NCBI RefSeq assembly: GCF_002810445.1 | Contig: NZ_NEXS01000003.1 | Coordinates: 248,001 to 312,000, forward strand | DNA length: 64,000 bases | Direction of reading: 5' to 3' | Source: Advenella sp. S44 | Lineage (GTDB): Bacteria; Pseudomonadota; Gammaproteobacteria; Burkholderiales; Burkholderiaceae_B | Shown here: piece after piece, positions 1 through 64,000 of the stretch | How positions within the stretch are numbered: the first letter of the stretch is position 1 | How the letters are laid out: each line of letters opens with the position of its first letter | Program-made: the position numbers and the translations under genes | The notes under the pieces: generated by a model | Told to the model about the DNA's origin: nothing | Databases searched by the model: none | Seen by the model: only the letters and a program-made list of their open reading frames with translations

Positions 1-888
1 CTGGACATGGCGCGCGGGCAGATGCCGACGACGGTCGACAAGGGCCAAGCGGCAGGGCACGACGTTCTTGACGTGGCTAAAGGTATAGACGGTACAGACG
101 CTGATGAGAGCGCCCAGTCTGCGTCGCAAGCGCATTTGGCTGACACCGCGCAAGTGGACGCTGAGCAGGCCGGTTGCGTCGCGGACACTGACGAGCCAGT
201 TTTTCCGCGGGTATTGGGCTTGTTGGCTCAGGAAGGATTGATACGCGAAGAGACCGACAGCGATGCGCCCATTCCCGACATCACGCGCGAGCCGCTGGAC
301 TTTCCAAGCAACCGGATGCAGCGCCTGCAGGCACTGGCCCGTGGTGATGAGGGATTTCTGCTTGCGCTGGGTTATTCCACGCAGCGCGGTTACGGACGCA
401 ATCACCCGTTTGCCGGCGAAATCCGTATTGGCCTGACTGAAATCTGGCTGGAGCCCGAAGAGCTGGATTTCGCCGTCCCGGCAGGGGATATCGAAATCAC
501 CGAATGCGAGATGGTGAATCAGTTTGTCGGATCAAAAGATGAGCTAGCGCAATTTACACGGGGTTATGGATTGGCGTTTGGCTATAACGAGCGCAAGGTC
601 ATGGGCATGGCATTGGTTGATCGTGCATTGCGCGCGGCCGAGTATGACGAGGAGATTACCTCTCCCGCACAGCAGGAAGAGTTTGTACTGATGCATTGCG
701 ATAACGTCGAAGCTGCCGGTTTCGTATCACATTTGAAATTGCCTCATTACGTTGATTTCCAGGCCGAGCTTGAATTGATCCGCAAGATGAGAAAACAGCA
801 AGCGCAGGGCAAGCGTCATGCAGAGCAGCAGGCTACACAGGCTACACCGGCGGAACAGGCGTTGACGCAAAAGGAGAAACGCGCATGA
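1..888 (+). CDS. phnI: C-P lyase core subunit PhnI, 5' end cut by window edge
   Basis: The reading frame is open from the first base, so the gene begins outside the window; the ATG at 7 is internal. About 295 codons remain of a family usually near 350-370 residues. The conserved core is obvious: RGDEGFLLALGYSTQRGYG, NHPFAGEIR, ITECEMVN and the C-terminal NVEAAGFVSHLKLPHYVD block. In the family PhnI displaces adenine from ATP and attaches the phosphonate to ribose triphosphate, within the PhnGHIJ complex. A Gln/Ala-rich tail of about 25 residues follows the conserved end. The stop overlaps the phnJ start (ATGA), which indicates translational coupling. Confidence 0.96.
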   Translation: MDMARGQMPTTVDKGQAAGHDVLDVAKGIDGTDADESAQSASQAHLADTAQVDAEQAGCVADTDEPVFPRVLGLLAQEGLIREETDSDAPIPDITREPLDFPSNRMQRLQALARGDEGFLLALGYSTQRGYGRNHPFAGEIRIGLTEIWLEPEELDFAVPAGDIEITECEMVNQFVGSKDELAQFTRGYGLAFGYNERKVMGMALVDRALRAAEYDEEITSPAQQEEFVLMHCDNVEAAGFVSHLKLPHYVDFQAELELIRKMRKQQAQGKRHAEQQATQATPAEQALTQKEKRA

Positions 889-1739
889 ATACGATGGCAG
901 AACCCTATAACTTTGCCTATCTTGATGAGCAAAGCAAGCGCATGATTCGTCGCGCGCTCCTTAAGGCTGTAGCCATTCCCGGCTACCAGGTTCCTTTCGG
1001 CGGGCGCGAAATGCCACTGCCTTACGGCTGGGGCACTGGTGGCATGCAACTGACCGCTGCCATCCTGGGACGTGACGACGTGCTCAAGGTGATTGACCAG
1101 GGCGCGGACGACACGACCAACGCGGTTTCCATCCGGCGCTTTTTCTCGCGTACGGCGGGTGTGCGCACCACGGTCGACACAACAGAAGCGACGGTGATAC
1201 AGACGCGACACCGCATTCCTGAAACGGCCTTGAACAATGATCAGATCATGGTTTTTCAGGTGCCGATTCCCGAGCCGCTGCGCTTTATCGAGCCCTCGGA
1301 AACCGAAACCAAGACGATGCATGCCCTGAACGACTATGGTGTGATGCACGTGAAGCTGTATGAAGACATTGCCCGCTATGGCCATATTGCGACAGCTTAT
1401 GCCTATCCGGTACTGGTGGACGGGCGCTATGTGATGGACCCGTCTCCCATTCCCAAGTTCGATAACCCGAAACTGCATTGCAGCGCGGCGCTCATGCTAT
1501 TTGGCGCCGGCCGTGAAAAGCGTTTGTATGCCGTGCCACCATACACCGATGTCGCCAGCCTGGATTTTGAAGACCATCCGTTCGACGTACAGAAGTGGGA
1601 CCACAGTTGTGCGATTTGTGGCTCAACGGAATCGTTCCTGGATGAGATTATTACCGATGACAAGGGCAGTCGCCAGTTTGTCTGCTCCGATACCGATTAC
1701 TGCGCACAGCGCGTGGCACAAGCAGGAGAAGAAAAATGA
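885..1739 (+). CDS. phnJ: Carbon-phosphorus lyase PhnJ (radical SAM, Fe-S)
   Basis: 284 residues, close to the usual 281. PhnJ cleaves the C-P bond of ribose methylphosphonate cyclic intermediates by radical SAM chemistry, giving methane (or another alkane) and cyclic ribose phosphate. The unusual cluster motif near the C-terminus is intact: Cys242 and Cys245 (CAIC), Cys267 (FVCSD) and Cys273 (DYC). By comparison with the E. coli protein these are the three cluster ligands plus the essential thiyl-radical cysteine. The motifs YNFAYLDEQ and GWGTGGMQLT are also seen. It overlaps phnI by 4 bases and phnK by 4 bases. Confidence 0.98.
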   Translation: MNTMAEPYNFAYLDEQSKRMIRRALLKAVAIPGYQVPFGGREMPLPYGWGTGGMQLTAAILGRDDVLKVIDQGADDTTNAVSIRRFFSRTAGVRTTVDTTEATVIQTRHRIPETALNNDQIMVFQVPIPEPLRFIEPSETETKTMHALNDYGVMHVKLYEDIARYGHIATAYAYPVLVDGRYVMDPSPIPKFDNPKLHCSAALMLFGAGREKRLYAVPPYTDVASLDFEDHPFDVQKWDHSCAICGSTESFLDEIITDDKGSRQFVCSDTDYCAQRVAQAGEEK

Positions 1740-2566
1740 GTGCATTGCAGGCAATTAACAATGAAGCAAGGCTTGCTGTGACTGATGAGCAGGACGGCGA
1801 GCCGCTCTTTCAAGTTTCGGATATTGGCCTTCTGTTCGGCCCGGACAAGGGATGCCAGGCGGTCAGCTTCGACTTGTATCCTGGCGAAGTGCTGGGTATT
1901 GTCGGGGAGTCGGGATCTGGTAAGTCTACGCTACTCAATGTGCTCTCGGGCCGTTGCCAGCCCGATGCCGGAACCATCCACTACCGGCACGCCGATGCGG
2001 ACGTGACCGATCTGTATGCCTCCTCCGAGGCGCAACGGCGCACCTTGCTGCGCACCGAATGGGGCTTTGTCGAGCAGAATCCGCGAGACGGCCTGCGCAT
2101 GACGGTCTCTGCCGGGGCTAATATCGGCGAGCGCCTGATGGCGCAAGGCGTACGCAATTATGGCGTGCTGCGTGGCGAATCGGAACGGTGGCTGCGCCAG
2201 GTGGAAATTGATGAAGCGCGTATTGACGACCTGCCACGCACTTTCTCGGGGGGCATGCAGCAGCGGCTGCAAATTGCACGCAATCTGGTGTCCCGGCCCC
2301 GCCTGGTGTTTATGGACGAGCCCACGGGGGGACTGGATGTATCGGTACAGGCGCGCCTGCTGGATATGTTGCGCGCTCTGGTGCGCGATCTGGGCCTGGC
2401 TGTCATTATCGTGACGCACGATCTGGCCGTAGCGCGCCTGCTGGCAGATCGCTTGATGGTTATGCGTCGCTCGCGTGTTGTCGAAAGCGGGCTCACCGAT
2501 CAGATCCTGGACGACCCACAGCATCCCTATACGCAACTGCTGGTCTCATCTGTATTGCAACCGTGA
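1736..2566 (+). CDS. phnK: C-P lyase ABC-type ATPase PhnK
   Basis: 276-residue ABC ATPase. Walker A is GESGSGKST at about residues 57-65, the signature is [10 protein letters not shown] at about 170 and Walker B is LVFMDEP at about 192. In the family PhnK is not a transporter ATPase; it binds the PhnJ face of the PhnGHIJ complex. The N-terminus is about 20 residues longer than in E. coli; the ATG overlapping the phnJ stop is used because no better-spaced internal start stands out. The next gene starts 34 bases downstream. Confidence 0.96.
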
Positions 2567-2600
2567 TAGTACAGATGCAATCAATGCATTCGGAGAAACA

Positions 2601-3305
2601 ATGAATACCGTTCTGCAAGTTAATAATTTATCCAAGACCTTTACGCTGCATCAGCAGCAAGGCGTGCAATTGCATGTCCTGGAGGGCATCAGCTTTTCAG
2701 TCGATGCGGGAGAATGTCTGGTGCTCCATGGTCAGTCGGGCGCCGGCAAGTCAACGTTGCTGCGCACCTTGTATGGCAACTATTTGCCCGGTGCAGGCTC
2801 TATCCGTGTGCGCCATCGCGATTCCATGACCGAGCTGGTCGGCGCTGCGCCGCGCCGAATCATGCAGGTTCGTCGCGAGACGATGGGTTATGTCAGCCAG
2901 TTCCTGCGCGTGATTCCGCGCGTGAACTGCCTGGATGTGGTTAGCGAGCCGGCCCTGTTGCGTGGCTGGAGCCTTGAGCAGGCCAACGCGCGTGCCGCCG
3001 AGCTGTTGACGCGGCTTAATATCCCGCAAAGACTGTGGTCGCTGGCGCCCAATACGTTTTCGGGCGGCGAGCAACAGCGCGTGAATATCGCCCGCGGCTT
3101 CATGGTCAATTGGCCGTTGATGCTGCTGGACGAACCCACTGCATCTCTGGATGAGGTAAACGGTCGGGTTGTGCTGGAGATGATCGACGAAGCCAAGGCT
3201 GCCGGCTGCGCATTGATTGGCATTTTTCATGACAGGGTGGCACGCGAGGCGGTGGCCGATCGCTGCCTGGATATTGCAACACGGGAGATGAAACATGTTG
3301 CGTGA
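2601..3305 (+). CDS. phnL: C-P lyase ABC-type ATPase PhnL
   Basis: 234-residue ABC ATPase. Walker A is GQSGAGKST at residues 44-52, the signature is [10 protein letters not shown] and Walker B is LMLLDEP. The frame stays open upstream to 2475, but the ATG at 2601 is preceded by GGAGA at a proper spacing and gives the family N-terminus [14 protein letters not shown], so it is taken as the start. PhnL is required for methylphosphonate use and stacks on PhnK in the C-P lyase assembly. The 3' end overlaps phnM by 11 bases. Confidence 0.95.
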
Positions 3306-4440
3306 ACGAGTTATCACAAATGCAAAAGTTGTCACGGCCAATGAGGTTATCAGTGGCACGGTGTTCTTGAGGGACGGCAGGATTGATGACATAAGCGAGG
3401 GCAGTAGCAGTCTGGCGGCGGCCGAAGACTGGCAGGGCGATTATATGATCCCGGGTCTGATCGAACTGCACACCGATAACCTTGAAAAATACATGAATCC
3501 GCGTCCCGGCGTAGACTGGCCCTCTGAAAACGCCGTACTGGCGCATGATGCGCAAATCGTGGGCGCGGCAATCACAACTGTATTTGATGCGCTGTCTATC
3601 GGCGATGTGAACCCAAAGGGAAAGCGTCTGCTGCAGTTGCCGAAAATGATCGAAGCGATCTCTCATGCCGAAGGCCAGGGGCACACGCGTGCCGAACACA
3701 GACTGCATTTGCGTTGCGAAGTCAGCCATGAAAAAACCCTGGGGATTTTTGAAGATCTGGTGGGCAATAACCTGGTGCATCTGGTGTCAATCATGGACCA
3801 TACGCCTGGCCAGCGCCAGTTTGTGAAGTATGAAAAATATCGCGAGTACTATCAAGGAAAATATCATTTGAATGATGCCGACATGGACGCCTTTATCGTA
3901 TTGCAAAAACAGAACGCAGAGCGCTACAGCGAAGGCTATCGTCGTCGTATTGTGGACATCTGCCACGAGCGCGGCCTGTCCCTGGCCAGTCACGATGACG
4001 CCACCAGCGAGCACGTGCATGAATCAGCCGGTTTCGGTATGACCATTGCCGAATTTCCCACCACGCATGAAGCGGCGGCGCTCAGTCACCAGCTCGGGCT
4101 GAAGGTTCTGATGGGCGCGCCCAATGTTGTGCGCGGCGGCTCGCATTCGGGCAACATTGCGGCGGCGGATCTGGCGCGCCAGGGCGTGTTGGATATTCTG
4201 TCCAGCGATTACTATCCGGCCAGCATGCTGCAGTCGGTACGAATATTGAACCAGTCCGAGTTGGGGATCAGCCTGCCTGATGCCGTCAATATGGTCAGCC
4301 TGGCGCCGGCCAGGTCCGCCAATTTGCCGGATCGCGGGCAGATCAGCCCGGGCCTGCGCGCCGATCTGGTGCAGGTCAAAGATACGGGCCAGCAATTCGT
4401 AGTGCAACAGGTGTTGCGCGAAGGCAAGCGGGTTTTCTGA
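3295..4440 (+). CDS. phnM: Ribose 1-methylphosphonate 5-triphosphate diphosphatase PhnM
   Basis: 381-residue amidohydrolase-fold enzyme, the usual size. It removes pyrophosphate from alpha-D-ribose 1-methylphosphonate 5-triphosphate to give the PhnJ substrate. Metal-site motifs visible are LIELHTDN (about 55-62), [24 protein letters not shown] and LSSDYYP. The C-terminal Q..REGKRVF matches the amidohydrolase closing strand. The start lies inside phnL and the stop TGA shares its last base with the phnN start (TGATG), so it is translationally coupled on both sides. Confidence 0.97.
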
Positions 4441-5021
4441 TGTCGGGACAACTGGTGTATGTGATGGGCCCCTCCGGCTCGGGCAAGGACAGTCTGCTGC
4501 AACAGGCGACTCGCCGCACCGGCTCCCGGTTGCATCTGATGAAGCGCTATATCACCCGATCGGCGGAATCCGAGGGCGAAGATGCGTTCTCTGTGTCGCC
4601 CGAGGACTTTGACGCCATGCAGGCGCGCGGCGCGTTTGCCATGAGCTGGCGCGCCAATGGCCTGGCCTACGGCATTCCGGCAGAGCTCGATACCCGGCTG
4701 GCACAAGGGCAAACGGTGCTGGTCAATGGCTCGCGTGCCTATTGCGAATCTGCGGTGCAGCTGTATCAGTCGGTGCTGGTGGTGTTGGTTCAGGTGGAAT
4801 CGCAATTGTTGTTGCAACGCCTGCTGCGACGCGGTCGTGAAAGCGTTGAAGAAATTACGGAAAGGCTGGCACGCAATACGCGGCTGGACAATACCTTCAT
4901 AGAGGGCTTGCGTGAACAGGGGGCGCGTTTCGCGGTCATCGACAATTCAGCTGACCTCGATAGCGCGGTAACACAGTTTTTGGATACAATCGAACAAGCC
5001 ACGATATCGGAACAGCAATGA
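4440..5021 (+). CDS. phnN: Ribose 1,5-bisphosphate phosphokinase PhnN
   Basis: 193-residue P-loop kinase of the guanylate-kinase-like fold. The N-terminal VMGPSGSGKDSLL places the P-loop at residues 10-17. PhnN makes PRPP from ribose 1,5-bisphosphate and ATP, which returns the ribose carbon of the C-P lyase pathway to metabolism. The start overlaps the phnM stop by one base, and the phnP start overlaps its stop (ATGA at 5018-5021). Confidence 0.93.
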   Translation: MSGQLVYVMGPSGSGKDSLLQQATRRTGSRLHLMKRYITRSAESEGEDAFSVSPEDFDAMQARGAFAMSWRANGLAYGIPAELDTRLAQGQTVLVNGSRAYCESAVQLYQSVLVVLVQVESQLLLQRLLRRGRESVEEITERLARNTRLDNTFIEGLREQGARFAVIDNSADLDSAVTQFLDTIEQATISEQQ

Positions 5022-5776
5022 AACTGACTTTCCTGGGCACCGGCAACTCTGCGCAAATGCCGGTTTATAACTGCGATTGCATCGCCTGTGCCCGGGCAAG
5101 GCACGATCTTCGCTACGGCCGTCTGCCCTGTAGCGCCTTGCTGCAGACCGATGATGGCCAATGGCTGATCGACAGTGGTCTGATGGATTTGTCCACCCGC
5201 TTTGCGCCAGGCGCCCTGCAAGGCATATTTCAGACGCATTATCATGCCGATCATGCCCAGGGTCTGCTGCACTTGCGCTGGGGCGTTAATCTGCGGATTG
5301 CCATATACGGCCCGCCCGATGAGAACGGCTTTGCCGATCTGTACAAGCATCCGGGCATTCTGGACTTCTCTCAACCCTTTCATGCGTTCGAAGAACGACG
5401 GTTTGCCGGGTTCACCATGACGGCCTTGCCGTTGGAGCATTCCAAACTGACCTATGGTTATCTGATCCGTCCGGATCGCGGTGACAGCCTGGCTTACCTG
5501 ACTGATACGCAAGGTCTGTCGGCTGCGGTGCAGGACTTTTTGCGGACACTGCGTCCTGTGCATTGTGTTCTTGACTGTTCCTATCCGCCACTGCCGAAAC
5601 CGGGACGAAACCACAACGATCTGAACCAGGCGCTGGCCATCCACGCTGCCATCGGCGCTGGAACGACCTGGCTGACTCATGCCGGCCATGAACTGGATCG
5701 CTACCTGATGTCGCATCCTGACGCGCTGCCCGCGGGCGTGCGCCAGGCATTCGATGGCGATTGCATTGAGTTATAG
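5018..5776 (+). CDS. phnP: Phosphoribosyl 1,2-cyclic phosphate phosphodiesterase PhnP
   Basis: 252-residue metallo-beta-lactamase-fold phosphodiesterase that opens the 5-phosphoribosyl 1,2-cyclic phosphate produced by PhnJ. The active-site motif HYHADH lies at residues 74-79. The extra structural zinc knuckle typical of PhnP is seen at NCDCIAC (Cys19, Cys21, Cys24). It is the last gene of the operon; no phnO acetyltransferase gene lies between phnN and phnP or downstream. No clear rho-independent terminator was seen after it. Confidence 0.95.
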   Translation: MKLTFLGTGNSAQMPVYNCDCIACARARHDLRYGRLPCSALLQTDDGQWLIDSGLMDLSTRFAPGALQGIFQTHYHADHAQGLLHLRWGVNLRIAIYGPPDENGFADLYKHPGILDFSQPFHAFEERRFAGFTMTALPLEHSKLTYGYLIRPDRGDSLAYLTDTQGLSAAVQDFLRTLRPVHCVLDCSYPPLPKPGRNHNDLNQALAIHAAIGAGTTWLTHAGHELDRYLMSHPDALPAGVRQAFDGDCIEL

Positions 5777-6007
5777 CCGCCACCAGTAACGGGCCTGAAC
5801 GTGGCTGTATACCGGCCATGTCGCGGGTAGCACGCACGTCCCGACGTCAGGTTTTTTCCGTTGTTCTCACGCACAGTCGCATAAAAGTTTCGTGGCTAAT
5901 TCACTTTTATCTCGGAATTATTTGACTTTTATTAAGGCGTCTGTCAGTCCACTTCCGGTAATATAAACGAGAAATATTCGCATTTACTAAATTGGTGGAC
6001 TTTTACC
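5777..6007. promoter_or_regulatory. AT-rich spacer before ftrABCD, probable promoter region
   Basis: This spacer of about 230 bases between phnP and ftrA becomes AT-rich from 5880. It contains TTGACT at 5922 and a TAATATAAA run at 5959-5967, but no -35/-10 pair with clean spacing. The segment around 5967-5985 is an imperfect AT-rich inverted repeat (CGAGAAATATTCGC) that could be a Fur-type operator. This is weak and rests mainly on the iron-uptake function of the genes downstream. Confidence 0.35.
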
Positions 6008-6547
6008 ATGATCAAGAAAATCGTCCTGATCAGTGCCGGCATGGCACTGTCTCTTTCGCTGTCTGCACAGGCCGCTGAATACCCTATTGGCAAGCCGCAT
6101 ATGAAACATGGCATGGAAATCGCTGCGGTCTATCTGCAACCCATTACCATGGACCCGCCGGGCATGATGCGCGAAGCCAAAGATTCAGACATTCATCTTG
6201 AAGCCGACATTCATGCCACCGGCGATAACAAGAACGGCTTTGAGGAAGGCGCGTGGATGCCATACCTGAATATTAAATACAAACTGCAAAAAGAGGGCGG
6301 CAAGGTCCAGGAAGGCCCGCTCATGCCCATGGTCGCCAACGACGGCCCGCACTATGGCGATAATGTCAAACTCGAGGGACCCGGCAAGTACAAGCTCACA
6401 TTCATTATCGGTAATCCAGAGACCAATAAAATGAACCATTTTGGCCGTCATACCGATAAGGAAACGGGTGTGGAACCGTTCTTTGACACCTTTGAAGTCG
6501 ATTACGAGTTCACCTATGCCGGCACCGGCAAGAAAGGTGGTTACTGA
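6008..6547 (+). CDS. ftrA: Periplasmic iron-binding protein FtrA (P19/Tpd family)
   Basis: 179 residues. A signal peptide (KK, hydrophobic stretch, AQA-AE) should be cleaved near residue 22-23, so the protein is periplasmic. The mature part is the P19-type fold found with FTR1 permeases, with the Met/His-rich metal region KPHMKHGMEI and MDPPGMM and the conserved WMPYLNIKY and HFGRHTD segments. In Bordetella the homologous FtrA works with FtrB, C and D in ferrous iron uptake. It is followed after 2 bases by ftrB and is probably the first gene of the four-gene unit. Confidence 0.9.
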   Translation: MIKKIVLISAGMALSLSLSAQAAEYPIGKPHMKHGMEIAAVYLQPITMDPPGMMREAKDSDIHLEADIHATGDNKNGFEEGAWMPYLNIKYKLQKEGGKVQEGPLMPMVANDGPHYGDNVKLEGPGKYKLTFIIGNPETNKMNHFGRHTDKETGVEPFFDTFEVDYEFTYAGTGKKGGY

Positions 6548-6549
6548 TC

Positions 6550-6906
6550 ATGGTAAAACGTGCGCTGGCGATAGTCGGTCTGGCGCTTTCCGTCACCTTG
6601 GCCCAAGGGCTGCTGGCCGGCAGCGCCTGGGGCGAGACGCCCACATTTACCCTGCGGTTCAAGCAAGACGGAACGTTCGAACCGCAGCGACTTGAAGTGC
6701 CTGCCGGACGTTTCAAGGTCAATCTGATCAACGAGAGCGATGTGCCGGTAGAGTTCGAGAGTCTGCCCTTGCGCAAGGAAAAGGTGCTGGGGCCTGGCCT
6801 GTCCTCCTTTCTCGTTTTCAAAATTTCCAAGCCCGGCGAGTATCCGTTTTTTGATGATTTCCACCAATCCGTAAAAGGAACACTGGTGGTCAAGCCTGCC
6901 GAATAG
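6550..6906 (+). CDS. ftrB: Periplasmic cupredoxin-like FtrB
   Basis: 118 residues, with a signal peptide ending near GSAWGE (about residue 28) followed by a small cupredoxin-type beta-domain (FEPQRLEVPAGRFKVNLINES, GEYPFFDDFHQSVKGTLVV). In the FtrABCD model the cupredoxin is proposed to oxidise Fe2+ before permeation by FtrC. It begins 2 bases after ftrA and ends 27 bases before ftrC, consistent with one transcript. Confidence 0.87.
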   Translation: MVKRALAIVGLALSVTLAQGLLAGSAWGETPTFTLRFKQDGTFEPQRLEVPAGRFKVNLINESDVPVEFESLPLRKEKVLGPGLSSFLVFKISKPGEYPFFDDFHQSVKGTLVVKPAE

Positions 6907-6933
6907 GCCTGTATCCATTCAAAAGGAATCCAA

Positions 6934-7779
6934 TTGGAGCAAGTGGCATTTATTGTCTGGCGCGAAAGCGTTGAAGCCCTTCTTGTGGTGGGCATCCTGT
7001 ACACCTGGCTGCGGGCGTCTGCCAGTGGCCGCCGTGGTTTGCCCTGGCTATGGGGTGGCGTAGCGGCAGGGTTGCTGCTCGCCGTTGCGCTTGCCCTGGT
7101 ATTCATGGGGGTTTCTACCTGGCTGTCCGATACCGGGCAGGAATGGTTCCAGGCCATCATGGCTTTGCTTGCCTGCGGATTGGTCGTGCAAATGGTGCTG
7201 TGGATGAAAAAACACGGCCCTCGCCTGAAAACGGAACTGGTCAGCGACGCATCAGTGAATGTAGAACGCAATAGTTGGTGGGGGCTGCTGGTTCTGGTCA
7301 TGATCGCCGTGGCCAGGGAAGGCAGTGAAACCGTGGTGTTCTTGTGGGGTACCGTATTGGCCGGGGCGCGACAGGAACAGGCGCTGGCGCTGATGGTGGC
7401 CGGTATAGGGGGATTCCTGCTCGCGTTGCTTACCTTCTATGTTTTACAACTGGGTGGGCGAATCATTACCTGGCGGCGCTTCTTTCAGATTACCGAGATT
7501 CTGTTGCTGCTGCTGGCCGGCTCACTGCTCATGAACGGCATCGATCACCTGATTTCGCTTGAAGCCATCCCGGCGTTTATGGATCCACTGTGGGATACTG
7601 GCGCCGTCATTGACGACAGCGCTGGCATCGGCAAAGTCCTTGCCGATTTTGCCGGTTACCGGGCCATGCCTTCCCTGACGCATGTTGTTATTTTCTTCCT
7701 GTATTGGTTTATTATTGCGGTTTTGTTCCGGCGGTTGCGCCCGGCAACCGTGTCCGCTGCGGCCTCTGTCCACGGCTGA
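6934..7779 (+). CDS. ftrC: FTR1-type iron permease FtrC
   Basis: 281-residue multi-pass membrane protein of the FTR1/OFeT family. Both REXXE iron-translocation motifs are present: R10-E-S-V-E14 in the first helix and R128-E-G-S-E132 in the fourth. The start is a TTG preceded by AAGGAA at 6923-6928; no ATG fits, because the first REXXE helix must be included. Several further hydrophobic helices follow. The gene is followed by a 120-base spacer with a strong hairpin before ftrD. Confidence 0.92.
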   Translation: MEQVAFIVWRESVEALLVVGILYTWLRASASGRRGLPWLWGGVAAGLLLAVALALVFMGVSTWLSDTGQEWFQAIMALLACGLVVQMVLWMKKHGPRLKTELVSDASVNVERNSWWGLLVLVMIAVAREGSETVVFLWGTVLAGARQEQALALMVAGIGGFLLALLTFYVLQLGGRIITWRRFFQITEILLLLLAGSLLMNGIDHLISLEAIPAFMDPLWDTGAVIDDSAGIGKVLADFAGYRAMPSLTHVVIFFLYWFIIAVLFRRLRPATVSAAASVHG

Positions 7780-7817
7780 CACATACTGCCCGAGCCGGCT
7801 TTTCGATCAGCGCCCAG

Positions 7818-7842
7818 CGTCGCGCCCTGTACTGGCGCGACG
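7818..7842 (+). terminator. Perfect 9-bp hairpin between ftrC and ftrD
   Basis: CGTCGCGCC, a 7-base loop, then GGCGCGACG: a perfect GC-rich stem. No T-run follows, so it is not a classical intrinsic terminator. It could be an mRNA stability or processing element, or a partial attenuator that reduces ftrD expression relative to ftrABC. Confidence 0.4.
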
Positions 7843-7903
7843 TGCCGCTCTTGCATTGTTATCCTACTCACAACGTTGAGTTCGCTCTTTCAAGGTGTGC
7901 TCC

Positions 7904-9271
7904 ATGAGCGCCATTTTTCAATCGTTTGCCTATCGGCTTTCGTCATTCCTGCGAGACCATAAACGGCTGCTGCGCAATATACAGTGGTGTGTGGTCGCCG
8001 TTTACTTTTTCCTCATTCTCGTTCCGGCAGCATTGCCCCTGCCGGGCAATTCCGCACATATTTTTTCCAATCTGACCGTTTTTGCCCAATTTGCTTTCTG
8101 GGGTATTTGGTGGCCGTTTGTGCTCGTGTCCATGCCACTGATGGGACGGGCGTGGTGCGGCTGGTTCTGTCCCGAGGGCATGCTTAGCGAATGGGCCAGT
8201 GAACGCGGACGCGGTCGCGCCATCCCCCGTTGGATGCGTTGGGGAGGCTGGCCATTCGTTGCTTTCGCGCTGACAACAATTTACGGCCAACTGGTCAGCG
8301 TCTACCAATATCCCTGGGCCGTTCTTGCTGTATTGGGGGGCTCGACAGCGGCGGCCATGATTGTCGGCTATCTTTACGGTCGCAACAAACGGGTCTGGTG
8401 CAAATATTTGTGTCCGGTCAACGGGGTATTTCAGCTACTGGCCAAACTGGCGCCCTGGCACTACAAGGTCAGCGAAGACGCCTGGCGCCATCCGGTGCGA
8501 CGCATCGAATCGGTCAATTGCGCACCGCTGGTGCCGCTGCGTCATATGAAGGGAGCGGCTGATTGTCACATGTGCGGACGTTGCGCCGACTACCGCGGCG
8601 CCATTGCGCTGACCGTGCGCTCGCCAGAAGAAGAGATCGTGCACGTGTCCGAGACCGGTGGCTGGCAAACTGCACTTATCGTTTTCGGGCTGATGGGCAT
8701 TGCCGTGGGGGCCTTCCTGTGGAGTGCCAGCCCATGGTTTGTCGCGCTGAAACAAGCGATGGCCGAGTGGCTGGTGAACCATGATATTTTCTGGCCGCTG
8801 CAACAGAACGCGCCCTGGTTCATTCTTACTCACTATCCGGAGGTCAATGATGTTTTCAGCTGGCTCGACGGAGTCACCATTTTGCTGTTTATTTTGTGCA
8901 CGGCGCTCGTTACCGGCGGTGCCCTGTGGCTGGGCCTGCAAAGCATCCGGCTAGTGGTGGGCAAGCGAGTCAAACTAGCGGTGAATACCGTCGCCCAGGC
9001 GCTGATTCCTGCAGCAGGCGCCGGCGTCTTTCTGGGGTTGACGGCCACCACCGTCACCTTGTTGCAGAATGACGGTGTTGCGACAGGCTGGGTAGGGCCG
9101 GCCCGCCTGGCGCTGCTGTCCCTGTCTTTGCTGTGGACACTGCGACTGGCATGGAAAATTCTGGCTCAACACCGTTTGCCGCTGCCGCGACGCATGGCCT
9201 GTATGTTGTTGCTGCTCGCAGGCCTGGCGCCATTCACCTATGCGTGGCTACTGTTCTTCGTGATCTGGTAA
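7904..9271 (+). CDS. ftrD: Membrane polyferredoxin FtrD (4Fe-4S, NapH-like)
   Basis: 455 residues from the ATG at 7904, chosen over the in-frame GTG at 7895 because AAGG at 7892-7895 is correctly spaced for 7904. Helical membrane segments alternate with cysteine motifs of NapH/NosR-type polyferredoxins: AWCGWFCPEG, WCKYLCPVNG and a ferredoxin-like CHMCGRC. FtrD is proposed to accept the electron from iron oxidation in the ftr system. The second half (about residues 260-455) is hydrophobic with no further cysteine cluster. The gene is last in the ftr unit. Confidence 0.88.
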   Translation: MSAIFQSFAYRLSSFLRDHKRLLRNIQWCVVAVYFFLILVPAALPLPGNSAHIFSNLTVFAQFAFWGIWWPFVLVSMPLMGRAWCGWFCPEGMLSEWASERGRGRAIPRWMRWGGWPFVAFALTTIYGQLVSVYQYPWAVLAVLGGSTAAAMIVGYLYGRNKRVWCKYLCPVNGVFQLLAKLAPWHYKVSEDAWRHPVRRIESVNCAPLVPLRHMKGAADCHMCGRCADYRGAIALTVRSPEEEIVHVSETGGWQTALIVFGLMGIAVGAFLWSASPWFVALKQAMAEWLVNHDIFWPLQQNAPWFILTHYPEVNDVFSWLDGVTILLFILCTALVTGGALWLGLQSIRLVVGKRVKLAVNTVAQALIPAAGAGVFLGLTATTVTLLQNDGVATGWVGPARLALLSLSLLWTLRLAWKILAQHRLPLPRRMACMLLLLAGLAPFTYAWLLFFVIW

Positions 9272-9400
9272 GGGCATTTTTTGAACGAGTGACTCAGGCA
9301 CGTTTCCAGCCTTTATACAAACCCATTCGTACTTTACACAGATGACGGGCTGCAACCAGTTTGCTACTATGTGACCCTATGTATACTCTGATGGTCATTC

Positions 9401-10711
9401 ATGAAAGAAACGCCTTCTGACTGGCTGGCGCTAGCCGGCCTGCAGCTTTCTCCCTTTGCCGCCCAGCTTGTCACTCTGGGCGTCATTCTGATTCTGCTGG
9501 TGCTGCTGCACGGCATCTTGCACTATGGCGTGCTGCGCATATTGCAGGGCAGGATGCGCAATCACCGGTTCCTTTTTTTTAAACTCATCGGCCACTCGTC
9601 GCTGTTTCGTCATGCAGCCATGCTGGCGCAGGGCCTTGCTCTCGGTTGGTTAACCAGTTGGTGGGTACCGGCGGGCTCCCTCCACGAAGGGCTGCTTGGC
9701 TTTTCGCGTATCTGGATGCTGGTCTACACCATGCTGGCTTTTTTTGCGTTTCTTGACCTTGTGCTCGATTGGTGCTTTCGCAAACAGGTCGCGGTCCAGT
9801 TCCCGCTAAAGGGAATCGTTCAAAGCCTGAAAATCATCGGCGCCATTGCCGTTGTCATTTTCATCGTCTCGGTCCTGATCGGGCAGTCACCCGTAATCCT
9901 GATCAGTGGCCTGGGCGCCATGACGGCGGTGCTTATGCTGATCTTCAAGGACCCCATCCTGGGTCTGGTCGCCGGCATCCAGCTGTCTGCCAACAATATG
10001 CTCAGTATCGGCGACTGGCTGGAAATGCCAAAATACAACGCCGACGGCGCAGTCATCGATATCGGCCTGACAACGGTCAAGGTGCGCAACTGGGACAATA
10101 CGGTAACCACCGTTCCCACATACGCGCTCATTTCCGACTCATTCAAGAACTGGCGGGCCATGTCCGAGTCTGGCGGCCGTCGTATCAAGCGCGCCATCCA
10201 TATTGATGTCAATAGCATCAAGTTCATTTCCGAAACGCAGATGCAGCGCCTGACCAAAAGCCGGCTGCTGTCCCAGTACATTCTTGAAAAATCCCGCGAG
10301 GTAGAAGCCTATAATCGGTCCCGCAGCGAGGACTTGTCGTCGGCCCTGAACGGTCGCAGGCTGACCAATATCGGCACCTTCCGGGCGTATCTGGAAGTTT
10401 ATCTGCGAAATCATCCGAATATTCATCGTAATATGACCATGCTGGTGCGCCAGCTGGCTCCCGGCACCACCGGCGTTCCCATTGAAATCTATGCGTTCAC
10501 CACAACGGTGGCCTGGGCAGAATACGAAAGCATTCAGTCCGACCTGTTTGACCATATTTTTGCGGTCGTCGGCGAGTTCGATTTACGTGTATTCCAGGAA
10601 CCTACCGGGTATGATATGTCGGCACTCAGGCTGGCCGTCGCCGGCGCTTCCGATATCAGTGCAACTGGCAACACCAGTGGCAACGCCTCTGGTGCAGAAC
10701 CCAATTCATAA
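9401..10711 (+). CDS. ybdG: YbdG-type mechanosensitive channel (MscS family)
   Basis: 436 residues with about five N-terminal membrane helices, then the pore helix and MscS beta-domain. The most conserved stretch runs from GQSPVILISGLGAM through FKDPILGLVAGIQLSANNML to GDWLEMPKYNADGAVIDIGL, which matches the YbdG (miniconductance) branch rather than MscS itself. The C-terminus has an Asn/Ser/Gly-rich tail absent from E. coli YbdG. YbdG-type channels open on hypo-osmotic shock. The hydratase gene starts 12 bases downstream. Confidence 0.92.
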   Translation: MKETPSDWLALAGLQLSPFAAQLVTLGVILILLVLLHGILHYGVLRILQGRMRNHRFLFFKLIGHSSLFRHAAMLAQGLALGWLTSWWVPAGSLHEGLLGFSRIWMLVYTMLAFFAFLDLVLDWCFRKQVAVQFPLKGIVQSLKIIGAIAVVIFIVSVLIGQSPVILISGLGAMTAVLMLIFKDPILGLVAGIQLSANNMLSIGDWLEMPKYNADGAVIDIGLTTVKVRNWDNTVTTVPTYALISDSFKNWRAMSESGGRRIKRAIHIDVNSIKFISETQMQRLTKSRLLSQYILEKSREVEAYNRSRSEDLSSALNGRRLTNIGTFRAYLEVYLRNHPNIHRNMTMLVRQLAPGTTGVPIEIYAFTTTVAWAEYESIQSDLFDHIFAVVGEFDLRVFQEPTGYDMSALRLAVAGASDISATGNTSGNASGAEPNS

Positions 10712-10723
10712 CTAGGAGACATC

Positions 10724-11503
10724 ATGGGCCCAACCCCTCGTGAGCTGGCACAGCAGCTGCAACAACAATTTGATGATCGCGTGCATTTTGCGCCGTTGCT
10801 GGCTGCAGGCAGGCCATTGAACCTGGAGCAGGCTTACGCAGTACAGGAAGAACTGGTTCGAATTCGCATGGCGCGTCACAATGCGAAACACGCTGGATTG
10901 AAAATCGCCCTGAATGCGCCCGCCGCCTGGCAAAAGCAAGGCCTGACCGAGCCGGTTTATGGCCAATTGCTCGACACGGCATTGCTGTCCTCTGGCGCCG
11001 TCCTGTCCATGGGTGACTATACACACATGAAATTCGAATTCGAAGTCGCCGTGCGTATCGGCAGGGAGCTCTCAGGAGATGATCTGCGCCGCGCAGACGA
11101 TGCCGCCGACTGGATCGAAGCTGTGACTCCAGCGGTCGAGGTGCTCGACGACCGGTGTCCGGACAAAACCTCACCGGATGCACCCACGCTGGTGGCATGC
11201 AATGTCAACAATACCAGCGTCGTTCTGGGGGCGTGGCAGCGGGTCCCAGCCAATTTCGATTGGGATATCACCATAACCTCGCATGGCACCGTGATTGAAC
11301 AGGGCAATGTGGCAGACATTGTTAATCCCCTTGAGTCCGTATACTGGCTGGCCAAGGCCATGGCCAGGCAACAACGCAGTATTCCTGCCGGCGCGGTGCT
11401 TATCACTGGCAATCTGATGACCGTGCGCTTTCCTGCTGCAGGCGACCAGTTTACTTTCGAACTTCAAGGTCTGGGATCGGTGTCGTTCAGCTGCGCCGCG
11501 TAA
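10724..11503 (+). CDS. 2-keto-4-pentenoate hydratase-like protein (FAH superfamily)
   Basis: 259 residues of the fumarylacetoacetate hydrolase/MhpD superfamily. The acidic metal-site segment KFEFEVAVRIGREL (about residues 102-116) corresponds to the family E-x-E motif, and NPLESVYWLA and AGAVLITGNLM match the C-terminal core. The family hydrates 2-hydroxypenta-2,4-dienoate or decarboxylates related vinylogous acids in meta-cleavage pathways. No other aromatic meta-cleavage gene is nearby, so the substrate is unknown. AGGAG lies upstream of the ATG at 10724; it is probably cotranscribed with ybdG. Confidence 0.78.
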   Translation: MGPTPRELAQQLQQQFDDRVHFAPLLAAGRPLNLEQAYAVQEELVRIRMARHNAKHAGLKIALNAPAAWQKQGLTEPVYGQLLDTALLSSGAVLSMGDYTHMKFEFEVAVRIGRELSGDDLRRADDAADWIEAVTPAVEVLDDRCPDKTSPDAPTLVACNVNNTSVVLGAWQRVPANFDWDITITSHGTVIEQGNVADIVNPLESVYWLAKAMARQQRSIPAGAVLITGNLMTVRFPAAGDQFTFELQGLGSVSFSCAA

Positions 11504-12055
11504 ACTCACCTGCGGCATTGGTATTGCCCGGCATTCTATGTCGGGCTGTGTGCTCTGATCGCTGGCGCCCTTCTGGTCAACGATTTGCTGGCTGGCGTTC
11601 GCTTGGACACGACGGTCTCTCGGGTGGCGGCGTCTGAGCTGACGGTCTCTGATGGGCCGCTCTCTGGGGGTGACGTTCTCGTGAACGGTTTTTCGTGAAT
11701 ACCTTTTGCGTCAATGACGTGGCGATAATCCGCGTGATTCAAAATGCATTGTTGTCTGATACTGCATGAGACTTATAAGTTCTGTAAGCGGCGCTGCTGA
11801 CGTGTCAGGCACACCCCGCTGCATGATGTCATCTCGTGCGTTCCAGCCCATTCCATTCATCCTTTCCGCCTCGCGCCGTCGCGCTGCCGCGTCGCCAAAT
11901 TATCACTGTTGTGCCCTTGCGGGCTGTTGCGGCTTTGAAAAATTTGATTGAGCGCACAAATTTTATGTATTTCTGACGCTTTTGGACTATCCAGGTTTTA
12001 TTCATTTGTTTCAGAATGTCGTCTTTTTCAATTTGGCATTCTGCCGGTCCTACCG
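11504..12055. other. Gene-free spacer before the AraC gene
   Basis: No convincing gene. At 11526-11546 an inverted repeat (GCCCGGCAT/ATGTCGGGC, 3-base loop) may end the upstream transcript, although no T-run follows. A copy of GACGGTCTCT occurs near 11611 and again at 11641. Short ORFs on both strands (60-70 codons) have no recognisable similarity or ribosome-binding site. The 11940-12055 part probably carries the AraC promoter. Confidence 0.4.
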
Positions 12056-13108
12056 ATGTTTCTCAAAGATGTTGTCAATGGGCTCTGCGGGCCATTCAAA
12101 CTGAATTCGGCCATGGCTGGTGCAGAGGTTACGCTGTCTTATTTCAATTCGGTCCTGCCGCAGCTCCTACCCAACACGCGGCTGCAACAAGCGACGCAAA
12201 CACCTTATCCGTTCAATGCGAATCTGGCAGCCTTTCCACTTACTTCACGGGCAAGCGTGGTCTTGCTGCAGGCAGAGCCTGCCTACCTGCAATTAGCGGC
12301 GCCCGCGCCAACGGACGTTGCCGTCGCTACCGAAAAGTGGTTTCTGGTGCGTGCAGGCGAGACCGCATACTTCACGGACAATGAGAACAAATGGACATTG
12401 CGGCCAGGAGACCTGCTGCTGATTCACAGCCGCAGTCCAGCCACGCTGTGCCCTCGCACCCGGCTGGGCTGTACAATCATTGCGCTGCAGGAACACAGTG
12501 TCGGACATTGGAAAATGTTGCTCCAGCAGGCACGCACCCGGTACTTTTGCGCAGACAGTGGCTGGGCCCGGGTGTTGTCGGTGTATATGCGGGAGTTGAA
12601 CGAGCGGTTCATGGACCGAATCGCCGCGGTGCCATCAGACCAGGGCGTCTGCCTGGAAACAGTTCTTTCACTGGCCGTTATGATGTTCGGACAAGCCCGG
12701 CAACTTGGGGCAGGAGAGTGGGCGTCTGATAAACGGCGGCAGGCACGATATAAACTGTACACTGACATCACAGTGTGGCTGTATTTGAATTTTGGTGAAG
12801 CTGGCCTGACAGGCCAGAAAGTCGCGCGGGAATTTCGTATTTCGGTGCGTACGCTGCACAAGCTGTTCCGCGAGTTCAACGATTCGGCATCGTTCGCCAC
12901 GTTCCTGAATGATATCCGGATGCAGAACGCCAGAAACATGTTGCGTGATTCTTCGCTCGTGCATATGACTGTCGGGGATATCGGCTGGCAGTGCGGCTTT
13001 TCGGATCCGGCGCATTTTGGCAAGGTCTTCAAAAAATGCCACTCAATCACACCGCGGCAAATGCGCGATATTGCACATGGTAATGGTCAGTCCCGGGTGT
13101 CATGCTAA
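12056..13108 (+). CDS. AraC-family transcriptional regulator
   Basis: 350 residues from the ATG at 12056; the frame is open to a TTG at 11948 but the extra 36 residues look non-conserved. The N-terminal half is a cupin-like sensing domain (VLLQAEPAYLQL, WFLVRAGETAYF). The C-terminus has the two AraC helix-turn-helix units: GQKVAREFRISVRTLHKLFREF and MTVGDIGWQCGFSDPAHFGKVFKK, ending SITPRQMRDI. Its target is unknown. A degraded second copy of its last ~45 codons lies 10 kb away (about 23190-23350), and its 3' neighbour is a remnant of a binding-protein gene. Confidence 0.9.
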   Translation: MFLKDVVNGLCGPFKLNSAMAGAEVTLSYFNSVLPQLLPNTRLQQATQTPYPFNANLAAFPLTSRASVVLLQAEPAYLQLAAPAPTDVAVATEKWFLVRAGETAYFTDNENKWTLRPGDLLLIHSRSPATLCPRTRLGCTIIALQEHSVGHWKMLLQQARTRYFCADSGWARVLSVYMRELNERFMDRIAAVPSDQGVCLETVLSLAVMMFGQARQLGAGEWASDKRRQARYKLYTDITVWLYLNFGEAGLTGQKVAREFRISVRTLHKLFREFNDSASFATFLNDIRMQNARNMLRDSSLVHMTVGDIGWQCGFSDPAHFGKVFKKCHSITPRQMRDIAHGNGQSRVSC

Positions 13109-13189
13109 ATGCTGTTGGCGCCGGCGTCGCATAGTCGTATTGCGCACAGGTCGCACTCCAGCAGTTATATTCAGAGCGGTTGCTTCGCA

Positions 13190-13310
13190 CGGCCGACCCA
13201 AAACCCATTCTTCGGCCATTGGATCGTATTGCTCAATGGATATAACATGCCTCTGGTGGTGACGATGGCAACCGTCATTGTGCAAGCGCAGACGGATATT
13301 TCGATTCAGT
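13190..13310 (-). pseudogene. Remnant of a PheC-like binding-protein gene, 3' end only
   Basis: Read on the minus strand, this stretch encodes NIRLRLH...EQYDPMAEEWVLG. It aligns with the C-terminus of the intact protein at 23438-24220 (DIRFKLY...GQYDQMAEKWIPA). The stop codon position is altered and no upstream part of the gene is present. It faces the AraC gene exactly as the intact binding-protein gene faces the AraC remnant at 23190-23350. See the first finding for the nucleotide alignment. Confidence 0.75.
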
Positions 13311-13376
13311 CGTGCGCTTTGCCAAGCTGGCACGACCGATCGTTGTAGTGGTTATAGCGGCACATGATTCAGTGAA

Positions 13377-14384
13377 TTAATCGAGAGTGATGTTCTCTCG
13401 CTTGATGACTTCAGCCAACTGCTTGGTCTCGTTCGTAATACGTGTGGCGAAATCCTTAGGGTTGGTCATGACAATGGTTCCTTGCGCACTCAACACCGTA
13501 TTTGCCGCCGGGACAGACATAGCCTTCCTGGCGTGTTCGTACAATTTATCCACAATGTCGGCGGGGGTGCCTGCCGGCGCCAGCAGACCCAACCAGAACG
13601 TCACATTGATATTCGGAAAGCCCGCTTCGGCCATCGTGGGAACATCGGGCATCTGGGAAATACGTTGCATCGGCGTTACCGCAAGCGCCTTGAGCTTTCC
13701 AGCGCGAATATGTGGAACGCTGGCCAAGGTGTCGAACGAGGTATCCACTTCGCCGGCAATCACTGCCATGCTCGCCTGCGATGCAGCCTTGTACGGGACA
13801 TGCGTGGCCTTGAACCCCCCGTCATTGCTCAACATTGCATACGCCAAGTGTGCGAGATTCCCTACACCGCCGGACCCGTAAGTCAGCTCAGACGGATGGT
13901 TCTTGGCAAATGCAACCAGATCCTTTACGGAGTCGATAGCGTGTTTTTTTGCCCACTCGGCGTTTACGTTCAGCACAAAAGGGGCATCCAACACTAGTGA
14001 AATTGGGGCAAAGTCCGTCGACTTGTACGGAGAATTCTTGTAAATCAACGGATTGCCGGTAATGCTGCTGCTATTTGTCGCCAATAGAGTGTAGCCGTCC
14101 GGCGCTGATCGGGCGACTTCCGTGGCACCAATGGAGCCGTTGGCCCCGCCTTTGTTTTCCACAATCACCGACTGTCCAAGAGATTTGGAAAGATTGTCGG
14201 CCAGCAGGCGAGCCATGGCATCGGTAATGGAACCCGCGGGAAAGGGGACCACGATTCGAATGAGCTTGGCAGGCCATTTTTTATCCTGGGCAAACGCCAT
14301 TGTGGAACTCAACCCAAATGCTGACACTCCCGTGACGCTTGCGGCTGCAATTAGAAAATCCCTACGCGAGCTGAACATAGCCAT
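13377..14384 (-). CDS. Bug-family periplasmic binding protein (TctC-like), Bug1
   Basis: 335 residues. The ATG at 14384 is chosen because GGAGA (14391-14395) precedes it with 6-base spacing; an upstream in-frame ATG at 14420 lacks this. The N-terminus FSSRRDFLIAAASVTG is a twin-arginine signal peptide. The mature part has Bug-family landmarks: KLIRIVVPFPAGSITDAMARLLA, VVENKGGANGSIGATEVARSAPDGYTLL and TYGSGGVGNLAHLA. Bug proteins usually bind carboxylates for TctAB permeases; none is in this window. It is the last gene of the minus-strand CoA operon. Confidence 0.92.
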   Translation of the reverse strand: MAMFSSRRDFLIAAASVTGVSAFGLSSTMAFAQDKKWPAKLIRIVVPFPAGSITDAMARLLADNLSKSLGQSVIVENKGGANGSIGATEVARSAPDGYTLLATNSSSITGNPLIYKNSPYKSTDFAPISLVLDAPFVLNVNAEWAKKHAIDSVKDLVAFAKNHPSELTYGSGGVGNLAHLAYAMLSNDGGFKATHVPYKAASQASMAVIAGEVDTSFDTLASVPHIRAGKLKALAVTPMQRISQMPDVPTMAEAGFPNINVTFWLGLLAPAGTPADIVDKLYEHARKAMSVPAANTVLSAQGTIVMTNPKDFATRITNETKQLAEVIKRENITLD

Positions 14385-14533
14385 GATATGTCTCCAAAAA
14401 GTTGACGAACAATAAAACAAAGGTTCAAGTAGCGATAGCTATTGGTAGCCCGGTACAACGCTCGCAGGGCTGACGTTTGGTGTCAATGGGAAGCCGCTAC
14501 TTGAGAAAAAATCAAAAAAACATGTTGTGATTC

Positions 14534-16987
14534 CTAGGTTACTTTCCTCGTTGCACAGGTGCCCGTGATTCCGCGATCCTCAAGTTCCTGTTGCTGCTCC
14601 TGGGTCATTCCAAGCACTCGCCAGAAGACCTCGCGGCTGTGTTCGCCCAGGGTGGGCGCCGGGCGTACAATCCGGGTTGGACTGTCCGTCTCTCTGAACC
14701 AGGGAGTCGTAGCCAGATACTCGCCCAAATAGGCGCGAGGTATCTTCGTAAAAAAACCTCTGTGTTTCAAATGCGGATCGTTCAGAACATGCCAGACTGG
14801 CCTGACCACGCCAGCGCCAACGCCGGCCGTTTGCAGCTTTCGCATGGCAGTGTCCGCAGATCGTTGCCTGGACCAAGCGCTTATCTGAGCATCAATCAGC
14901 TGTTGCTGGGAGCGACGGCCCTTAGCGTGGTTCATCGATAAATCTGTGCGGAAGTGATGAGCATGAATGACGTTGACCAAGGCTTGCCACTGCGTTTCGT
15001 TGGTAACGCTCAGGACTAGCCACTCGTCATTGCCTGCACATGGATATACACCGTGTGGGAAAAATATGGGGTGTGCATTACCGTTTCGCGGGGTGGTTTT
15101 CCCGCAAGCGGATTGCTCGACGATGAACGAGGCGGCCATTGGGAGCATGCATTCGACTTGCGACAGGTTAACGTGCCGCCCTTTCCCCGTGCGTGCTTTT
15201 ACGAATAGCGATAGGAGGGCAGCGGCGCCACCATTCCATCCGCCTATAGGATCGCCGTACGCGTACGAAGTGAGTGATGGCGGATTCTGTGGAAATCCGG
15301 TGTGATGCGGTAGGCCACTAGCCTGTTCAAGCGTACCGCCATAAGCCCGGGTGGAGCTCCACGCGTTGCCAGCGCCAAATGCGGGCATGGACACCATCAC
15401 CAATTGGCTATTTACCTTGGATAGGGCGGCATAATCAAGGCCCAGCTTGGAGAGCACCTCAGTTGAATAGTTTTCTATTACGATGTCAGCAGTTTCTACC
15501 AAATCGAGTAAAACCGCGCGGCCTTCTTGGCGCGTCAAATCCAGAGTAATGCCAAGCTTGTTTCGGTTCATCAGCGCAAAGTTCGAGTTTTTTTCGTACA
15601 GTCGCTCTTGGTAAAACGCTTCGGTGTAGTGCGTCCCTCTCCACCAATCCGGATACTGAGTGCCTTCTACTTTGATGACTTCGGCGCCAAAGTCCGCAAG
15701 GGTTCGCGCAGCCAGCGGCCCTGCCCAGCCCATGGTCAAATCGATCACGCGAATTTTGCGAAGCGGCGGCACCATCACCTCTGCGGCAGTTCGATGTACT
15801 TTTAAAGCCAGCGCTTGGTCGGTGCGATAAAACAGATTGTCTGCGCCCATCGTCGGCGCAGCACCACCTGGCAACGGCCCGGCATCACCGAGCGGAAATG
15901 GAACGACTACACCTTCAAATTGGCTGTTCCCGGACGTCACAGGAACGAACGCGCCTCGCTCACGATGAACTTGCTGCGCAAGCAGTTCTTCCATTGTCGG
16001 CACGATAACAGCCGGAAATTTGGCCTTGCCAAGCTCCTCAAACCATTCATCGGCCGTCTTGGCGAGCAACGCCGGAACTAAGAATTCATCAATCTCGTCG
16101 GCATGCTTTATGCGTGTCGGTCCATTGACGAATCGCGGGTCCTGAGCATGCTGTGGATGCCCCACTGCCGAACAGAGCGCAGCCCATTGAGGGCCGGTGT
16201 GCGCGAAAATGCCAATCCAGCCTTTGCGGGTCTTGTAGATACCGCCCGGGTGCGTTGTGCAAAACCGGTTGACGCCCAGTCGCGCTTTGGGATGCCGCCC
16301 ATCTTGCACCATACCGGCCTCCATCTCGACCACAGAGAAAGCGACCTCATGAATGCTAAGCACGTAGCGACGGCTTCCATCGGATTCCCCTAGCAGCGCT
16401 GAGATGGCGCTTGAGAACGCGCCGATGCCTGCAACAATTTCAGTCTGTACATCGTGCGGTAGATGGGGCGGCCCTTCCACCGCGCCGCTACCGTAAACCG
16501 CACCGGCCAAGGCGCGGCAAACCGCGGGCGTTCCCACGAAATCGCTGTACGGACCGCTTTCACCGAACCAGGTCAAACACACTTCAATCGGCACGTTTTC
16601 GCGGTTCTCCGCTACTCTAGCGCCATAAACAGGGCGCTTCAGCACCTCAATGCCTTCATCTAGCGCTCTGGCGTCAAGAACCACGTCGCAGGTTTTCGCC
16701 AGTCGAGACAACCAGGCGTGTTCCTCAAAACGTTTGCCTCCCAACGTGACGTTGCGTTTATTTGTGTTGAGCCAGGCGTTCAACGCGCTTTGCGATTCGG
16801 TGTCTGAACTTGTCAGTAGCGGGGGAACGGCCCGGAGCGGATCTCCTTCGGAATCCTCCACCTTGATGACCTCGGCGCCAAAATCCGCAAAAATTTTGCC
16901 TGCATAAGCTAACGCCGCGCCACTGCCGATCTCCAGGACGCGCAGTCCTGCTAGAGCAAGCTGTCTGTCAGGTTCGTGCTTCATCAC
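14534..16987 (-). CDS. Tandem-domain CaiB/BaiF (family III) CoA-transferase
   Basis: 817 residues, about twice the usual size, because two family III CoA-transferase domains are fused: residues about 10-390 (LAGLRVLEIGSGAALAYAGKIFADFGAEVIKVE) and about 405-805 (IRVIDLTMGWAGPLAARTLADFGAEVIKVEG). The family moves CoA between carboxylic acids. Usual family members have a catalytic Asp in a GYD-like motif; by eye the equivalent segments here read TPAVCRALAG (first half) and RAYGGTLEQASGL (second half), with no obvious Asp. It sits 30 bases downstream of the carboxylase gene in the same operon, so it probably activates the carboxylase substrate or recycles CoA. Confidence 0.88.
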   Translation of the reverse strand: MMKHEPDRQLALAGLRVLEIGSGAALAYAGKIFADFGAEVIKVEDSEGDPLRAVPPLLTSSDTESQSALNAWLNTNKRNVTLGGKRFEEHAWLSRLAKTCDVVLDARALDEGIEVLKRPVYGARVAENRENVPIEVCLTWFGESGPYSDFVGTPAVCRALAGAVYGSGAVEGPPHLPHDVQTEIVAGIGAFSSAISALLGESDGSRRYVLSIHEVAFSVVEMEAGMVQDGRHPKARLGVNRFCTTHPGGIYKTRKGWIGIFAHTGPQWAALCSAVGHPQHAQDPRFVNGPTRIKHADEIDEFLVPALLAKTADEWFEELGKAKFPAVIVPTMEELLAQQVHRERGAFVPVTSGNSQFEGVVVPFPLGDAGPLPGGAAPTMGADNLFYRTDQALALKVHRTAAEVMVPPLRKIRVIDLTMGWAGPLAARTLADFGAEVIKVEGTQYPDWWRGTHYTEAFYQERLYEKNSNFALMNRNKLGITLDLTRQEGRAVLLDLVETADIVIENYSTEVLSKLGLDYAALSKVNSQLVMVSMPAFGAGNAWSSTRAYGGTLEQASGLPHHTGFPQNPPSLTSYAYGDPIGGWNGGAAALLSLFVKARTGKGRHVNLSQVECMLPMAASFIVEQSACGKTTPRNGNAHPIFFPHGVYPCAGNDEWLVLSVTNETQWQALVNVIHAHHFRTDLSMNHAKGRRSQQQLIDAQISAWSRQRSADTAMRKLQTAGVGAGVVRPVWHVLNDPHLKHRGFFTKIPRAYLGEYLATTPWFRETDSPTRIVRPAPTLGEHSREVFWRVLGMTQEQQQELEDRGITGTCATRKVT

Positions 16988-17017
16988 AGTCTGTTCCCTT
17001 GTATTTGTATGCCATGT

Positions 17018-20000
17018 TTACCAGGTGTCGACAAAGGATCGACGGGGACGAGCCGCGCGCAACGGTGCGGAAGCGATGCCTTGACGAATCCATGTGCGCG
17101 TTTCGGCGGGATCGATGACTGCGTCTATCTCAGTGGTGGACGCAACGTTAATAGCATGACCACGTTCATATGCACGTGCTACCAATTGATCGTAAAGCGC
17201 TTGTCGTTCTGGCCCTTCAGGAACGTTTTCGAGTTCTTTTTTGAAGCCCAGGCGGATTGAGCCTTCCAATCCCATCGGCCCAAATTCTCCTGTTGGCCAA
17301 GACACCGAGCAGCTGGTGCAACGAAAACCACCGCCTGCCATGGCCATCGCCCCAAGTCCATAGCCCTTTCGCAGCGCAATGGCCAGGATTGATACACGCA
17401 ATTTGGCTGCCGTTACAAACATACGCGATACGTGGCGCACCTGGGCCTTCGCTTCTTCGTCGGGACCCACCATGAATCCGGGAGTATCGATCAGCGAAAT
17501 GATCGGAAGGCCATGTACATCACAAAGATTCATAAATCGGGCCGCCTTGTCCGCCGCATCGGCGTCAATGGCACCGCCCAAATGATGCGGGTTATTGGCG
17601 ATGATGCCCACCGGTTGGCCTTCGACACGCGCAAGCGCTGTATGCATGCCATGTCCGAAGCCCGAACGAAGCATCAATACACTGCCCATGTCGGCAATGC
17701 CTTCAATGACACGACGACTGTCGTAGACCCGTAAACGATTTTCCGGGACCATGTGGCGAAGTTCCAGCGGATTGGGCGCTGACCAGTCTTTTGTTCTACC
17801 CTGAAACATTGAAAGATAATGTTTCGCAACCGTAACGGCATGCGCCTCGTTGTCCACGAGGATATCGATGACACCGTTCGCAAATTGCACGCTCGCCGGG
17901 CCGACCTCTTCAGGCTTGAATATGCCCAGGCCGCCGCCCTCAATCATCGCGGGCCCGGCCATTCCGATATTGGAATTCTTGTCGGCGATGATGACGTCAC
18001 ATACGCCCAGAAATGCAGCGTTGCCAGCAAAACATCGACCTGACACGATACCCAGCAGTGGAACTTCGCCGCTGAGTTCCGCCAAGGCCGCAAATGAAGG
18101 CTGGTACAACCCGGACACAAATGGGAAATCCACGTCTCCAGGGCGGCCGCCCCCGCCTTCAGCGAATAGTACAAGCGGCATCTCGTCACGGCGTGCACGC
18201 TCGACCAGACGATCGGTCTTGATGTGATTGCGCTTTCCCTGCGTGCCTGCCAGAACTGTTGCATCATAGGCCATCACTGCACTTAGGGAGCGTTCATAAC
18301 CGAACTGGGCACCGTTGATGTTGCCAATACCCGTGACGATACCGTCAGCCGGTGTGTTGACAATCAAATCCTCTTTTGTGCGACGACTTGCCTGTGCGGC
18401 CACGACTAATGCGCCATACTCGACAAACGAACCGTCATCACACAGATCAGCAAGGTTTTCGCGGGCTGTTCGTTGTCCGCGTCCGCGCCGCTTTGCCACT
18501 GCGTCAGGGCGAGCGTCGTCGTACAGAATGGCATGGCGATCAAGTACGGCTTGCAAATCTGCGCGGATGGTCGTCAAATCGACCGTTTCAACGGCCAGCT
18601 CTGCGTCTGTACCGTCCAACGCCTGTTCCAGCACCACGAGGATATCGCCCTCAGCCGTCTGGCTGCCGTTATCTGCCCGTATTTCCGCGACACGTCCATT
18701 GAATTCAGCTACCACGGAGTGTTCCATCTTCATCGCTTCGATGACCGCAATGGGCTGGCCTTTCAGGACCGTATCGCCTGTTTGAACCGACACGTCGATA
18801 ATACGTCCGCTCAGTGGCGCGCAGCAGGCAACGAGCCCTTCGGCAAGGTCTTCGTGTACGATATTTTTCGCTATTGGCGACGAGGCGGTGGTGGGAACCG
18901 TCTCGCTAATGAGCTGATTCTGCGCCTCTTGCTCAATCGCGAGTGCAGACGCAGCAGCAATCAATTCCCCAAGAATCGATTCGATATAACGGGTATGGTT
19001 TTTTTGATAGAGAAAATCATCGCGATCGACAAGTGCCTTAAGTAAATGAATGTTTGTCGAAACACCCGTAATCCTGAACTCAGCCAAACTGCGTCGCAAG
19101 CGCCTGACAACGTGTGAAAAATCATCACTGTTGCTCGACACAATCAACTTGGCTAACAGCGTATCGAACGCCGGCGCCGGACAGTAGCCGCTATAGGCAT
19201 GCGTATCCACTCGCACATCAGGGCCTGTGGGCGGATCAAAACACGCCAGAGGACCGTGTGCCGGTCGTGTCAAGCCATTGGCGTGCGTCGACTCTGCCGT
19301 CACTCGTACTTGAATCGCATAGCCCTTTGTCTTTGGGGAAGTCGCAGGATCCAGTCCCAACGATTTGAGACTCTTTCCTTGTGCAATGCCGATTTGCAGC
19401 ATGACCAGATCGACCCCGGTGACTTGTTCGGTGATTGTGTGCTCGACTTGAAGTCTGGGATTGGCCTCGATGAAAACGAAATCTGTTTGTACGCCGCTTT
19501 CATTTTCTTCAACGAGAAATTCAAACGTACCAAGACTGCGATATTTCACCGTTGAGGCCAGTTTGCTTGCTGCGGCAAGAATGTCTGTTCGCAATTGGGT
19601 CTGCAGAACAGGGCTCGGCGCTATTTCAACCACTTTCTGGAACCGGCGCTGCAAGGTGCAATCGCGCTCGCCGAGCGCAACGACATGTGATCCGTCCCCC
19701 ACAATTTGCACCTCGATATGACGCGCGCGGTTTACCAAGCGTTCCGCGTAAAGGGTATCTACCCCAAATGCGGACATCGCCTCCGAGCGGCAGCGAGCAT
19801 AGAGTTCAGGGATTTGATCTCTGGATTTTACGACGCGCATGCCGCGACCTCCGCCACCGCCAACCGCCTTGATGACGATGCCAACGCCGCCCTGCTCATC
19901 GAAGAATTGCGCAATGTCATCCAGGGTGGCGCCTCCATGGGTAGCTGGCATCACAGGTACGCCGCACTCCCTGGCTAGTTTCAATGCGCTGCCCTTGTCT

Positions 20001-20335
20001 CCGAACAAAGCCAGTTGCGTGACTTCTGGACCAATGAAGGTAATACCTGCAGCAGCGCACGCTTGAGCAAAATCTGGCCGCTCGCTCAGAAAACCGTAGC
20101 CGGGGTGAATGGCATCGCAGCTTTCACTTTTTGCGACAGCGATAATGGCATCGATATCGATATATGCGCCGGGACCCGCTGCATCCAATGCGACAGATGA
20201 GTCCGCAAGGATTCGGTGTCGTGAACTGGAGTCATCGCTTGAATAAATCGCGACGCTTTGCAGCCCCAGATCACGTATGGCGCGAAGAATACGAACAGCA
20301 ATTTCGCCACGATTGGCAACCAATATTTTCTTCAT
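17018..20335 (-). CDS. Single-chain biotin-dependent acyl-CoA carboxylase (BC-BCCP-CT)
   Basis: 1105 residues carrying all parts of an acyl-CoA carboxylase on one chain. The biotin carboxylase domain (about 1-450) has the ATP loop GGGGGRGM, RHIEVQ and EANPRLQVEHTITEQVTG. The biotinyl domain has EAMKMEH, with Lys536 the expected biotin site. The carboxyltransferase N and C domains span about 600-1105 (RTARENLADLCDDGSFVEYG, IDTPGFMVGPDEE). The start ATG at 20335 follows AGGAAA and gives MKKILVANRGEIA. Usual acetyl/propionyl-CoA carboxylases split these parts over two chains; the one-chain layout resembles bacterial long-chain acyl-CoA carboxylases. The substrate is unknown. Confidence 0.93.
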   Translation of the reverse strand: MKKILVANRGEIAVRILRAIRDLGLQSVAIYSSDDSSSRHRILADSSVALDAAGPGAYIDIDAIIAVAKSESCDAIHPGYGFLSERPDFAQACAAAGITFIGPEVTQLALFGDKGSALKLARECGVPVMPATHGGATLDDIAQFFDEQGGVGIVIKAVGGGGGRGMRVVKSRDQIPELYARCRSEAMSAFGVDTLYAERLVNRARHIEVQIVGDGSHVVALGERDCTLQRRFQKVVEIAPSPVLQTQLRTDILAAASKLASTVKYRSLGTFEFLVEENESGVQTDFVFIEANPRLQVEHTITEQVTGVDLVMLQIGIAQGKSLKSLGLDPATSPKTKGYAIQVRVTAESTHANGLTRPAHGPLACFDPPTGPDVRVDTHAYSGYCPAPAFDTLLAKLIVSSNSDDFSHVVRRLRRSLAEFRITGVSTNIHLLKALVDRDDFLYQKNHTRYIESILGELIAAASALAIEQEAQNQLISETVPTTASSPIAKNIVHEDLAEGLVACCAPLSGRIIDVSVQTGDTVLKGQPIAVIEAMKMEHSVVAEFNGRVAEIRADNGSQTAEGDILVVLEQALDGTDAELAVETVDLTTIRADLQAVLDRHAILYDDARPDAVAKRRGRGQRTARENLADLCDDGSFVEYGALVVAAQASRRTKEDLIVNTPADGIVTGIGNINGAQFGYERSLSAVMAYDATVLAGTQGKRNHIKTDRLVERARRDEMPLVLFAEGGGGRPGDVDFPFVSGLYQPSFAALAELSGEVPLLGIVSGRCFAGNAAFLGVCDVIIADKNSNIGMAGPAMIEGGGLGIFKPEEVGPASVQFANGVIDILVDNEAHAVTVAKHYLSMFQGRTKDWSAPNPLELRHMVPENRLRVYDSRRVIEGIADMGSVLMLRSGFGHGMHTALARVEGQPVGIIANNPHHLGGAIDADAADKAARFMNLCDVHGLPIISLIDTPGFMVGPDEEAKAQVRHVSRMFVTAAKLRVSILAIALRKGYGLGAMAMAGGGFRCTSCSVSWPTGEFGPMGLEGSIRLGFKKELENVPEGPERQALYDQLVARAYERGHAINVASTTEIDAVIDPAETRTWIRQGIASAPLRAARPRRSFVDTW

Positions 20336-20410
20336 GATTTCCTGATGTCTTGTCTTAATAATGCTCTTGCTCAACGCTGGAATTTGCACGTCAGAGGCTA
20401 AGTAAGAAAT

Positions 20411-20851
20411 TTACCGGTTTCTCGGTACCAGTCTGAAGACAGCACGCGCAGCAGCCAATACCACGCCATTGCCGTTCTGGACTTCGCCCTCGCAAAACGC
20501 AATACTTCTGCCTCGCCGCTTGCAGGTGGCAATAATGTCTACGTCTGATGTGGCAGGCTCATAAAAATGGGTCGACATATCAATTGTTGCTGCCCCGACA
20601 TTGAGCGGGTCGTGCGCTCGCGCCACGACACTCAATGTGAAGTCCAGTGCACTCATCAACGCACCGCCGTGAATGTCACCGCGACTATTGACAAGGTCGC
20701 AGTTCAATTTCAAGTGTGTACGGCAATAACCACCTTCCAGACTGATGCTTTGCAGGCCAATATGGGTCATGAATGGCACATCAATCCCAAAATGTCCCAA
20801 TTGACATTCATCGACTTCTATAGACGACGGCTGATTTTTTACACTGTTCAA
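20411..20851 (-). CDS. PaaI-family hotdog thioesterase
   Basis: 146 residues. The hotdog-fold PaaI signature is clear: LKLNCDLVNSRGDIHGGALMSALDFTLS, with the G.IHGG.L...D motif around residues 60-75. PaaI-type enzymes hydrolyse acyl-CoA thioesters, often to release CoA from dead-end intermediates. It lies 75 bases upstream of the carboxylase and 40 bases downstream of Bug2 on the same strand, so it is part of the CoA operon. Confidence 0.88.
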   Translation of the reverse strand: MNSVKNQPSSIEVDECQLGHFGIDVPFMTHIGLQSISLEGGYCRTHLKLNCDLVNSRGDIHGGALMSALDFTLSVVARAHDPLNVGAATIDMSTHFYEPATSDVDIIATCKRRGRSIAFCEGEVQNGNGVVLAAARAVFRLVPRNR

Positions 20852-20891
20852 ACTTGAATCCTCTAACGTGTGCTTAAAGATAAATCATGGG

Positions 20892-21890
20892 TCATTGTGC
20901 GGTCACATGCGCCTTGTCCACGACCTGCTGCCACTTATCGAGTTCTGCATGAATAAACTCTGTAACCTGAGTCGGTGCTAACTGCACGGGAATAGAGTTG
21001 TTGTCGGTCAACCATTTCACATTCCGTTGTGCAGCATTGGCCTGTTGGGCGACGTTATTGAGCTTGGTGACTATTTCCTCTGGCAAGCCGGGCGGCCCAA
21101 ACAGTCCAACCCAAGCTTGAGACTCATAGCTGGGATATCCGGATTCAGCAATGGTGGGGATGCTTGGCAATGAAGGCAATTGCTGCTTTGATGTCACCGC
21201 CAGTGCCTTGGCCTTGCCGTTTTGAATAAATGCTGAAGCAGATGTCGCGTCCAGGAATGCAGACGGAATCTGCGCACCAACGAGGTCCGTTGCAGCGGGA
21301 GCAGCGCCTTTGTAGGGGATATGGCGCAGGTTTGCACCGGTTACGAGTTTGAATAGTTCGCCCGACAAGTGTGCAGAGCCGCCCACGCCACTTGAGCCAA
21401 AGGCGAGGCCTCCCGGCTGTTTTTTCGCATAATTGACGAATTCCTTTACGGTGTTTACGGGTGAATCGGCCGGTACCAATAACACGTTAGGCGCAAGCGC
21501 CAGGATCGCTATGTTTGAGAAATCAATCTTTGGATCATAAGGAAGATCCGGTTGCAATGCCGGGTAAATAACGTGCTGCGTAGCCGTTACCAATAGCGTA
21601 TATCCGTCGGGTTTCTCACGCGCAACCACCGCGCTACCTATTTGCCCACTTGCACCAGCTTTGTTCTGAACGACCACGGTGGTGTTCAGCGCACTGCCCA
21701 GATCAAGCGCCAGGCGACGTGCAATCAAGTCTGTGAATCCGCCGGGAGCGAACGGCACAACGATGTTAATGGGTTTCTCTTTCGGCCATTCCGCAGCAGA
21801 GGCGCTATTTGAAAAGCCCAACGTCGATGCAATGATAAGCATCGGAAAGACTGAGAACACTCGGCGGTTCGGTTTGTAACTGGTCAGCAT
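20892..21890 (-). CDS. Bug-family periplasmic binding protein (TctC-like), Bug2
   Basis: 332 residues from the ATG at 21890, preceded by ACGGAG with good spacing; an upstream in-frame ATG at 21920 is less likely. A Sec-type signal peptide (FPMLIIASTLGFSNSASAAEW) is followed by Bug landmarks: PINIVVPFAPGGFTDLIARRLA, VVQNKAGASGQIGSAVVAREKPDGYTLL and AFGSSGVGGSAHLSGELF. It is the first gene of the five-gene minus-strand operon and is divergent from the LysR gene. It and Bug1 are only moderately similar, so they are not a recent duplication. Confidence 0.93.
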   Translation of the reverse strand: MLTSYKPNRRVFSVFPMLIIASTLGFSNSASAAEWPKEKPINIVVPFAPGGFTDLIARRLALDLGSALNTTVVVQNKAGASGQIGSAVVAREKPDGYTLLVTATQHVIYPALQPDLPYDPKIDFSNIAILALAPNVLLVPADSPVNTVKEFVNYAKKQPGGLAFGSSGVGGSAHLSGELFKLVTGANLRHIPYKGAAPAATDLVGAQIPSAFLDATSASAFIQNGKAKALAVTSKQQLPSLPSIPTIAESGYPSYESQAWVGLFGPPGLPEEIVTKLNNVAQQANAAQRNVKWLTDNNSIPVQLAPTQVTEFIHAELDKWQQVVDKAHVTAQ

Positions 21891-22234
21891 TTTGTCTCCG
21901 TAAATTTTGCCCTCATTCACCGTTATATTTGTTAATAACGACGCTGGAGCGTTTTTATTGAATGCTCAACTTCTGACTGATACCGTTTGCCCTAGCCGTT
22001 ACATCACAAAGAGCCGGTGTTGCCCCTTAGAAACCTTGGATCACATGGCAGCAGTGTGGCTGGATGCGGGCTAGCGCTAACCGAATCTCTTTGACAACAA
22101 ATCATGGTTTGTCGTGCTCATGGGCATGGTATTCAGTGGTGTAATAGTAATTTCCATACTTCTGTGACACAATTCACATCTTTCTCTAACAGCTATAGCG
22201 GTTCGGCATAGATCTCAATCGGGGTGAACTGACG
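21891..22234. promoter_or_regulatory. Divergent control region between Bug2 operon and LysR gene
   Basis: 344 bases with no gene. By analogy with other LysR-type regulators, the divergent regulator should bind here and control both directions. Several AT-rich stretches are present (21940-21960 and 22140-22200), but I found no single T-N11-A box that stands out enough to name. Confidence 0.5.
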
Positions 22235-23164
22235 ATGGACTTAAGACAACTTCGGACCATCTTGGCTATTGCCGAAACGGGGAGTCTGACTAAAGCTGCT
22301 GAGCTTCTTCACGTCGTTCAGCCGGCGTTATCCAGACAATTGAAGCAGCTGGAGGATGAACTGGGTACCCCATTGTTTGAAAGAAACCGTCTCGGAATGG
22401 TGCTGACGGTTCCCGGTCGCCGCTTTGTTGACCAGGTGCGGGTTTCATTAAAGGGACTTAATCACGCGAAGGCTGAGATTGGAGCGGCCGCGGCGAATTT
22501 GATGGGGTCAGTCGCTGTTGGTATGCTGCCAGGTCTTGCCGCGGCGCTGGCCGGACCACTGGTCACGTCTTTGCGCCGGCAATACCCGGATTTGAAAGTT
22601 CGAATCGCTACCGGTTTCTCGGATTTCCTGCAGGACGGCCTTGAAGACGGCAAGCTGGACATTTGCCTGATGGGCGACTACCTGCAATCCGAGATGCTCC
22701 TGACGTCCCCCGTTTTTCGCGAACCCATTTACGTTGTCGGCTTACCCGCTTGCGGATTATCACAATTGCACCCCGTCACCCTTGCAGAAGTTGCAAAGAG
22801 ACCCATGGTGGTTCCTGAAGCGCAGAGTCTTCGCAATGCTATTGACCGTGCGTGCACCATCATTGGGGTGAACCTGAATCTGGTGGCTGAATCAGATAGT
22901 ACCGCCGTCATTCTCGACCTGGTTGAGCGTGGCGTAGGTTATACCATCCTGCCGGTCATGCCGATTACTCCTATGCTGAAGGCCAGGCGCATCGTGGGCG
23001 CACCTATCATCAGTCCTCACCTTCGCCGGACCGTGATTATCGGCAGCCCGGTAATCAATCGCAATCCGCATACGGTCAGCGCACTTCAAGGAGAACTTAT
23101 CGGCTTGCTTCGGCCGTACGTTCAGCAATTTAGATGCGTGGGTGTGGAGTGGCTGGCTGATTGA
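22235..23164 (+). CDS. LysR-type transcriptional regulator of the CoA operon
   Basis: 309 residues. N-terminal winged HTH: MDLRQLRTILAIAETGSLTKAAELLHVVQPALSRQLKQLEDELG, followed by a substrate-binding effector domain from about residue 90. It is divergent from the Bug2 gene, so it most likely regulates the carboxylase operon, with the imported acid or its CoA ester as inducer (inference). Its stop lies only about 25 bases before the AraC remnant that marks the right edge of the module. Confidence 0.92.
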   Translation: MDLRQLRTILAIAETGSLTKAAELLHVVQPALSRQLKQLEDELGTPLFERNRLGMVLTVPGRRFVDQVRVSLKGLNHAKAEIGAAAANLMGSVAVGMLPGLAAALAGPLVTSLRRQYPDLKVRIATGFSDFLQDGLEDGKLDICLMGDYLQSEMLLTSPVFREPIYVVGLPACGLSQLHPVTLAEVAKRPMVVPEAQSLRNAIDRACTIIGVNLNLVAESDSTAVILDLVERGVGYTILPVMPITPMLKARRIVGAPIISPHLRRTVIIGSPVINRNPHTVSALQGELIGLLRPYVQQFRCVGVEWLAD

Positions 23165-23189
23165 TATGCCATGCTGCTGAAGCAGTGTG

Positions 23190-23350
23190 TCAATCTGGGT
23201 CTGGCAAGCCGGAGCCCGACAGATGACGTTGACGCTATCGGTCCGCGCTTGCGGGTTCGCCGATAGGGGCGCATGTCGGCAAGACTGCCCAAAAAAAGAT
23301 TCGATCATCTCCGCGCAAATGCGGGATATTGTGCGCGGCGATGATGAATC
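23190..23350 (+). pseudogene. Frameshifted remnant of an AraC-family gene, 3' end only
   Basis: In one frame the DNA encodes CGFADRG and KKDSIISAQMRDI, which align without gaps to CGFSDPA and KKCHSITPRQMRDI of the intact AraC protein at 12056-13108 (12 of 27 residues identical over the block). Adjacent frames carry other parts (DAIG upstream, HVGKTAQKK in the middle), showing frameshifts. No 5' part of the gene is present. It faces the intact PheC-like gene. By eye the DNA similarity continues through the spacer into the neighbour. Confidence 0.8.
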
Positions 23351-23437
23351 CGGATGTCATATTAAGTGTTGCTCTCGTCGACAGCTACACGACACGCACT
23401 TTGAAGTAGTTATTTTCAGCACGGTCACTCAGCGCAG

Positions 23438-24220
23438 TTACTTCGCCGGATCGGCCGGAATCCATTTTTCGGCCATTTGATCGTACTGGCCACTGGCTTT
23501 GAGCAGGTGCATCCACTGGTCCACATATAGTTTGAAGCGTATGTCGTTGTCAGGGATCAGATAGCCCATTTCGGCGTATTGCAGTGGCTGCTCGGGATTG
23601 ACGGCACACAGTTTCGGATTCAGTTTACTTTGCACACGGGCCTCGGCTGCCTCGGTCACAAATGCATCTGCGCTGCCGTTGGCCACTTCATCAAAAATGG
23701 TCAGATTGTCCTTATGCATGGTCAGCGACGCATTGGGCAGCATGGTGCGCGCAAATTTCTCGTTGCTGCCACCAGGGTTGGCCACTATCTTTACCTCTGC
23801 ACGATTGAGAGCTTCGATACTTTGGTACTTTTCCTTATCTTCGCAACGGACAATCGGTGTTTTTCCGTTCACCATATAGGGCGCGCTGAAAAACGCCTGT
23901 CTTTGGCGTTCCGTGGACACGGAAATGCCGCCTGCGCCGATATCACATTTGTCTGATGTGAAATCGCTCATCAGATTCGACCAACTGGTCTTGACAATAT
24001 TCATTTTGGCGCCCAAAGATTCGGCCAGCGCATTCATCAGATCAATATCCAGGCCTTCGAAATGCCCGTCCTTGTCAAAGCTGAAGGGTTTGTAATCGCC
24101 TGGCGTACACACGCGCAGGACCTTGCTGTCCGTGACTTGTTTGAGGGTGTTGGGCGCAGTCTGTGCCAGCAGCGATAACGGAAAGGTGCAGAGCAGGGCA
24201 GCAAGCAGGGTCTTTTTCAT
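23438..24220 (-). CDS. Periplasmic solute-binding protein, PheC (cyclohexadienyl dehydratase)-like
   Basis: 260 residues from the ATG at 24220 (GGAGA upstream); an earlier in-frame ATG at 24355 would add a non-signal extension. A signal peptide (MKKTLLAALLCTFPLSLLAQ) precedes an amino-acid ABC-type binding fold. The sequence resembles the PheC branch: LRVCTPGDYKPFSFD, SWSNLMSDFTSDKCDIGAGGIS, NGKTPIVRCEDK and VANPGGSNEKFAR. Glu193 in VTEAAEA is at the position where PheC carries its catalytic Glu, by my recollected alignment. It could therefore be a periplasmic prephenate/arogenate dehydratase or a plain binding protein; no permease gene adjoins it. The gene's 3' end is duplicated as a remnant at 13190-13310. 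Confidence 0.82.
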   Translation of the reverse strand: MKKTLLAALLCTFPLSLLAQTAPNTLKQVTDSKVLRVCTPGDYKPFSFDKDGHFEGLDIDLMNALAESLGAKMNIVKTSWSNLMSDFTSDKCDIGAGGISVSTERQRQAFFSAPYMVNGKTPIVRCEDKEKYQSIEALNRAEVKIVANPGGSNEKFARTMLPNASLTMHKDNLTIFDEVANGSADAFVTEAAEARVQSKLNPKLCAVNPEQPLQYAEMGYLIPDNDIRFKLYVDQWMHLLKASGQYDQMAEKWIPADPAK

Positions 24221-24354
24221 GGTCGATCTCCAAAGACAAGGAAAAGGGAAAAAAAACAGCAAGTGTGGCGCAATATTGCCTGCAGCACAATCAGGCTTAT
24301 CCCAATATGCGGGTACACTAGCTGGTGTATGTTTAACATTCACGATTGAAAACA

Positions 24355-24852
24355 ATGAGTTCTTCGCCCTGGCTTACCGGTTTTGCGCCCATTCACTCAC
24401 CGCATATCACACATCTGATACTGGGCAGTTTCCCATCGGAAGCCTCGCTTTCGCGTCAGGGTTATTACGGACATCCGCAAAACCAGTTCTGGCGCCTGAT
24501 GGGGGCGATTCTGGGGGAGCCCATGGCGACGCTGGATTATCAGACACGTACGGAAATTCTGTTGGCCAATCGGATCGGGCTTTGGGACGTCTATTCCGGC
24601 TGCGAGCGCATTGGCAGCCTGGACAGTGCGATTCGTCGGGGACAGCTCAATCCGCTGCATGTTTTGTTTGAAATGGCGCCCGCGCTGCGCCATGTCGGCT
24701 TCAATGGCAAGGCTGCAGCAAAAGCGGGGCAGGCGCATATTCCGTCTCATATCCGCGCGCAGACACTACCCTCGAGCAGCCCTGCTTACACGCTTGCCTT
24801 TGATGCCAAGCTGCAGCAGTGGCGACAGTTTTTCAGCCACGATCAGGCATGA
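24355..24852 (+). CDS. DNA-deoxyinosine (hypoxanthine) glycosylase, UDG family 6
   Basis: 165 residues from the ATG at 24355 (an in-frame TTG at 24346 is possible). The sequence has the UDG-fold landmarks of the HDG family: HLILGSFPSEASLSRQGYYGHPQNQFWRL near the N-terminus, IGLWDVYSGCERIGSLD, and the C-terminal TLPSSSPAY motif. The family excises deoxyinosine, arising from adenine deamination, from DNA. It is divergent from the PheC-like gene and has no obvious operon partner. Confidence 0.88.
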   Translation: MSSSPWLTGFAPIHSPHITHLILGSFPSEASLSRQGYYGHPQNQFWRLMGAILGEPMATLDYQTRTEILLANRIGLWDVYSGCERIGSLDSAIRRGQLNPLHVLFEMAPALRHVGFNGKAAAKAGQAHIPSHIRAQTLPSSSPAYTLAFDAKLQQWRQFFSHDQA

Positions 24853-25149
24853 CACAATTGCAAGTCGCGCCGTCGTATCCGGGACCGCGGCGCGGGGAGT
24901 ATCTGGTATGCCCTTAGTAATAATCACGACTGTCGTCTCACTATAGGGTTCTGATACAATAGCCCGGTTCGCCGCTGTGCAAATCAGCGCTGTTGTCCGG
25001 TCGCAGACAGGCTGCTGTTCTTTGCCTTGCTGTGTTGTTGTGTTTACCGGTATGGTGCACGGGAGCGATTCGGGCTGTCCCAAACGGAACAACGCAATGG
25101 CAGTCGTAATATTTCAACCATCTCAAGAAGAAAAATCAAGGAGCATCAC

Positions 25150-26187
25150 ATGAGTCTGTCACGTCGTCATTTACTGAAGGCCGCCGGTCTGACCGGGCTG
25201 GCAACCGCCTGGCCTGGCATCGGCCTGGCCCAGAATGCACCGAAGCTGGAAAAAACCGATGTGTCCATTGCTGTGGGTGGCAAGGGCCTGGTGTACTATC
25301 TGCCGCTGACTATTGCAGAGCAAAAGGGCTTTTTCAAAGAAGAAGGGCTCAATGTCAAGATTGCCGATTTCGCCGGGGGCTCCAAAGCCTTGCAGGCTGT
25401 GGTCGGTGGCAGCGCCGATGTCTGCTCGGGCGCGTTCGAACATACCATTAACCTGCAGTCCAAGAAACAATATTTCCGTGCGTTCGTGCTCCAGGGCCGC
25501 GCCCCCATGATCGTACTGGCCGGCAGCAAGAAAACGATGGCTGGGTACAAGTCGCCGGCCGATCTCAAAGGCAAGAAAATCGGCGTCACGGCGCCCGGTT
25601 CGTCCACGAATATGCTGGTGAGCTTTTTCCTGGCCCAGCACGGGCTGAAAGATTCTGATGTGTCCATTATTGGCGTGGGCGGTGGTGCCGGTGCGGTCAG
25701 CGCGCTGCGTGCCGGACAAGTCGATGCGCTTAGCAACCTGGATCCGGTCATCAGTCTGCTCGATGGCACCGGCGATATCTTTACCATTGCCGATACCCGG
25801 ACCATGAAAGATACGCAAACAATTTTTGGCGGTCCTATGCCCGCCGGCTGCCTGTATACGTCGCAATCCTATATCGATCAAAATCCCGGTACGGTCCAGG
25901 CTTTGACCAATGCCATGGTCAAAGCCGACAAATGGATTCAGACAGCCGGTGCGGAAGAAATCATGAAAACGGTCCCCAAAAATTATTTGTTGGGCGATCC
26001 CGATGTCTACAAGCTGGCCCTGACCAAAAGTTTTGAGGGATTATCGCCAGATGGCAGGATTGATCCCAAAGGCGCCGAAACGTCCCTGAAAGCACTGTCA
26101 GTCTATATTGCCGGCTTCAAGGCAGACCAGATTGATCTGTCCAAATGCTGGACCAATGAATTTACCGATAAATCCGCAAAAGCCTGA
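25150..26187 (+). CDS. ABC transporter substrate-binding protein, NMT1/SsuA-like
   Basis: 345 residues. The ATG at 25150 follows AAGGAG and begins a twin-arginine signal peptide (MSLSRRHLLKAAGLTG). The frame is open further upstream but has no signal. The mature part is a nitrate/taurine-type binding fold (SIAVGGKGLVYYLPLTIAEQKGFFKEEGLNVKI, GGSKALQAVVGGSADVCSGAFEH). It is the first gene of a three-gene importer with an ATPase and a permease. The substrate is not evident; family members bind sulfonates, nitrate, pyrimidine precursors or aromatic acids. Confidence 0.9.
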   Translation: MSLSRRHLLKAAGLTGLATAWPGIGLAQNAPKLEKTDVSIAVGGKGLVYYLPLTIAEQKGFFKEEGLNVKIADFAGGSKALQAVVGGSADVCSGAFEHTINLQSKKQYFRAFVLQGRAPMIVLAGSKKTMAGYKSPADLKGKKIGVTAPGSSTNMLVSFFLAQHGLKDSDVSIIGVGGGAGAVSALRAGQVDALSNLDPVISLLDGTGDIFTIADTRTMKDTQTIFGGPMPAGCLYTSQSYIDQNPGTVQALTNAMVKADKWIQTAGAEEIMKTVPKNYLLGDPDVYKLALTKSFEGLSPDGRIDPKGAETSLKALSVYIAGFKADQIDLSKCWTNEFTDKSAKA

Positions 26188-26191
26188 CAAC

Positions 26192-27001
26192 ATGACTGAT
26201 GCTGCTTTAAGCCTGGACAATATCACCTGCACGTTTGTCTCTAAAGACAACCGCGACCAGAAATACACCGCAGTGCGGGAGGCGACGCTGCATATCGCGC
26301 CCGGCGAGTTCGTCTCCGTAGTGGGACCCACTGGCTGTGGTAAGTCCACGCTGCTCAATGTAGGGGCAGGCCTGCTTGCCCCCTCATCGGGGCAGGTGCG
26401 GGTGTTTGGCGAGCCCCTGACCGGGATAAATAAGCGGGCAGGCTATATGTTCCAGGGCGAAGCCTTGCTGCCGTGGCGCAATGCGCTGGACAATGTGACT
26501 GCCGGTCTGGAGTTTGCAGGTACCGACAAGCAACAGGCCAAGCAGCTGGGGCTGGACTGGCTGCGTCGCGTGGGACTGTCCCAGGCCGAGTACAAGTTCC
26601 CTCACCAGATGTCCGGCGGCATGCGCAAGCGCGTCATGCTGGCCCAAACCCTTATTCGCGATCCCGATATCATTCTCATGGACGAGCCGTTTTCGGCGCT
26701 GGACGTGCAGACTCGTCAGCTCATGGAAAATGAAGTGCTCGATATCTGGATGAAGCAGCGCAAGGCAGTGCTCTTTATTACCCACGACCTGGACGAGGCA
26801 ATCGCCATGAGCGACCGCGTGGTCGTACTCTCGGCGGGCCCGGGAACCCATATCATGGGCGAGTTCCACATCGATCTGCCGCGTCCGCGCGACGTGGCCG
26901 AGGTTCGTGCTCACCCGCGCTTTGTTGAACTTCACCAGGCCATCTGGAGCGTGCTGCGTGATGAGGTTCTCAAAGGCTACGATCAACAGAAACGGAAGTA
27001 A
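26192..27001 (+). CDS. ABC transporter ATPase, NitT/TauT type
   Basis: 269 residues from the ATG at 26192, 4 bases after the binding-protein stop. Walker A GPTGCGKST, signature QMSGGMRKRVMLAQ, Walker B IILMDEPFSALD and the switch HDLDEA are complete. It is typical of SsuB/TauB ATPases (IWMKQRKAVLFITHDLDEAIAMSDRVVVLS). The permease gene starts 1 base after the stop. Confidence 0.93.
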   Translation: MTDAALSLDNITCTFVSKDNRDQKYTAVREATLHIAPGEFVSVVGPTGCGKSTLLNVGAGLLAPSSGQVRVFGEPLTGINKRAGYMFQGEALLPWRNALDNVTAGLEFAGTDKQQAKQLGLDWLRRVGLSQAEYKFPHQMSGGMRKRVMLAQTLIRDPDIILMDEPFSALDVQTRQLMENEVLDIWMKQRKAVLFITHDLDEAIAMSDRVVVLSAGPGTHIMGEFHIDLPRPRDVAEVRAHPRFVELHQAIWSVLRDEVLKGYDQQKRK

Positions 27002-27002
27002 T

Positions 27003-27797
27003 ATGTGGAACTCGCTTAAACCTTCACCCAGAAATTATCGTGCATGGCAGTTACTGATTGTCGTCGTGCTGCTTGGGTCCTGGTACTTCATTACCCTGAA
27101 CGATACGGCCGCGTTCTTTTTTGGCCAACCGCTGGGTGTGGCCGAGGTCATCTGGAACTGGTTCATCGTCAATGCCGATATCTACAGACATTTGGGAATC
27201 ACGCTGATTGAAACCCTGCTGGCCTTTTTCCTTGGTACCGTGTCCGGCATGGCCTTCGGCCTGTGGCTTGGGCTTTCCCGTACCGCCAGCCTGGTGCTCG
27301 ACCCATTCCTGACTGCCCTGAACTCCATGCCGCGGGTCATTCTTGCGCCTATTTTCGCCATGTGGTTCGGGCTGGGTATCGGATCCAAGGTCGCGCTGGC
27401 GTTTACGCTGGTATTTTTTATCGTGTTCTTCAACGTGTTCCAGGGAATTCGAGAAGTGAGCCCCACGCTGCTCGATAACGCGCGCATGCTGGGCGCCAAT
27501 CGTCGCCAGTTGCTGCGTCACGTCTATATTCCTTCGGCAACCAGCTGGGTATTTTCCAGTTTGCACGCTTCCGTCGGCCTGGCCTTCGTGGGTGCGGTCG
27601 TGGGCGAATACCTGGGTTCAGCCAGTGGTGTAGGCTATCTGATCCTGCAGGCCGAAGGCACATTCGATATCAATACCGTGGTCGCAGGCATTATTGTGCT
27701 GACCGTATTTGCCCTTATTCTGGACGGCATCGTCAGTATTACCGAGAAGTACGCCCTGACCTGGCGTCCGGCAGCCGGCGAAACCGAAAAGCTGTAA
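27003..27797 (+). CDS. ABC transporter permease, NitT/TauT type
   Basis: 264 residues, about six membrane helices (the first at about 17-35). The cytoplasmic EAA-like loop reads QGIREVSPTLLDNARMLGANRRQLLRHVYIPSA. The SsuC/TauC family permease domain spans about 75-255. It completes the importer and overlaps nothing; the dehydrogenase gene begins 82 bases downstream on the same strand. Confidence 0.92.
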   Translation: MWNSLKPSPRNYRAWQLLIVVVLLGSWYFITLNDTAAFFFGQPLGVAEVIWNWFIVNADIYRHLGITLIETLLAFFLGTVSGMAFGLWLGLSRTASLVLDPFLTALNSMPRVILAPIFAMWFGLGIGSKVALAFTLVFFIVFFNVFQGIREVSPTLLDNARMLGANRRQLLRHVYIPSATSWVFSSLHASVGLAFVGAVVGEYLGSASGVGYLILQAEGTFDINTVVAGIIVLTVFALILDGIVSITEKYALTWRPAAGETEKL

Positions 27798-27879
27798 CCA
27801 TTTGTCCCGGGACGCACCCGGGGCAATCGCCTCACTATCTTCAACACATCGGGCGTTGCATCGCCAGGAATTTGCACTC

Positions 27880-28971
27880 ATGAAAAAACAGATCAAAATC
27901 GCCGCTATACCCGGAGACGGTATCGGTACGGAAGTCATGCCAGAGGGACTGCGGGTTCTGCAGGCCGCAAACGAAAAATTCGGTCTGAACATGGCGGTTA
28001 CCGAATTTGAGTGGGCCAGTTGCGATTACTATGAAAAGCACGGGCAGATGATGCCCGATGACTGGTTCGAGACGCTTAAATCTTTTGATGCGATTTATTT
28101 CGGCGCCGTCGGCTGGCCTGACAAAGTGCCCGATCATATTTCCCTGTGGGGCTCCCTGCTCAAGTTCCGTCGAGAGTTCGACCAGTACGTGAATTTGCGG
28201 CCTGTTCGGCTGATGCCCGGCGTGCCGTGTCCACTGGCCAATCGCAAGCCGGGCGACATTGACTTTCTGGTGGTGCGCGAGAATACCGAAGGCGAATACT
28301 CTTCAGTGGGTGGCAAGATTTTTGAAGGCACCGACAGGGAAGTGGTGCTGCAGGAGTCCGTTTTTACGCGCAAGGGCGTTGACCGCATTCTTAAATATGG
28401 CTTTGAACTGGCCAGCAAGCGCGAGCGCAAGACGCTCACAGCCGCGACCAAGTCCAATGGCATTTCAATCAGCATGCCTTACTGGGATGAGCGCGTTGTG
28501 GAGATGGCCAAGCAGTACCCTGACGTGAAATGGGACAAACAACATATTGACATCCTGAGCGCGCGCTTTGTGCTGCAACCTGATCGCTTTGACGTCGTGG
28601 TCGCCTCGAATCTGTTCGGCGATATTCTGTCTGATCTGGGACCTGCATGCACCGGCACAATTGGTATTGCTCCGTCAGCAAACCTCAATCCCGAACGTGA
28701 TTTTCCATCGCTGTTCGAACCCGTCCATGGTTCCGCGCCGGATATTTTTGGCAAGAACATTGCCAATCCGGTCGCCATGATCTGGTCGGGCGCCATGATG
28801 CTTGAGTTTTTTGCGGCAGATAATCCGAACGCTCAGAAAGCGGCAGACGTCATTATGCAAGCGGTGGAAGAAACCCTGCTCAACGGGCCCAAAACACCAG
28901 ATCTTGGCGGTGTAGCAGGAACTACCGAAATGGGTAAAGCCATTGCGCAGTTGGTTGCCAGTCAGGATTAA
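27880..28971 (+). CDS. Tartrate/D-malate dehydrogenase (DmlA/TtuC family)
   Basis: 363 residues. NAD-dependent beta-decarboxylating dehydrogenase of the isopropylmalate dehydrogenase fold. Very strong family features: IAAIPGDGIGTEVMPEG, WASCDYYEKHGQMMPDDW, YFGAVGWPDKVPDHISLWG, RENTEGEYSSVGG and SNLFGDILSDLGPACTGTIG. The set matches the tartrate/D-malate branch rather than LeuB. It oxidises D-malate or tartrate to pyruvate or oxaloglycolate derivatives. The start ATG at 27880 follows AGGAA. It is likely cotranscribed with the importer. Confidence 0.92.
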   Translation: MKKQIKIAAIPGDGIGTEVMPEGLRVLQAANEKFGLNMAVTEFEWASCDYYEKHGQMMPDDWFETLKSFDAIYFGAVGWPDKVPDHISLWGSLLKFRREFDQYVNLRPVRLMPGVPCPLANRKPGDIDFLVVRENTEGEYSSVGGKIFEGTDREVVLQESVFTRKGVDRILKYGFELASKRERKTLTAATKSNGISISMPYWDERVVEMAKQYPDVKWDKQHIDILSARFVLQPDRFDVVVASNLFGDILSDLGPACTGTIGIAPSANLNPERDFPSLFEPVHGSAPDIFGKNIANPVAMIWSGAMMLEFFAADNPNAQKAADVIMQAVEETLLNGPKTPDLGGVAGTTEMGKAIAQLVASQD

Positions 28972-29005
28972 ACGGCGTCAGCTATAAAAAATCGGTGTAA
29001 GCAGC

Positions 29006-29998
29006 ATGAACGACAAACCCACGATTTCCATTGGTGCCCTGGGAGGCACGATCAGCATGACAGGCACGCCAGGCGAGCAGGGAGTCACGTCCAGCCTAGG
29101 CGCGCGCGAGCTTGCTGAATCGGTGCCGGGACTCGACCAGGTAGCAACACTTAAATTGCATACCCTGGCCAGAATCGGCAGTGGCTCCATCCGCTTTGCG
29201 CATTTGTTTGATACGTTGGCATGGGCCCGGCAACAGGTACTTGAGGGCTCGCAGGGTGTCGTGATTACCCAGGGCACCGATACATTGGAAGAAACGGCCT
29301 TTTTGCTGGATTTATTCTGGAACTGCCGCGAGCCGCTGGTATTGATGGGCGCCATGCGCAATCCGCAAATGCCGGGCGCCGACGGTAGCGCCAATTTGCT
29401 GGCCGCGGTCCAGGTAGCCGCCGATCAGGGCAGTCGCGGTCGGGGCGCGTTGGTGGTCATGAATGACGATATTCACGAGGCCCGACGCGTGCGAAAAATG
29501 CACACGACCCGTGTAAACGCCTTTGAATCGCCGGTTGTCGGCCCCGTTGGCGTGATCCAGGAAGGTGACGTACAGTATCTGCGGAATACGCCCGAGACAG
29601 AGCGACTGCCGGTGCCATCTGCGTACCGCGGCAAGGTATTGTTGCTTGAACACAGTCTTGATGATGACCCGGATCTTGTTTCCTACGCGCTCAAGGCGGG
29701 TTATGTCGCGATTGTCGTTGCCGGCTTTGGGTCCGGACATGCGTCGGAACGCATGCGCGACGCGCTGGTCGCCGCCGCGGCGCAGGTGCCTGTCATTATG
29801 TGTAGTCGCACCGGCGCGGGCAGCACTACGAGAGCAGTGTACGGGTATAAAGGGGCAGAAATTGACCTCCAACAGCACGGAATTCTGATGGGCGGCTGGT
29901 TGTGTCCGCGCAAGGTCCGGTTACTGCTTAGTGCCGCGCTATGGAACGATTTCGACCGCCATGCAATAAGCCAGTTGCTGCAAGCATGGTCACAATAA
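29006..29998 (+). CDS. L-asparaginase-fold amidohydrolase
   Basis: 330 residues. The type I/II asparaginase fold is clear: ALGGTIS near the N-terminus (first catalytic Thr in GGTI), QGTDTLEETAFLLD (second Thr/Asp pair, about residues 90-103), GAMRNPQMPGADGSANLLAA and DDIHEARRVRKMHTTRVNAFES. No signal peptide, so cytoplasmic, unlike the secreted type II enzymes. The substrate is asparagine or a related beta-amide. It starts 34 bases after the dehydrogenase and 40 bases before the reductase. Confidence 0.88.
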   Translation: MNDKPTISIGALGGTISMTGTPGEQGVTSSLGARELAESVPGLDQVATLKLHTLARIGSGSIRFAHLFDTLAWARQQVLEGSQGVVITQGTDTLEETAFLLDLFWNCREPLVLMGAMRNPQMPGADGSANLLAAVQVAADQGSRGRGALVVMNDDIHEARRVRKMHTTRVNAFESPVVGPVGVIQEGDVQYLRNTPETERLPVPSAYRGKVLLLEHSLDDDPDLVSYALKAGYVAIVVAGFGSGHASERMRDALVAAAAQVPVIMCSRTGAGSTTRAVYGYKGAEIDLQQHGILMGGWLCPRKVRLLLSAALWNDFDRHAISQLLQAWSQ

Positions 29999-30038
29999 CA
30001 GTCAGTTTATTTCCAATGAAGTTGGACGAGGAGATGTG

Positions 30039-31052
30039 ATGTTGTATCGGTATTTGGGTAAAAGCGGTTTGAGCATATCTCCGCTCACTTTAGGGACGAT
30101 GATGTTTGGCGGACAAACGGATGAAGCGCAGGCGCACCGGATTATTCACGACGCGCGTGAAAAGGGCATCAATTCCATTGACACCGCCGACATCTACAAT
30201 GGGGGTGAGTCCGAGCGCGTGCTGGGGCGTGCGCTTAACGGCAATCGCGATGACTGGGTCTTGGCGACCAAGCTGGGCAATCCCGCAGGGAAGGGTCCCA
30301 ATGAACAGGGCATCTCCCGCAAGTGGATTATGCAGTCGGTCGAAGCCAGCCTGAAGCGACTCGGCACCGACTATATCGACATCCTTTACATGCATCGTGA
30401 AATCCCGAACGAACCGCTAGGCGAGGCGATACGTGCGATTGCCGACCTGATTAGGCAGGGCAAGCTGCGGTATTTTGGTGTCTCTAATTTCCGTGGCTGG
30501 AAAATCGCAGATACCGTCAGGCTGGCCGATGAGTTGGGTATAGATCGTCCGGTAGCCAGTCAGCCACTATACAACCTGGTGACACGCAATGCCGAGCTGG
30601 AACAGTTGCCTGCTGCTGCGAACTACGGCATCGGTGTTATTTCGTACAGTCCATTGGCCCGTGGCGTACTGACCGGCAAGTACGAGGTGGATGCGCCTGC
30701 TCCGCCTGATTCACGTGCGGGGCGTGGCGATAAACGTATCCAGCAAACCGAGTTTCGCCCGGAATCCCTGCGCGTGGCACAAAAAATCAAGGCGCATGCC
30801 CAGGCGCAAGGCATATCGACGGCCGATTTTGCCTTGGCGTGGGTGTTGAATAATGAATACGTGACCTCGGCCATTGTGGGGCCGCGTACGTTTGAACAGT
30901 GGCAATCCTATCTGAACGGCTTGGAATACCAGTTGACCGAAGAAGACGAGGCGCTGGTCGATACACTGGTTACCCCCGGGCACGCATCCACACCCGGCTA
31001 CAACGATCCGGGACATCCGGTGCGCGGTCGCGAGCCAAGACGTCGCGGGTAA
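30039..31052 (+). CDS. Aldo/keto reductase
   Basis: 337 residues from the ATG at 30039 (an in-frame GTG lies 3 bases upstream), preceded by GAGGAG. It is a member of the AKR family with the (beta/alpha)8 fold: MLYRYLGKSGLSISPLTLGTMMFGG, GINSIDTADIYNGGESERVLG (Asp/Tyr of the catalytic tetrad), KLGN (Lys), YIDILYMHR (His) and VISYSPLARGVLTGKY. It reduces carbonyls with NADPH. The last same-strand gene before the convergent acxR. Confidence 0.92.
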   Translation: MLYRYLGKSGLSISPLTLGTMMFGGQTDEAQAHRIIHDAREKGINSIDTADIYNGGESERVLGRALNGNRDDWVLATKLGNPAGKGPNEQGISRKWIMQSVEASLKRLGTDYIDILYMHREIPNEPLGEAIRAIADLIRQGKLRYFGVSNFRGWKIADTVRLADELGIDRPVASQPLYNLVTRNAELEQLPAAANYGIGVISYSPLARGVLTGKYEVDAPAPPDSRAGRGDKRIQQTEFRPESLRVAQKIKAHAQAQGISTADFALAWVLNNEYVTSAIVGPRTFEQWQSYLNGLEYQLTEEDEALVDTLVTPGHASTPGYNDPGHPVRGREPRRRG

Positions 31053-31066
31053 AGCGTCACGAGATC

Positions 31067-31105
31067 TCGCCACACACGCAAAGGTGGCACTAATGCGTGT
31101 GGCGA
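31067..31105. terminator. Inverted repeat between the reductase gene and acxR
   Basis: TCGCCACACACGCA and TGCGTGTGGCGA form a stem of about 12 bp with a 2-base bulge. It straddles the acxR stop codon and lies between the convergent aldo/keto reductase and acxR genes. It has no T-run, so it is at best a weak terminator. Confidence 0.35.
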
Positions 31106-33159
31106 TCCTGTCGCGTTTTTTGCAATTGGTCAATGAGCCCCAGTTTATTTAGTTTCGCATACAGGGTGCTTTTTGCGATACCCAGTTCCCGAGCTACGAG
31201 GGTGAGGTTTCCGCTACAGGATTGGAGCATATGTTGGATCACCTGAGATTCGTTGGCCTTAAGCTTTCCGAGGGTGGTCGTGGCCGTTGGCGTAGCCATG
31301 AGCCCATTGCCCGGTGGAACAGCTTGCATATGCGCTGGCAGGTCTTTGACATGCAGGACGCAAGACGGGGACGTGAGGTACATGCTTTCGATGGTATTGC
31401 GCAGTTCGCGGATATTGCCAGGCCACCGATATTGGCATAGCAATGCCATAGCGTCATCCGATATCGTTTTCGCTTCCATACCATATTGAGCGCTAAGGCG
31501 TTGCAGCAGATGCCGTGCCAGTAACGGAATATCTTCGGCGATGTCGCGCAATGCAGGCAACAGGATGTTTGTGACCGAGATGCGATAATACAGATCTTCA
31601 CGGAAACGACCTTCGGCCACTTCGCGCTGCAGGTTTCGATGGGTGGCAGCAATCAGTTTGAATTGAACTTTTCGTGGCCTTGTTTCTCCGATACGGTAGA
31701 TTTCTCCTTCTTCCAGCAGGCGCAATAAATGAGGCTGCAGCCCCAGTGGCATCTCGCCAATTTCATCAAGAAACAGCGTGCCGCCGTGTGCTGCTTCAGC
31801 CTTGCCGATCATTCCACCCTTGCGAGCGCCGGTAAATGCCCCATCGACATAGCCAAACAATTCACTTGCCAGCAGATCGGCGGACATGGCCCCACAGTTG
31901 ATGGCGACAAAAGGGCGGAGCACGCTCTTAGCTGCATCCGCTTTGGAAGCAGCAGCACTTGCATTTTCTGCAAACTGATGCATGGCACGAACCATATTTT
32001 CCTTGCCCACGCCGGTCTCGCCCAGTAGCAGCACGGATACGTTTGTTATTGCCAGGCGTCGCGCTTTGTCGATCGCATCGCGCAGTGGCGGCGCATTTCC
32101 GATGATGCGATGAAACGGATCCGGACCCGACAGTCCGTCTTGCGACGTACGAGCCGGTGGCTTGCGACATGACTGGACATATTGAAGTCTGCTACTGCTA
32201 CGCGGCAGGGTCAGGATCGAGCCGATTTTTGAGCCGTCTGCCTGGACGGTTTCAACGCAGTCCGGGTCCAGCCAATCCGGCATGGGCGGATTCCCGTCGG
32301 GCTCAGGCATCCTGATGTTCAGCGCGGCGATAGGCGACATCAGGTTAAGATCTGCACCGATGCCTTGGTCACGCAGCATATCTCTGGCGTGTTGATTGAG
32401 CTGGAATGGGCGTCCGTGTCTGTCGACGATGATGATGCCATCCTGAGTACGGGAAAACCGGTCAAGACCGAGTTCGAGTAGCTGGTTCCGAAAATACAAT
32501 TCTTGCTTGCACAGCAGATTCTCGATATGACTGGCCGTGTTTACCACAAGCGCCAGACTGTTGGGCGTGTACGTTTCCTGCAGGCCGGAAATATCGATCG
32601 CGCCCAGTATGCGTCCATCCAGCGGATTGCGGATCACCGCCGCAGCGCAGGTCCATGTTTTGACCTGGGTACAGAAATGTTCAGCCGAATGAATTTGTAC
32701 CGGCATGCCGGTTGCAAGTGCAGTCCCAATGGCATTGGTTCCCGAAAGCAACTCATTCCAGTTCTGGCCGGAAGTCAGCGATATGTTCTCGGCTGCCCTT
32801 TGGGTGCAGCTGTCGCCTTCGACAGAGAGAATGACGCCTTGCGGATCAGTCAGAATCATAACCGTGCCGGTTTGGTCAAGAACGTCTTTAGCCTGTTGCA
32901 TGACTGGACGGCAACTGTTCAGCAGTTCGGCATGCCGTTCACGCAATTTTAGAAAAGAGCCACTATCCAGGGCGGGTGGCGTCGCTGGCTGGAACGGGTC
33001 AATTTGCGCATGCAGGCACCGTTGCCACGAGTCTGTGACAAGACGACGTAGAGCATCTGACTCGCACGGGCCGCCGTGAACAATGCGCTCCCAGACACGC
33101 ATGATAACGTCGTTGTTTTTTGGGTCGGATAGCCGTTGTGATCTCTCTGTGTTGATCAT
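31090..33159 (-). CDS. acxR: Sigma-54-dependent activator of acetone carboxylase, AcxR
   Basis: 689 residues of the AcoR/AcxR enhancer-binding type. N-terminal GAF-type sensing region (about 80-230), a PAS-like segment near 230-290, then the AAA+ domain with Walker A GETGVGKE, the sigma-54 contact loop GAFTGA (in DGAFTGARKGG) and LFLDEIGEM, and a Fis-type HTH at the end (LVARELGIAKSTLYAKLNKLG). It is divergent from acxABC, whose promoter is of the -24/-12 class, so the role is inferred with good support. The start ATG at 33159 follows GGGAGAC. Confidence 0.9.
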   Translation of the reverse strand: MINTERSQRLSDPKNNDVIMRVWERIVHGGPCESDALRRLVTDSWQRCLHAQIDPFQPATPPALDSGSFLKLRERHAELLNSCRPVMQQAKDVLDQTGTVMILTDPQGVILSVEGDSCTQRAAENISLTSGQNWNELLSGTNAIGTALATGMPVQIHSAEHFCTQVKTWTCAAAVIRNPLDGRILGAIDISGLQETYTPNSLALVVNTASHIENLLCKQELYFRNQLLELGLDRFSRTQDGIIIVDRHGRPFQLNQHARDMLRDQGIGADLNLMSPIAALNIRMPEPDGNPPMPDWLDPDCVETVQADGSKIGSILTLPRSSSRLQYVQSCRKPPARTSQDGLSGPDPFHRIIGNAPPLRDAIDKARRLAITNVSVLLLGETGVGKENMVRAMHQFAENASAAASKADAAKSVLRPFVAINCGAMSADLLASELFGYVDGAFTGARKGGMIGKAEAAHGGTLFLDEIGEMPLGLQPHLLRLLEEGEIYRIGETRPRKVQFKLIAATHRNLQREVAEGRFREDLYYRISVTNILLPALRDIAEDIPLLARHLLQRLSAQYGMEAKTISDDAMALLCQYRWPGNIRELRNTIESMYLTSPSCVLHVKDLPAHMQAVPPGNGLMATPTATTTLGKLKANESQVIQHMLQSCSGNLTLVARELGIAKSTLYAKLNKLGLIDQLQKTRQDRHTH

Positions 33160-33434
33160 ATTGTCTCCCGCTGTACATTCCTACTTTTACAACCTTTGGC
33201 CGTTTTTTGCCGCATCTGGCGCGCTACTGCCTGCTCGCGGGCCGGCTTCCCCTTCACCGCAAGAAAGCCACGGAATCCGCCCGCAAGGAATTGGGTCGTA
33301 TTGCCACAATATATCGTTGCCGTCCTTGCTATTGCAATATACGGAAAACCGCTGGGCCTGGCTTTTGCTGGAAGGCAAATTCATTTTTTGTCGTGCTGCT
33401 GTTACCGAAGCGTGTTGCTGCTTCGTTCAAAATT

Positions 33435-33450
33435 CGTACGTTGTTGTACG
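33435..33450. promoter_or_regulatory. Candidate AcxR upstream activating site
   Basis: CGTAC-N6-GTACG is a perfect inverted repeat about 130 bases before the -24 element, a normal distance for a sigma-54 activator site. TTCGTAC/GTTCG-like words recur around it (33420-33470). Assignment to AcxR is inference from position only. Confidence 0.4.
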
Positions 33451-33539
33451 GTGTCGGACGGTATTCGAACGCTTTGCACTGCACTTTTCTATTCGTATAA
33501 ACACTAGGAAAAACGAACGACGAAAAATTTTTTCAAGAA

Positions 33540-33552
33540 AATCAACCTATTG
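33540..33552 (+). promoter_or_regulatory. IHF-binding site upstream of acxA
   Basis: AATCAACCTATTG matches the IHF consensus WATCAANNNNTTR at every position. It sits in an A/T-rich run (33522-33545) between the candidate activator site and the -24/-12 promoter, the usual place for IHF to bend DNA at sigma-54 promoters. Confidence 0.65.
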
Positions 33553-33569
33553 AAAGCTGCAAAAAAAGC

Positions 33570-33585
33570 TGGCCCGAAAATTGCT
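33570..33585 (+). promoter_or_regulatory. Sigma-54 (-24/-12) promoter of acxABC
   Basis: TGGCCCGAAAATTGCT has the invariant GG and GC separated by exactly 10 bases and fits TGGCACN5TTGCW with one deviation. The predicted transcription start is near 33596. A sigma-54 activator gene lies immediately divergent. A 10-bp stem (TGTACAACAG/CTGTTGTGCA, loop TTAACG, 33594-33619) begins at the predicted start and would form the 5' end of the mRNA. Confidence 0.8.
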
Positions 33586-33690
33586 TTATGGGCTGTACAA
33601 CAGTTAACGCTGTTGTGCATGCAATCGAACGGATGCACTGGCAATGCGCCCGTCCGGTTGTGAAGTTAGCAATTATTCGGAGACAAAAAT

Positions 33691-35838
33691 ATGCAAACTG
33701 AATCAATGCCCGTTCAGGTCATGGGTATCGATGCCGGCGGCACGATGACCGATACCTTCTTCGTCAGCAGCGATGGCAGGTTCGTGGTGGGCAAGGCCCA
33801 AAGTAATCCCGGCGACGAATCCCAGGCTATTTATGAGTCATCGCAAGATGCCCTGGCACCGTGGGGGCGCAGCGTCCAAGACGTCTACCCTGAGTTGCTC
33901 ACCTGCGTGTATTCCGGAACCGCCATGCTCAATCGCGTGGTCATGCGCAAGGGGCTGGACGTTGGCCTCATGTGCAATAAAGGATTCGAAGATATTCACT
34001 CAATGGGTCGCGCACTGCAGAGCTATCTTGGCTACGCGCTGGAAGACCGCATCCATCTGAATACCCACCGCTATGACGAACCGCTGGTGCCGCTATCGCG
34101 TACCCGTGGCGTGACAGAAAGAACCGATGTACAGGGCAAAATCGTGATTCCGCTGAACGAGGACGAGGTACGGTCCGCCACGCGCGAGCTGGTGCACAAT
34201 GGCGCAAAGGCGATTGTCATCAGCCTGCTGCAGTCTCACAAGAACGGACACAACGAACAGCGGGCACGCGATATCTGTCTGGACGAGCTCAAGAAAATCG
34301 GCCAGGATATTCCTGTCTTTGCCACCATTGACTACTATCCTTCCCGGAAAGAGAGCCATCGAACCAACACGACCGTGCTGGAAGCCTATGCGGCAGAACC
34401 ATCACGGGCCACGCTCAAGCGCGTGAGCGACAGGTTCAAGAAGCACGGCGGCAAGTTTGATCTGCCGGTCATGGCCACCCATGGCGGTACGATTGGCTGG
34501 CGAGCCAAGGAGCTGGCCCGCACCATCGTGTCCGGTCCTATCGGCGGCGTGATCGGTTCCAAGTATCTGGGCGAGTTGCTCGGGTATGACAATATTGCCT
34601 GCAGTGATATCGGTGGCACCAGCTTTGATATGGCGCTTATCACCAAAGGCAATTTTGCCATCAAGTCCGATCCCGACATGGCCCGGCTAGTGCTGTCGTT
34701 GCCGCTGGTTGCCATGGACTCGGTTGGGGCGGGCGCTGGCAGTTTCGTTCGTATCGATCCTTATAGTGGTGCCATTAAGCTCGGGCCCGACAGCGCAGGT
34801 TATCGTGTTGGCATGTGCTGGCCTGAAAGTGGCCTTGATACCGTCTCGGTGACCGATTGCCATGTGATCCTGGGCTATCTGAATACCGACAACTTCCTTG
34901 GGGGGGCCATCAAGCTGGATGTTGACCGTGCACGCCGCTGCCTGAAGAAACAAATCGCCGACCCACTGGGCTTATCCGTCGAAGACGCCGCATCGGGTGT
35001 GATCGAGCTGCTTGACCTGCAACTGCGTGAATATACCCGTTCCATTATCAGTGCCAAGGGTTACAACCCCGCCGATTTCGTCTGCTTCTCCTACGGTGGA
35101 GCCGGCCCGGTCCATACCTACGGCTATACCGAGGGCCTGGGCTTTGAGGATGTGGTTGTACCGGCATGGGCAGCGGGTTTCTCGGCATTCGGTTGCGCTT
35201 GCGCCGAATACGAATATCGCTATGACAAGAGCGTTGACATTGCTGTGCCGCCTACCGCAGAAGATCAGGTCAAGATTGAAGCGGGCAAAACACTGACCCA
35301 AGCGTGGGGCGAACTCGCAGAAAAAGTGATTGAGGAATTCATCATCAATGGCTTTAAGCGTGAAGATGTCATGTTGCGCCCAGGCTATAGCATGCAGTAT
35401 CTCGGTCAGTTGAATGATCTGGAAATCGACGCTCCTATCAGCGCCGCCGCGACGGTCAGCGATTGGGAAAAACTGGTTGCCGCATTCGATGAAACCTATG
35501 CCCGTGTGTATGCCACATCCGCCAGTTCCCCCGAACTTGGCTTCGGTGTCACCAGTGCCATCATGCGAGGCAGTGTCGTCTCTCAAAAACCTGAGTTGCC
35601 AGAAGAGCCACTCGCGGGTGAAACGCCGCCAAAAGACGCGTTGCTTGGCAAGCGCCCATTCTATCGGCGCAAGGAATGGCAGCAGGCTGATGTCTGGTCC
35701 ATGGAAAAACTGCAAGCTGGAAACCGTATCGTCGGTCCTGCTGTGATCGAATCCGACTCCACGACCTTCGTGGTGCCCAAAGGATTCGAAACCAGACTGG
35801 ATACGCACCGCTTGTTTCATCTGAAAGAAGTCAAATAG
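33691..35838 (+). CDS. acxA: Acetone carboxylase beta subunit
   Basis: 715 residues, the usual size of the beta subunit (about 78 kDa). It belongs to the HyuA/hydantoinase A superfamily: VMGIDAGGTMTDTFFV (phosphate-binding actin-like loop), ATHGGTIGWRAKELARTIVSGPIGGVIGSKYLG and SDIGGTSFDMALI. Acetone carboxylase makes acetoacetate from acetone and bicarbonate with ATP hydrolysis to AMP and two phosphates; this subunit carries nucleotide chemistry. GGAG precedes the ATG. It is the first gene after the sigma-54 promoter, with a leader of about 95 bases. Confidence 0.95.
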   Translation: MQTESMPVQVMGIDAGGTMTDTFFVSSDGRFVVGKAQSNPGDESQAIYESSQDALAPWGRSVQDVYPELLTCVYSGTAMLNRVVMRKGLDVGLMCNKGFEDIHSMGRALQSYLGYALEDRIHLNTHRYDEPLVPLSRTRGVTERTDVQGKIVIPLNEDEVRSATRELVHNGAKAIVISLLQSHKNGHNEQRARDICLDELKKIGQDIPVFATIDYYPSRKESHRTNTTVLEAYAAEPSRATLKRVSDRFKKHGGKFDLPVMATHGGTIGWRAKELARTIVSGPIGGVIGSKYLGELLGYDNIACSDIGGTSFDMALITKGNFAIKSDPDMARLVLSLPLVAMDSVGAGAGSFVRIDPYSGAIKLGPDSAGYRVGMCWPESGLDTVSVTDCHVILGYLNTDNFLGGAIKLDVDRARRCLKKQIADPLGLSVEDAASGVIELLDLQLREYTRSIISAKGYNPADFVCFSYGGAGPVHTYGYTEGLGFEDVVVPAWAAGFSAFGCACAEYEYRYDKSVDIAVPPTAEDQVKIEAGKTLTQAWGELAEKVIEEFIINGFKREDVMLRPGYSMQYLGQLNDLEIDAPISAAATVSDWEKLVAAFDETYARVYATSASSPELGFGVTSAIMRGSVVSQKPELPEEPLAGETPPKDALLGKRPFYRRKEWQQADVWSMEKLQAGNRIVGPAVIESDSTTFVVPKGFETRLDTHRLFHLKEVK

Positions 35839-35854
35839 AAAGCAGGAGACACAT

Positions 35855-38182
35855 ATGAATAATATGATGACAAAGAACGTGTTCGGTCCGGGGGAGTTGC
35901 TGGGCAATGGCAAGACGCTGCGCGAACACCGTGACGAGGTTTTATCAAAAACCCGCGAAACCGGGCATTACAACGGCCTGTCCAAGCTGACCTTCAAGGA
36001 AACGGACCCGATCCGCTATGAGAAAATGTTTTCCCGGTTGCGTGGCGGTCTGGTTCATGCGCGCGAAACCGCGAAGAAAATCGCGGCCTCTCCGATCGTG
36101 GAACAGGAAGGCGAGTTGTGCTTTACGCTGTATAACGCCGCAGGCGACTGCATCCTGACTTCAACCGGCATCATTATCCACGTGGGTACCATGGGCGCGG
36201 CGATCAAGTACATGATCGAGAATGAGTGGGAAGCTAACCCCGGCATCAACCCGGGTGATATGTTCACCAACAACGATTGCACCATCGGCAATGTCCACCC
36301 TTGCGATATTGCGACCATTGTCCCCATTTTCTGGGCAGACCGGCTGGTGGGGTGGGTCGGCGGCGTGACGCACGTTATTGACACCGGTTCCATCAGCCCC
36401 GGCTCCATGTCCACCGGACAAACGCAGCGGTTCGGCGACGGGTACATGACGACATGCCGCAAGACGGGCGTCAACGACCAGCCTTTGCGTGACTGGCTGC
36501 ATGAAAGCCAGCGCTCCGTACGTACACCGAAGTACCTGATTCTGGATGAGCGTACCCGTATCGCCGGGTGCCACATGATCCGGGCGTTGGTCGAAGAGGT
36601 GATCGAAAGCGAGGGCGTCGACGCATTCGAGTATTTCGCCTATGAAATTATCGAAGAAGGCCGTCGCGGCTTGCGACAACGACTCAAGGATATGACCATT
36701 CCGGGCGTCTATCGCAAGGTGGCCTTCGTTGATGTGCCGTACGACCATGAGGACGTCAACCTGACTTCGTCCTACGCCAAGATGAACACCATCATGCATG
36801 CGCCCACAGAGCTGACCATCAGACCGGATGCTTCATGGCGCATGAATTTCGAAGGCGGTAGCCGCTGGTGCTGGCACAGTTTCAATGCCAATCAGGTGGC
36901 GTTCACCAGCGGGATCTGGGTCATGCTTACTCAGACCCTGGTGCCAACGCAACGGATCAATGATGGCGCTTATTACGCAACCGAGTTCCACATCCCTAAA
37001 GGCACGTGGATGAATCCGGACGACCGTCGTACCGCGCATGCCGATGCCTGGCACTACCTGGTCTCTGCATGGACGGGTATGTGGCGTGCCATGAGCCAAT
37101 CCTATTTCAGCCGGGGTTATCTGGAAGAGGTCAATGCAGGTAACGGCAATACCAGTAACTGGCTGCAGGGCGGAGGTATCAACCAGGATGGTGAAATTCA
37201 CGCTGTTAACAGTTTTGAGACGGCGGCGACCGGCACCGGTGCTTGCGCGGTCAAGGACGGTCTGAACCACGCAGCCGCGGTTTGGAATCCTGAGGGCGAC
37301 ATGGGGGATATCGAAATCTGGGAAATGGCCGAGCCTTTGCTGTTCATGGGCCGCACGGTCAAATGCAACTCAGGTGGTTATGGCAAGTACCGCGGCGGTT
37401 GCGGCCTGGAAACCTTGCGCATGGTATGGCACGCGAAGGACTGGACCATGTTCTTCTCGGGCAACGGCTACATGAATAGTGACTGGGGGATGATGGGCGG
37501 TTATCCTGCCGCCACCGGCTATCGCTTTGAAGCCCACCACACCGGGCTGAAAGATCGCATTGCCAATCGCGAGTCCCTGCCGCTAGGTGCCGATGCCAAC
37601 CCGAACCGCCCGGATTACGAGAAACATCTGGGCAAAGCTGCGGTGGTCAAGCGCGACAAGCAGTGTATGACAACCGAAACCGTATTTGACGATCACGATC
37701 TGTACCTCAATTACATTCGTGGAGGTCCAGGATTTGGCGATCCGCTGGATCGGGATCCTCAGGCGATTGCGCGGGACCTTAACTGCCGCTTCGTGCTGCC
37801 TGAGTACGCTGAGCGCGTTTACGGTGCCGTCATTGCGAAAGATGCCGATGGTGTATGGACAGTAGACGAAGCCAAAACCGAAGAGCGCCGCGGGCAAATC
37901 CGCAAGGCGCGCCTGCAACGCGCCATTCCGGTAAAAGAATGGATGAAGCAGGAGCGCGAACGGATTATTGCCAAAGAGGCATCATTGCCCGTACGTCATA
38001 TGTACTCCACCAGCTTCGGGTTGAGCGAGAAATTCACCAACGAATTCAAGTCCTTCTGGGATTTGCCTGCCGATTGGTCGCTACCCGAATCAGAGCTGGG
38101 CGTACCGTCCTTCGGTTCTACCTATCGTAATGATATTTCCGAAATGCCCGACGTTCGTACCGTGGTGCTGGTGGAAGAGTAA
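35855..38182 (+). CDS. acxB: Acetone carboxylase alpha subunit
   Basis: 775 residues, the usual size (about 85 kDa). HyuB/hydantoinase B superfamily: LRGGLVHARETAKKIAASPIVEQEGELCFTLYNAAGDCILTSTG, NNDCTIGNVHPCDIATIVPIFW, the Gly-rich GGGINQDGEIHAVNSFETAATGTGACAVKDG and the C-terminal GGPGFGDPLDRDP motif. In the alpha2beta2gamma2 complex it holds the Mn-containing carboxylation site. AGGAG precedes the ATG, 16 bases after acxA. Confidence 0.95.
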   Translation: MNNMMTKNVFGPGELLGNGKTLREHRDEVLSKTRETGHYNGLSKLTFKETDPIRYEKMFSRLRGGLVHARETAKKIAASPIVEQEGELCFTLYNAAGDCILTSTGIIIHVGTMGAAIKYMIENEWEANPGINPGDMFTNNDCTIGNVHPCDIATIVPIFWADRLVGWVGGVTHVIDTGSISPGSMSTGQTQRFGDGYMTTCRKTGVNDQPLRDWLHESQRSVRTPKYLILDERTRIAGCHMIRALVEEVIESEGVDAFEYFAYEIIEEGRRGLRQRLKDMTIPGVYRKVAFVDVPYDHEDVNLTSSYAKMNTIMHAPTELTIRPDASWRMNFEGGSRWCWHSFNANQVAFTSGIWVMLTQTLVPTQRINDGAYYATEFHIPKGTWMNPDDRRTAHADAWHYLVSAWTGMWRAMSQSYFSRGYLEEVNAGNGNTSNWLQGGGINQDGEIHAVNSFETAATGTGACAVKDGLNHAAAVWNPEGDMGDIEIWEMAEPLLFMGRTVKCNSGGYGKYRGGCGLETLRMVWHAKDWTMFFSGNGYMNSDWGMMGGYPAATGYRFEAHHTGLKDRIANRESLPLGADANPNRPDYEKHLGKAAVVKRDKQCMTTETVFDDHDLYLNYIRGGPGFGDPLDRDPQAIARDLNCRFVLPEYAERVYGAVIAKDADGVWTVDEAKTEERRGQIRKARLQRAIPVKEWMKQERERIIAKEASLPVRHMYSTSFGLSEKFTNEFKSFWDLPADWSLPESELGVPSFGSTYRNDISEMPDVRTVVLVEE

Positions 38183-38188
38183 ATCGCC

Positions 38189-38217
38189 CGGGATCGGCAC
38201 CCAAACGACCGGTCCCG
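38189..38217 (+). other. Intercistronic hairpin between acxB and acxC
   Basis: CGGGATCGG and CCGGTCCCG form a 9-bp stem (one G-U pair) with an 11-base loop. It lies in the 59-base spacer before acxC. No T-run follows. It may protect the acxAB mRNA or set the subunit ratio. Confidence 0.4.
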
Positions 38218-38241
38218 TGACAACAAGATTGGAGATAAGTT

Positions 38242-38748
38242 ATGTCAGTTTATACAAAGGAACAGGTCAGTAATCTGGTAGATGGCAAACTGGACTGGGA
38301 TACAACTTTGCGCATGTTGCAAATGCCCAAGGATAAAGAGCGTTTTGAGATGTATCGCGATGTTTTGCAGTCCAGGGTGTCATGGGATGACCATATCATT
38401 CTGCCCTTGGGGCCCCACCTTCATATTGTGTGTTCCGCAAAAACAGGAGAGTGGGTCACCAAATGCGAATGTGGTCATGAGTTCGGCGCGTACGATCAGA
38501 ACTGGAAGTTGCAGGCCAGCATATTTGTACGTGATACACCAGAGGCCATGGAGGAAGTTTACCCGCTTTTGATGGCCCCTGATACGCAATGGCAGGTCTA
38601 TCGCGAGTATTATTGCCCGGATTGTGGCGTTATGCTAGATGTGGAAGCGCCTACACCGTGGTACCCGGTCATCCACGATTTTTCGCCGGATATCGAGGCG
38701 TTCTATAAAGACTGGCTAGGCCTTCCCGTGCCGAAAAAAGGGAAGTAA
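38242..38748 (+). CDS. acxC: Acetone carboxylase gamma subunit
   Basis: 168 residues, the usual size (about 20 kDa). Family landmarks: MSVYTKEQVSNLVDGKLDWDT, LGPHLHIVCSAKTGEWVTKCECGHEFGAYDQNWK and YYCPDCGVMLDVEAPTPW. The two CxC/CxxC pairs (CECGH, CPDCG) form a zinc-ribbon-like site. GGAG precedes the ATG. A strong terminator follows at 38822-38874. Confidence 0.94.
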   Translation: MSVYTKEQVSNLVDGKLDWDTTLRMLQMPKDKERFEMYRDVLQSRVSWDDHIILPLGPHLHIVCSAKTGEWVTKCECGHEFGAYDQNWKLQASIFVRDTPEAMEEVYPLLMAPDTQWQVYREYYCPDCGVMLDVEAPTPWYPVIHDFSPDIEAFYKDWLGLPVPKKGK

Positions 38749-38821
38749 AAAGCAGGCGGCAGGGGGGGCAGCCAAGCAACCAAGCGGCCTGCCCCACGCA
38801 GAATTGTCTTGAAGCATAAAA

Positions 38822-38874
38822 GCGACATCATGATTGTAAGGGCTATTACATTCGTGATGTCGCCCTGGTTTTTT
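38822..38874. terminator. Rho-independent terminator after acxC (bidirectional)
   Basis: An 18-bp stem with two imperfect pairs (GCGACATCATGATTGTAA against TTACATTCGTGATGTCGC, loop of about 6) is followed on the plus strand by a T-run at 38869-38874. On the minus strand it is followed by TTTTATGC, so it can also stop transcripts from gntP. The rest of 38749-39051 (303 bases) holds a weaker GC stem at 38765-38795 and no gene. Confidence 0.8.
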
Positions 38875-39051
38875 CAGTCGACGTTCTTTCAGCCTCGGCG
38901 CTTTCTGCCGGGAATCTTTCATCTCTCGCAGTTACATCCCGCAAGGGTGCTCGGTATTGCTGTACCGATACACCGTGAATGCTGGCAGCACAGTCGGGTC
39001 ATTGCGCTTGACGTACACGTGGCTGCGTTATAACGAAGCCATGTGTCGGCC

Positions 39052-40410
39052 TTACAGCAACACCAGGCTTAGCAGCCATACCGTAATTATTCCCACTACG
39101 CCCTGAATCAGGGTGGCCATGGTCTGCGCGTAATAGGCGGTCGATACGCGCATACGGCTGAACTGGGTGACAACCCAGAAGAAGCTGTCATTGGCATGCG
39201 ATACCGTCATGCCGCCTGCACCGATAGCCATGACTGTCAGAACCCGACCCATTTCACTGTCCAGGCCCAGTTGGCCAAGCATCGGCGCAACCAGTGCTGA
39301 GGTCGTTACCAGGGCCACTGTTGTTGAACCCTGGGCAGTCTTGAGCGCTGCCGACACGATAAACGGCATGAACAGGCCGATGCCCATGGCCGACAGCGTC
39401 GTGCCGATATAGTCACCCAGCGGCGTGACGTTCAGAATGGCGCCAAAGGCCCCGCCGGCGCCTGTGATAAGCAGAATCGGCGCGGCAGATGTCAGCCCTT
39501 CGGCAACGTAATCATGAAACTGTTGGCGCTTGCCCGTGCCCTTGAGCAGGAACATGGCAGAAATCAGGCCGGCGAGCAGGGCTACAACCGGATGTCCAAG
39601 AAACAGCAAAACGTTGGCAAAGGCGCCTTCGCCAAGTGGCTTGCTGGGAAACGCGACAACCGAGCCGATGCAGATCAGGATGATAGGCAGAAAGATCGGA
39701 GTGAACGCCTGAAGTGTACTTGGCAGTACGCCGTATTCTTCGCGAGTTTTCATCAATCCCTGATTCGGGCCGGTAGGCACCACCGGCTCTTCCAGTTCGA
39801 TGTCTTTTTTCAGGAAAATATTGGCCCAGAGCAAACCGGCCAGCGCCGTAACGGCAGAGACGACCAGACCCACCAGAATGACAAGGCCCAGATTGTCGCC
39901 CAGCCCCAAATTGCCGGCCGCGGCAATGGGTCCCGGAGTCGGCGGCACAAAGGTGTGGGTTGCGTACAAGCCGGTAGCCAGCGCCACGCTCATGGCGATC
40001 AGTGACACATTCATACGTTTGGCGATGGCTTCTTTGAGAGAGTTCAGAATGACATAGCCCGAATCACAAAAAACCGGAATGGAAACCAGATACCCGATGA
40101 CAGACATGGTCAGTGTTGGAAAACGGTTGCCCAGCAACTTGATAATGCTGTCGGCCATGGTAATGGCGGCGCCGGTTTTTTCCAGTATGACGCCGATGAT
40201 CGTGCCCAGTACAATCACGATCCCGATACTGCCCATGATGCCACCGAAGCCGGTGGTAATGTGTTTGACAATATCCAGCAACGGCACCTGATACATAAAG
40301 CCGCCGATAAAAGCCGCAGCCAGCAGTGCCAGAAATGGATGGAGTTTGAGTTTTGTTGTTGCCAGTACAATCAGTGCGATCAGTATGACAAGAATGGCGA
40401 CCAGGTACAT
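39052..40410 (-). CDS. GntP-family gluconate/carboxylate:H+ symporter
   Basis: 452 residues with about 12-14 membrane helices. GntP-family features include TKLKLHPFLALLAAAFIGG, GFGGIMGSIGIVIVLGTIIG, FCDSGYVIL and ATHTFVPPTPGPIAAAGNLG. The family imports gluconate, 3-hydroxybutyrate or other short hydroxy acids. No sugar-acid kinase lies nearby, so the substrate is open; a ketone-body-like acid would fit its place next to acetone carboxylase (inference). It is convergent with acxC. Confidence 0.93.
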   Translation of the reverse strand: MYLVAILVILIALIVLATTKLKLHPFLALLAAAFIGGFMYQVPLLDIVKHITTGFGGIMGSIGIVIVLGTIIGVILEKTGAAITMADSIIKLLGNRFPTLTMSVIGYLVSIPVFCDSGYVILNSLKEAIAKRMNVSLIAMSVALATGLYATHTFVPPTPGPIAAAGNLGLGDNLGLVILVGLVVSAVTALAGLLWANIFLKKDIELEEPVVPTGPNQGLMKTREEYGVLPSTLQAFTPIFLPIILICIGSVVAFPSKPLGEGAFANVLLFLGHPVVALLAGLISAMFLLKGTGKRQQFHDYVAEGLTSAAPILLITGAGGAFGAILNVTPLGDYIGTTLSAMGIGLFMPFIVSAALKTAQGSTTVALVTTSALVAPMLGQLGLDSEMGRVLTVMAIGAGGMTVSHANDSFFWVVTQFSRMRVSTAYYAQTMATLIQGVVGIITVWLLSLVLL

Positions 40411-40788
40411 TTCAGTTGTCCTAATGCAAGTGTGTTAAAAGTAGATGTAAAAATTGGTAATATTCCGGCGATTGTATCTTAAATATTGCCGCCATACCGC
40501 GCACTTTTTTCTTGTTGTTACGCTTATACCGAATTGTCCAGGATTACCGCTATGGCTCTCGCTCGTTAGTTACGTGCAGAGTGCCAATCCTGAGTTCATC
40601 AGAAAAAGTAAAGACCATTAAGAAAAAGTGGCTTGCGGGCAACAGGGGGGCTGCTTCACAATGATCTGAGTTCATCAGTTGGGGAGCACAATGACAGCCC
40701 GCTGTCCTTGGCAAACAGGTCGTGCCACCTCAAATATTATTTGCAACGCCAACCAGTTTGGCATACACAGGCAGTTCAGGAAAATGCA
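40411..40788. other. Spacer between gntP and the DMT transporter gene
   Basis: 378 bases between divergent genes, probably holding both promoters. TGAGTTCATCAG occurs twice as a direct repeat (40591-40602 and 40667-40678), 76 bases apart. The second copy is followed by a plausible leader up to the start at 40789. Nothing else recognisable was seen. Confidence 0.4.
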
Positions 40789-41769
40789 ATGAAGGACAAT
40801 ACACAAGGCGAAAATGTGGGTCAGCTCCAGCTGATCGTTGGCATGGCCATGTCTGGGACCATCGGGCTCTTTGTGGTCTGGTCGGGCCAGAACCCCTTTA
40901 ACGTCGGATTCTGGCGCTGCCTCATTGGCGGCCTGTGCCTGCTGTTATTTTGTTTTGCCAAGGGTTATCTGAAGCTCGCGCAAGTAACACGGTTACAGTG
41001 GGCGCTGCTTGGGGTCAGCGGCGTGGTGCTGGTGCTCAATTGGGCAGCGCTGTTCGCTTCGTATTTGCATGCGGGTATTGGCGTTGGAACGGTAATCTAC
41101 AATACACAACCGTTCTTCCTGTTGTTGGCCGGCCCGCTGATGTTCGGCGAGCGCATCACGCTCAGGCAGGTCTTGTTGGCGATACTGGCCTTTGGCGGCG
41201 TGGTGCTGATTGTTCTGCCGGCGCTGCTCGGAATCCAAGTGGATGTGCTGTTTTTGCAAGGCGCCGGTTTCGCCCTACTGGCGGCCATTTTGTACTCGGG
41301 TTTGACGATTGCCACTAAAAAGCTGACCGGCATCAAGCCTCATGTTGTCGCAATGTGTCAGTTGGGAATCGGTCTGGTCTTTCTGGCGCCAATCATGGCG
41401 TTCGAGCAGTTGCCAAATACCTCGATGCAGTGGTTATCTGTCGGAGTAATGGGGGTATTTCACACCTTTCTGATGTATATCCTGATCTATTCGGCGTATC
41501 AGACACTGCCAATGGGCAAGATTGCAATTCTGTCGTACGTGTATCCGGTGGTCGCCGTCATTGCCGACTATTTTGCGTTTGGGCATGAAGTGGGCGGCTG
41601 GCAATGGCTGGGGATTGTCATGATTCTCGCTGCGGGCATCGCCAACGCAAGCCATTCGGCGGCTACTGTGCGTTCGTCGCAACAACTGGCAGACAAGGAA
41701 ACCGCTGGCACCGGTGACAGCGCCACCGGACAGGCGACCGTCCATCCAGTGCGAACACAGTCGCGATAA
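40789..41769 (+). CDS. DMT-family (EamA) transporter
   Basis: 326 residues from the ATG at 40789 (AGGAAA upstream); the frame is open to 40633 without a likely signal. Ten hydrophobic helices in two EamA repeats: GMAMSGTIGLFVVWSGQNPFNVGFWRCLIGG and VVAMCQLGIGLVFLAPIMAFEQLPNTSMQW. Such proteins export amino acids or other metabolites. A hydrophilic C-terminal tail of about 40 residues follows the last helix. It is convergent with the LysR gene at 42051. Confidence 0.9.
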   Translation: MKDNTQGENVGQLQLIVGMAMSGTIGLFVVWSGQNPFNVGFWRCLIGGLCLLLFCFAKGYLKLAQVTRLQWALLGVSGVVLVLNWAALFASYLHAGIGVGTVIYNTQPFFLLLAGPLMFGERITLRQVLLAILAFGGVVLIVLPALLGIQVDVLFLQGAGFALLAAILYSGLTIATKKLTGIKPHVVAMCQLGIGLVFLAPIMAFEQLPNTSMQWLSVGVMGVFHTFLMYILIYSAYQTLPMGKIAILSYVYPVVAVIADYFAFGHEVGGWQWLGIVMILAAGIANASHSAATVRSSQQLADKETAGTGDSATGQATVHPVRTQSR

Positions 41770-41784
41770 ATTAGAATGCAACAC

Positions 41785-41990
41785 TTGGAACAGGCACCAT
41801 AGCAGGAGTCGGCACCACAGTAGGAATAGGTATCACACCAGGAATAGGTGTAACAACAGGGAGACGGGCGACACCGAGATAGGATGCGACGCCTGGAAGA
41901 AGGGTAATACGAGGGAAAAGCGTATTGCCTGGGAGAAGTACAACACCAAAGAATGGTGCACGCCAGGAGGAAGGTAATACAGTTGTTCTG
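41785..41990. repeat. Imperfect short tandem repeats, about 18-21 bases long
   Basis: Purine-rich units of the type AGGAATAGGTATCACACC and AGGAATAGGTGTAACAAC follow one another, then drift. In one plus frame they encode a Gly/Thr/Ile/Val-rich stretch (GTIAGVGTTVGIGITPGIG) bounded by stops and with no start. No function is apparent. Confidence 0.6.
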
Positions 41991-42050
41991 ACGATCAGGC
42001 AGGTGTCCGTCGCCTTCTACGCCGTTCCGGTAAGCTGCCTGCTGCTAAAA

Positions 42051-42998
42051 CTACCGATCGGAAAAACTTGGCGACTGTGTGTGATGCTGTGTCTGGTAAG
42101 AGGCAGCTTCCTGCAGTAGCCACTGCCGGAATTTTTGTGCGCCTTCGGACAGGCCGGCCAGTGACGGCCCAAGCAGAAAGTAGCCCAGTTCCGAGCGCAG
42201 CGTGAGCGGATCCAGCGCGACCAGCTTCTGTTCCTTCAGGAAAACATCCAGCAATACCATCCGCCCCAGCAGCACGCCCTGATGGGCAAGTGCTGCATCC
42301 ACCGAAAGACCGGAGTCTGTGTAGGTAAGGCGATAGTCGGGCAATGTGGACTCTGGTGCCTTCGCGTGCAGCCACTCTCGCCATGTGACGTCCTGATCGT
42401 CCCCGCCCAGCATGCCCCGATCACCAATCAGTGGCAAACGGGCAAAATCGCCCGATTCGATCAGCGGGGCCCAGGCAGGATACTGTCGCGCAGTACAGAC
42501 GGCCTGATGCGATTCTTTCATCAGGCTGTCGCACAAAGGCGTTTCGTATTGTCCCTTGCCATATCGGATTGCCAGGTCCAGGTCGTCAAAAGTGAAGTCG
42601 ATCAATTTAGGTGAGCTGTCGATGTCCAGCCGGATCGTGGAATGCTGGCGAAAGAACGCAGGCAGACGCGGGTTGAGCCAGAATCGGGCGAATGATGGCA
42701 GCACGCTGATACGCACCAGCAGCGGATCTCGCGGATGCTCAAAAGACCCGGCCAGCAGGTCGAAGGCCTGCGATAGCTTGGGCAGCGCATCACGCCCGTA
42801 AGGGGTGAGGACCATGCCGCTGCGGGACTGAGTAATGACCCGCTGGCCCAGATGGTGCTCCAGCTGTTTAATTTGCTGGCTCACGGCCGATGGCGTGACG
42901 TGCAGCTCCTTTGCCGCCAGCGCCATGGATTTGAGACGAGCGCTCGCCTCGAATGCTTTGAGGCTGTTTAGCGGAGGAAGGGGCTGGCGGGTTTTCAA
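42051..42998 (-). CDS. LysR-type regulator, GcvA-like
   Basis: 315 residues. N-terminal HTH LPPLNSLKAFEASARLKSMALAAKELHVTPSAVSQQIKQLEHHLG is typical of the GcvA/AmpR branch, followed by an effector-binding domain (LVRISVLPSFARFWLNPRLPAFFRQHS). It lies convergent to the DMT transporter gene, a common place for an exporter regulator, but the target is not shown. A spacer of about 750 bases separates it from putP. Confidence 0.9.
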   Translation of the reverse strand: MKTRQPLPPLNSLKAFEASARLKSMALAAKELHVTPSAVSQQIKQLEHHLGQRVITQSRSGMVLTPYGRDALPKLSQAFDLLAGSFEHPRDPLLVRISVLPSFARFWLNPRLPAFFRQHSTIRLDIDSSPKLIDFTFDDLDLAIRYGKGQYETPLCDSLMKESHQAVCTARQYPAWAPLIESGDFARLPLIGDRGMLGGDDQDVTWREWLHAKAPESTLPDYRLTYTDSGLSVDAALAHQGVLLGRMVLLDVFLKEQKLVALDPLTLRSELGYFLLGPSLAGLSEGAQKFRQWLLQEAASYQTQHHTQSPSFSDR

Positions 42999-43691
42999 AA
43001 AAGGGCCTCGGCAACAAATGGATTTTAGTTTTGTTACATGCTGTCGATTGTAGGGCTAAACGGCGAATTTGCCGACAGGATTCGCACGCATCTCGCCGCG
43101 TGTTGTATAAAGCGGACGTGTTGAGCGCTTGTTCGGGAAAAATCAGCGTTTTTGACGCCCGTGGCGTGAATGTCGCGTCTCCCTGCATATGGCAAATGTA
43201 TTGATCTCTGGCAAGCTTTCTCGCAAGTCATTCGCAAGCCGTCCGGGAGGCATGCGGGGGAAGTTAATCGGCGGGCGGCGCCAATCGGTGTGCGTCGTAA
43301 TGAGCGTCCATAATAGACCCGGACAGGGCGAGTGTCCGCGTCTTCAAAGTAGAAAAGGCTTCGCTGTGCAACCACGATATTTTCGAGGGCCGGGACATCG
43401 AACGAAACGAGAGTGTGACGAAAAAGAAAAAGGAACTTAGGACGACTAAGGGAAAAACGCATACATAAAAACAAGCGCCAGCTAATAAAAAGGAAAAGCT
43501 CCCTGTGATAAAAAAATAGTCGCTTGTGGAGGAAAAAGAAAATACAACAGCGATCGCCTGGAAAGGTTTCTTCTGGTGAACAAGACAGGGCGCGCCGGTG
43601 AACGAGCAAAGGCTTGTTGAGCGAGCGAAAAAATCTTTCATAGAGAAAAAGAAAACGCCGCTCATGACAAAAGAAAATGCCGCCCATCATG
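42999..43691. repeat. Long gene-free stretch with A-rich degenerate repeats
   Basis: No convincing gene. From about 43400 to 43690 the plus strand is A/purine-rich with recurring words (AAAAAGAAAA, AAAAAGGAAAAG, GAGGAAAAAGAAAA). Near 43646-43690 there are two roughly 23-base near-copies beginning AAAAGAAAA and ending CTCATGA or ATCATGA. A minus-strand frame of 218 codons exists but encodes Phe/Leu-rich simple sequence with no family likeness, and it begins next to the putP terminator, so it is not called a gene. Confidence 0.5.
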
Positions 43692-43729
43692 AAAAAAGCT
43701 CCGGTCCGCGATGGGACAGGAGCTTTTTT
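43692..43729. terminator. Rho-independent terminator after putP (bidirectional)
   Basis: AAAAAAGCTCC...GGAGCTTTTTT with an inner GTCC/GGAC extension gives a stem of more than 10 bp with T-runs on both strands. It lies 20 bases beyond the putP stop on the minus strand. Confidence 0.88.
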
Positions 43730-43748
43730 CAGTTGCGTCGAGTGTCAC

Positions 43749-45248
43749 TTACATTGCGTTTTTGAAGTCGCGATCAGCGCGGTCAAAGTTATCCGTCACA
43801 GCCTGTGATGGGGCTTTGGTCAACAGCGATACAGCGATAATCGCAATCACGCCTGCAATGAATCCAGGGACGATTTCATACAGGTCGCTGCCGCTGTACT
43901 GCTTCCACAAGACAACGACCAACGCACCAGCTACCATGCCTGACAGCGCACCTGCAGCATTCATGCGCCGCCAGAAAACCGACAGCAGGATCACTGGACC
44001 GAAAGCGGCGCCGAAACCGGCCCATGCGTATGCAACGAGGCCAAGTACGCGACTGTCCGGGTCAGATGCAATCCATATGGCAAGCAATGCGATCAACAGC
44101 ACCATCGCTCGACCAATCCAGACCAGTTCTTTCTGGCCCGCATGCGGACGGATGAAACCTTTATAGAAGTCCTCGGTAATCGCACTGGAGCAGACCAGCA
44201 ACTGGCAGCTGAGCGTACTCATGACGGCGGCCAGAATGGCTGACAAAATGACACCCGCAATCCAGGGGTTAAATAGAATTTGTGCCAGTTCGATAAAGAT
44301 GCGTTCGCTGTTCTGGTTGACGGGGGCCGCCTGATCAGGATTGAGCTGGAACCACGCAATACCGAAATAACCAACAGCAACCGCGCCGCCCAGGCACAGA
44401 ATCATCCATGTCATGCCAATGCGCCGCGCTGCTTTCAGGCTTTTGACCGAGTCTGCAGCCATGAAGCGGGCCAGGATATGTGGCTGACCGAAGTAGCCCA
44501 GGCCCCATGCCGCAGCACTCACAATTGCAATAAAGCTGCCGCCGGCGATCAGGCTTGAATAATTCTTGCCTGCTGTGGCTGCAGCCTGATCAATGGTCGC
44601 AGTAACGGCAGAAAAATCGCCCATGCCCAGCAATACCATGATCGGCGTGAGTATGAGGGCAAAAAACATCAGCGACGCCTGGATTGTGTCAGTCCAGCTG
44701 ACCGCCAGAAAACCGCCGATAAAGGTGTAGATGATGGTTGCGCCTGCTCCGAGCCACATTGCGGTGACATAGTCGACGTGGAAGAGGCTTTCGAACAGGC
44801 GGGCGCCCGCCACGATGCCTGAGGCGCAATAGATGGTGAAGAAAAACAGAATGATGGCAGCCGCCGCAATCTTGATGATGACGCTGCCGCCGCCGAAGCG
44901 ACGATGAAAATATTCGGGAAGCGTTAGCGCATTGTTGTTATATTCCGTGTGCATGCGCAGGCGACCGGATACCAGCAGCCAGTTGAAATAGGCGCCAACG
45001 GTCAGGCCGATGGCAATCCAGGCTTCGGACAGGCCTGCCAGATAAATTGCGCCGGGCAGACCCATAAGGAGCCAGCCGGACATATCAGAGGCACCCGCGG
45101 ACAGTGCCGTTACAAAACTGCCCAGGCTGCGTCCGCCCAGGATATAGTCATCAAAATTGCGTGTCGAAAAGTAGGCGATAAACCCGACTGCCAGTACGAC
45201 AATCAGATATATGGCGAACGTGATGATCATCGGATTAATGTCGCTCAT
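43749..45248 (-). CDS. putP: Sodium/proline symporter PutP
   Basis: 499 residues, the usual size of PutP, with about 13 membrane helices of the sodium/solute symporter family. Landmarks are NFDDYILGGRSLGSFVTALSAGASDMSGWLLMGLPGAIYL at the N-terminus, WTDTIQASLMFFALILTPIM, GYFGQPHILARFMAA and ILAAVMSTLSCQLLVCSSA near helix 9. It imports proline with Na+. No putA is in the window. AACGAGGA precedes the ATG. Confidence 0.93.
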   Translation of the reverse strand: MSDINPMIITFAIYLIVVLAVGFIAYFSTRNFDDYILGGRSLGSFVTALSAGASDMSGWLLMGLPGAIYLAGLSEAWIAIGLTVGAYFNWLLVSGRLRMHTEYNNNALTLPEYFHRRFGGGSVIIKIAAAAIILFFFTIYCASGIVAGARLFESLFHVDYVTAMWLGAGATIIYTFIGGFLAVSWTDTIQASLMFFALILTPIMVLLGMGDFSAVTATIDQAAATAGKNYSSLIAGGSFIAIVSAAAWGLGYFGQPHILARFMAADSVKSLKAARRIGMTWMILCLGGAVAVGYFGIAWFQLNPDQAAPVNQNSERIFIELAQILFNPWIAGVILSAILAAVMSTLSCQLLVCSSAITEDFYKGFIRPHAGQKELVWIGRAMVLLIALLAIWIASDPDSRVLGLVAYAWAGFGAAFGPVILLSVFWRRMNAAGALSGMVAGALVVVLWKQYSGSDLYEIVPGFIAGVIAIIAVSLLTKAPSQAVTDNFDRADRDFKNAM

Positions 45249-45518
45249 TCCTCGTTCCCTGTTTCTATCTGTTTAAAGTGGTGGATTTTACGGAAATGCC
45301 AAAAAAATGAATATAAGGGTTAACTCTTATAAAATAAGGTTAACTTTATGATTTGATATAGATATTGTCGTGTGGTTTTTTTCGGAATTGGCCGGGTTAA
45401 CCCCGGTTTTGCATCATTCTGTTCGCAGGTCGCCGAAAACAGGACCCTAAGCAACCTGCGATGCGCTGTGTGTGTTGCTACCAGGCTCAGGGTGCCCTGG
45501 CCAAGGAAACTGAAAAAT
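45249..45518. promoter_or_regulatory. putP upstream region with three GGTTAAC copies
   Basis: GGTTAAC occurs at 45318-45324, 45338-45344 and 45395-45401. The last is inside the near-palindrome CCGGGTTAACCCCGG (45392-45406). The first two are about two helical turns apart. This may be an operator for putP or the 3' region of tssG. The regulator is unknown. Confidence 0.35.
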
Positions 45519-46553
45519 CTACAGTTTTTCGCGCAGTTCATAATCGATAATCACATCGTGCGCGTCGCCGGCGCTCTCGGGACGCAGTCCCATCCAGGAG
45601 CCCAGGCCCAGGGGCGAAGCCTCGCCCAGGCGAATTCCCTTGACGTCCTCTCTTTTAAGCACGATTTGAGCATCCCAGTTCAGTTCAATGCCGACGTAAT
45701 GTCGCAACCAGTGCGTCAATTGTCGGGCCTTGCGCGTACCCGGCATGAACTGGTCAAACTCGGTGCGGCTGAGCGGACCTAACGACAATCGAAATTTATG
45801 CTGGGCATCGCGCACCGAGCTGCCCAGGATTGTGTCCTGGCCCAATCCCATGCTGCCATTCAGGCCCAGTTGCTGCGCTGGGTCCAGGGCGATCCATTGC
45901 GGTACAAACTCTTTGAGGCTGACATTAATATTGAAGAAGGTTTTCAGTATCTGGATAATGCCTTCCGGATTGCGCGTCTGCCGAACCAGATGGCCTGCAA
46001 AGAAATATTTGGCGTGATCCATGATCGAATCGCGCTGCTTCAGGGATTCCTGTCCCTGATTGATCAGGCTCGCAACATGACGGCTGAAATTTTCTTCGGG
46101 GCGATCAAGACTTACCGTGCTTTGCGCATCTGCCCAGGCGCGGTAAAACAGTGCAATCAGGCGATGATGAAAAATATCGGCGAAGGCCGAGAGGGTGTGA
46201 TCGCGGTGATGTACGATCCGTTCCCGCACATATTCTGTCAGGTGCAGCGGCAGAGGACCGTTGGGGCCAAACAGGCCATAGCTCAGAACGGAGACAACGG
46301 GCGGGCCGTCTTTATCACGATCGACATCGCAAATGGTGGAAGGCGCGAACGCCATGGACGGTTCCTGGCGCAGTCGCACCGGCTCACGCGAGGGCAGTGA
46401 GTCTCGTCCCAGCGGCTTTCTTGTGCCACTGCGTGCGTCCAGCCAGCGCAGTACATGATACAAACCGAATCTATAGGGGTCTGCTTCAAGTTTTTGCCAG
46501 AAGTCCGGCGGCAGCGTATTGGCTGGCGTCACAGGATCCGAAGGTGTATCCAT
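45519..46553 (-). CDS. tssG: T6SS baseplate protein TssG
   Basis: 344 residues from the ATG at 46553; the 48 codons upstream cover the 25-base tandem repeats and look untranslated. TssG (ImpH/VasB) features: PYRFGLYHVLRWLDA, LGRDSLPSREPVRLRQEPSMAFAPS, SYGLFGPNGPLPLHLTEYVRERI and the C-terminal FDQFMPG...LTHWLRHYVG region. TssG forms the baseplate wedge with TssE, TssF and TssK. TssF normally precedes TssG in the same operon; here tssG stands alone on the minus strand, divergent from clpV. Confidence 0.93.
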   Translation of the reverse strand: MDTPSDPVTPANTLPPDFWQKLEADPYRFGLYHVLRWLDARSGTRKPLGRDSLPSREPVRLRQEPSMAFAPSTICDVDRDKDGPPVVSVLSYGLFGPNGPLPLHLTEYVRERIVHHRDHTLSAFADIFHHRLIALFYRAWADAQSTVSLDRPEENFSRHVASLINQGQESLKQRDSIMDHAKYFFAGHLVRQTRNPEGIIQILKTFFNINVSLKEFVPQWIALDPAQQLGLNGSMGLGQDTILGSSVRDAQHKFRLSLGPLSRTEFDQFMPGTRKARQLTHWLRHYVGIELNWDAQIVLKREDVKGIRLGEASPLGLGSWMGLRPESAGDAHDVIIDYELREKL

Positions 46554-47025
46554 GCGGTTGGTATACCTGTCAAAAGGTGTATAAGATATCTTGGCGAAAT
46601 GACATGGCGGTTGCAGCCCGTGTATGACGTGGCGGTTACAGCCAGTGTACCTGAAACCTTGATATATTGCGCAAGGGCAGGCGTGCCGCAGGTGCACATC
46701 ATATCAGATATCGAAAAGGGGGCGATATCTGTCAGAGCAGACAAAGCCGGCATCCCGCGCTGCGTCGACAAGGCCAGCGATGCCAATCCATGGCGCTAAA
46801 TCGATGAATACGTCTTGGCTGCCAAAGAGCTGCAACTAAAGAGCCGCAACCAAAGAACTGCGCAGCCCATGACAAGCAAGCTGCTCGTTGTTTACATTTA
46901 GCAAAACTTTATGATTCGAAAAGCGGCGCAGATCACGTAACATACAGGGCATTCTTTCACAGGCAGGTCATATCTTTCGGTTACGCTTTTCAATCCACAC
47001 ATGACAGCAAGCAAAATAATCAATT
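46554..47025. promoter_or_regulatory. Divergent spacer tssG-clpV with 25-base tandem repeat
   Basis: 472 bases without a gene. At 46599-46623 and 46624-46648 two adjacent 25-base units (each beginning ATGAC and ending GTGT, with TGGCGGTT at their centre) differ at only about 4 positions. Since both divergent T6SS transcripts start here, the repeats could be an operator. The stretch from 46880 to 46930 is AT-rich. Confidence 0.5.
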
Positions 47026-49653
47026 ATGTCTGAAATTAATCGCAGCGATCTATTTGGAAAACTCGACACTTTGCTGTACCGTGCCCTGGAAGGCGCGACG
47101 GCATTTTGCAAACTGCGGGGCAACCCGCATGTGGAATTGGTGCACTGGCTTCATCAAATCATGCATGAACATGATAGTGACCTGCAGAAAATTATTCGAT
47201 ATTTTGAGCTCAATCCCGATCAGCTGGAGCGCGGTATCGTGGCCACGCTGGATGAGTTGCCGCGCGGCGCCTCGTCCGTTTCTGATCTGTCTGAACATCT
47301 GGACAATGCGACCGAAAGGGCCTGGGTTTACGGTTCGCTCAAGTACGGCGAAGCGCGCATTCGCAGTGCGCATCTGATTCTGGGGATTCTCAAGACGCAT
47401 TCGCTGCGCAATGTGCTCTATGGCATTGCACCCGAATTCAAGAAAATCACGCCCGATGTGCTGGCCGATAATTTGCCGGCCATCGTTCGCGATTCTGTCG
47501 AGCAGCAGGACAGCGCTGCGCTGTCTGCGGGCGCAACCGGCGCGCCTGCTGCCGGCGGCAGTGGCAAGTCGGCGTTGTCGCAGTACGCGGTCGATATGAC
47601 GGCCCGGGCGCGCAACAATGAAATTGATCCGGTTTCCGGTCGCGACGAGGAAATCCGCCAGATTGTGGATATTCTGATGCGCCGTCGCCAGAACAATCCA
47701 CTGCTGACGGGAGAGGCCGGTGTGGGCAAGACGGCCGTGGTCGAAGGGCTGGCGATCCGCCTGGCCAGTGGCGATGTGCCGCCTTCGCTGCGCGACGTAT
47801 CGTTGTACCTGCTGGACATCGGGCTGTTATCTGCCGGTGCAAGCATGAAGGGAGAATTTGAATCGCGCCTGCGCCAGGTCATTGATGAAGTGCAGGCCAG
47901 CGAAAAGCCGATTGTGCTGTTCATTGATGAAATCCATACTCTGATTGGCGCAGGCGGGGCCGCAGGTACGGGCGACGCGGCTAATCTGCTTAAGCCGGCA
48001 TTGGCGCGCGGGCAATTGCGCACGATCGGCGCGACAACCTGGGCGGAATATAAAAAGTATATTGAAAAAGATCCGGCGCTCACGCGTCGCTTCCAGGTAG
48101 TGCAGGTGCACGAGCCAGCCGAGGCGAAGGCGCTGATTATGTTGCGCGGTCTGGCAGGGAGGCTGGAGTCCCATCATCAGGTTCTGCTTTTGGATGAAGC
48201 CATTGATGCCGCGGTTCGGCTGTCACACCGTTATATACCGGCACGCCAGCTTCCCGACAAGGCAGTGGCGCTGCTCGATACCGCGTGCGCCCGCGTGGCG
48301 GTCAGTCAGCATGCACAGCCGCCGGCTGTTGAGGATTCGCGTCGCCGGATTGAGCACCTGCAGATTGAACGCGATATTGCACAACGTGAGTTGCAGGTAG
48401 GTGTTGGCAGCGAAGAACGCATTACCAATCTTGATAATGATTTGCAGGCGGCGCAGCAAGAGCTTGGTCGGCTGCAGGAAAACTGGCAGACTGAGCAGGG
48501 GCTGGCTGCCAGGCTATTTGAGTTGCGCCAGGTGTTGCGCAACGAGGATACCAGCGAACAATTACGCGCCGAGACACTGGCTGCGCTCAAAGAGGTGCAG
48601 CAGCAGCTGGAGGCTCAGCAGGGCGAGGCGCCGCTGATCTTTCCTTCGGTGGATGCCAATGCGGTGGCTGCTGTTGTGGCTGACTGGACAGGCATTCCTG
48701 TAGGACGTATGGTCAAGGACGAGGCCAGTTCGGTATTACAGTTGTCCGATTCCCTGGAAAAACGGGTGATTGGCCAGCGCGACGGGCTCGATGCGATTGC
48801 TCGGCGTATCCAGACATCTCGTGCCCGGCTGACAGACCCGAACAAGCCGGTCGGCGTGTTTCTGCTTTGCGGCCCCAGCGGCGTGGGCAAGACCGAGACA
48901 GCGCTGGCGCTGGCCGAAACGCTTTACGGCGGCGAGCAGAATCTCATATCTATTAATATGAGCGAGTTCCAGGAAGCACATACAGTATCCACGCTCAAGG
49001 GCGCACCGCCAGGCTATGTCGGTTATGGCGAAGGCGGCGTGCTGACCGAGGCCGTGCGCCGTCGTCCCTATAGCGTGGTGCTACTCGATGAAGTGGAAAA
49101 GGCGCACGCCGATGTGCATGAGATTTTCTTTCAGGTCTTTGACAAAGGCTGGATGGAAGATGGCGAAGGGCGCTATATCGACTTCAAAAATACGGTGATT
49201 ATCCTGACCTCGAACGTCGGCACTGATCGCATCGTGGATCTATGCAAGGATCCGGATTTAATGCCGGATGCCGAGGGGCTGACCGGCGCCTTGCGCGAGC
49301 CGCTGCTTGGTGTCTTCCCAGCAGCGTTACTGGGTCGACTCGTTGTGGTGCCGTATTTGCCGCTGTCTGATCAGATGCTGGGCAGTATCGTGCGCCTGCA
49401 GCTGGAGCGCATCAGGCTGCGGTTGCAGCAGAATCACAATATTGATTTTGACGTAACCGATGCCGCCGTGTCGCAGATCGTCGGGCGTTGCACTGAGGTC
49501 GAGTCGGGGGGGCGCATGGTAGATGCCATTCTGACCAATACCGTGTTGCCGAAAGTGAGCCAGGAAATTCTGATGAGCACCATCGAAGGACGTCGTCTGA
49601 ACCGAGTATCGCTGGATGCGCAAGAGGGTGAATTTGTTTATCAGTACAGCTGA
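47026..49653 (+). CDS. clpV: T6SS sheath-recycling ATPase ClpV (TssH)
   Basis: 875 residues, a Hsp100 AAA+ protein. It has an N-terminal Clp domain (about 1-160), first Walker A GEAGVGKTA at about 229, middle coiled-coil (about 400-540, rich in Gln/Glu/Leu), second Walker A GPSGVGKTE at 616 and the ClpV-type C-terminus. Pore loop GAPPGYVGYGEGG is present. ClpV disassembles the contracted TssB/TssC sheath. It is transcribed away from tssG and ends before a shared terminator with fha. Confidence 0.95.
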   Translation: MSEINRSDLFGKLDTLLYRALEGATAFCKLRGNPHVELVHWLHQIMHEHDSDLQKIIRYFELNPDQLERGIVATLDELPRGASSVSDLSEHLDNATERAWVYGSLKYGEARIRSAHLILGILKTHSLRNVLYGIAPEFKKITPDVLADNLPAIVRDSVEQQDSAALSAGATGAPAAGGSGKSALSQYAVDMTARARNNEIDPVSGRDEEIRQIVDILMRRRQNNPLLTGEAGVGKTAVVEGLAIRLASGDVPPSLRDVSLYLLDIGLLSAGASMKGEFESRLRQVIDEVQASEKPIVLFIDEIHTLIGAGGAAGTGDAANLLKPALARGQLRTIGATTWAEYKKYIEKDPALTRRFQVVQVHEPAEAKALIMLRGLAGRLESHHQVLLLDEAIDAAVRLSHRYIPARQLPDKAVALLDTACARVAVSQHAQPPAVEDSRRRIEHLQIERDIAQRELQVGVGSEERITNLDNDLQAAQQELGRLQENWQTEQGLAARLFELRQVLRNEDTSEQLRAETLAALKEVQQQLEAQQGEAPLIFPSVDANAVAAVVADWTGIPVGRMVKDEASSVLQLSDSLEKRVIGQRDGLDAIARRIQTSRARLTDPNKPVGVFLLCGPSGVGKTETALALAETLYGGEQNLISINMSEFQEAHTVSTLKGAPPGYVGYGEGGVLTEAVRRRPYSVVLLDEVEKAHADVHEIFFQVFDKGWMEDGEGRYIDFKNTVIILTSNVGTDRIVDLCKDPDLMPDAEGLTGALREPLLGVFPAALLGRLVVVPYLPLSDQMLGSIVRLQLERIRLRLQQNHNIDFDVTDAAVSQIVGRCTEVESGGRMVDAILTNTVLPKVSQEILMSTIEGRRLNRVSLDAQEGEFVYQYS

Positions 49654-49742
49654 AAGCCAATTCAATTGAAATTGAGCAACCGGACAGGCGACGCATGCTG
49701 ATTGTGATCTCTGACGGTTAATTCCGATGAATTTGGATCGGC

Positions 49743-49772
49743 AAAATGCCCGTTAACGCAGCGGGCATTTTT
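49743..49772. terminator. Rho-independent terminator between clpV and fha
   Basis: AAAATGCCCG, loop TTAACGCAG, CGGGCATTTTT: an 8-10-bp stem with a T-run on the plus strand and an A-run that becomes a T-run on the minus strand. It serves the convergent clpV and fha genes. Confidence 0.85.
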
Positions 49773-49826
49773 CGTATGGGGTCGTGCGACAGGCGGTTTG
49801 CCCGGGACACGGCCTCGTCCTGAATA

Positions 49827-49915
49827 ATGTTATTCGTTGCACAACCCGGTCTGAAAAACGATGTTATTTGTCGACACCGCCCGGTCCTGGGCGATCCTAT
49901 TTGTCGTCCGGGTCC
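49827..49915. repeat. Three imperfect 33-34-base copies of the fha gene end
   Basis: Units begin at 49827, 49861 and about 49893 (ATGTTATTCGTTG, ATGTTATTTGTCG, ATCCTATTTGTCG, each followed by a CCGGTC/CCGGGTC word). The third covers the fha stop and its last codons (PDDK, read on the minus strand). The first two look like duplicated, degraded copies downstream of the stop. Confidence 0.5.
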
Positions 49916-50997
49916 TTGTCTTTTTCTTTATAGCCGGAATGGGCGGCCCGGCGCAGCGTCTCAAGAATATTATCCTCCTTGTGGCTGTCCAGGGCGGTAT
50001 CCTTGTTCAGGGTAGTCGGGCTGTCGTCGCTGAAAATCGTGTGACGATCTTTGTCCGCGCCGTCCGAGGGCAATGCCGCCAGTGGATCCCCGTCAATCGA
50101 AGGATGATGCATGCCTTGGGGCTTGAGCAGCTCCACCGGATTATGATGATTGCGATTGGCCGCCGACTCCATATCGAACGGGTGCTGCTCGTCCGAGGTT
50201 GTGGCACCTACTGGCAGTACGCCGGGGCCGCTGAGCAGATCCTTGAAAATATCGTCCGGGTTTTCTTCGGGAGCAGGGGTGGCCGCTGTAGCGCTTTCAT
50301 CCGCTTGCGCGATGTTTGTATTGGACGATATTGGACTGGGCGATGAGGGCTCAGAAGTCGCGCCATTATCGTGCAGCGGAGCGACCGTGGTGTTGGGTGC
50401 GGGTGTCGGGGGCGGCATTCTATTGATAGGCGTGCCCAGCGGATGCTCTTGGGCAAGAGGGTCTGCCTGAACGCCGTCATCGCTTGTTTCTGCCGGTGGC
50501 TGGTAGGCCGGATGCCAGGTGGGCAGCTTGTCGCTACTGTCGGCGTGTGAAGTTGCAGAGCCTGTAGCTGCGCTTATGCCAGTCGCGCTCGCGCCTGCCG
50601 CTGCAGCGCCACCGGCGAAGGCGGCGGTGTCATACGGTGTTGCGCTTAGTGCGGCGTTATCAATGTCGCCGGCAGGGTCCGATGACGCTTGTGAATCACC
50701 TAAGGTGATCTGGTAATCACCCACGGTAATGCTGTCGCCATTGTTTACCGTGCTCTCCTGGGACAATCCAAGAGGCGTGTCGTTGACAGCGACGCGGCCC
50801 ATGCTGCTCATGTTGAGCACGGTCGCGGCGCTGCGGCTGTCATCCAGTCGGACAATGGCCTGCAATGTGCTCAGTTCACCCGACGGATCGGGCAGATTCA
50901 CGTCATTCTGCTGTCCACGGCCTATCGTGCCGCCGGGCGGTTGCAACTGACAGGTGAATGTGGTGGCGTTGTGCAGATGTTGTACGGTCAGTTTCAT
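49897..50997 (-). CDS. T6SS FHA-domain protein (Fha/TagH-like)
   Basis: 366 residues. N-terminal forkhead-associated domain (about 10-105): GTIGRGQQNDVNLPDPSGELSTLQAIVRL and NGDSITVGDYQITLGD. The usual SRxH phosphothreonine-binding segment reads STLQ here, so binding may be altered. The rest is Pro/Ser/Asp-rich and looks disordered, with no ImpI-type C-terminal domain. Fha proteins take part in T6SS post-translational control with PpkA-type kinases. It starts 58 bases after the lipoprotein gene on the same strand. Confidence 0.85.
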   Translation of the reverse strand: MKLTVQHLHNATTFTCQLQPPGGTIGRGQQNDVNLPDPSGELSTLQAIVRLDDSRSAATVLNMSSMGRVAVNDTPLGLSQESTVNNGDSITVGDYQITLGDSQASSDPAGDIDNAALSATPYDTAAFAGGAAAAGASATGISAATGSATSHADSSDKLPTWHPAYQPPAETSDDGVQADPLAQEHPLGTPINRMPPPTPAPNTTVAPLHDNGATSEPSSPSPISSNTNIAQADESATAATPAPEENPDDIFKDLLSGPGVLPVGATTSDEQHPFDMESAANRNHHNPVELLKPQGMHHPSIDGDPLAALPSDGADKDRHTIFSDDSPTTLNKDTALDSHKEDNILETLRRAAHSGYKEKDKDPDDK

Positions 50998-51055
50998 GAT
51001 GGGTTCTGCTCCTTGACCGAGGACGGCGATGGCGTCCCCGTCATGCCGCGCCGGT

Positions 51056-51544
51056 CTATTTCGTCAGAGGGCGTATGGGCGTAATGCTGCCGCTGGCCGA
51101 GGCGCTGCCAGAGCCTGCGGTTTGCGCTGGCTGATGCTGTGCCTGTACCCGTTCAAACACCGGTCCCCATGACGGGTGTGATTTTTCGGCCGGAAGCAAT
51201 GTGAAATTGGGGTTCAGTGTCAGGATCTGTTCAAATGTGCTGGCACAACTGCGCTTGGCTTCAGTCAGGCACTCGCTGAATGCCTTGTATTTAAGAGCCG
51301 TGGTGTGCAAGGCCACCGACCCGGTGCTTAGTGCCGGGGTGTTGCTCACCTGGGTAATTACCGCCTGGTATTGCCCGGCCATAAAAGTTTCGCGTACCGG
51401 CCGGATTTGAACTTCTTCGGACGAGCTCAATGCATTTGAGCCCGAGTCGCCCCACAGAGAGCATGCAGACATCATGACACTGGCAGCCAGCACACCGGAC
51501 ACGAGAAGCAGACGTGAAGCGCTTGTTTTTTTGAATTGAGACAT
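51056..51544 (-). CDS. T6SS-associated lipoprotein, possibly TssQ-like
   Basis: 162 residues from the ATG at 51544 (an in-frame ATG at 51568 would add 8). A lipoprotein signal peptide ends in SVMMSACS, so the mature protein starts at a Cys and is membrane-anchored. The mature part is about 135 residues with a short helical repeat look (FMAGQYQAVITQVSNTPAL, KYKAFSECLTEAKRSCASTF) and a Ser/Ala/Gly tail. It resembles the TssQ lipoproteins seen beside T6SS genes of betaproteobacteria, from memory. Divergent from tssJ and upstream of fha. Confidence 0.65.
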   Translation of the reverse strand: MSQFKKTSASRLLLVSGVLAASVMMSACSLWGDSGSNALSSSEEVQIRPVRETFMAGQYQAVITQVSNTPALSTGSVALHTTALKYKAFSECLTEAKRSCASTFEQILTLNPNFTLLPAEKSHPSWGPVFERVQAQHQPAQTAGSGSASASGSITPIRPLTK

Positions 51545-52082
51545 GTTTGTGTAATAGAAATATTTCATAATGCAGTTTGACGTTGCCTGTTAATACAACT
51601 GAAATATACCGTTTTAATGTTGCATATGACAATTGCAGATTACCCGCGATGCCGGCATTTCCCGGAAGAAATATTTTTCATTGAATGTTATTAGCCACCG
51701 CGCTATGTACAGGATATTAATACTTCCAGATGACAATAGCATGTTAATTTGACGGCATCGTGCTTAGGAAAAGTAAATTATGTAACAAACAGGTAACTTT
51801 CGAAAAATACTGTTTAATTTAACTACATCTTAACCAATTTCAGTAAAAGTATAGGCTTTTGTGCTTGATGTTTTGGTCTGTCATAAACACAATTGAAATC
51901 GACGTATCCGCCGGGTATGAAGGAGCGGCCGGGATTGATTGCAACAGGCATAATATCAAGGGCCGACGGGACAGACAGCAACTGGCATAAAGCTCGGTCT
52001 GCAAATGCAGATTACGGCGGCAATCGCCAGCTGTGCCAACGCACGGTCAGCAATTGCAGGCTATTGAATGAGGACATGGTAA
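51545..52082. promoter_or_regulatory. AT-rich divergent control region of the T6SS
   Basis: 538 bases without a gene between the lipoprotein gene and tssJ. The part 51570-51890 is far richer in A and T than all neighbours, with runs such as TTTAATTTAAC and GTAAATTATG. It probably holds both promoters and is a likely target for H-NS/MvaT-like silencing (inference). No specific operator was recognised. Confidence 0.5.
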
Positions 52083-52610
52083 ATGACATCAATTTATAAC
52101 AAGATCATAAAGCTGGGGACAGTCGGTCTGATCGGCGCTGCTGCGCTAGCCGGGTGTGCTTCCACTGAATCCAAAATGGCGGTTCCCTACATTGTCGAAT
52201 TAAAAGCAGATAGTCAGGTAAACCCCAATGCTTCGGGCAAGCCTTCTCCCATTAAGATCACGATATACGAACTGAAGTCAACCAATGCATTTGACACGGC
52301 CAACTATTTTGCCCTGATGAAGGATCCGCGAGCCGTACTGGGTGACCAGATGCTTGAGGTCAATTCAAGCATCATCAAGCCGGGAAGTACCGAGGAAATC
52401 AAGGCTTCGGGCAATACCCAGGCCAAGGCTATCGGTATTGTTGCATCGTACCGTGACCTGAATAACAGCCAATGGCGTCTGGTCGTAGACCTGCCGGAAG
52501 CTGAGACCACCAATTTCTATAAATTCTGGCAGTTCTCTCCCAACGAAGCCCGTATTCGCGTTGATGTGCAGAGAGCCGCTATTAACGTCAACAAAACAGA
52601 ACCAAAATAA
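52083..52610 (+). CDS. tssJ: T6SS outer-membrane lipoprotein TssJ
   Basis: 175 residues with a lipoprotein signal peptide (lipobox LAGC, Cys25). The mature domain has the TssJ beta-sandwich pattern: PIKITIYELKSTNAFDTANYFALMKDPRAVLGDQML and IGIVASYRDLNNSQWRLVVDLP. TssJ anchors the TssJLM membrane complex in the outer membrane. GAGGAC precedes the ATG with about 8 bases. It is the first gene of a six- or seven-gene run ending near 63947. Confidence 0.92.
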   Translation: MTSIYNKIIKLGTVGLIGAAALAGCASTESKMAVPYIVELKADSQVNPNASGKPSPIKITIYELKSTNAFDTANYFALMKDPRAVLGDQMLEVNSSIIKPGSTEEIKASGNTQAKAIGIVASYRDLNNSQWRLVVDLPEAETTNFYKFWQFSPNEARIRVDVQRAAINVNKTEPK

Positions 52611-52625
52611 ACTGCAGATTGTTTT

Positions 52626-53969
52626 ATGAGCATAAAAGATAAAGTAGTCTGGTCCGAGGGAATGTTTCTTCGCCCTCATCATTTTCAGCAGTTCGAGCGA
52701 TTCCTGGAACACAATCTGCGGGTGCGCATTGAAAGCATTTCAAGTGTGTTCTGGGGTTTCCAGGACCTGGATATCGATATCGATGCCCTGGCGCTGGGAA
52801 AGATCGCACTGAAAAAAGCAACAGGTCTGTTTCCCGACGGCACGCCATTCAGCTTTGATGCCGAGTCTGCGCCGTTTGCATTTGAGGTGCCCGCCGGCAC
52901 CCTGGACACGCGGATATACCTGGCCATTCCGCGTGTACGGGAAGGCGCCGAAGACGTGGTGTTTGAAGAGACGGCCGACTCACTGGCTCGCTATAGCGTT
53001 ATTGAAGAAGAAGTGGTTGACACTTGTGAAGTCTCGCTCGGAACGGCAGTTGTCCAGGTTGGCCGGTTGCGCTTTCGGCTCATGCTTGAATCTGATTTCG
53101 GTGACGAGTGGATCGGTATGCCGCTGGCCCGTGTCACGGAGCGCAGCGCAGACAACAAGGTGGTGCTCGATTTCACTTATATTCCGCCGGTACTGTCCAG
53201 CCACGTCAGTTTTGCGCTGACCAGCTTTATCCGCGAACTGTTCGGGCTACTCAATGCGCGTAGCGAGTTGCTGGCCGCCCGCTTGAACCAGCCGGGTCGC
53301 GGCGGGGTGGCCGAGGTTTCCGAATTCCTGATTCTGGAAACCATCAATCGCTATCGTGGCGCCCTGTGGCACATGACGACACTTGGCAATTTACATCCGG
53401 AACGGATTTTCCACGATTTTCTGATGCTGGCCAGCGACATGGCCACGTTTTCGGGCACGGGAAAGCGCATGGAGACATTTCCGGCTTATGTACATGATGA
53501 TTTGCGCGTCAGCTTTGAGCCGCTGATGCAGGTGCTGCGCCGGGCCCTCACCACCATTCTGGAAGAGCAGGCCATTCGCATACCGCTGCATGACAAAGGC
53601 CAGGGATTGCGGGTGGGGCAGGTTACCGACCCGCATCTGCTGCAGTCGGCCGAGTTCATTATTGCCGTGCATGCGGACATGCCGGCAGAGCTGACACGCA
53701 CGCGCTTTCCCGCACAGGTCAAGTTGGGGCCGGTAGAGCGTATCCGTGATCTGGTGCATCTGCAATTGCCAGGCGTGTCTTTGAAACCGGTCACCAACGT
53801 GCCGCGTCAGTTGCCGTACAGTGCCGGGCACATTTATTTTTCCCTGGAGAAAACCGGCGATATGTGGAAACAGCTGGAACGCACCGGCGCGCTGGCGCTG
53901 CATCTTGCCGGGGAGTTTCCGGGACTGACACTTGAGTTCTGGGCGATCAGAGAGGATCGGGACAGGTAA
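52626..53969 (+). CDS. tssK: T6SS baseplate protein TssK
   Basis: 447 residues, the usual size. Landmarks are VVWSEGMFLRPHHFQQFERFLEHNLR at the N-terminus, VSEFLILETINRYRGALWHMTTLGNLHPERIF in the middle, and QLPGVSLKPVTNVPRQLPYSAGHIYFSLEKTG near the C-terminus. TssK links the baseplate to the membrane complex. No strong ribosome-binding site was seen 5-10 bases upstream, so it may depend on coupling from tssJ (15-base spacing). Confidence 0.95.
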   Translation: MSIKDKVVWSEGMFLRPHHFQQFERFLEHNLRVRIESISSVFWGFQDLDIDIDALALGKIALKKATGLFPDGTPFSFDAESAPFAFEVPAGTLDTRIYLAIPRVREGAEDVVFEETADSLARYSVIEEEVVDTCEVSLGTAVVQVGRLRFRLMLESDFGDEWIGMPLARVTERSADNKVVLDFTYIPPVLSSHVSFALTSFIRELFGLLNARSELLAARLNQPGRGGVAEVSEFLILETINRYRGALWHMTTLGNLHPERIFHDFLMLASDMATFSGTGKRMETFPAYVHDDLRVSFEPLMQVLRRALTTILEEQAIRIPLHDKGQGLRVGQVTDPHLLQSAEFIIAVHADMPAELTRTRFPAQVKLGPVERIRDLVHLQLPGVSLKPVTNVPRQLPYSAGHIYFSLEKTGDMWKQLERTGALALHLAGEFPGLTLEFWAIREDRDR

Positions 53970-53971
53970 AC

Positions 53972-55288
53972 ATGGCAGAAAATTACGCCGGGACACCAAT
54001 AGGTCCCTGGGCAAACTCCACTGCAATGCCCGAGGCAGGCAAGTTGCGGCCTGATGACTATGTCATCAGCGGTTCCAATACCCTGGTTGCCGCAGCCAAT
54101 CCGCTGCTGGTGCTGATTCCCCAGATTCGCAACACGCGTTCGCATCCTTCGCCTGCCCAGTTGCGTGAGCATCTGGTGGATGAAGTGCGTCAGTTTGAAT
54201 TGCGTGCGCAGCATGCGGGCATACGCAATGAGACGATTCTGGGTGCGCGTTATTGCCTATGCACCGCGCTGGATGAAGCGGCAGCGTTGACCCCCTGGGG
54301 CGGCGGCGGGATGTGGTCGGCCAACAGCCTGCTGGTGACATTCCATAACGAGACCTGGGGGGGCGAAAAATTCTTCCAGTTGCTGGCCAAGCTGTCGCAG
54401 AACCCCGCACAGCATATCGATTTGCTGGAACTGCTTTACTACTGTCTGGTGCTCGGTTTCGAAGGTCGTTACCGCGTCGTGGACAATGGTCGCTCGCAGC
54501 TGGAGACACTGCGCCAGCGCCTGTTGCTGATATTGCGCAATGCCCGTGGCCAATACGCCGCCGCATTGTCGCCGCACTGGCAGGATGCGCCAATTCTGAA
54601 CAAGGTAAGACGTCTGCCGATTCCGTTGTGGGTGTTTGCGGTTCTGGCTGTGGCCTTGGGTTTTGTGTCTTTTCTGGGTTTGCAATGGAGCCTGGGAGAC
54701 CGCTCGGACAAGCTGTTTGCTGATGTGATCAAAATCAAGCCGCCTACGGTGCAGATCAGTGCGCCGAAACAGGAAAAACGCGAGCCAGTCAAGACCAACC
54801 GGATTGCGCCGTTTCTTGCGCCTGAAATTCGCGAGAATTTGCTGACGGTGCGCGACGAAGCCGATCGCAGTGTGATCGTGCTGCGCGGCGATGGGCTGTT
54901 TGAATCGGGCGCTGATGGCATCAGCTCGCAATATCTGCCGGTGCTCTCCCGTGTGGCCGATGCGCTCAATGCTGTGCAGGGCAATATCCTGGTGACCGGA
55001 TACAGCGACAACGTACCTATTAAGACTATTAAATACCCATCTAACTGGGAGCTGTCCCAGGCCCGGGCTGATGCAGTCAAAAAACTGCTGGATGAACGCT
55101 TGGCTGATAAATTGCGGGTGCGTGCAGAGGGTCGCGGCGAAGCCGATCCCGTGGCGCCCAATGATACCGCAGAAAACCGGGCGCGCAATCGGCGCGTGGA
55201 GATTACCTTGCTTGTTTCACCTGTTGCCCCGGGCGCGTCTGCCCCTGCCGATCCGTCGGCCATGCCTGAGCGGGGGGCAAACCGATGA
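53972..55288 (+). CDS. tssL: T6SS inner-membrane protein TssL with OmpA domain
   Basis: 438 residues. N-terminal DotU-type cytoplasmic domain (about 40-205: LRAQHAGIRNETILGARYCLCTALDEAAALTPWG, FHNETWGGEKFFQLL), one membrane helix at about 213-236 (PLWVFAVLAVALGFVSFLGL), and a C-terminal OmpA/MotB peptidoglycan-binding domain (about 290-425: NILVTGYSDNVPIKTIKYPSNWELS, RAEGRGEADP, RARNRRVEI). This is the long form in which TssL and a TagL-type domain are one protein. The stop overlaps the tssM start by 4 bases. Confidence 0.95.
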   Translation: MAENYAGTPIGPWANSTAMPEAGKLRPDDYVISGSNTLVAAANPLLVLIPQIRNTRSHPSPAQLREHLVDEVRQFELRAQHAGIRNETILGARYCLCTALDEAAALTPWGGGGMWSANSLLVTFHNETWGGEKFFQLLAKLSQNPAQHIDLLELLYYCLVLGFEGRYRVVDNGRSQLETLRQRLLLILRNARGQYAAALSPHWQDAPILNKVRRLPIPLWVFAVLAVALGFVSFLGLQWSLGDRSDKLFADVIKIKPPTVQISAPKQEKREPVKTNRIAPFLAPEIRENLLTVRDEADRSVIVLRGDGLFESGADGISSQYLPVLSRVADALNAVQGNILVTGYSDNVPIKTIKYPSNWELSQARADAVKKLLDERLADKLRVRAEGRGEADPVAPNDTAENRARNRRVEITLLVSPVAPGASAPADPSAMPERGANR

Positions 55289-58200
55289 TCAGTCGCTTTT
55301 TCAGTTTTCTTTTCAGTCGCGGCCTGTGGGTTTTTCTGGGCCTGCTGGTCATCTCGTTTTTGATATGGACGATCGGTCCGAGCCTGTCGGTCAATAACTG
55401 GTACTTGCTGGATTCGCCCAAAGTGCGTCTTTGGGTCATCGGCACCATTTGGGGCATCTGGCTGCTGCGCATTATCTGGCGCAAGTGGCGAGAAGGGCGG
55501 CTCAATGCACAATTGCTGGGTCAGTTGCGCAAGCCCCGTCCCGAAGCGGAACTCAAGGCAATGCCCGAAGCCGAGCGGGCAGAGATCAAGGTCCTGTCCG
55601 AGCGGTTTGATGAAGCCATTACACTGCTGCGCAACTCGCGTTTTGAAGCCGGCCAGAGCAAGTCGCCGCTGGCGCGCTTTTCCAAGCAATATCTGTATCA
55701 GTTGCCATGGTATGTTTTTATCGGCGCACCGGGCTCTGGCAAAACCACTGCACTGGTCAATTCGGGTCTTAATTTCCCGCTGGCTGATCGTTTCGGCAAG
55801 GTTGCCCTCAAGGGCATTGGCGGTACCCGCAATTGTGACTGGTGGTTCACCGACGAGGCGGTGTTGCTGGATACGGCAGGCCGCTATACCACGCATGAAA
55901 GTGATCCGACGGGCGACGAACAGGAGTGGAAAGGGTTTCTGAACCTGCTGACCAAGTATCGCGGCCGCCAGCCGATCAACGGCGTGATGCTCACGGTGAG
56001 CGTGGCCGACCTGCTTAGCGCGACCGATACCGAACGCGTGGCGCATGCCGCTGTGCTGCGTCGCCGCCTGCAGGAGTTGCGCGAAGAACTGGGCATTCAG
56101 TTCCCGGTATACGTGCTGGTGACCAAAACCGATTTGCTTTCCGGATTTGAATCCTATTTTGCGACCTTCAGCCGTCAGGAACTGGACCAGGTCTGGGGTT
56201 TTACGATTCCGTATGAACAGGCGCAAAAGCCCGATTTCAAACTGATGGACGCTTACGACGCCGAATATGAGCTGCTGCAAAAACGGCTCTACGAAGCGTT
56301 GCCCGATGTGCTGGCTGCAGAGCCGGATGAAACACGACGGGCCCTGGCGTATTTGCTGCCGCAGCAGTTCGCCGGCCTGCGCCAGGTATTGGGACATTTT
56401 CTGAGCGATGTTTTTTCCAGTTCCAAGTTTGAATCGGTGGTTATTCCTCGGGGTATTTATTTCACTAGTGGTACGCAGGGCGGGCAGACGTTTGATCGGG
56501 TCACCGGCCAGCTCAGGAAATATCTGAAAATCGAAGGCATCCGCGACCAGGGACCGGGTATACCGCTGGAGGCGGGCAAGAGCTATTTCCTGCATAACCT
56601 GCTCAAGGACGTCGTTTTCCCCGAGTCCATGCTGGCCGGCCTGAACCTCAAATGGGAACGTCGCTATCGTACGATCCAGTGGGGCGGCTATGTGCTGCTG
56701 ACCGCCATTCTTGCCATTTGCCTGCTGGGGTGGCTAAACAGCTATCGGAACAATCGCAACTATCTGGATTACGTTACCGATAAACTGCCAGAGTTTAACC
56801 AACTGAGCCGCGACATTAAGATTACCGAGTCGGGCGACGTGCTGGGTCTGGTGCCGTTCATGAATGCGACGACAGACCTGCCCAATGGCGAGGATTTCCC
56901 GGTTGAGAGTCCGCCGGTGTGGAATACTTTCGGACTTTACCAGGGCAGCAAACTGGCCGCTGCGGCCAATAGTATTTACGATGAGACAATCAAGCAGGTA
57001 TTGCTGCCGCAAGTGTCGCGCCGCATTGAAAATGCGCTGGAGAACGCGCCGCCCGACGATCTTGAGTATTCATACGAGGCTTTGCGCGCCTATCTCATGA
57101 TGTACGATGCTGAGCATTATGATCCGTCTTTCCTGCAGTCGTGGGTGCTGTCGGACATGCAGAAAATTCTGCCGGCCGGGTACACCACGCAGGATTATGA
57201 TCAGCTCAAATTTCATATCAATCGCCTGTTCAACAATGGCGTGATGTCCTCGCCATTTCCGCGTAATGACGCGCTGATCGAACGGGTGCGCGCCAATCTG
57301 GATCGCCATGCCTTGGCCCAGCGGGTGTACAGCCGCATGCTGCGCCTGCTGTCCGGGCAGAACCTGACGCAAAGCACGTTTATTACACTGGGCGGGGCCG
57401 AGGCGTCTGCGGTTTTTTTTCGCAAAAGCGGCAAGCCGTTGAACGAAGGGATTCCGGGGCTGTACACCTATAACGGCTATTGGAATGTCTTCAGCAAGAA
57501 CGTCGAAAATGTGGCGACGCAATTGCGCGAGGACGATACCTGGGTGCTGCAGGTCAAGGCAGGCAGCTTTGCCGATGGTAGCAATCGCAAGCTCTTTGAA
57601 GATGTAAAAAAAAGATACTTTGACGACTACGTGCGGTACTGGGACAACTATCTGGCAGATGTCTCGGTGCGCGAGCCGCAAACCATGCTGCAAAGCATAG
57701 AAATTGCCCGCAGCCTGTCTTCCGCCAATTCGCCCCTGGTCAAATTTGTCAAAGGCGTTGCTTTGGAGACCACGTTGCTGCGCGAAGACGAAGAAAACCA
57801 GCGTTCGCTGATTGACCGGGCGCGCGAGCGCGTGACTGGCTCGACCCAGTCGCTGGAGTCCATGTTCGGCGCAACCGGCATAGACAATCCGATACGCCGC
57901 GATGCGACTGACCAGAAACTGGAAAAAACCGTTGATAACCATTTTGTACAGTATCGCGAACTGGCACGCAGCGCCGGCCAGGGTGTCCCCCCGCCGATTG
58001 AGGGCACGACCGGGCTGCTCAACGAGTTGTATACCTATCTGACCGCTGCCGATACGGCCTTGCGCAGTCAGAGTCCACTGCCGCCGGCCGATGTGTTGAC
58101 CAAGCTGCAGGCCGAAGCCGGGCGGGTGCCCGAGGCGGTGGGTGGCGTGTTGACGGATCTGTCTGTCACGGCATCGCGGCAGGTGGCTGCGGTTCGCCAG

Positions 58201-58896
58201 GAAAAAGTGGGAGAGGACGTCAATGCGGTGCTTGGCAATTTTTGCCGCAGGTCCATTGCCGGCCGCTATCCTTTCGGCAATTCGTCCAAGGACGTGGCGC
58301 CCAATGACTTTGCGCGTTTCTTTGGACCGCAACAGATGATGGACCAGTTTTTTCGTGACAACCTGGCCAACCTGGTGGACATGAGTGGCGGCAAATGGCG
58401 CTTCAAGCCTGGCATTGATGGCAACAAGGGTGGTGTTGCCGGTTTTTTGGACTCCTTTGAAAAAGCGGCGGTGATCCGCGATGTGTATTTTGCTGCCGGT
58501 AAAATGGAGCCGTCCTTCAAGGTCGCGGTGCGGCCCGTTGATATGGACCCGGAAATTACCCAAATGGTGATGGAAGTGGACGGCCAGACGCTCACATACG
58601 CGCACGGCCCGCAGGTAGGAACGACACTGGAATGGCCGGGCAAGCAGGGCAGTAACCAGGTCAGCATCAGCCTGCAGCCGCAAGTCGGAACGTCGGGTAT
58701 TTCTGCCTCGGGCCCGTGGGCACTGAATCGCCTGCTCGATCGAGCCAGTCAGCGCCAGGGGCGCTCACCGGAAGTGACGCTCGCCACTTTCAATATTGGC
58801 GGTCGCCGGGTGACGCTGGAGTTCACTGCCTATTCAGCCAAGAGTCCATTTCGTCTGAGCGATATGCGCAGTTTCAGATGTCCGGGGAAGGGTTAG
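55285..58896 (+). CDS. tssM: T6SS inner-membrane protein TssM (IcmF)
   Basis: 1203 residues, the usual size. Two N-terminal membrane helices (about 10-30 and 45-65) precede a cytoplasmic GTPase-like domain with an intact Walker A (GAPGSGKTTALVNSGL, about 145-155); a third helix lies near 463-485. The remaining periplasmic part has the IcmF and DUF1215 patterns (GVSPFPRNDALIERV-like region, and a C-terminal domain ending near 1200). TssM bridges the two membranes with TssJ and TssL. Confidence 0.95.
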   Translation: MISRFFSFLFSRGLWVFLGLLVISFLIWTIGPSLSVNNWYLLDSPKVRLWVIGTIWGIWLLRIIWRKWREGRLNAQLLGQLRKPRPEAELKAMPEAERAEIKVLSERFDEAITLLRNSRFEAGQSKSPLARFSKQYLYQLPWYVFIGAPGSGKTTALVNSGLNFPLADRFGKVALKGIGGTRNCDWWFTDEAVLLDTAGRYTTHESDPTGDEQEWKGFLNLLTKYRGRQPINGVMLTVSVADLLSATDTERVAHAAVLRRRLQELREELGIQFPVYVLVTKTDLLSGFESYFATFSRQELDQVWGFTIPYEQAQKPDFKLMDAYDAEYELLQKRLYEALPDVLAAEPDETRRALAYLLPQQFAGLRQVLGHFLSDVFSSSKFESVVIPRGIYFTSGTQGGQTFDRVTGQLRKYLKIEGIRDQGPGIPLEAGKSYFLHNLLKDVVFPESMLAGLNLKWERRYRTIQWGGYVLLTAILAICLLGWLNSYRNNRNYLDYVTDKLPEFNQLSRDIKITESGDVLGLVPFMNATTDLPNGEDFPVESPPVWNTFGLYQGSKLAAAANSIYDETIKQVLLPQVSRRIENALENAPPDDLEYSYEALRAYLMMYDAEHYDPSFLQSWVLSDMQKILPAGYTTQDYDQLKFHINRLFNNGVMSSPFPRNDALIERVRANLDRHALAQRVYSRMLRLLSGQNLTQSTFITLGGAEASAVFFRKSGKPLNEGIPGLYTYNGYWNVFSKNVENVATQLREDDTWVLQVKAGSFADGSNRKLFEDVKKRYFDDYVRYWDNYLADVSVREPQTMLQSIEIARSLSSANSPLVKFVKGVALETTLLREDEENQRSLIDRARERVTGSTQSLESMFGATGIDNPIRRDATDQKLEKTVDNHFVQYRELARSAGQGVPPPIEGTTGLLNELYTYLTAADTALRSQSPLPPADVLTKLQAEAGRVPEAVGGVLTDLSVTASRQVAAVRQEKVGEDVNAVLGNFCRRSIAGRYPFGNSSKDVAPNDFARFFGPQQMMDQFFRDNLANLVDMSGGKWRFKPGIDGNKGGVAGFLDSFEKAAVIRDVYFAAGKMEPSFKVAVRPVDMDPEITQMVMEVDGQTLTYAHGPQVGTTLEWPGKQGSNQVSISLQPQVGTSGISASGPWALNRLLDRASQRQGRSPEVTLATFNIGGRRVTLEFTAYSAKSPFRLSDMRSFRCPGKG

Positions 58897-58898
58897 AT

Positions 58899-59642
58899 AT
58901 GGACGGGATCAGTATTGACCAACTATCAGACTCGCTGGGCTGGTATGGAAAAATGCCTTCCAGCGGGGATTTTGTGCATCGACGGCTCGACCAGAACATT
59001 ATTGGCTGGTGGCACCGCTGGCTCAGTTCCGGACTGGTCGCCATGCACCAATCGGTACTGCTGACGGCCGAGCAGGAATATCTGAGCGCGCCTATCTGGA
59101 ATTTCCTGATCCCGGCCTCGCTGGGATGCGATATGGTGCAAATGGGCTGTCTGGCGCCAAGTCGCGACCGGGTAGGGCGCGCCTATCCATTGTTGGCTGT
59201 GCTATATGTGCCGGCGGCGCAATATCAGGCACAACAAGTCTCGGGATCGGGACGGTTTTATGAACACCTTGGACGCAGCTTGCTGGCGGCGGTCGGGCAT
59301 GGATGCTCGGCGGCACAGTTCGAGCAAAATATCCAGGGCGCTCGCGGCACGTTGACGCAAATGCTGACCCGGGCCTCGACACAGGTAGTTGAAGATGACG
59401 GCAGTAGCGATATACTGGATATTCTGAACGGCGGACATGAGACCCCGCCCATCGAGAAACTGGATCAGGATGATTCGCGCTGGCCGGAACTGGCGCTGTG
59501 CTTTAACAGTGATGCACACAACAGTTACTGGTGGACCAATCAGGCCAACGGCGCCGCGCAAAAATCGCTGGTGCACGGCGGGGCGCTGAATATTACCCTG
59601 TTCAATTCGCTGTTTATTACGCACACGAATTTCAGGTTGTAG
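58899..59642 (+). CDS. tagF: T6SS-associated protein TagF
   Basis: 247 residues from the ATG at 58899, preceded by GGGGAAGGG; the frame is open well upstream inside tssM, and an ATG at 58878 is also possible. TagF signature: LGWYGKMPSSGDFVHRRLDQNIIGWWHRWLSSGL, with further NFLIPASLGCDMVQMGCLAPSRDRVGRAYPL. TagF represses T6SS assembly post-translationally in the systems where it has been studied. It follows tssM by 2 bases. Confidence 0.9.
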   Translation: MDGISIDQLSDSLGWYGKMPSSGDFVHRRLDQNIIGWWHRWLSSGLVAMHQSVLLTAEQEYLSAPIWNFLIPASLGCDMVQMGCLAPSRDRVGRAYPLLAVLYVPAAQYQAQQVSGSGRFYEHLGRSLLAAVGHGCSAAQFEQNIQGARGTLTQMLTRASTQVVEDDGSSDILDILNGGHETPPIEKLDQDDSRWPELALCFNSDAHNSYWWTNQANGAAQKSLVHGGALNITLFNSLFITHTNFRL

Positions 59643-59691
59643 TTATTTACCCATTAATGCATTTGACCAGCCTGGCATAGGAAACAACATT

Positions 59692-62622
59692 ATGGCGATC
59701 TCAATACAGGACCTTATACGTAACGCTGATCCTTCATGGCAGTCGCTGGATAAGACTCCATTGGGAACAGGATCCGCATCCCAGGGTCAGTTGGAAGATC
59801 TGGTGCTCGATTTGCTGCCGCAACTGAAGGCGCTGCATGCGCAGCAGCGTGTTTACGCAGTCTGGTCGCCACAAACTGTGTTCCTGGATCCGGTCGGACG
59901 TGCCAAGTTGCTTCCCGGCGCGGGCCAGCCTTTTGTCAAGCAGGGTGCCCAAGCCATAGCAGGTTGCGAATCTTTTGCCGCCATCGAATTGCAGACCGAC
60001 GATCCGGCCTGGCGTATCGGCCCCTGGACCGATGTGTACGGCCTGGGGTCGCTGCTGCGGGCTCTGATTTGTTCAGAGGCACCGCAAAGCCCGGTACGCC
60101 GTTTTGTCAAGGATACCCAAGAGCCGCTGGTCGCATCTGCGCCAGCGGGGTACTCACGCCAGTTTCTGCGCACCGTCGACCTGAGTACCGTGCTGCAATC
60201 ATCGTTGCGGCTGCAGTCGGTCGATGAGCTGTCGGCCATGATGGGCTTGTCGGCAGCCAGCCCGGGTTCGCCGGCGCATCCATCGGCTGTACCAGGGGCC
60301 GTCGCAGGCGGGCTGGCAGCGCAGGCAATTCTGAGTCCAGCCGCGGGTCATACGGCATCCAATGCGGCGGCAGACGAGGCACCGGCAACCGGCCAGGCAA
60401 CGGCGCAGCCGGCGACACAGACACCCCAGGCGCACGACGCTGCGCAGGGGCAAGCAGGTCTGGCCGACGCGGCCGGGACAGAACAGGGCCGGCAGGAGCA
60501 GGCCAGACAAGAACAAGCGAAGCAGGAACAGACTGTACAGGAACAAGCCAGCGGCGAGCAATTGCGGCAAGAGCAGATACGACAAGAACAGGCCAGGCAG
60601 GCACAAGCTAGTCAGGAAAAAGCTAGCCAGGAAAAAGCCAGGCAAGAACAGGCCCAACATGAGCAGATTGACCAAGAACAAGCCAGACAGGAACAACTTG
60701 AGCAGGAACAGGCCAGACAGGAACAGGCCAGCGAAGAACAAAAGCGGCAGGAACTGATCCGGGCTGAAGCGGCAAAAGAGGCACAGGCCAGTGCCGAAAA
60801 ATCGCCAACACCGTCCATGACAACCAAGTCGCATGATGAGGTCGCCGCCGCCAGCGACGCGCAATACCGCGAAGCGCCGCTCTCCGAGTCGTCACCGGAT
60901 GAGCAGGACCAGGCCGGACCAGAAGATGACAGCCCTACCCAAGCCGCTACAGAACCGGCCAAGAGCGAATCGCGTTTGCAGGCCGGCTCAGCCGGTGGTG
61001 GAGGTCGTGGTGGTGCGGGTGCTGATGATAGCGCCGGCGATCCCCCGCCGCCAGGCGGGGAAAGAAAAAAGGCGCCGGTCCTGCTGGTCGCGGTTGTACT
61101 GGCCGCCATCGCAGCAGGCGCGTATTTTGGGTTTGGCGGACAAGTGCCGAGCGATAGTGCCCCGGAAACGGCAGCGACAGATCGCTCAGCGCCTTCAGCG
61201 ACGCCAAGCGATTCGAGCTCATCGCCGGCAGCGGGTCAGTCCGGCGAGTCTTCCACTGATACGCAGACGTCTACTGCAACAACAGCCGAAAATGCTACGA
61301 CACCGGAATCAGAGTCGGCAACAGCCGGTTCAAGCGCCGCTGCAGATAGCGCTGCTTCAAACGATACTGGTAATCCGGAAAGCGCGGCCACCTCTGATGC
61401 GGCCGCGCAAATTTCTTCGACCGCAGCGACACCGGAAACTGCGGCCCCGTCTGATTCTGCCGAACAGATTTCTTCAACTTCCGCTACACCGTCAGCTGCG
61501 ACTTCCGCTGCGGACCAGGGCGCAGGCAGTGGGGCGGCAACGTCAGACTCGACACCTGCTGCGCCGGCAACAGAACCTGCAGTGACTGAGTCGGCTGCAG
61601 GTCCGGACAGTGCTGCATCAGTTGCAACTACGGAAGGCAGCGCATCATCATCAACGGATACCAGCTCGATGTCCACGGGGCAGGCGGGCGATCCGGCAAG
61701 CTCCGGTGATACCGCTGCGTCTGGCGACTCGGCCAGTGAGTCTGGCAACCCGCAAGTGACTGCCGACCAGGCGCGCCGCGAGCAAGAGGCCAGGCGCATC
61801 GAAGAGGCGGCCAAAGCGGAAGAGGCGCGATTGGCCGCTGAGAGCCAGGCTTCGCCTTTGACATCGTCTTCCTCCCCTGACACGGGTTCTGGTGCGCCGG
61901 CGACCGATACTACGACATCGACCACACCATCGGCATCGCCCACATCAGAAGCTACATCAGAGGCCGCATCGGCACCGACCGCGTCATCGGAGCCGGCCAG
62001 CACGACAGCGCAGGAAACCGGCACGGCGGATGCGGGTGACACAGGCGCAGCCACCGACTCACAAACGTCTGCTGCCACGGAGTCGTCTGCCGCGCCGGTC
62101 ACAGGCAATACCAACGGTGCGACGGCACCGGCAGGGCAGGCGGGCGCGAGTGCAGCAACTGCGGCTGCCGCTGCTGCCTCGGGCGGTCCGGCGGCTGCGG
62201 CGACCAATACCGCACCCGCCTCAGCCGCGAATGAGTCCGCTGAGATGAAAGCGGCAGATGCCGCTCGCGAAGAAGATCAGAACCAGCTTGCCCAGGAAAA
62301 GGCAGCGCTGGAAAAGGCGCGTCAGGAAGATGCACGCCTGAAGAAGGAGCGTGAACGCCGCCGAGCTGCCCAGGCGCGCGCCGAGCGCAACGCAGGCGCT
62401 ACGAGCAATGCATCAAAAGGCACAGTTTCATTTGTGATCCGGCCGTGGGGTAATGTATTCATCAACGGACGTTCGCGTGGTGCCAGTCCGCCATTTCGCA
62501 GTCTGCGGCTGGATCCGGGCACCTATAATGTCATGATTACAAACGGAGATTTGCCGCGCTATGTTCGGGTGATTACCGTCAAGGCCGGTGAAAATATCAC
62601 AGTTGTACATCAATTCCAGTAA
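59692..62622 (+). CDS. T6SS-linked pseudokinase with Gln-rich repeats, TM and PEGA domain
   Basis: 976 residues. The first 190 residues resemble the C-lobe of a Ser/Thr kinase (VYAVWSPQTVFLD, WRIGPWTDVYGLGSLLRALIC), but the HRD, DFG and APE motifs are not preserved and there is no N-lobe with a glycine loop, so it should not phosphorylate. Residues about 264-350 are a Gln/Glu/Ala/Arg heptad-like repeat (RQEQAR, KQEQ), probably coiled coil. A membrane helix spans about 461-483, followed by about 400 residues of Ser/Thr/Ala-rich sequence and a short charged coil. The C-terminal 65 residues form a PEGA-type domain (GTVSFVIRPWGNVFINGRS). It may be a regulator or a scaffold of the secretion system; it takes the place where PpkA kinases are found. 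Confidence 0.8.
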   Translation: MAISIQDLIRNADPSWQSLDKTPLGTGSASQGQLEDLVLDLLPQLKALHAQQRVYAVWSPQTVFLDPVGRAKLLPGAGQPFVKQGAQAIAGCESFAAIELQTDDPAWRIGPWTDVYGLGSLLRALICSEAPQSPVRRFVKDTQEPLVASAPAGYSRQFLRTVDLSTVLQSSLRLQSVDELSAMMGLSAASPGSPAHPSAVPGAVAGGLAAQAILSPAAGHTASNAAADEAPATGQATAQPATQTPQAHDAAQGQAGLADAAGTEQGRQEQARQEQAKQEQTVQEQASGEQLRQEQIRQEQARQAQASQEKASQEKARQEQAQHEQIDQEQARQEQLEQEQARQEQASEEQKRQELIRAEAAKEAQASAEKSPTPSMTTKSHDEVAAASDAQYREAPLSESSPDEQDQAGPEDDSPTQAATEPAKSESRLQAGSAGGGGRGGAGADDSAGDPPPPGGERKKAPVLLVAVVLAAIAAGAYFGFGGQVPSDSAPETAATDRSAPSATPSDSSSSPAAGQSGESSTDTQTSTATTAENATTPESESATAGSSAAADSAASNDTGNPESAATSDAAAQISSTAATPETAAPSDSAEQISSTSATPSAATSAADQGAGSGAATSDSTPAAPATEPAVTESAAGPDSAASVATTEGSASSSTDTSSMSTGQAGDPASSGDTAASGDSASESGNPQVTADQARREQEARRIEEAAKAEEARLAAESQASPLTSSSSPDTGSGAPATDTTTSTTPSASPTSEATSEAASAPTASSEPASTTAQETGTADAGDTGAATDSQTSAATESSAAPVTGNTNGATAPAGQAGASAATAAAAAASGGPAAAATNTAPASAANESAEMKAADAAREEDQNQLAQEKAALEKARQEDARLKKERERRRAAQARAERNAGATSNASKGTVSFVIRPWGNVFINGRSRGASPPFRSLRLDPGTYNVMITNGDLPRYVRVITVKAGENITVVHQFQ
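60480..60745 (+). repeat. Gln-rich repeat array in the pseudokinase gene
   Basis: Units of 15-21 bases such as CAGGAACAGGCCAGACAG recur more than ten times with drift, encoding R/K-Q-E-Q-A repeats. Such arrays change length by slipped-strand pairing, so copy number may vary between strains. Confidence 0.75.
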
Positions 62623-62663
62623 CATGCGGGGTAAGATCAATCACTAATACGGATGTGGACGGG

Positions 62664-63947
62664 ATGAAAAGGGTAGTATTGCGCAGGTTTTTTCTTCCGG
62701 GGGCCTGTGCGGCATTATTGTTGCTGCATGCTCCTGTGGCTACGGCGCAAAGTGCGGGTGGCTATAAGCCTGAGTACTCGCTTTCGTTTGTGTCCGACGA
62801 GCGCATTGTGATCGGCAGGACTGCCAAGCGCTGGCGAGATCTGGTCGCGGAGAAAACGGAAGGACGTGTCAATATCCGGATGTATCCCAATGCATCGCTG
62901 GTCAAAGGCGAGCAGACCCGCGAAGCGACGGCCGTGCGCCAGGGTGTAGCCGATATGGCTGTCGCTTCCGCAAGTAACTGGTCAAGCCAGTTCCGCGCGC
63001 TGTCGGTGTTCTCCCTTCCATTTTTTATTCCCGACATTGATGGCACCGCGGCGCTGATCCGGGGCGACCTGGGTAACCTGGTGCGTGACAATATGGACAA
63101 GGCGGGCATCGTCACCCTGGCATGGGGAACCTCGGGCTACCGCCAGCTAAGTAACTCGCTGCGGCCGGTGCAGTCGCCTGCCGATCTGAAGGGTATGCGG
63201 ATCCGCGTGATCGGCCTGCCACTCTTTATGGACTTTTTCAAGGCGCTGGGCGCCGCGCCGGTACAGCTGAATCTGACGAGTTTACCCGATGCTTTGCAGA
63301 AAAAGGCCATTGATGGACAAGACAATCCCCTATCGGTTTTTACTGGCTTTAAATTCAATGAAATGGGCCAGAAATATCTGACAATGTGGAATTATCCGGC
63401 AGAGCCGATTTTTATCGCCGTCAACAAGAACGTCTGGAACAACTGGTCCCGCGACGACCAGCAACGGGTTCGCGAGGCCGCAGAGCAGGCAATGAGCGAA
63501 ACGGCCCCGATCCAGACCGCGCAGACAGCCCGACAGGCGCTTGATAAGACAGTCAGCCAACTGACGCAGGCAGGTGTGCAGGTAACACAGCTGACCGACC
63601 AGCAGCAGGCGGCATTCAAGAGCGCCACATCCGGCGTTGTGCAGAACTGGTCCGACAGAATCGGCCAGGATTTGATTACGATTGCCAATGCCGATATCAA
63701 ACGGGGACCCGGTTTGCCGCCGGCCAGCGACCCCAATGCCGTCCCTGACTCTGCCTTGCCGGCTTCGCCCAATCCGCAGCCGCCGCCTGCCGATGAGACC
63801 AGCCCTGCCCCGTCCGACGCTGCACCAGATAACCCGGAACAAGCTGCACCAGATAACCCGGAACAAGCTGCACCAGATAACCCGGAACAAGCCACGCCTG
63901 ATGACCCGGCACAAGCTACACCTGCAGACCAAGAGTCAGACAACTGA
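62664..63947 (+). CDS. TRAP-type (DctP family) periplasmic binding protein with repeat tail
   Basis: 427 residues from the ATG at 62664; a GTG at 62655 in frame is possible. A signal peptide (RRFFLPGACAALLLLHAPVATAQ) precedes a DctP-type fold: SDERIVIGRTAKRWRDLVAEKTEGRVNIRMYPNASL, WGTSGYRQLSNSLRPVQSPADLKGMRIRV and PVQLNLTSLPDALQKKAIDGQDNP. No DctQ/DctM permease lies nearby. After residue about 345 a Pro/Asp/Ala-rich tail carries three identical and two degenerate copies of an 8-residue repeat (APDNPEQA). It is placed 41 bases after the pseudokinase gene; this placement in a T6SS locus is unusual. The role is unknown. Confidence 0.75.
   Translation: MKRVVLRRFFLPGACAALLLLHAPVATAQSAGGYKPEYSLSFVSDERIVIGRTAKRWRDLVAEKTEGRVNIRMYPNASLVKGEQTREATAVRQGVADMAVASASNWSSQFRALSVFSLPFFIPDIDGTAALIRGDLGNLVRDNMDKAGIVTLAWGTSGYRQLSNSLRPVQSPADLKGMRIRVIGLPLFMDFFKALGAAPVQLNLTSLPDALQKKAIDGQDNPLSVFTGFKFNEMGQKYLTMWNYPAEPIFIAVNKNVWNNWSRDDQQRVREAAEQAMSETAPIQTAQTARQALDKTVSQLTQAGVQVTQLTDQQQAAFKSATSGVVQNWSDRIGQDLITIANADIKRGPGLPPASDPNAVPDSALPASPNPQPPPADETSPAPSDAAPDNPEQAAPDNPEQAAPDNPEQATPDDPAQATPADQESDN
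63819..63914 (+). repeat. 24-base tandem repeat, three perfect copies plus one degenerate
   Basis: Three perfect 24-base units start at 63819, 63843 and 63867, each beginning GCTGCACCAGATAACC and ending GGAACAA. A fourth, degenerate unit starts at 63891. They lie in frame inside the binding-protein gene and encode its C-terminal repeat. Confidence 0.95.
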
Positions 63948-64000
63948 CAGCGGTCCGGCCACCGCTGGCGGACTCGAACAAAACCGTGTTCGCCTGCCGC

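Follow-up and report, generated by a model that had tools for sequence, protein, structure and literature searches.

A carboxylase and CoA-transferase module between direct repeats of an AraC/solute-binding-protein gene junction in Advenella

The stretch of DNA analyzed here (64,000 nucleotides of Advenella sp. S44, hereafter the window) contains a module with genes for an acyl-CoA carboxylase and a CoA-transferase, which lies between an AraC-family regulator gene and a convergent solute-binding protein gene, and both sides of this insertion carry direct repeats of the target DNA. The reading that we consider probable is that a catabolic module was inserted once into the AraC/binding-protein pair, that the target DNA was duplicated from itself or from a close relative, and that the module was later exported to other members of the genus. 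Duplication of endogenous target DNA is favored over a foreign donor that brought its own junction.

Direct repeats at the two ends of the module

The initial annotation had described a co-linear similarity between positions 12961-13310 and about 23220-23540, roughly two-thirds identical, and local alignment of 12901-13380 with 23151-23600 bears this out. The two segments aligned co-linearly with a score of 64, far above that of 1000 shuffles that preserved the dinucleotides of the second segment (mean 20.5, s.d. 2.4, maximum 31), and a second scoring scheme gave 58 against a shuffle mean of 11.5 (s.d. 1.4, maximum 17). BLASTN of wider junction segments returned two co-linear pieces (51/69 identical, E = 3e-6, and 77/108, E = 1e-5), and a relaxed local alignment matched 183 of 271 aligned bases (67.5%). 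Since the ends of AraC HTH domains are conserved, one might attribute such a resemblance to chance or to shared protein domains only, but the match also spans a noncoding spacer and an unrelated convergent gene with the order kept, and the alignment score relative to the shuffles refutes this explanation, whose probability we regard as negligible. The ORFs and scrap alignments also agree with the proposal that the left side has a whole AraC gene adjoined by only a scrap of the binding-protein gene, whereas the right side has the reverse (Table 1).

Table 1. Features of the insertion locus, in window coordinates
Feature	Positions	Strand	Evidence and remarks
AraC-family regulator of the ancestral pair, whole	11948..13108	+	386-aa ORF; Pfam HTH_18 5e-17; its 3' part is the left duplication copy
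Duplicated junction, left copy: AraC residue ~244 to stop, spacer, binding-protein 3' scrap	12677..13239	+	
Second binding-protein copy, 3' scrap, ~60 bp	13180..13239	-	score 26 vs shuffle mean 12.6, s.d. 1.3, maximum 17 (100 shuffles)
Module left tail	13240..13376	.	no binding-protein gene similarity detected
TctC/Bug-type solute-binding protein	13377..14420	-	Pfam TctC 3e-67
Two-domain family III (CaiB-like) CoA-transferase	14534..16987	-	Pfam CoA_transf_3 3e-158, two stretches
Acyl-CoA carboxylase with biotin carboxylase, biotin carrier, and carboxyltransferase on a single chain	17018..20389	-	Pfam domains
Hotdog thioesterase	20411..20851	-	Pfam 4HBT 8e-12; TIGR00369 47.6 bits, cut-off 36.6
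Second TctC/Bug-type solute-binding protein	20892..21920	-	Pfam TctC 4e-71
LysR-type regulator, divergent from the operon	22235..23164	+	Pfam HTH_1 and LysR_substrate; its stop codon is the module's right edge
Duplicated junction, right copy, eroded: AraC 3' scrap, spacer, binding-protein 3' end	23168..23496	+	AraC alignment 79 vs shuffle maximum 33
Family-3 solute-binding protein of the ancestral pair, whole	23438..24355	-	Pfam SBP_bac_3 2e-28

By ORFs and Pfam matches, the module, which the earlier description had as a single LysR-controlled operon, consists of one divergent LysR-type gene and five contiguous minus-strand genes. Between residues 21 and 1103, the carboxylase (1123 residues) matches the long-chain acyl-CoA carboxylase of PDB entry 4rcn with 1062.6 bits and an E value printed as 0. 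The name PheC, which had been given to the binding protein, is unsupported; it is a family-3 solute-binding protein by Pfam, and its best NCBIfam model is a cystine binding protein that scores 100.5 bits relative to a cut-off of 312. Relatives suggest by eye that the true start of AraC lies near 12056. Across the eight genes that run from AraC through the binding protein, Pfam identified no transposase or integrase, as had been noticed from the sequence alone; none of the genes tested there is an IS gene flanking the module, and the window contains no tRNA. GC content, a further comparison that had been proposed, does not set the module apart: it ranges from 49.5 to 57.7% in 1-kb windows between 13000 and 22999 and is similar in the flanks, and composition was rejected as a sign of foreign origin for lack of this contrast.

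The similarity at the junctions is real, but its extent had been drawn too short. The AraC scrap starts by alignment at the LysR stop codon, at AraC residue ~245, in three other Advenella genomes (G004, G008, and G006), with its onset within about 10 bp of that codon, and it does so in G003 by eye only. Because the scrap begins there in these three genomes, the original duplication probably measured ~560 bp, and the right AraC scrap of the window, which is alignable from about 23220-23227, would once have reached the LysR stop codon, its preceding part being reconstructed from relatives. The left limit of the left copy was likewise placed by the scrap start in G004, G008, and G006, while its right limit is the end of the binding-protein alignment (...CAATGG). 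The right joint is identical in G004, G008, and the G006 copy and eroded in the window and G007; the left joint is obscured by deletions. In G007 the left tail of the module is shorter than the ~130-137 bp that it measures (ends set by eye) in the window, G003, G004, and G008.

All scraps were controlled with single-base shuffles (100 each, and 60 for module tails). The AraC scrap exceeded all 100 shuffles in four of the five genomes with the insertion (window 79, G003 153, G004 53, G008 111), the exception being G007, and the binding-protein scrap did so in three (window, G003, and G008), with that of G004 below the shuffle maximum (15 vs 18). Thus, the window, G003, and G008 have significant scraps at both ends of the module, G004 has one at the right end only, and G007 has none.

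An empty site and the source of the duplicated DNA

The AraC and binding-protein genes are present in 6 of 10 Advenella genomes, which besides the window comprise five with an AraC orthologue (that of G003 is in two pieces). The module lies between the two genes in five of these six pair carriers (the window, G003, G004, G007, and G008). In G005, the remaining one, there is no module and the AraC gene is the direct neighbor of the binding-protein gene, with the outer flanks syntenic on both sides; this is the kind of empty site for which the initial annotation had suggested a search. The rpoB tree places G005 outside the five inserted genomes with a bootstrap of 92, and the insertion is therefore probably the derived state. 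The view of the initial annotation that the module was inserted into an ancestral pair is supported by the empty site, the rpoB position of G005, and the lack of a transposase or integrase among the eight genes. It should be noted that one empty site is known and that a loss from G005 via repeat recombination would look identical. Such a loss, from an insertion older than the whole clade, would be scarless and could be mediated by long perfect repeat stretches like those of G003 and G008. However, it needs an extra event, given the branching of G005 outside the other five in rpoB, and we think it unlikely.

AraC relatives of at least 55% identity were found in 6 of 268 family genomes, all belonging to this Advenella clade (clade A), which argues that the duplicated junction is probably endogenous and leaves the originally suggested foreign donor with a related junction less supported. 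In 10 neighborhoods of the binding-protein gene, drawn from 40 matching genomes outside clade A (one stretch ends at a contig end), AraC was absent at E ≤ 1e-5. In the sequence of events that we favor, the module would have entered the convergent pair once, in the ancestor of the five Advenella genomes, and a target segment of ~560 bp, which runs from AraC residue ~245 through the stop codon and the spacer into the binding-protein 3' end, would have been doubled, leaving the module between direct repeats. The source of the doubled DNA would be the target or a close relative, rather than a foreign element, and the redundant half-genes would then have decayed.

Two other routes could lead to the same arrangement. 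The second option of the initial annotation, a tandem duplication of the whole pair that was later split by the module with decay of the inner genes, fits better than a foreign donor, with a single crossover from a same-clade circle still in competition. The scraps are indeed the outer 3' ends to be expected of decayed inner copies, and relatives keep longer AraC scraps than the window does. Yet the scrap next to LysR opens with one and the same internal AraC codon in G004, G008, and G006, and for this reason the AraC copy would already have been truncated when the module arrived or was joined to it, which makes this route rather improbable in our estimation. The single crossover would be a Campbell-type integration at the resident junction by a circle carrying the module together with an AraC/binding-protein segment. 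It would place the module between direct repeats without a transposase, and suitable circles would come from repeat recombination of the kind that the perfect stretches in G003 and G008 allow. However, the first event would be unexplained, as the circle must already join module and junction, no AraC relative at the above threshold occurs outside the clade among the 268 family genomes, and the left and right copies are not distinguished by their spacer identities. We hold this route, too, to be unlikely.

Fate of the repeats and export of the module

Within two of the inserted genomes, the left and right repeats are highly similar (161/172 identical in G003 and 105/111 in G008). The longest perfect stretch is 94 bp in G003, 49 bp in G008, and 10 bp in the eroded repeats of the window. 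Left and right spacers match at 67/69 positions in G003 and 71/79 in G008, as compared to 65-88% between genomes (spacer ends set by eye), the 90% of G008 being barely above the best between-genome value of 88% (46/52). A 27-bp gap is common to both G003 copies and absent from both G008 copies. Under the favored history of a single insertion, recombination in the form of ectopic gene conversion may have preserved the likeness of the repeats in these two descendants, while those of the window may have become too diverged to recombine well.

The module of G007 is unusually diverged, with 79-81% identity to the others, while its outer flanks are 86-88% identical to those of G004 and G008, and it is possibly separate or replaced. 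A history that differs from that of the flanks, as in G007, would follow if the module were a transposase-free mobile cassette, in which recombination maintains the likeness of the repeats made at the first insertion, a circle leaves with one junction copy, and it re-enters any empty AraC/binding-protein site of the clade; we give this scenario little credence.

Two distant Advenella genomes, G006 and G002, carry the module at other sites. Beside LysR in G006 is a ~41-bp AraC scar (score 53 vs a shuffle maximum of 30), the corresponding match in G002 falls below the shuffle maximum (27 vs 29), and so does the binding-protein scrap in both copies (12 and 11 vs 18). Module neighborhoods were taken from 8 of the 18 genomes with the CoA-transferase outside the inserted five of clade A, six of them from other genera; the AraC scar was tested in G006, G002, G097, G016, G044, and G087, with G048 and G238 left out, and it was found in none of the four modules from other genera. 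The initial annotation had asked whether the module in other contexts is ever flanked by such a junction; the agreement is partial, with an AraC scar in one of the two Advenella copies and in none of the four modules from other genera. In the module tree, the G006 and G002 copies nest inside the inserted lineage and monophyly of the clade-A modules is rejected (AU p = 0.024, a moderate value, with low bootstraps of 26-62 among clade-A modules). Together, the G006 scar and this nesting suggest export from the site described here, and the module would have moved to another clade of the genus with a piece of the AraC scar.

Outside the genus, the best carboxylase match is 55% among the best 80 of 594 stretches in the alignment search. 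Matches at E ≤ 1e-100 were found in 61 of 72,556 plasmid records, the best at 72% (Cupriavidus). Plasmids were rejected as vehicles since no record is close to the Advenella copy, in a set from which records very near the window's genome may be missing.

The points that we count against our main reading are the single empty site, the low bootstraps of the module tree and the moderate AU p-value, the diverged module of G007 and its lack of significant scraps, the nonsignificant left scrap of G004 and scar of G002, the absence of a significant binding-protein scrap from both exported copies, and the small spacer margin of G008.

Comparison with known systems

Genomic islands with long direct repeats can be gained or lost via homologous recombination. 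The Advenella locus resembles such islands in having an accessory block between direct repeats of chromosomal flank, an empty sister site, and a patchy distribution. It differs in that the module has no integrase among its genes and the window no tRNA, and in that an internal gene junction, ~560 bp long, forms the repeat, a scrap of which departed together with one exported module. The G006 copy resembles a composite transposon in having a C-terminal IS66 transposase fragment of 74 aa (PF13817, 4e-21) some 36-258 bp past the left gene of the module. This is one IS66 end on one side, and toward the other side the contig breaks off about 490 bp beyond LysR in the start of a short ORF, which has no Pfam match but which we take to resemble IS66 orfA. 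In contrast to composite transposons, none of the genes tested at this locus in the window is an IS gene. The carboxylase shares with the 4rcn enzyme the single chain of biotin carboxylase, carrier, and carboxyltransferase over a nearly full-length match, but differs in that its gene is accompanied by those for a two-domain CoA-transferase, a thioesterase, and two TctC proteins.

The portions available to us of the literature on the carboxylase, on gene conversion between the repeats of islands, on the concerted evolution of repeats in flanks, and on target duplication with a single crossover contain no precedent for this locus. The Advenella insertion is nonetheless a clear case of a known and fairly ordinary kind of bacterial gene-island origin. 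The insertion scar, the empty site, the likeness and decay of the repeats, and a scar-marked later export are all legible from sequence in one example, which makes the locus a useful test case of how islands without an integrase insert and leave.

Probable insertion of the module into an AraC/binding-protein gene pair

The window belongs to the genus Advenella, and our survey of this genus covered ten genomes (handles G001 to G009 plus the window's own). Orthologues of both the AraC gene and the binding-protein gene were identified in six of the ten (the window, G003, G004, G005, G007, and G008), with the binding-protein gene of G004 being broken into pieces. The CoA-transferase of the ~10-kb module was present in seven (the window, G002, G003, G004, G006, G007, and G008) and was not found in G001, G005, or G009. 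In G005, the matches to AraC and to the binding protein are 76 bp apart, with synteny in the outer flanks; this locus is an empty site. The module sits between the two genes in the other five pair-bearing genomes, and the rpoB tree places G005 outside these inserted genomes (bootstrap 92), with which it constitutes clade A, while the small genomes G001, G002, G006, and G009 form the distant clade B. Both the empty site and the position of G005 support the initial annotation's view of the module as an insertion into this gene pair.

Between the junctions, the module consists of a LysR gene and five contiguous genes divergent from it, which encode, as listed, a TctC binding protein, a hotdog thioesterase, a single-chain biotin-dependent carboxylase, a two-domain family III CoA-transferase, and a second TctC protein. 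The carboxylase matches the long-chain acyl-CoA carboxylase 4rcn across residues 21-1103 of 1123. Judging from its protein families, the module looks like a pathway for organic-acid uptake, activation by CoA transfer, and subsequent carboxylation. In three modules from other genera (G044, G016, and G087; stretches L184, L185, and L186), the 20 kb examined yielded no thioesterase match, and the second TctC gene finds its best match 3-4 kb past LysR, so their gene order is unlike that of the Advenella module. The flanking binding protein is a family-3 solute-binding protein, for which the specific name PheC is without support.

Coordinates of the features discussed
Feature	Sequence	Position
Whole AraC gene	window	11948-13108
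Whole binding-protein gene	window	23438-24355
Left junction segment	window	12961-13310
Right junction segment	window	~23220-23540
Estimated original duplication	window	~12677-13239
Imperfect direct repeats	window	60472-60801
Island splitting AraC (L216, L217)	G003:C1	848950-880430
Stretch with defence-island-like genes (L181)	G006:C2	1-20000

Extent and origin of the duplicated junction

The similarity first noticed by eye between the two junction segments proved to be genuine co-linear homology, as their local alignment scored 64 (1000 dinucleotide shuffles: mean 20.5, sd 2.4, maximum 31) and BLASTN split it into two co-linear alignments (E = 3e-6 and 1e-5). A relaxed alignment gave 183/271 identical aligned bases. 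Since the match continues from the AraC 3' end across the non-coding spacer and into the convergent binding-protein gene at its 3' end, shared protein domains are no explanation. When the DNA after LysR was compared with the clade's AraC genes, the leftover AraC scrap beat all 100 shuffles (maxima 30-34) in four of the five inserted genomes (window 79, G003 153, G004 53, G008 111), the score of 17 in G007 not being significant. This scrap begins no more than ~10 bp from the LysR stop codon in G004, G008, and the G006 copy, its first codon corresponding to residue 244-245 in the window. The left binding-protein scrap was significant in the window, G003, and G008, but not in G004 (15 vs a maximum of 18) or G007; the similarity of the module's left tail (~130-137 bp, ends picked by eye) to the binding-protein gene was not above shuffles. 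From these extents, with the left limit taken from relatives and the right from the window, the original duplication would have been some 560 bp.

Of 268 family genomes, 6 carry AraC relatives of at least 55% identity, and every one of the 6 belongs to clade A; the remaining five with a match at E <= 1e-25 reach only 26-32%. Because such relatives are confined to clade A among these genomes, the duplicated copy is probably endogenous. This favors a target that was duplicated as the module inserted, or a crossover involving a circle that arose inside the clade, over the initial proposal of a foreign donor bringing a related junction of its own. G007 calls for caution: since the G007 module is more diverged (79-81% identical to other modules) than its outer flanks (86-88% identical to G004 and G008) and neither scrap is significant, it may have been replaced.

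A separate observation concerns G003, in which a roughly 31-kb island splits AraC at approximately residue 250-260. Two of three adjacent genes at one end match the phage-integrase family, the third matches only integrase SAM-like domains, weakly, and further genes resemble peptide synthetases by eye. The break lies ~20-50 bp from the start of the module's AraC scrap; thus, this spot was broken twice.

Repeat decay and probable export to clade B

Left and right copies within a genome are nearly identical in G003 (161/172) and G008 (105/111), and their longest perfect stretch is 94 bp in the former and 49 bp in the latter, compared to 10 bp in the window, 11 bp in G004, and 8 bp in G007. The spacers of the two copies agree at 67/69 positions in G003 and at 71/79 in G008; the window has 40/53 and G004 53/74, and between-genome comparisons gave 65-88%. 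The G003 value clearly exceeds that range and the G008 value only slightly (90%, where the top between-genome figure is 88%, against a G003 copy), but a 27-bp gap is common to both G003 copies and absent from both G008 copies. The simplest reading of the likeness in G003 and G008 is ectopic gene conversion, the alternative being recent re-insertion. Efficient RecA recombination requires ~25-50 bp of identity, so the window's module, whose repeats share at most a 10-bp perfect stretch, is probably locked in. Self-comparison of the window also detected imperfect direct repeats elsewhere, with 71-73% identity across 80-129 bp and offsets of 135, 165, and 180.

The module occupies other sites in G002 and G006, two genomes in which neither the AraC gene nor the binding-protein gene has a close match. 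Beyond LysR, G006 still shows ~41 bp of similarity to AraC (score 53 vs a shuffle maximum of 30); the equivalent match in G002 was not significant (27 vs 29), neither copy kept the binding-protein scrap, and the AraC scar was absent from all four other-genus modules tested. In the module tree, whose branch supports are low (26-62), G002 and G006 are nested among the inserted genomes, and AU tests rejected a forced grouping of the five clade-A modules (p = 0.024) as well as that grouping plus a forced species topology (p = 0.0008). The best reading is that clade A exported the module to clade B. Next to the G006 module, ~36-258 bp from its left gene, is a piece of an IS66 transposase, and some kb from the module's left end are genes that appear defence-island-like by eye (patatin-like, TIR-like, and related proteins). 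Overall, the locus is a well-resolved instance of an already known type of insertion.
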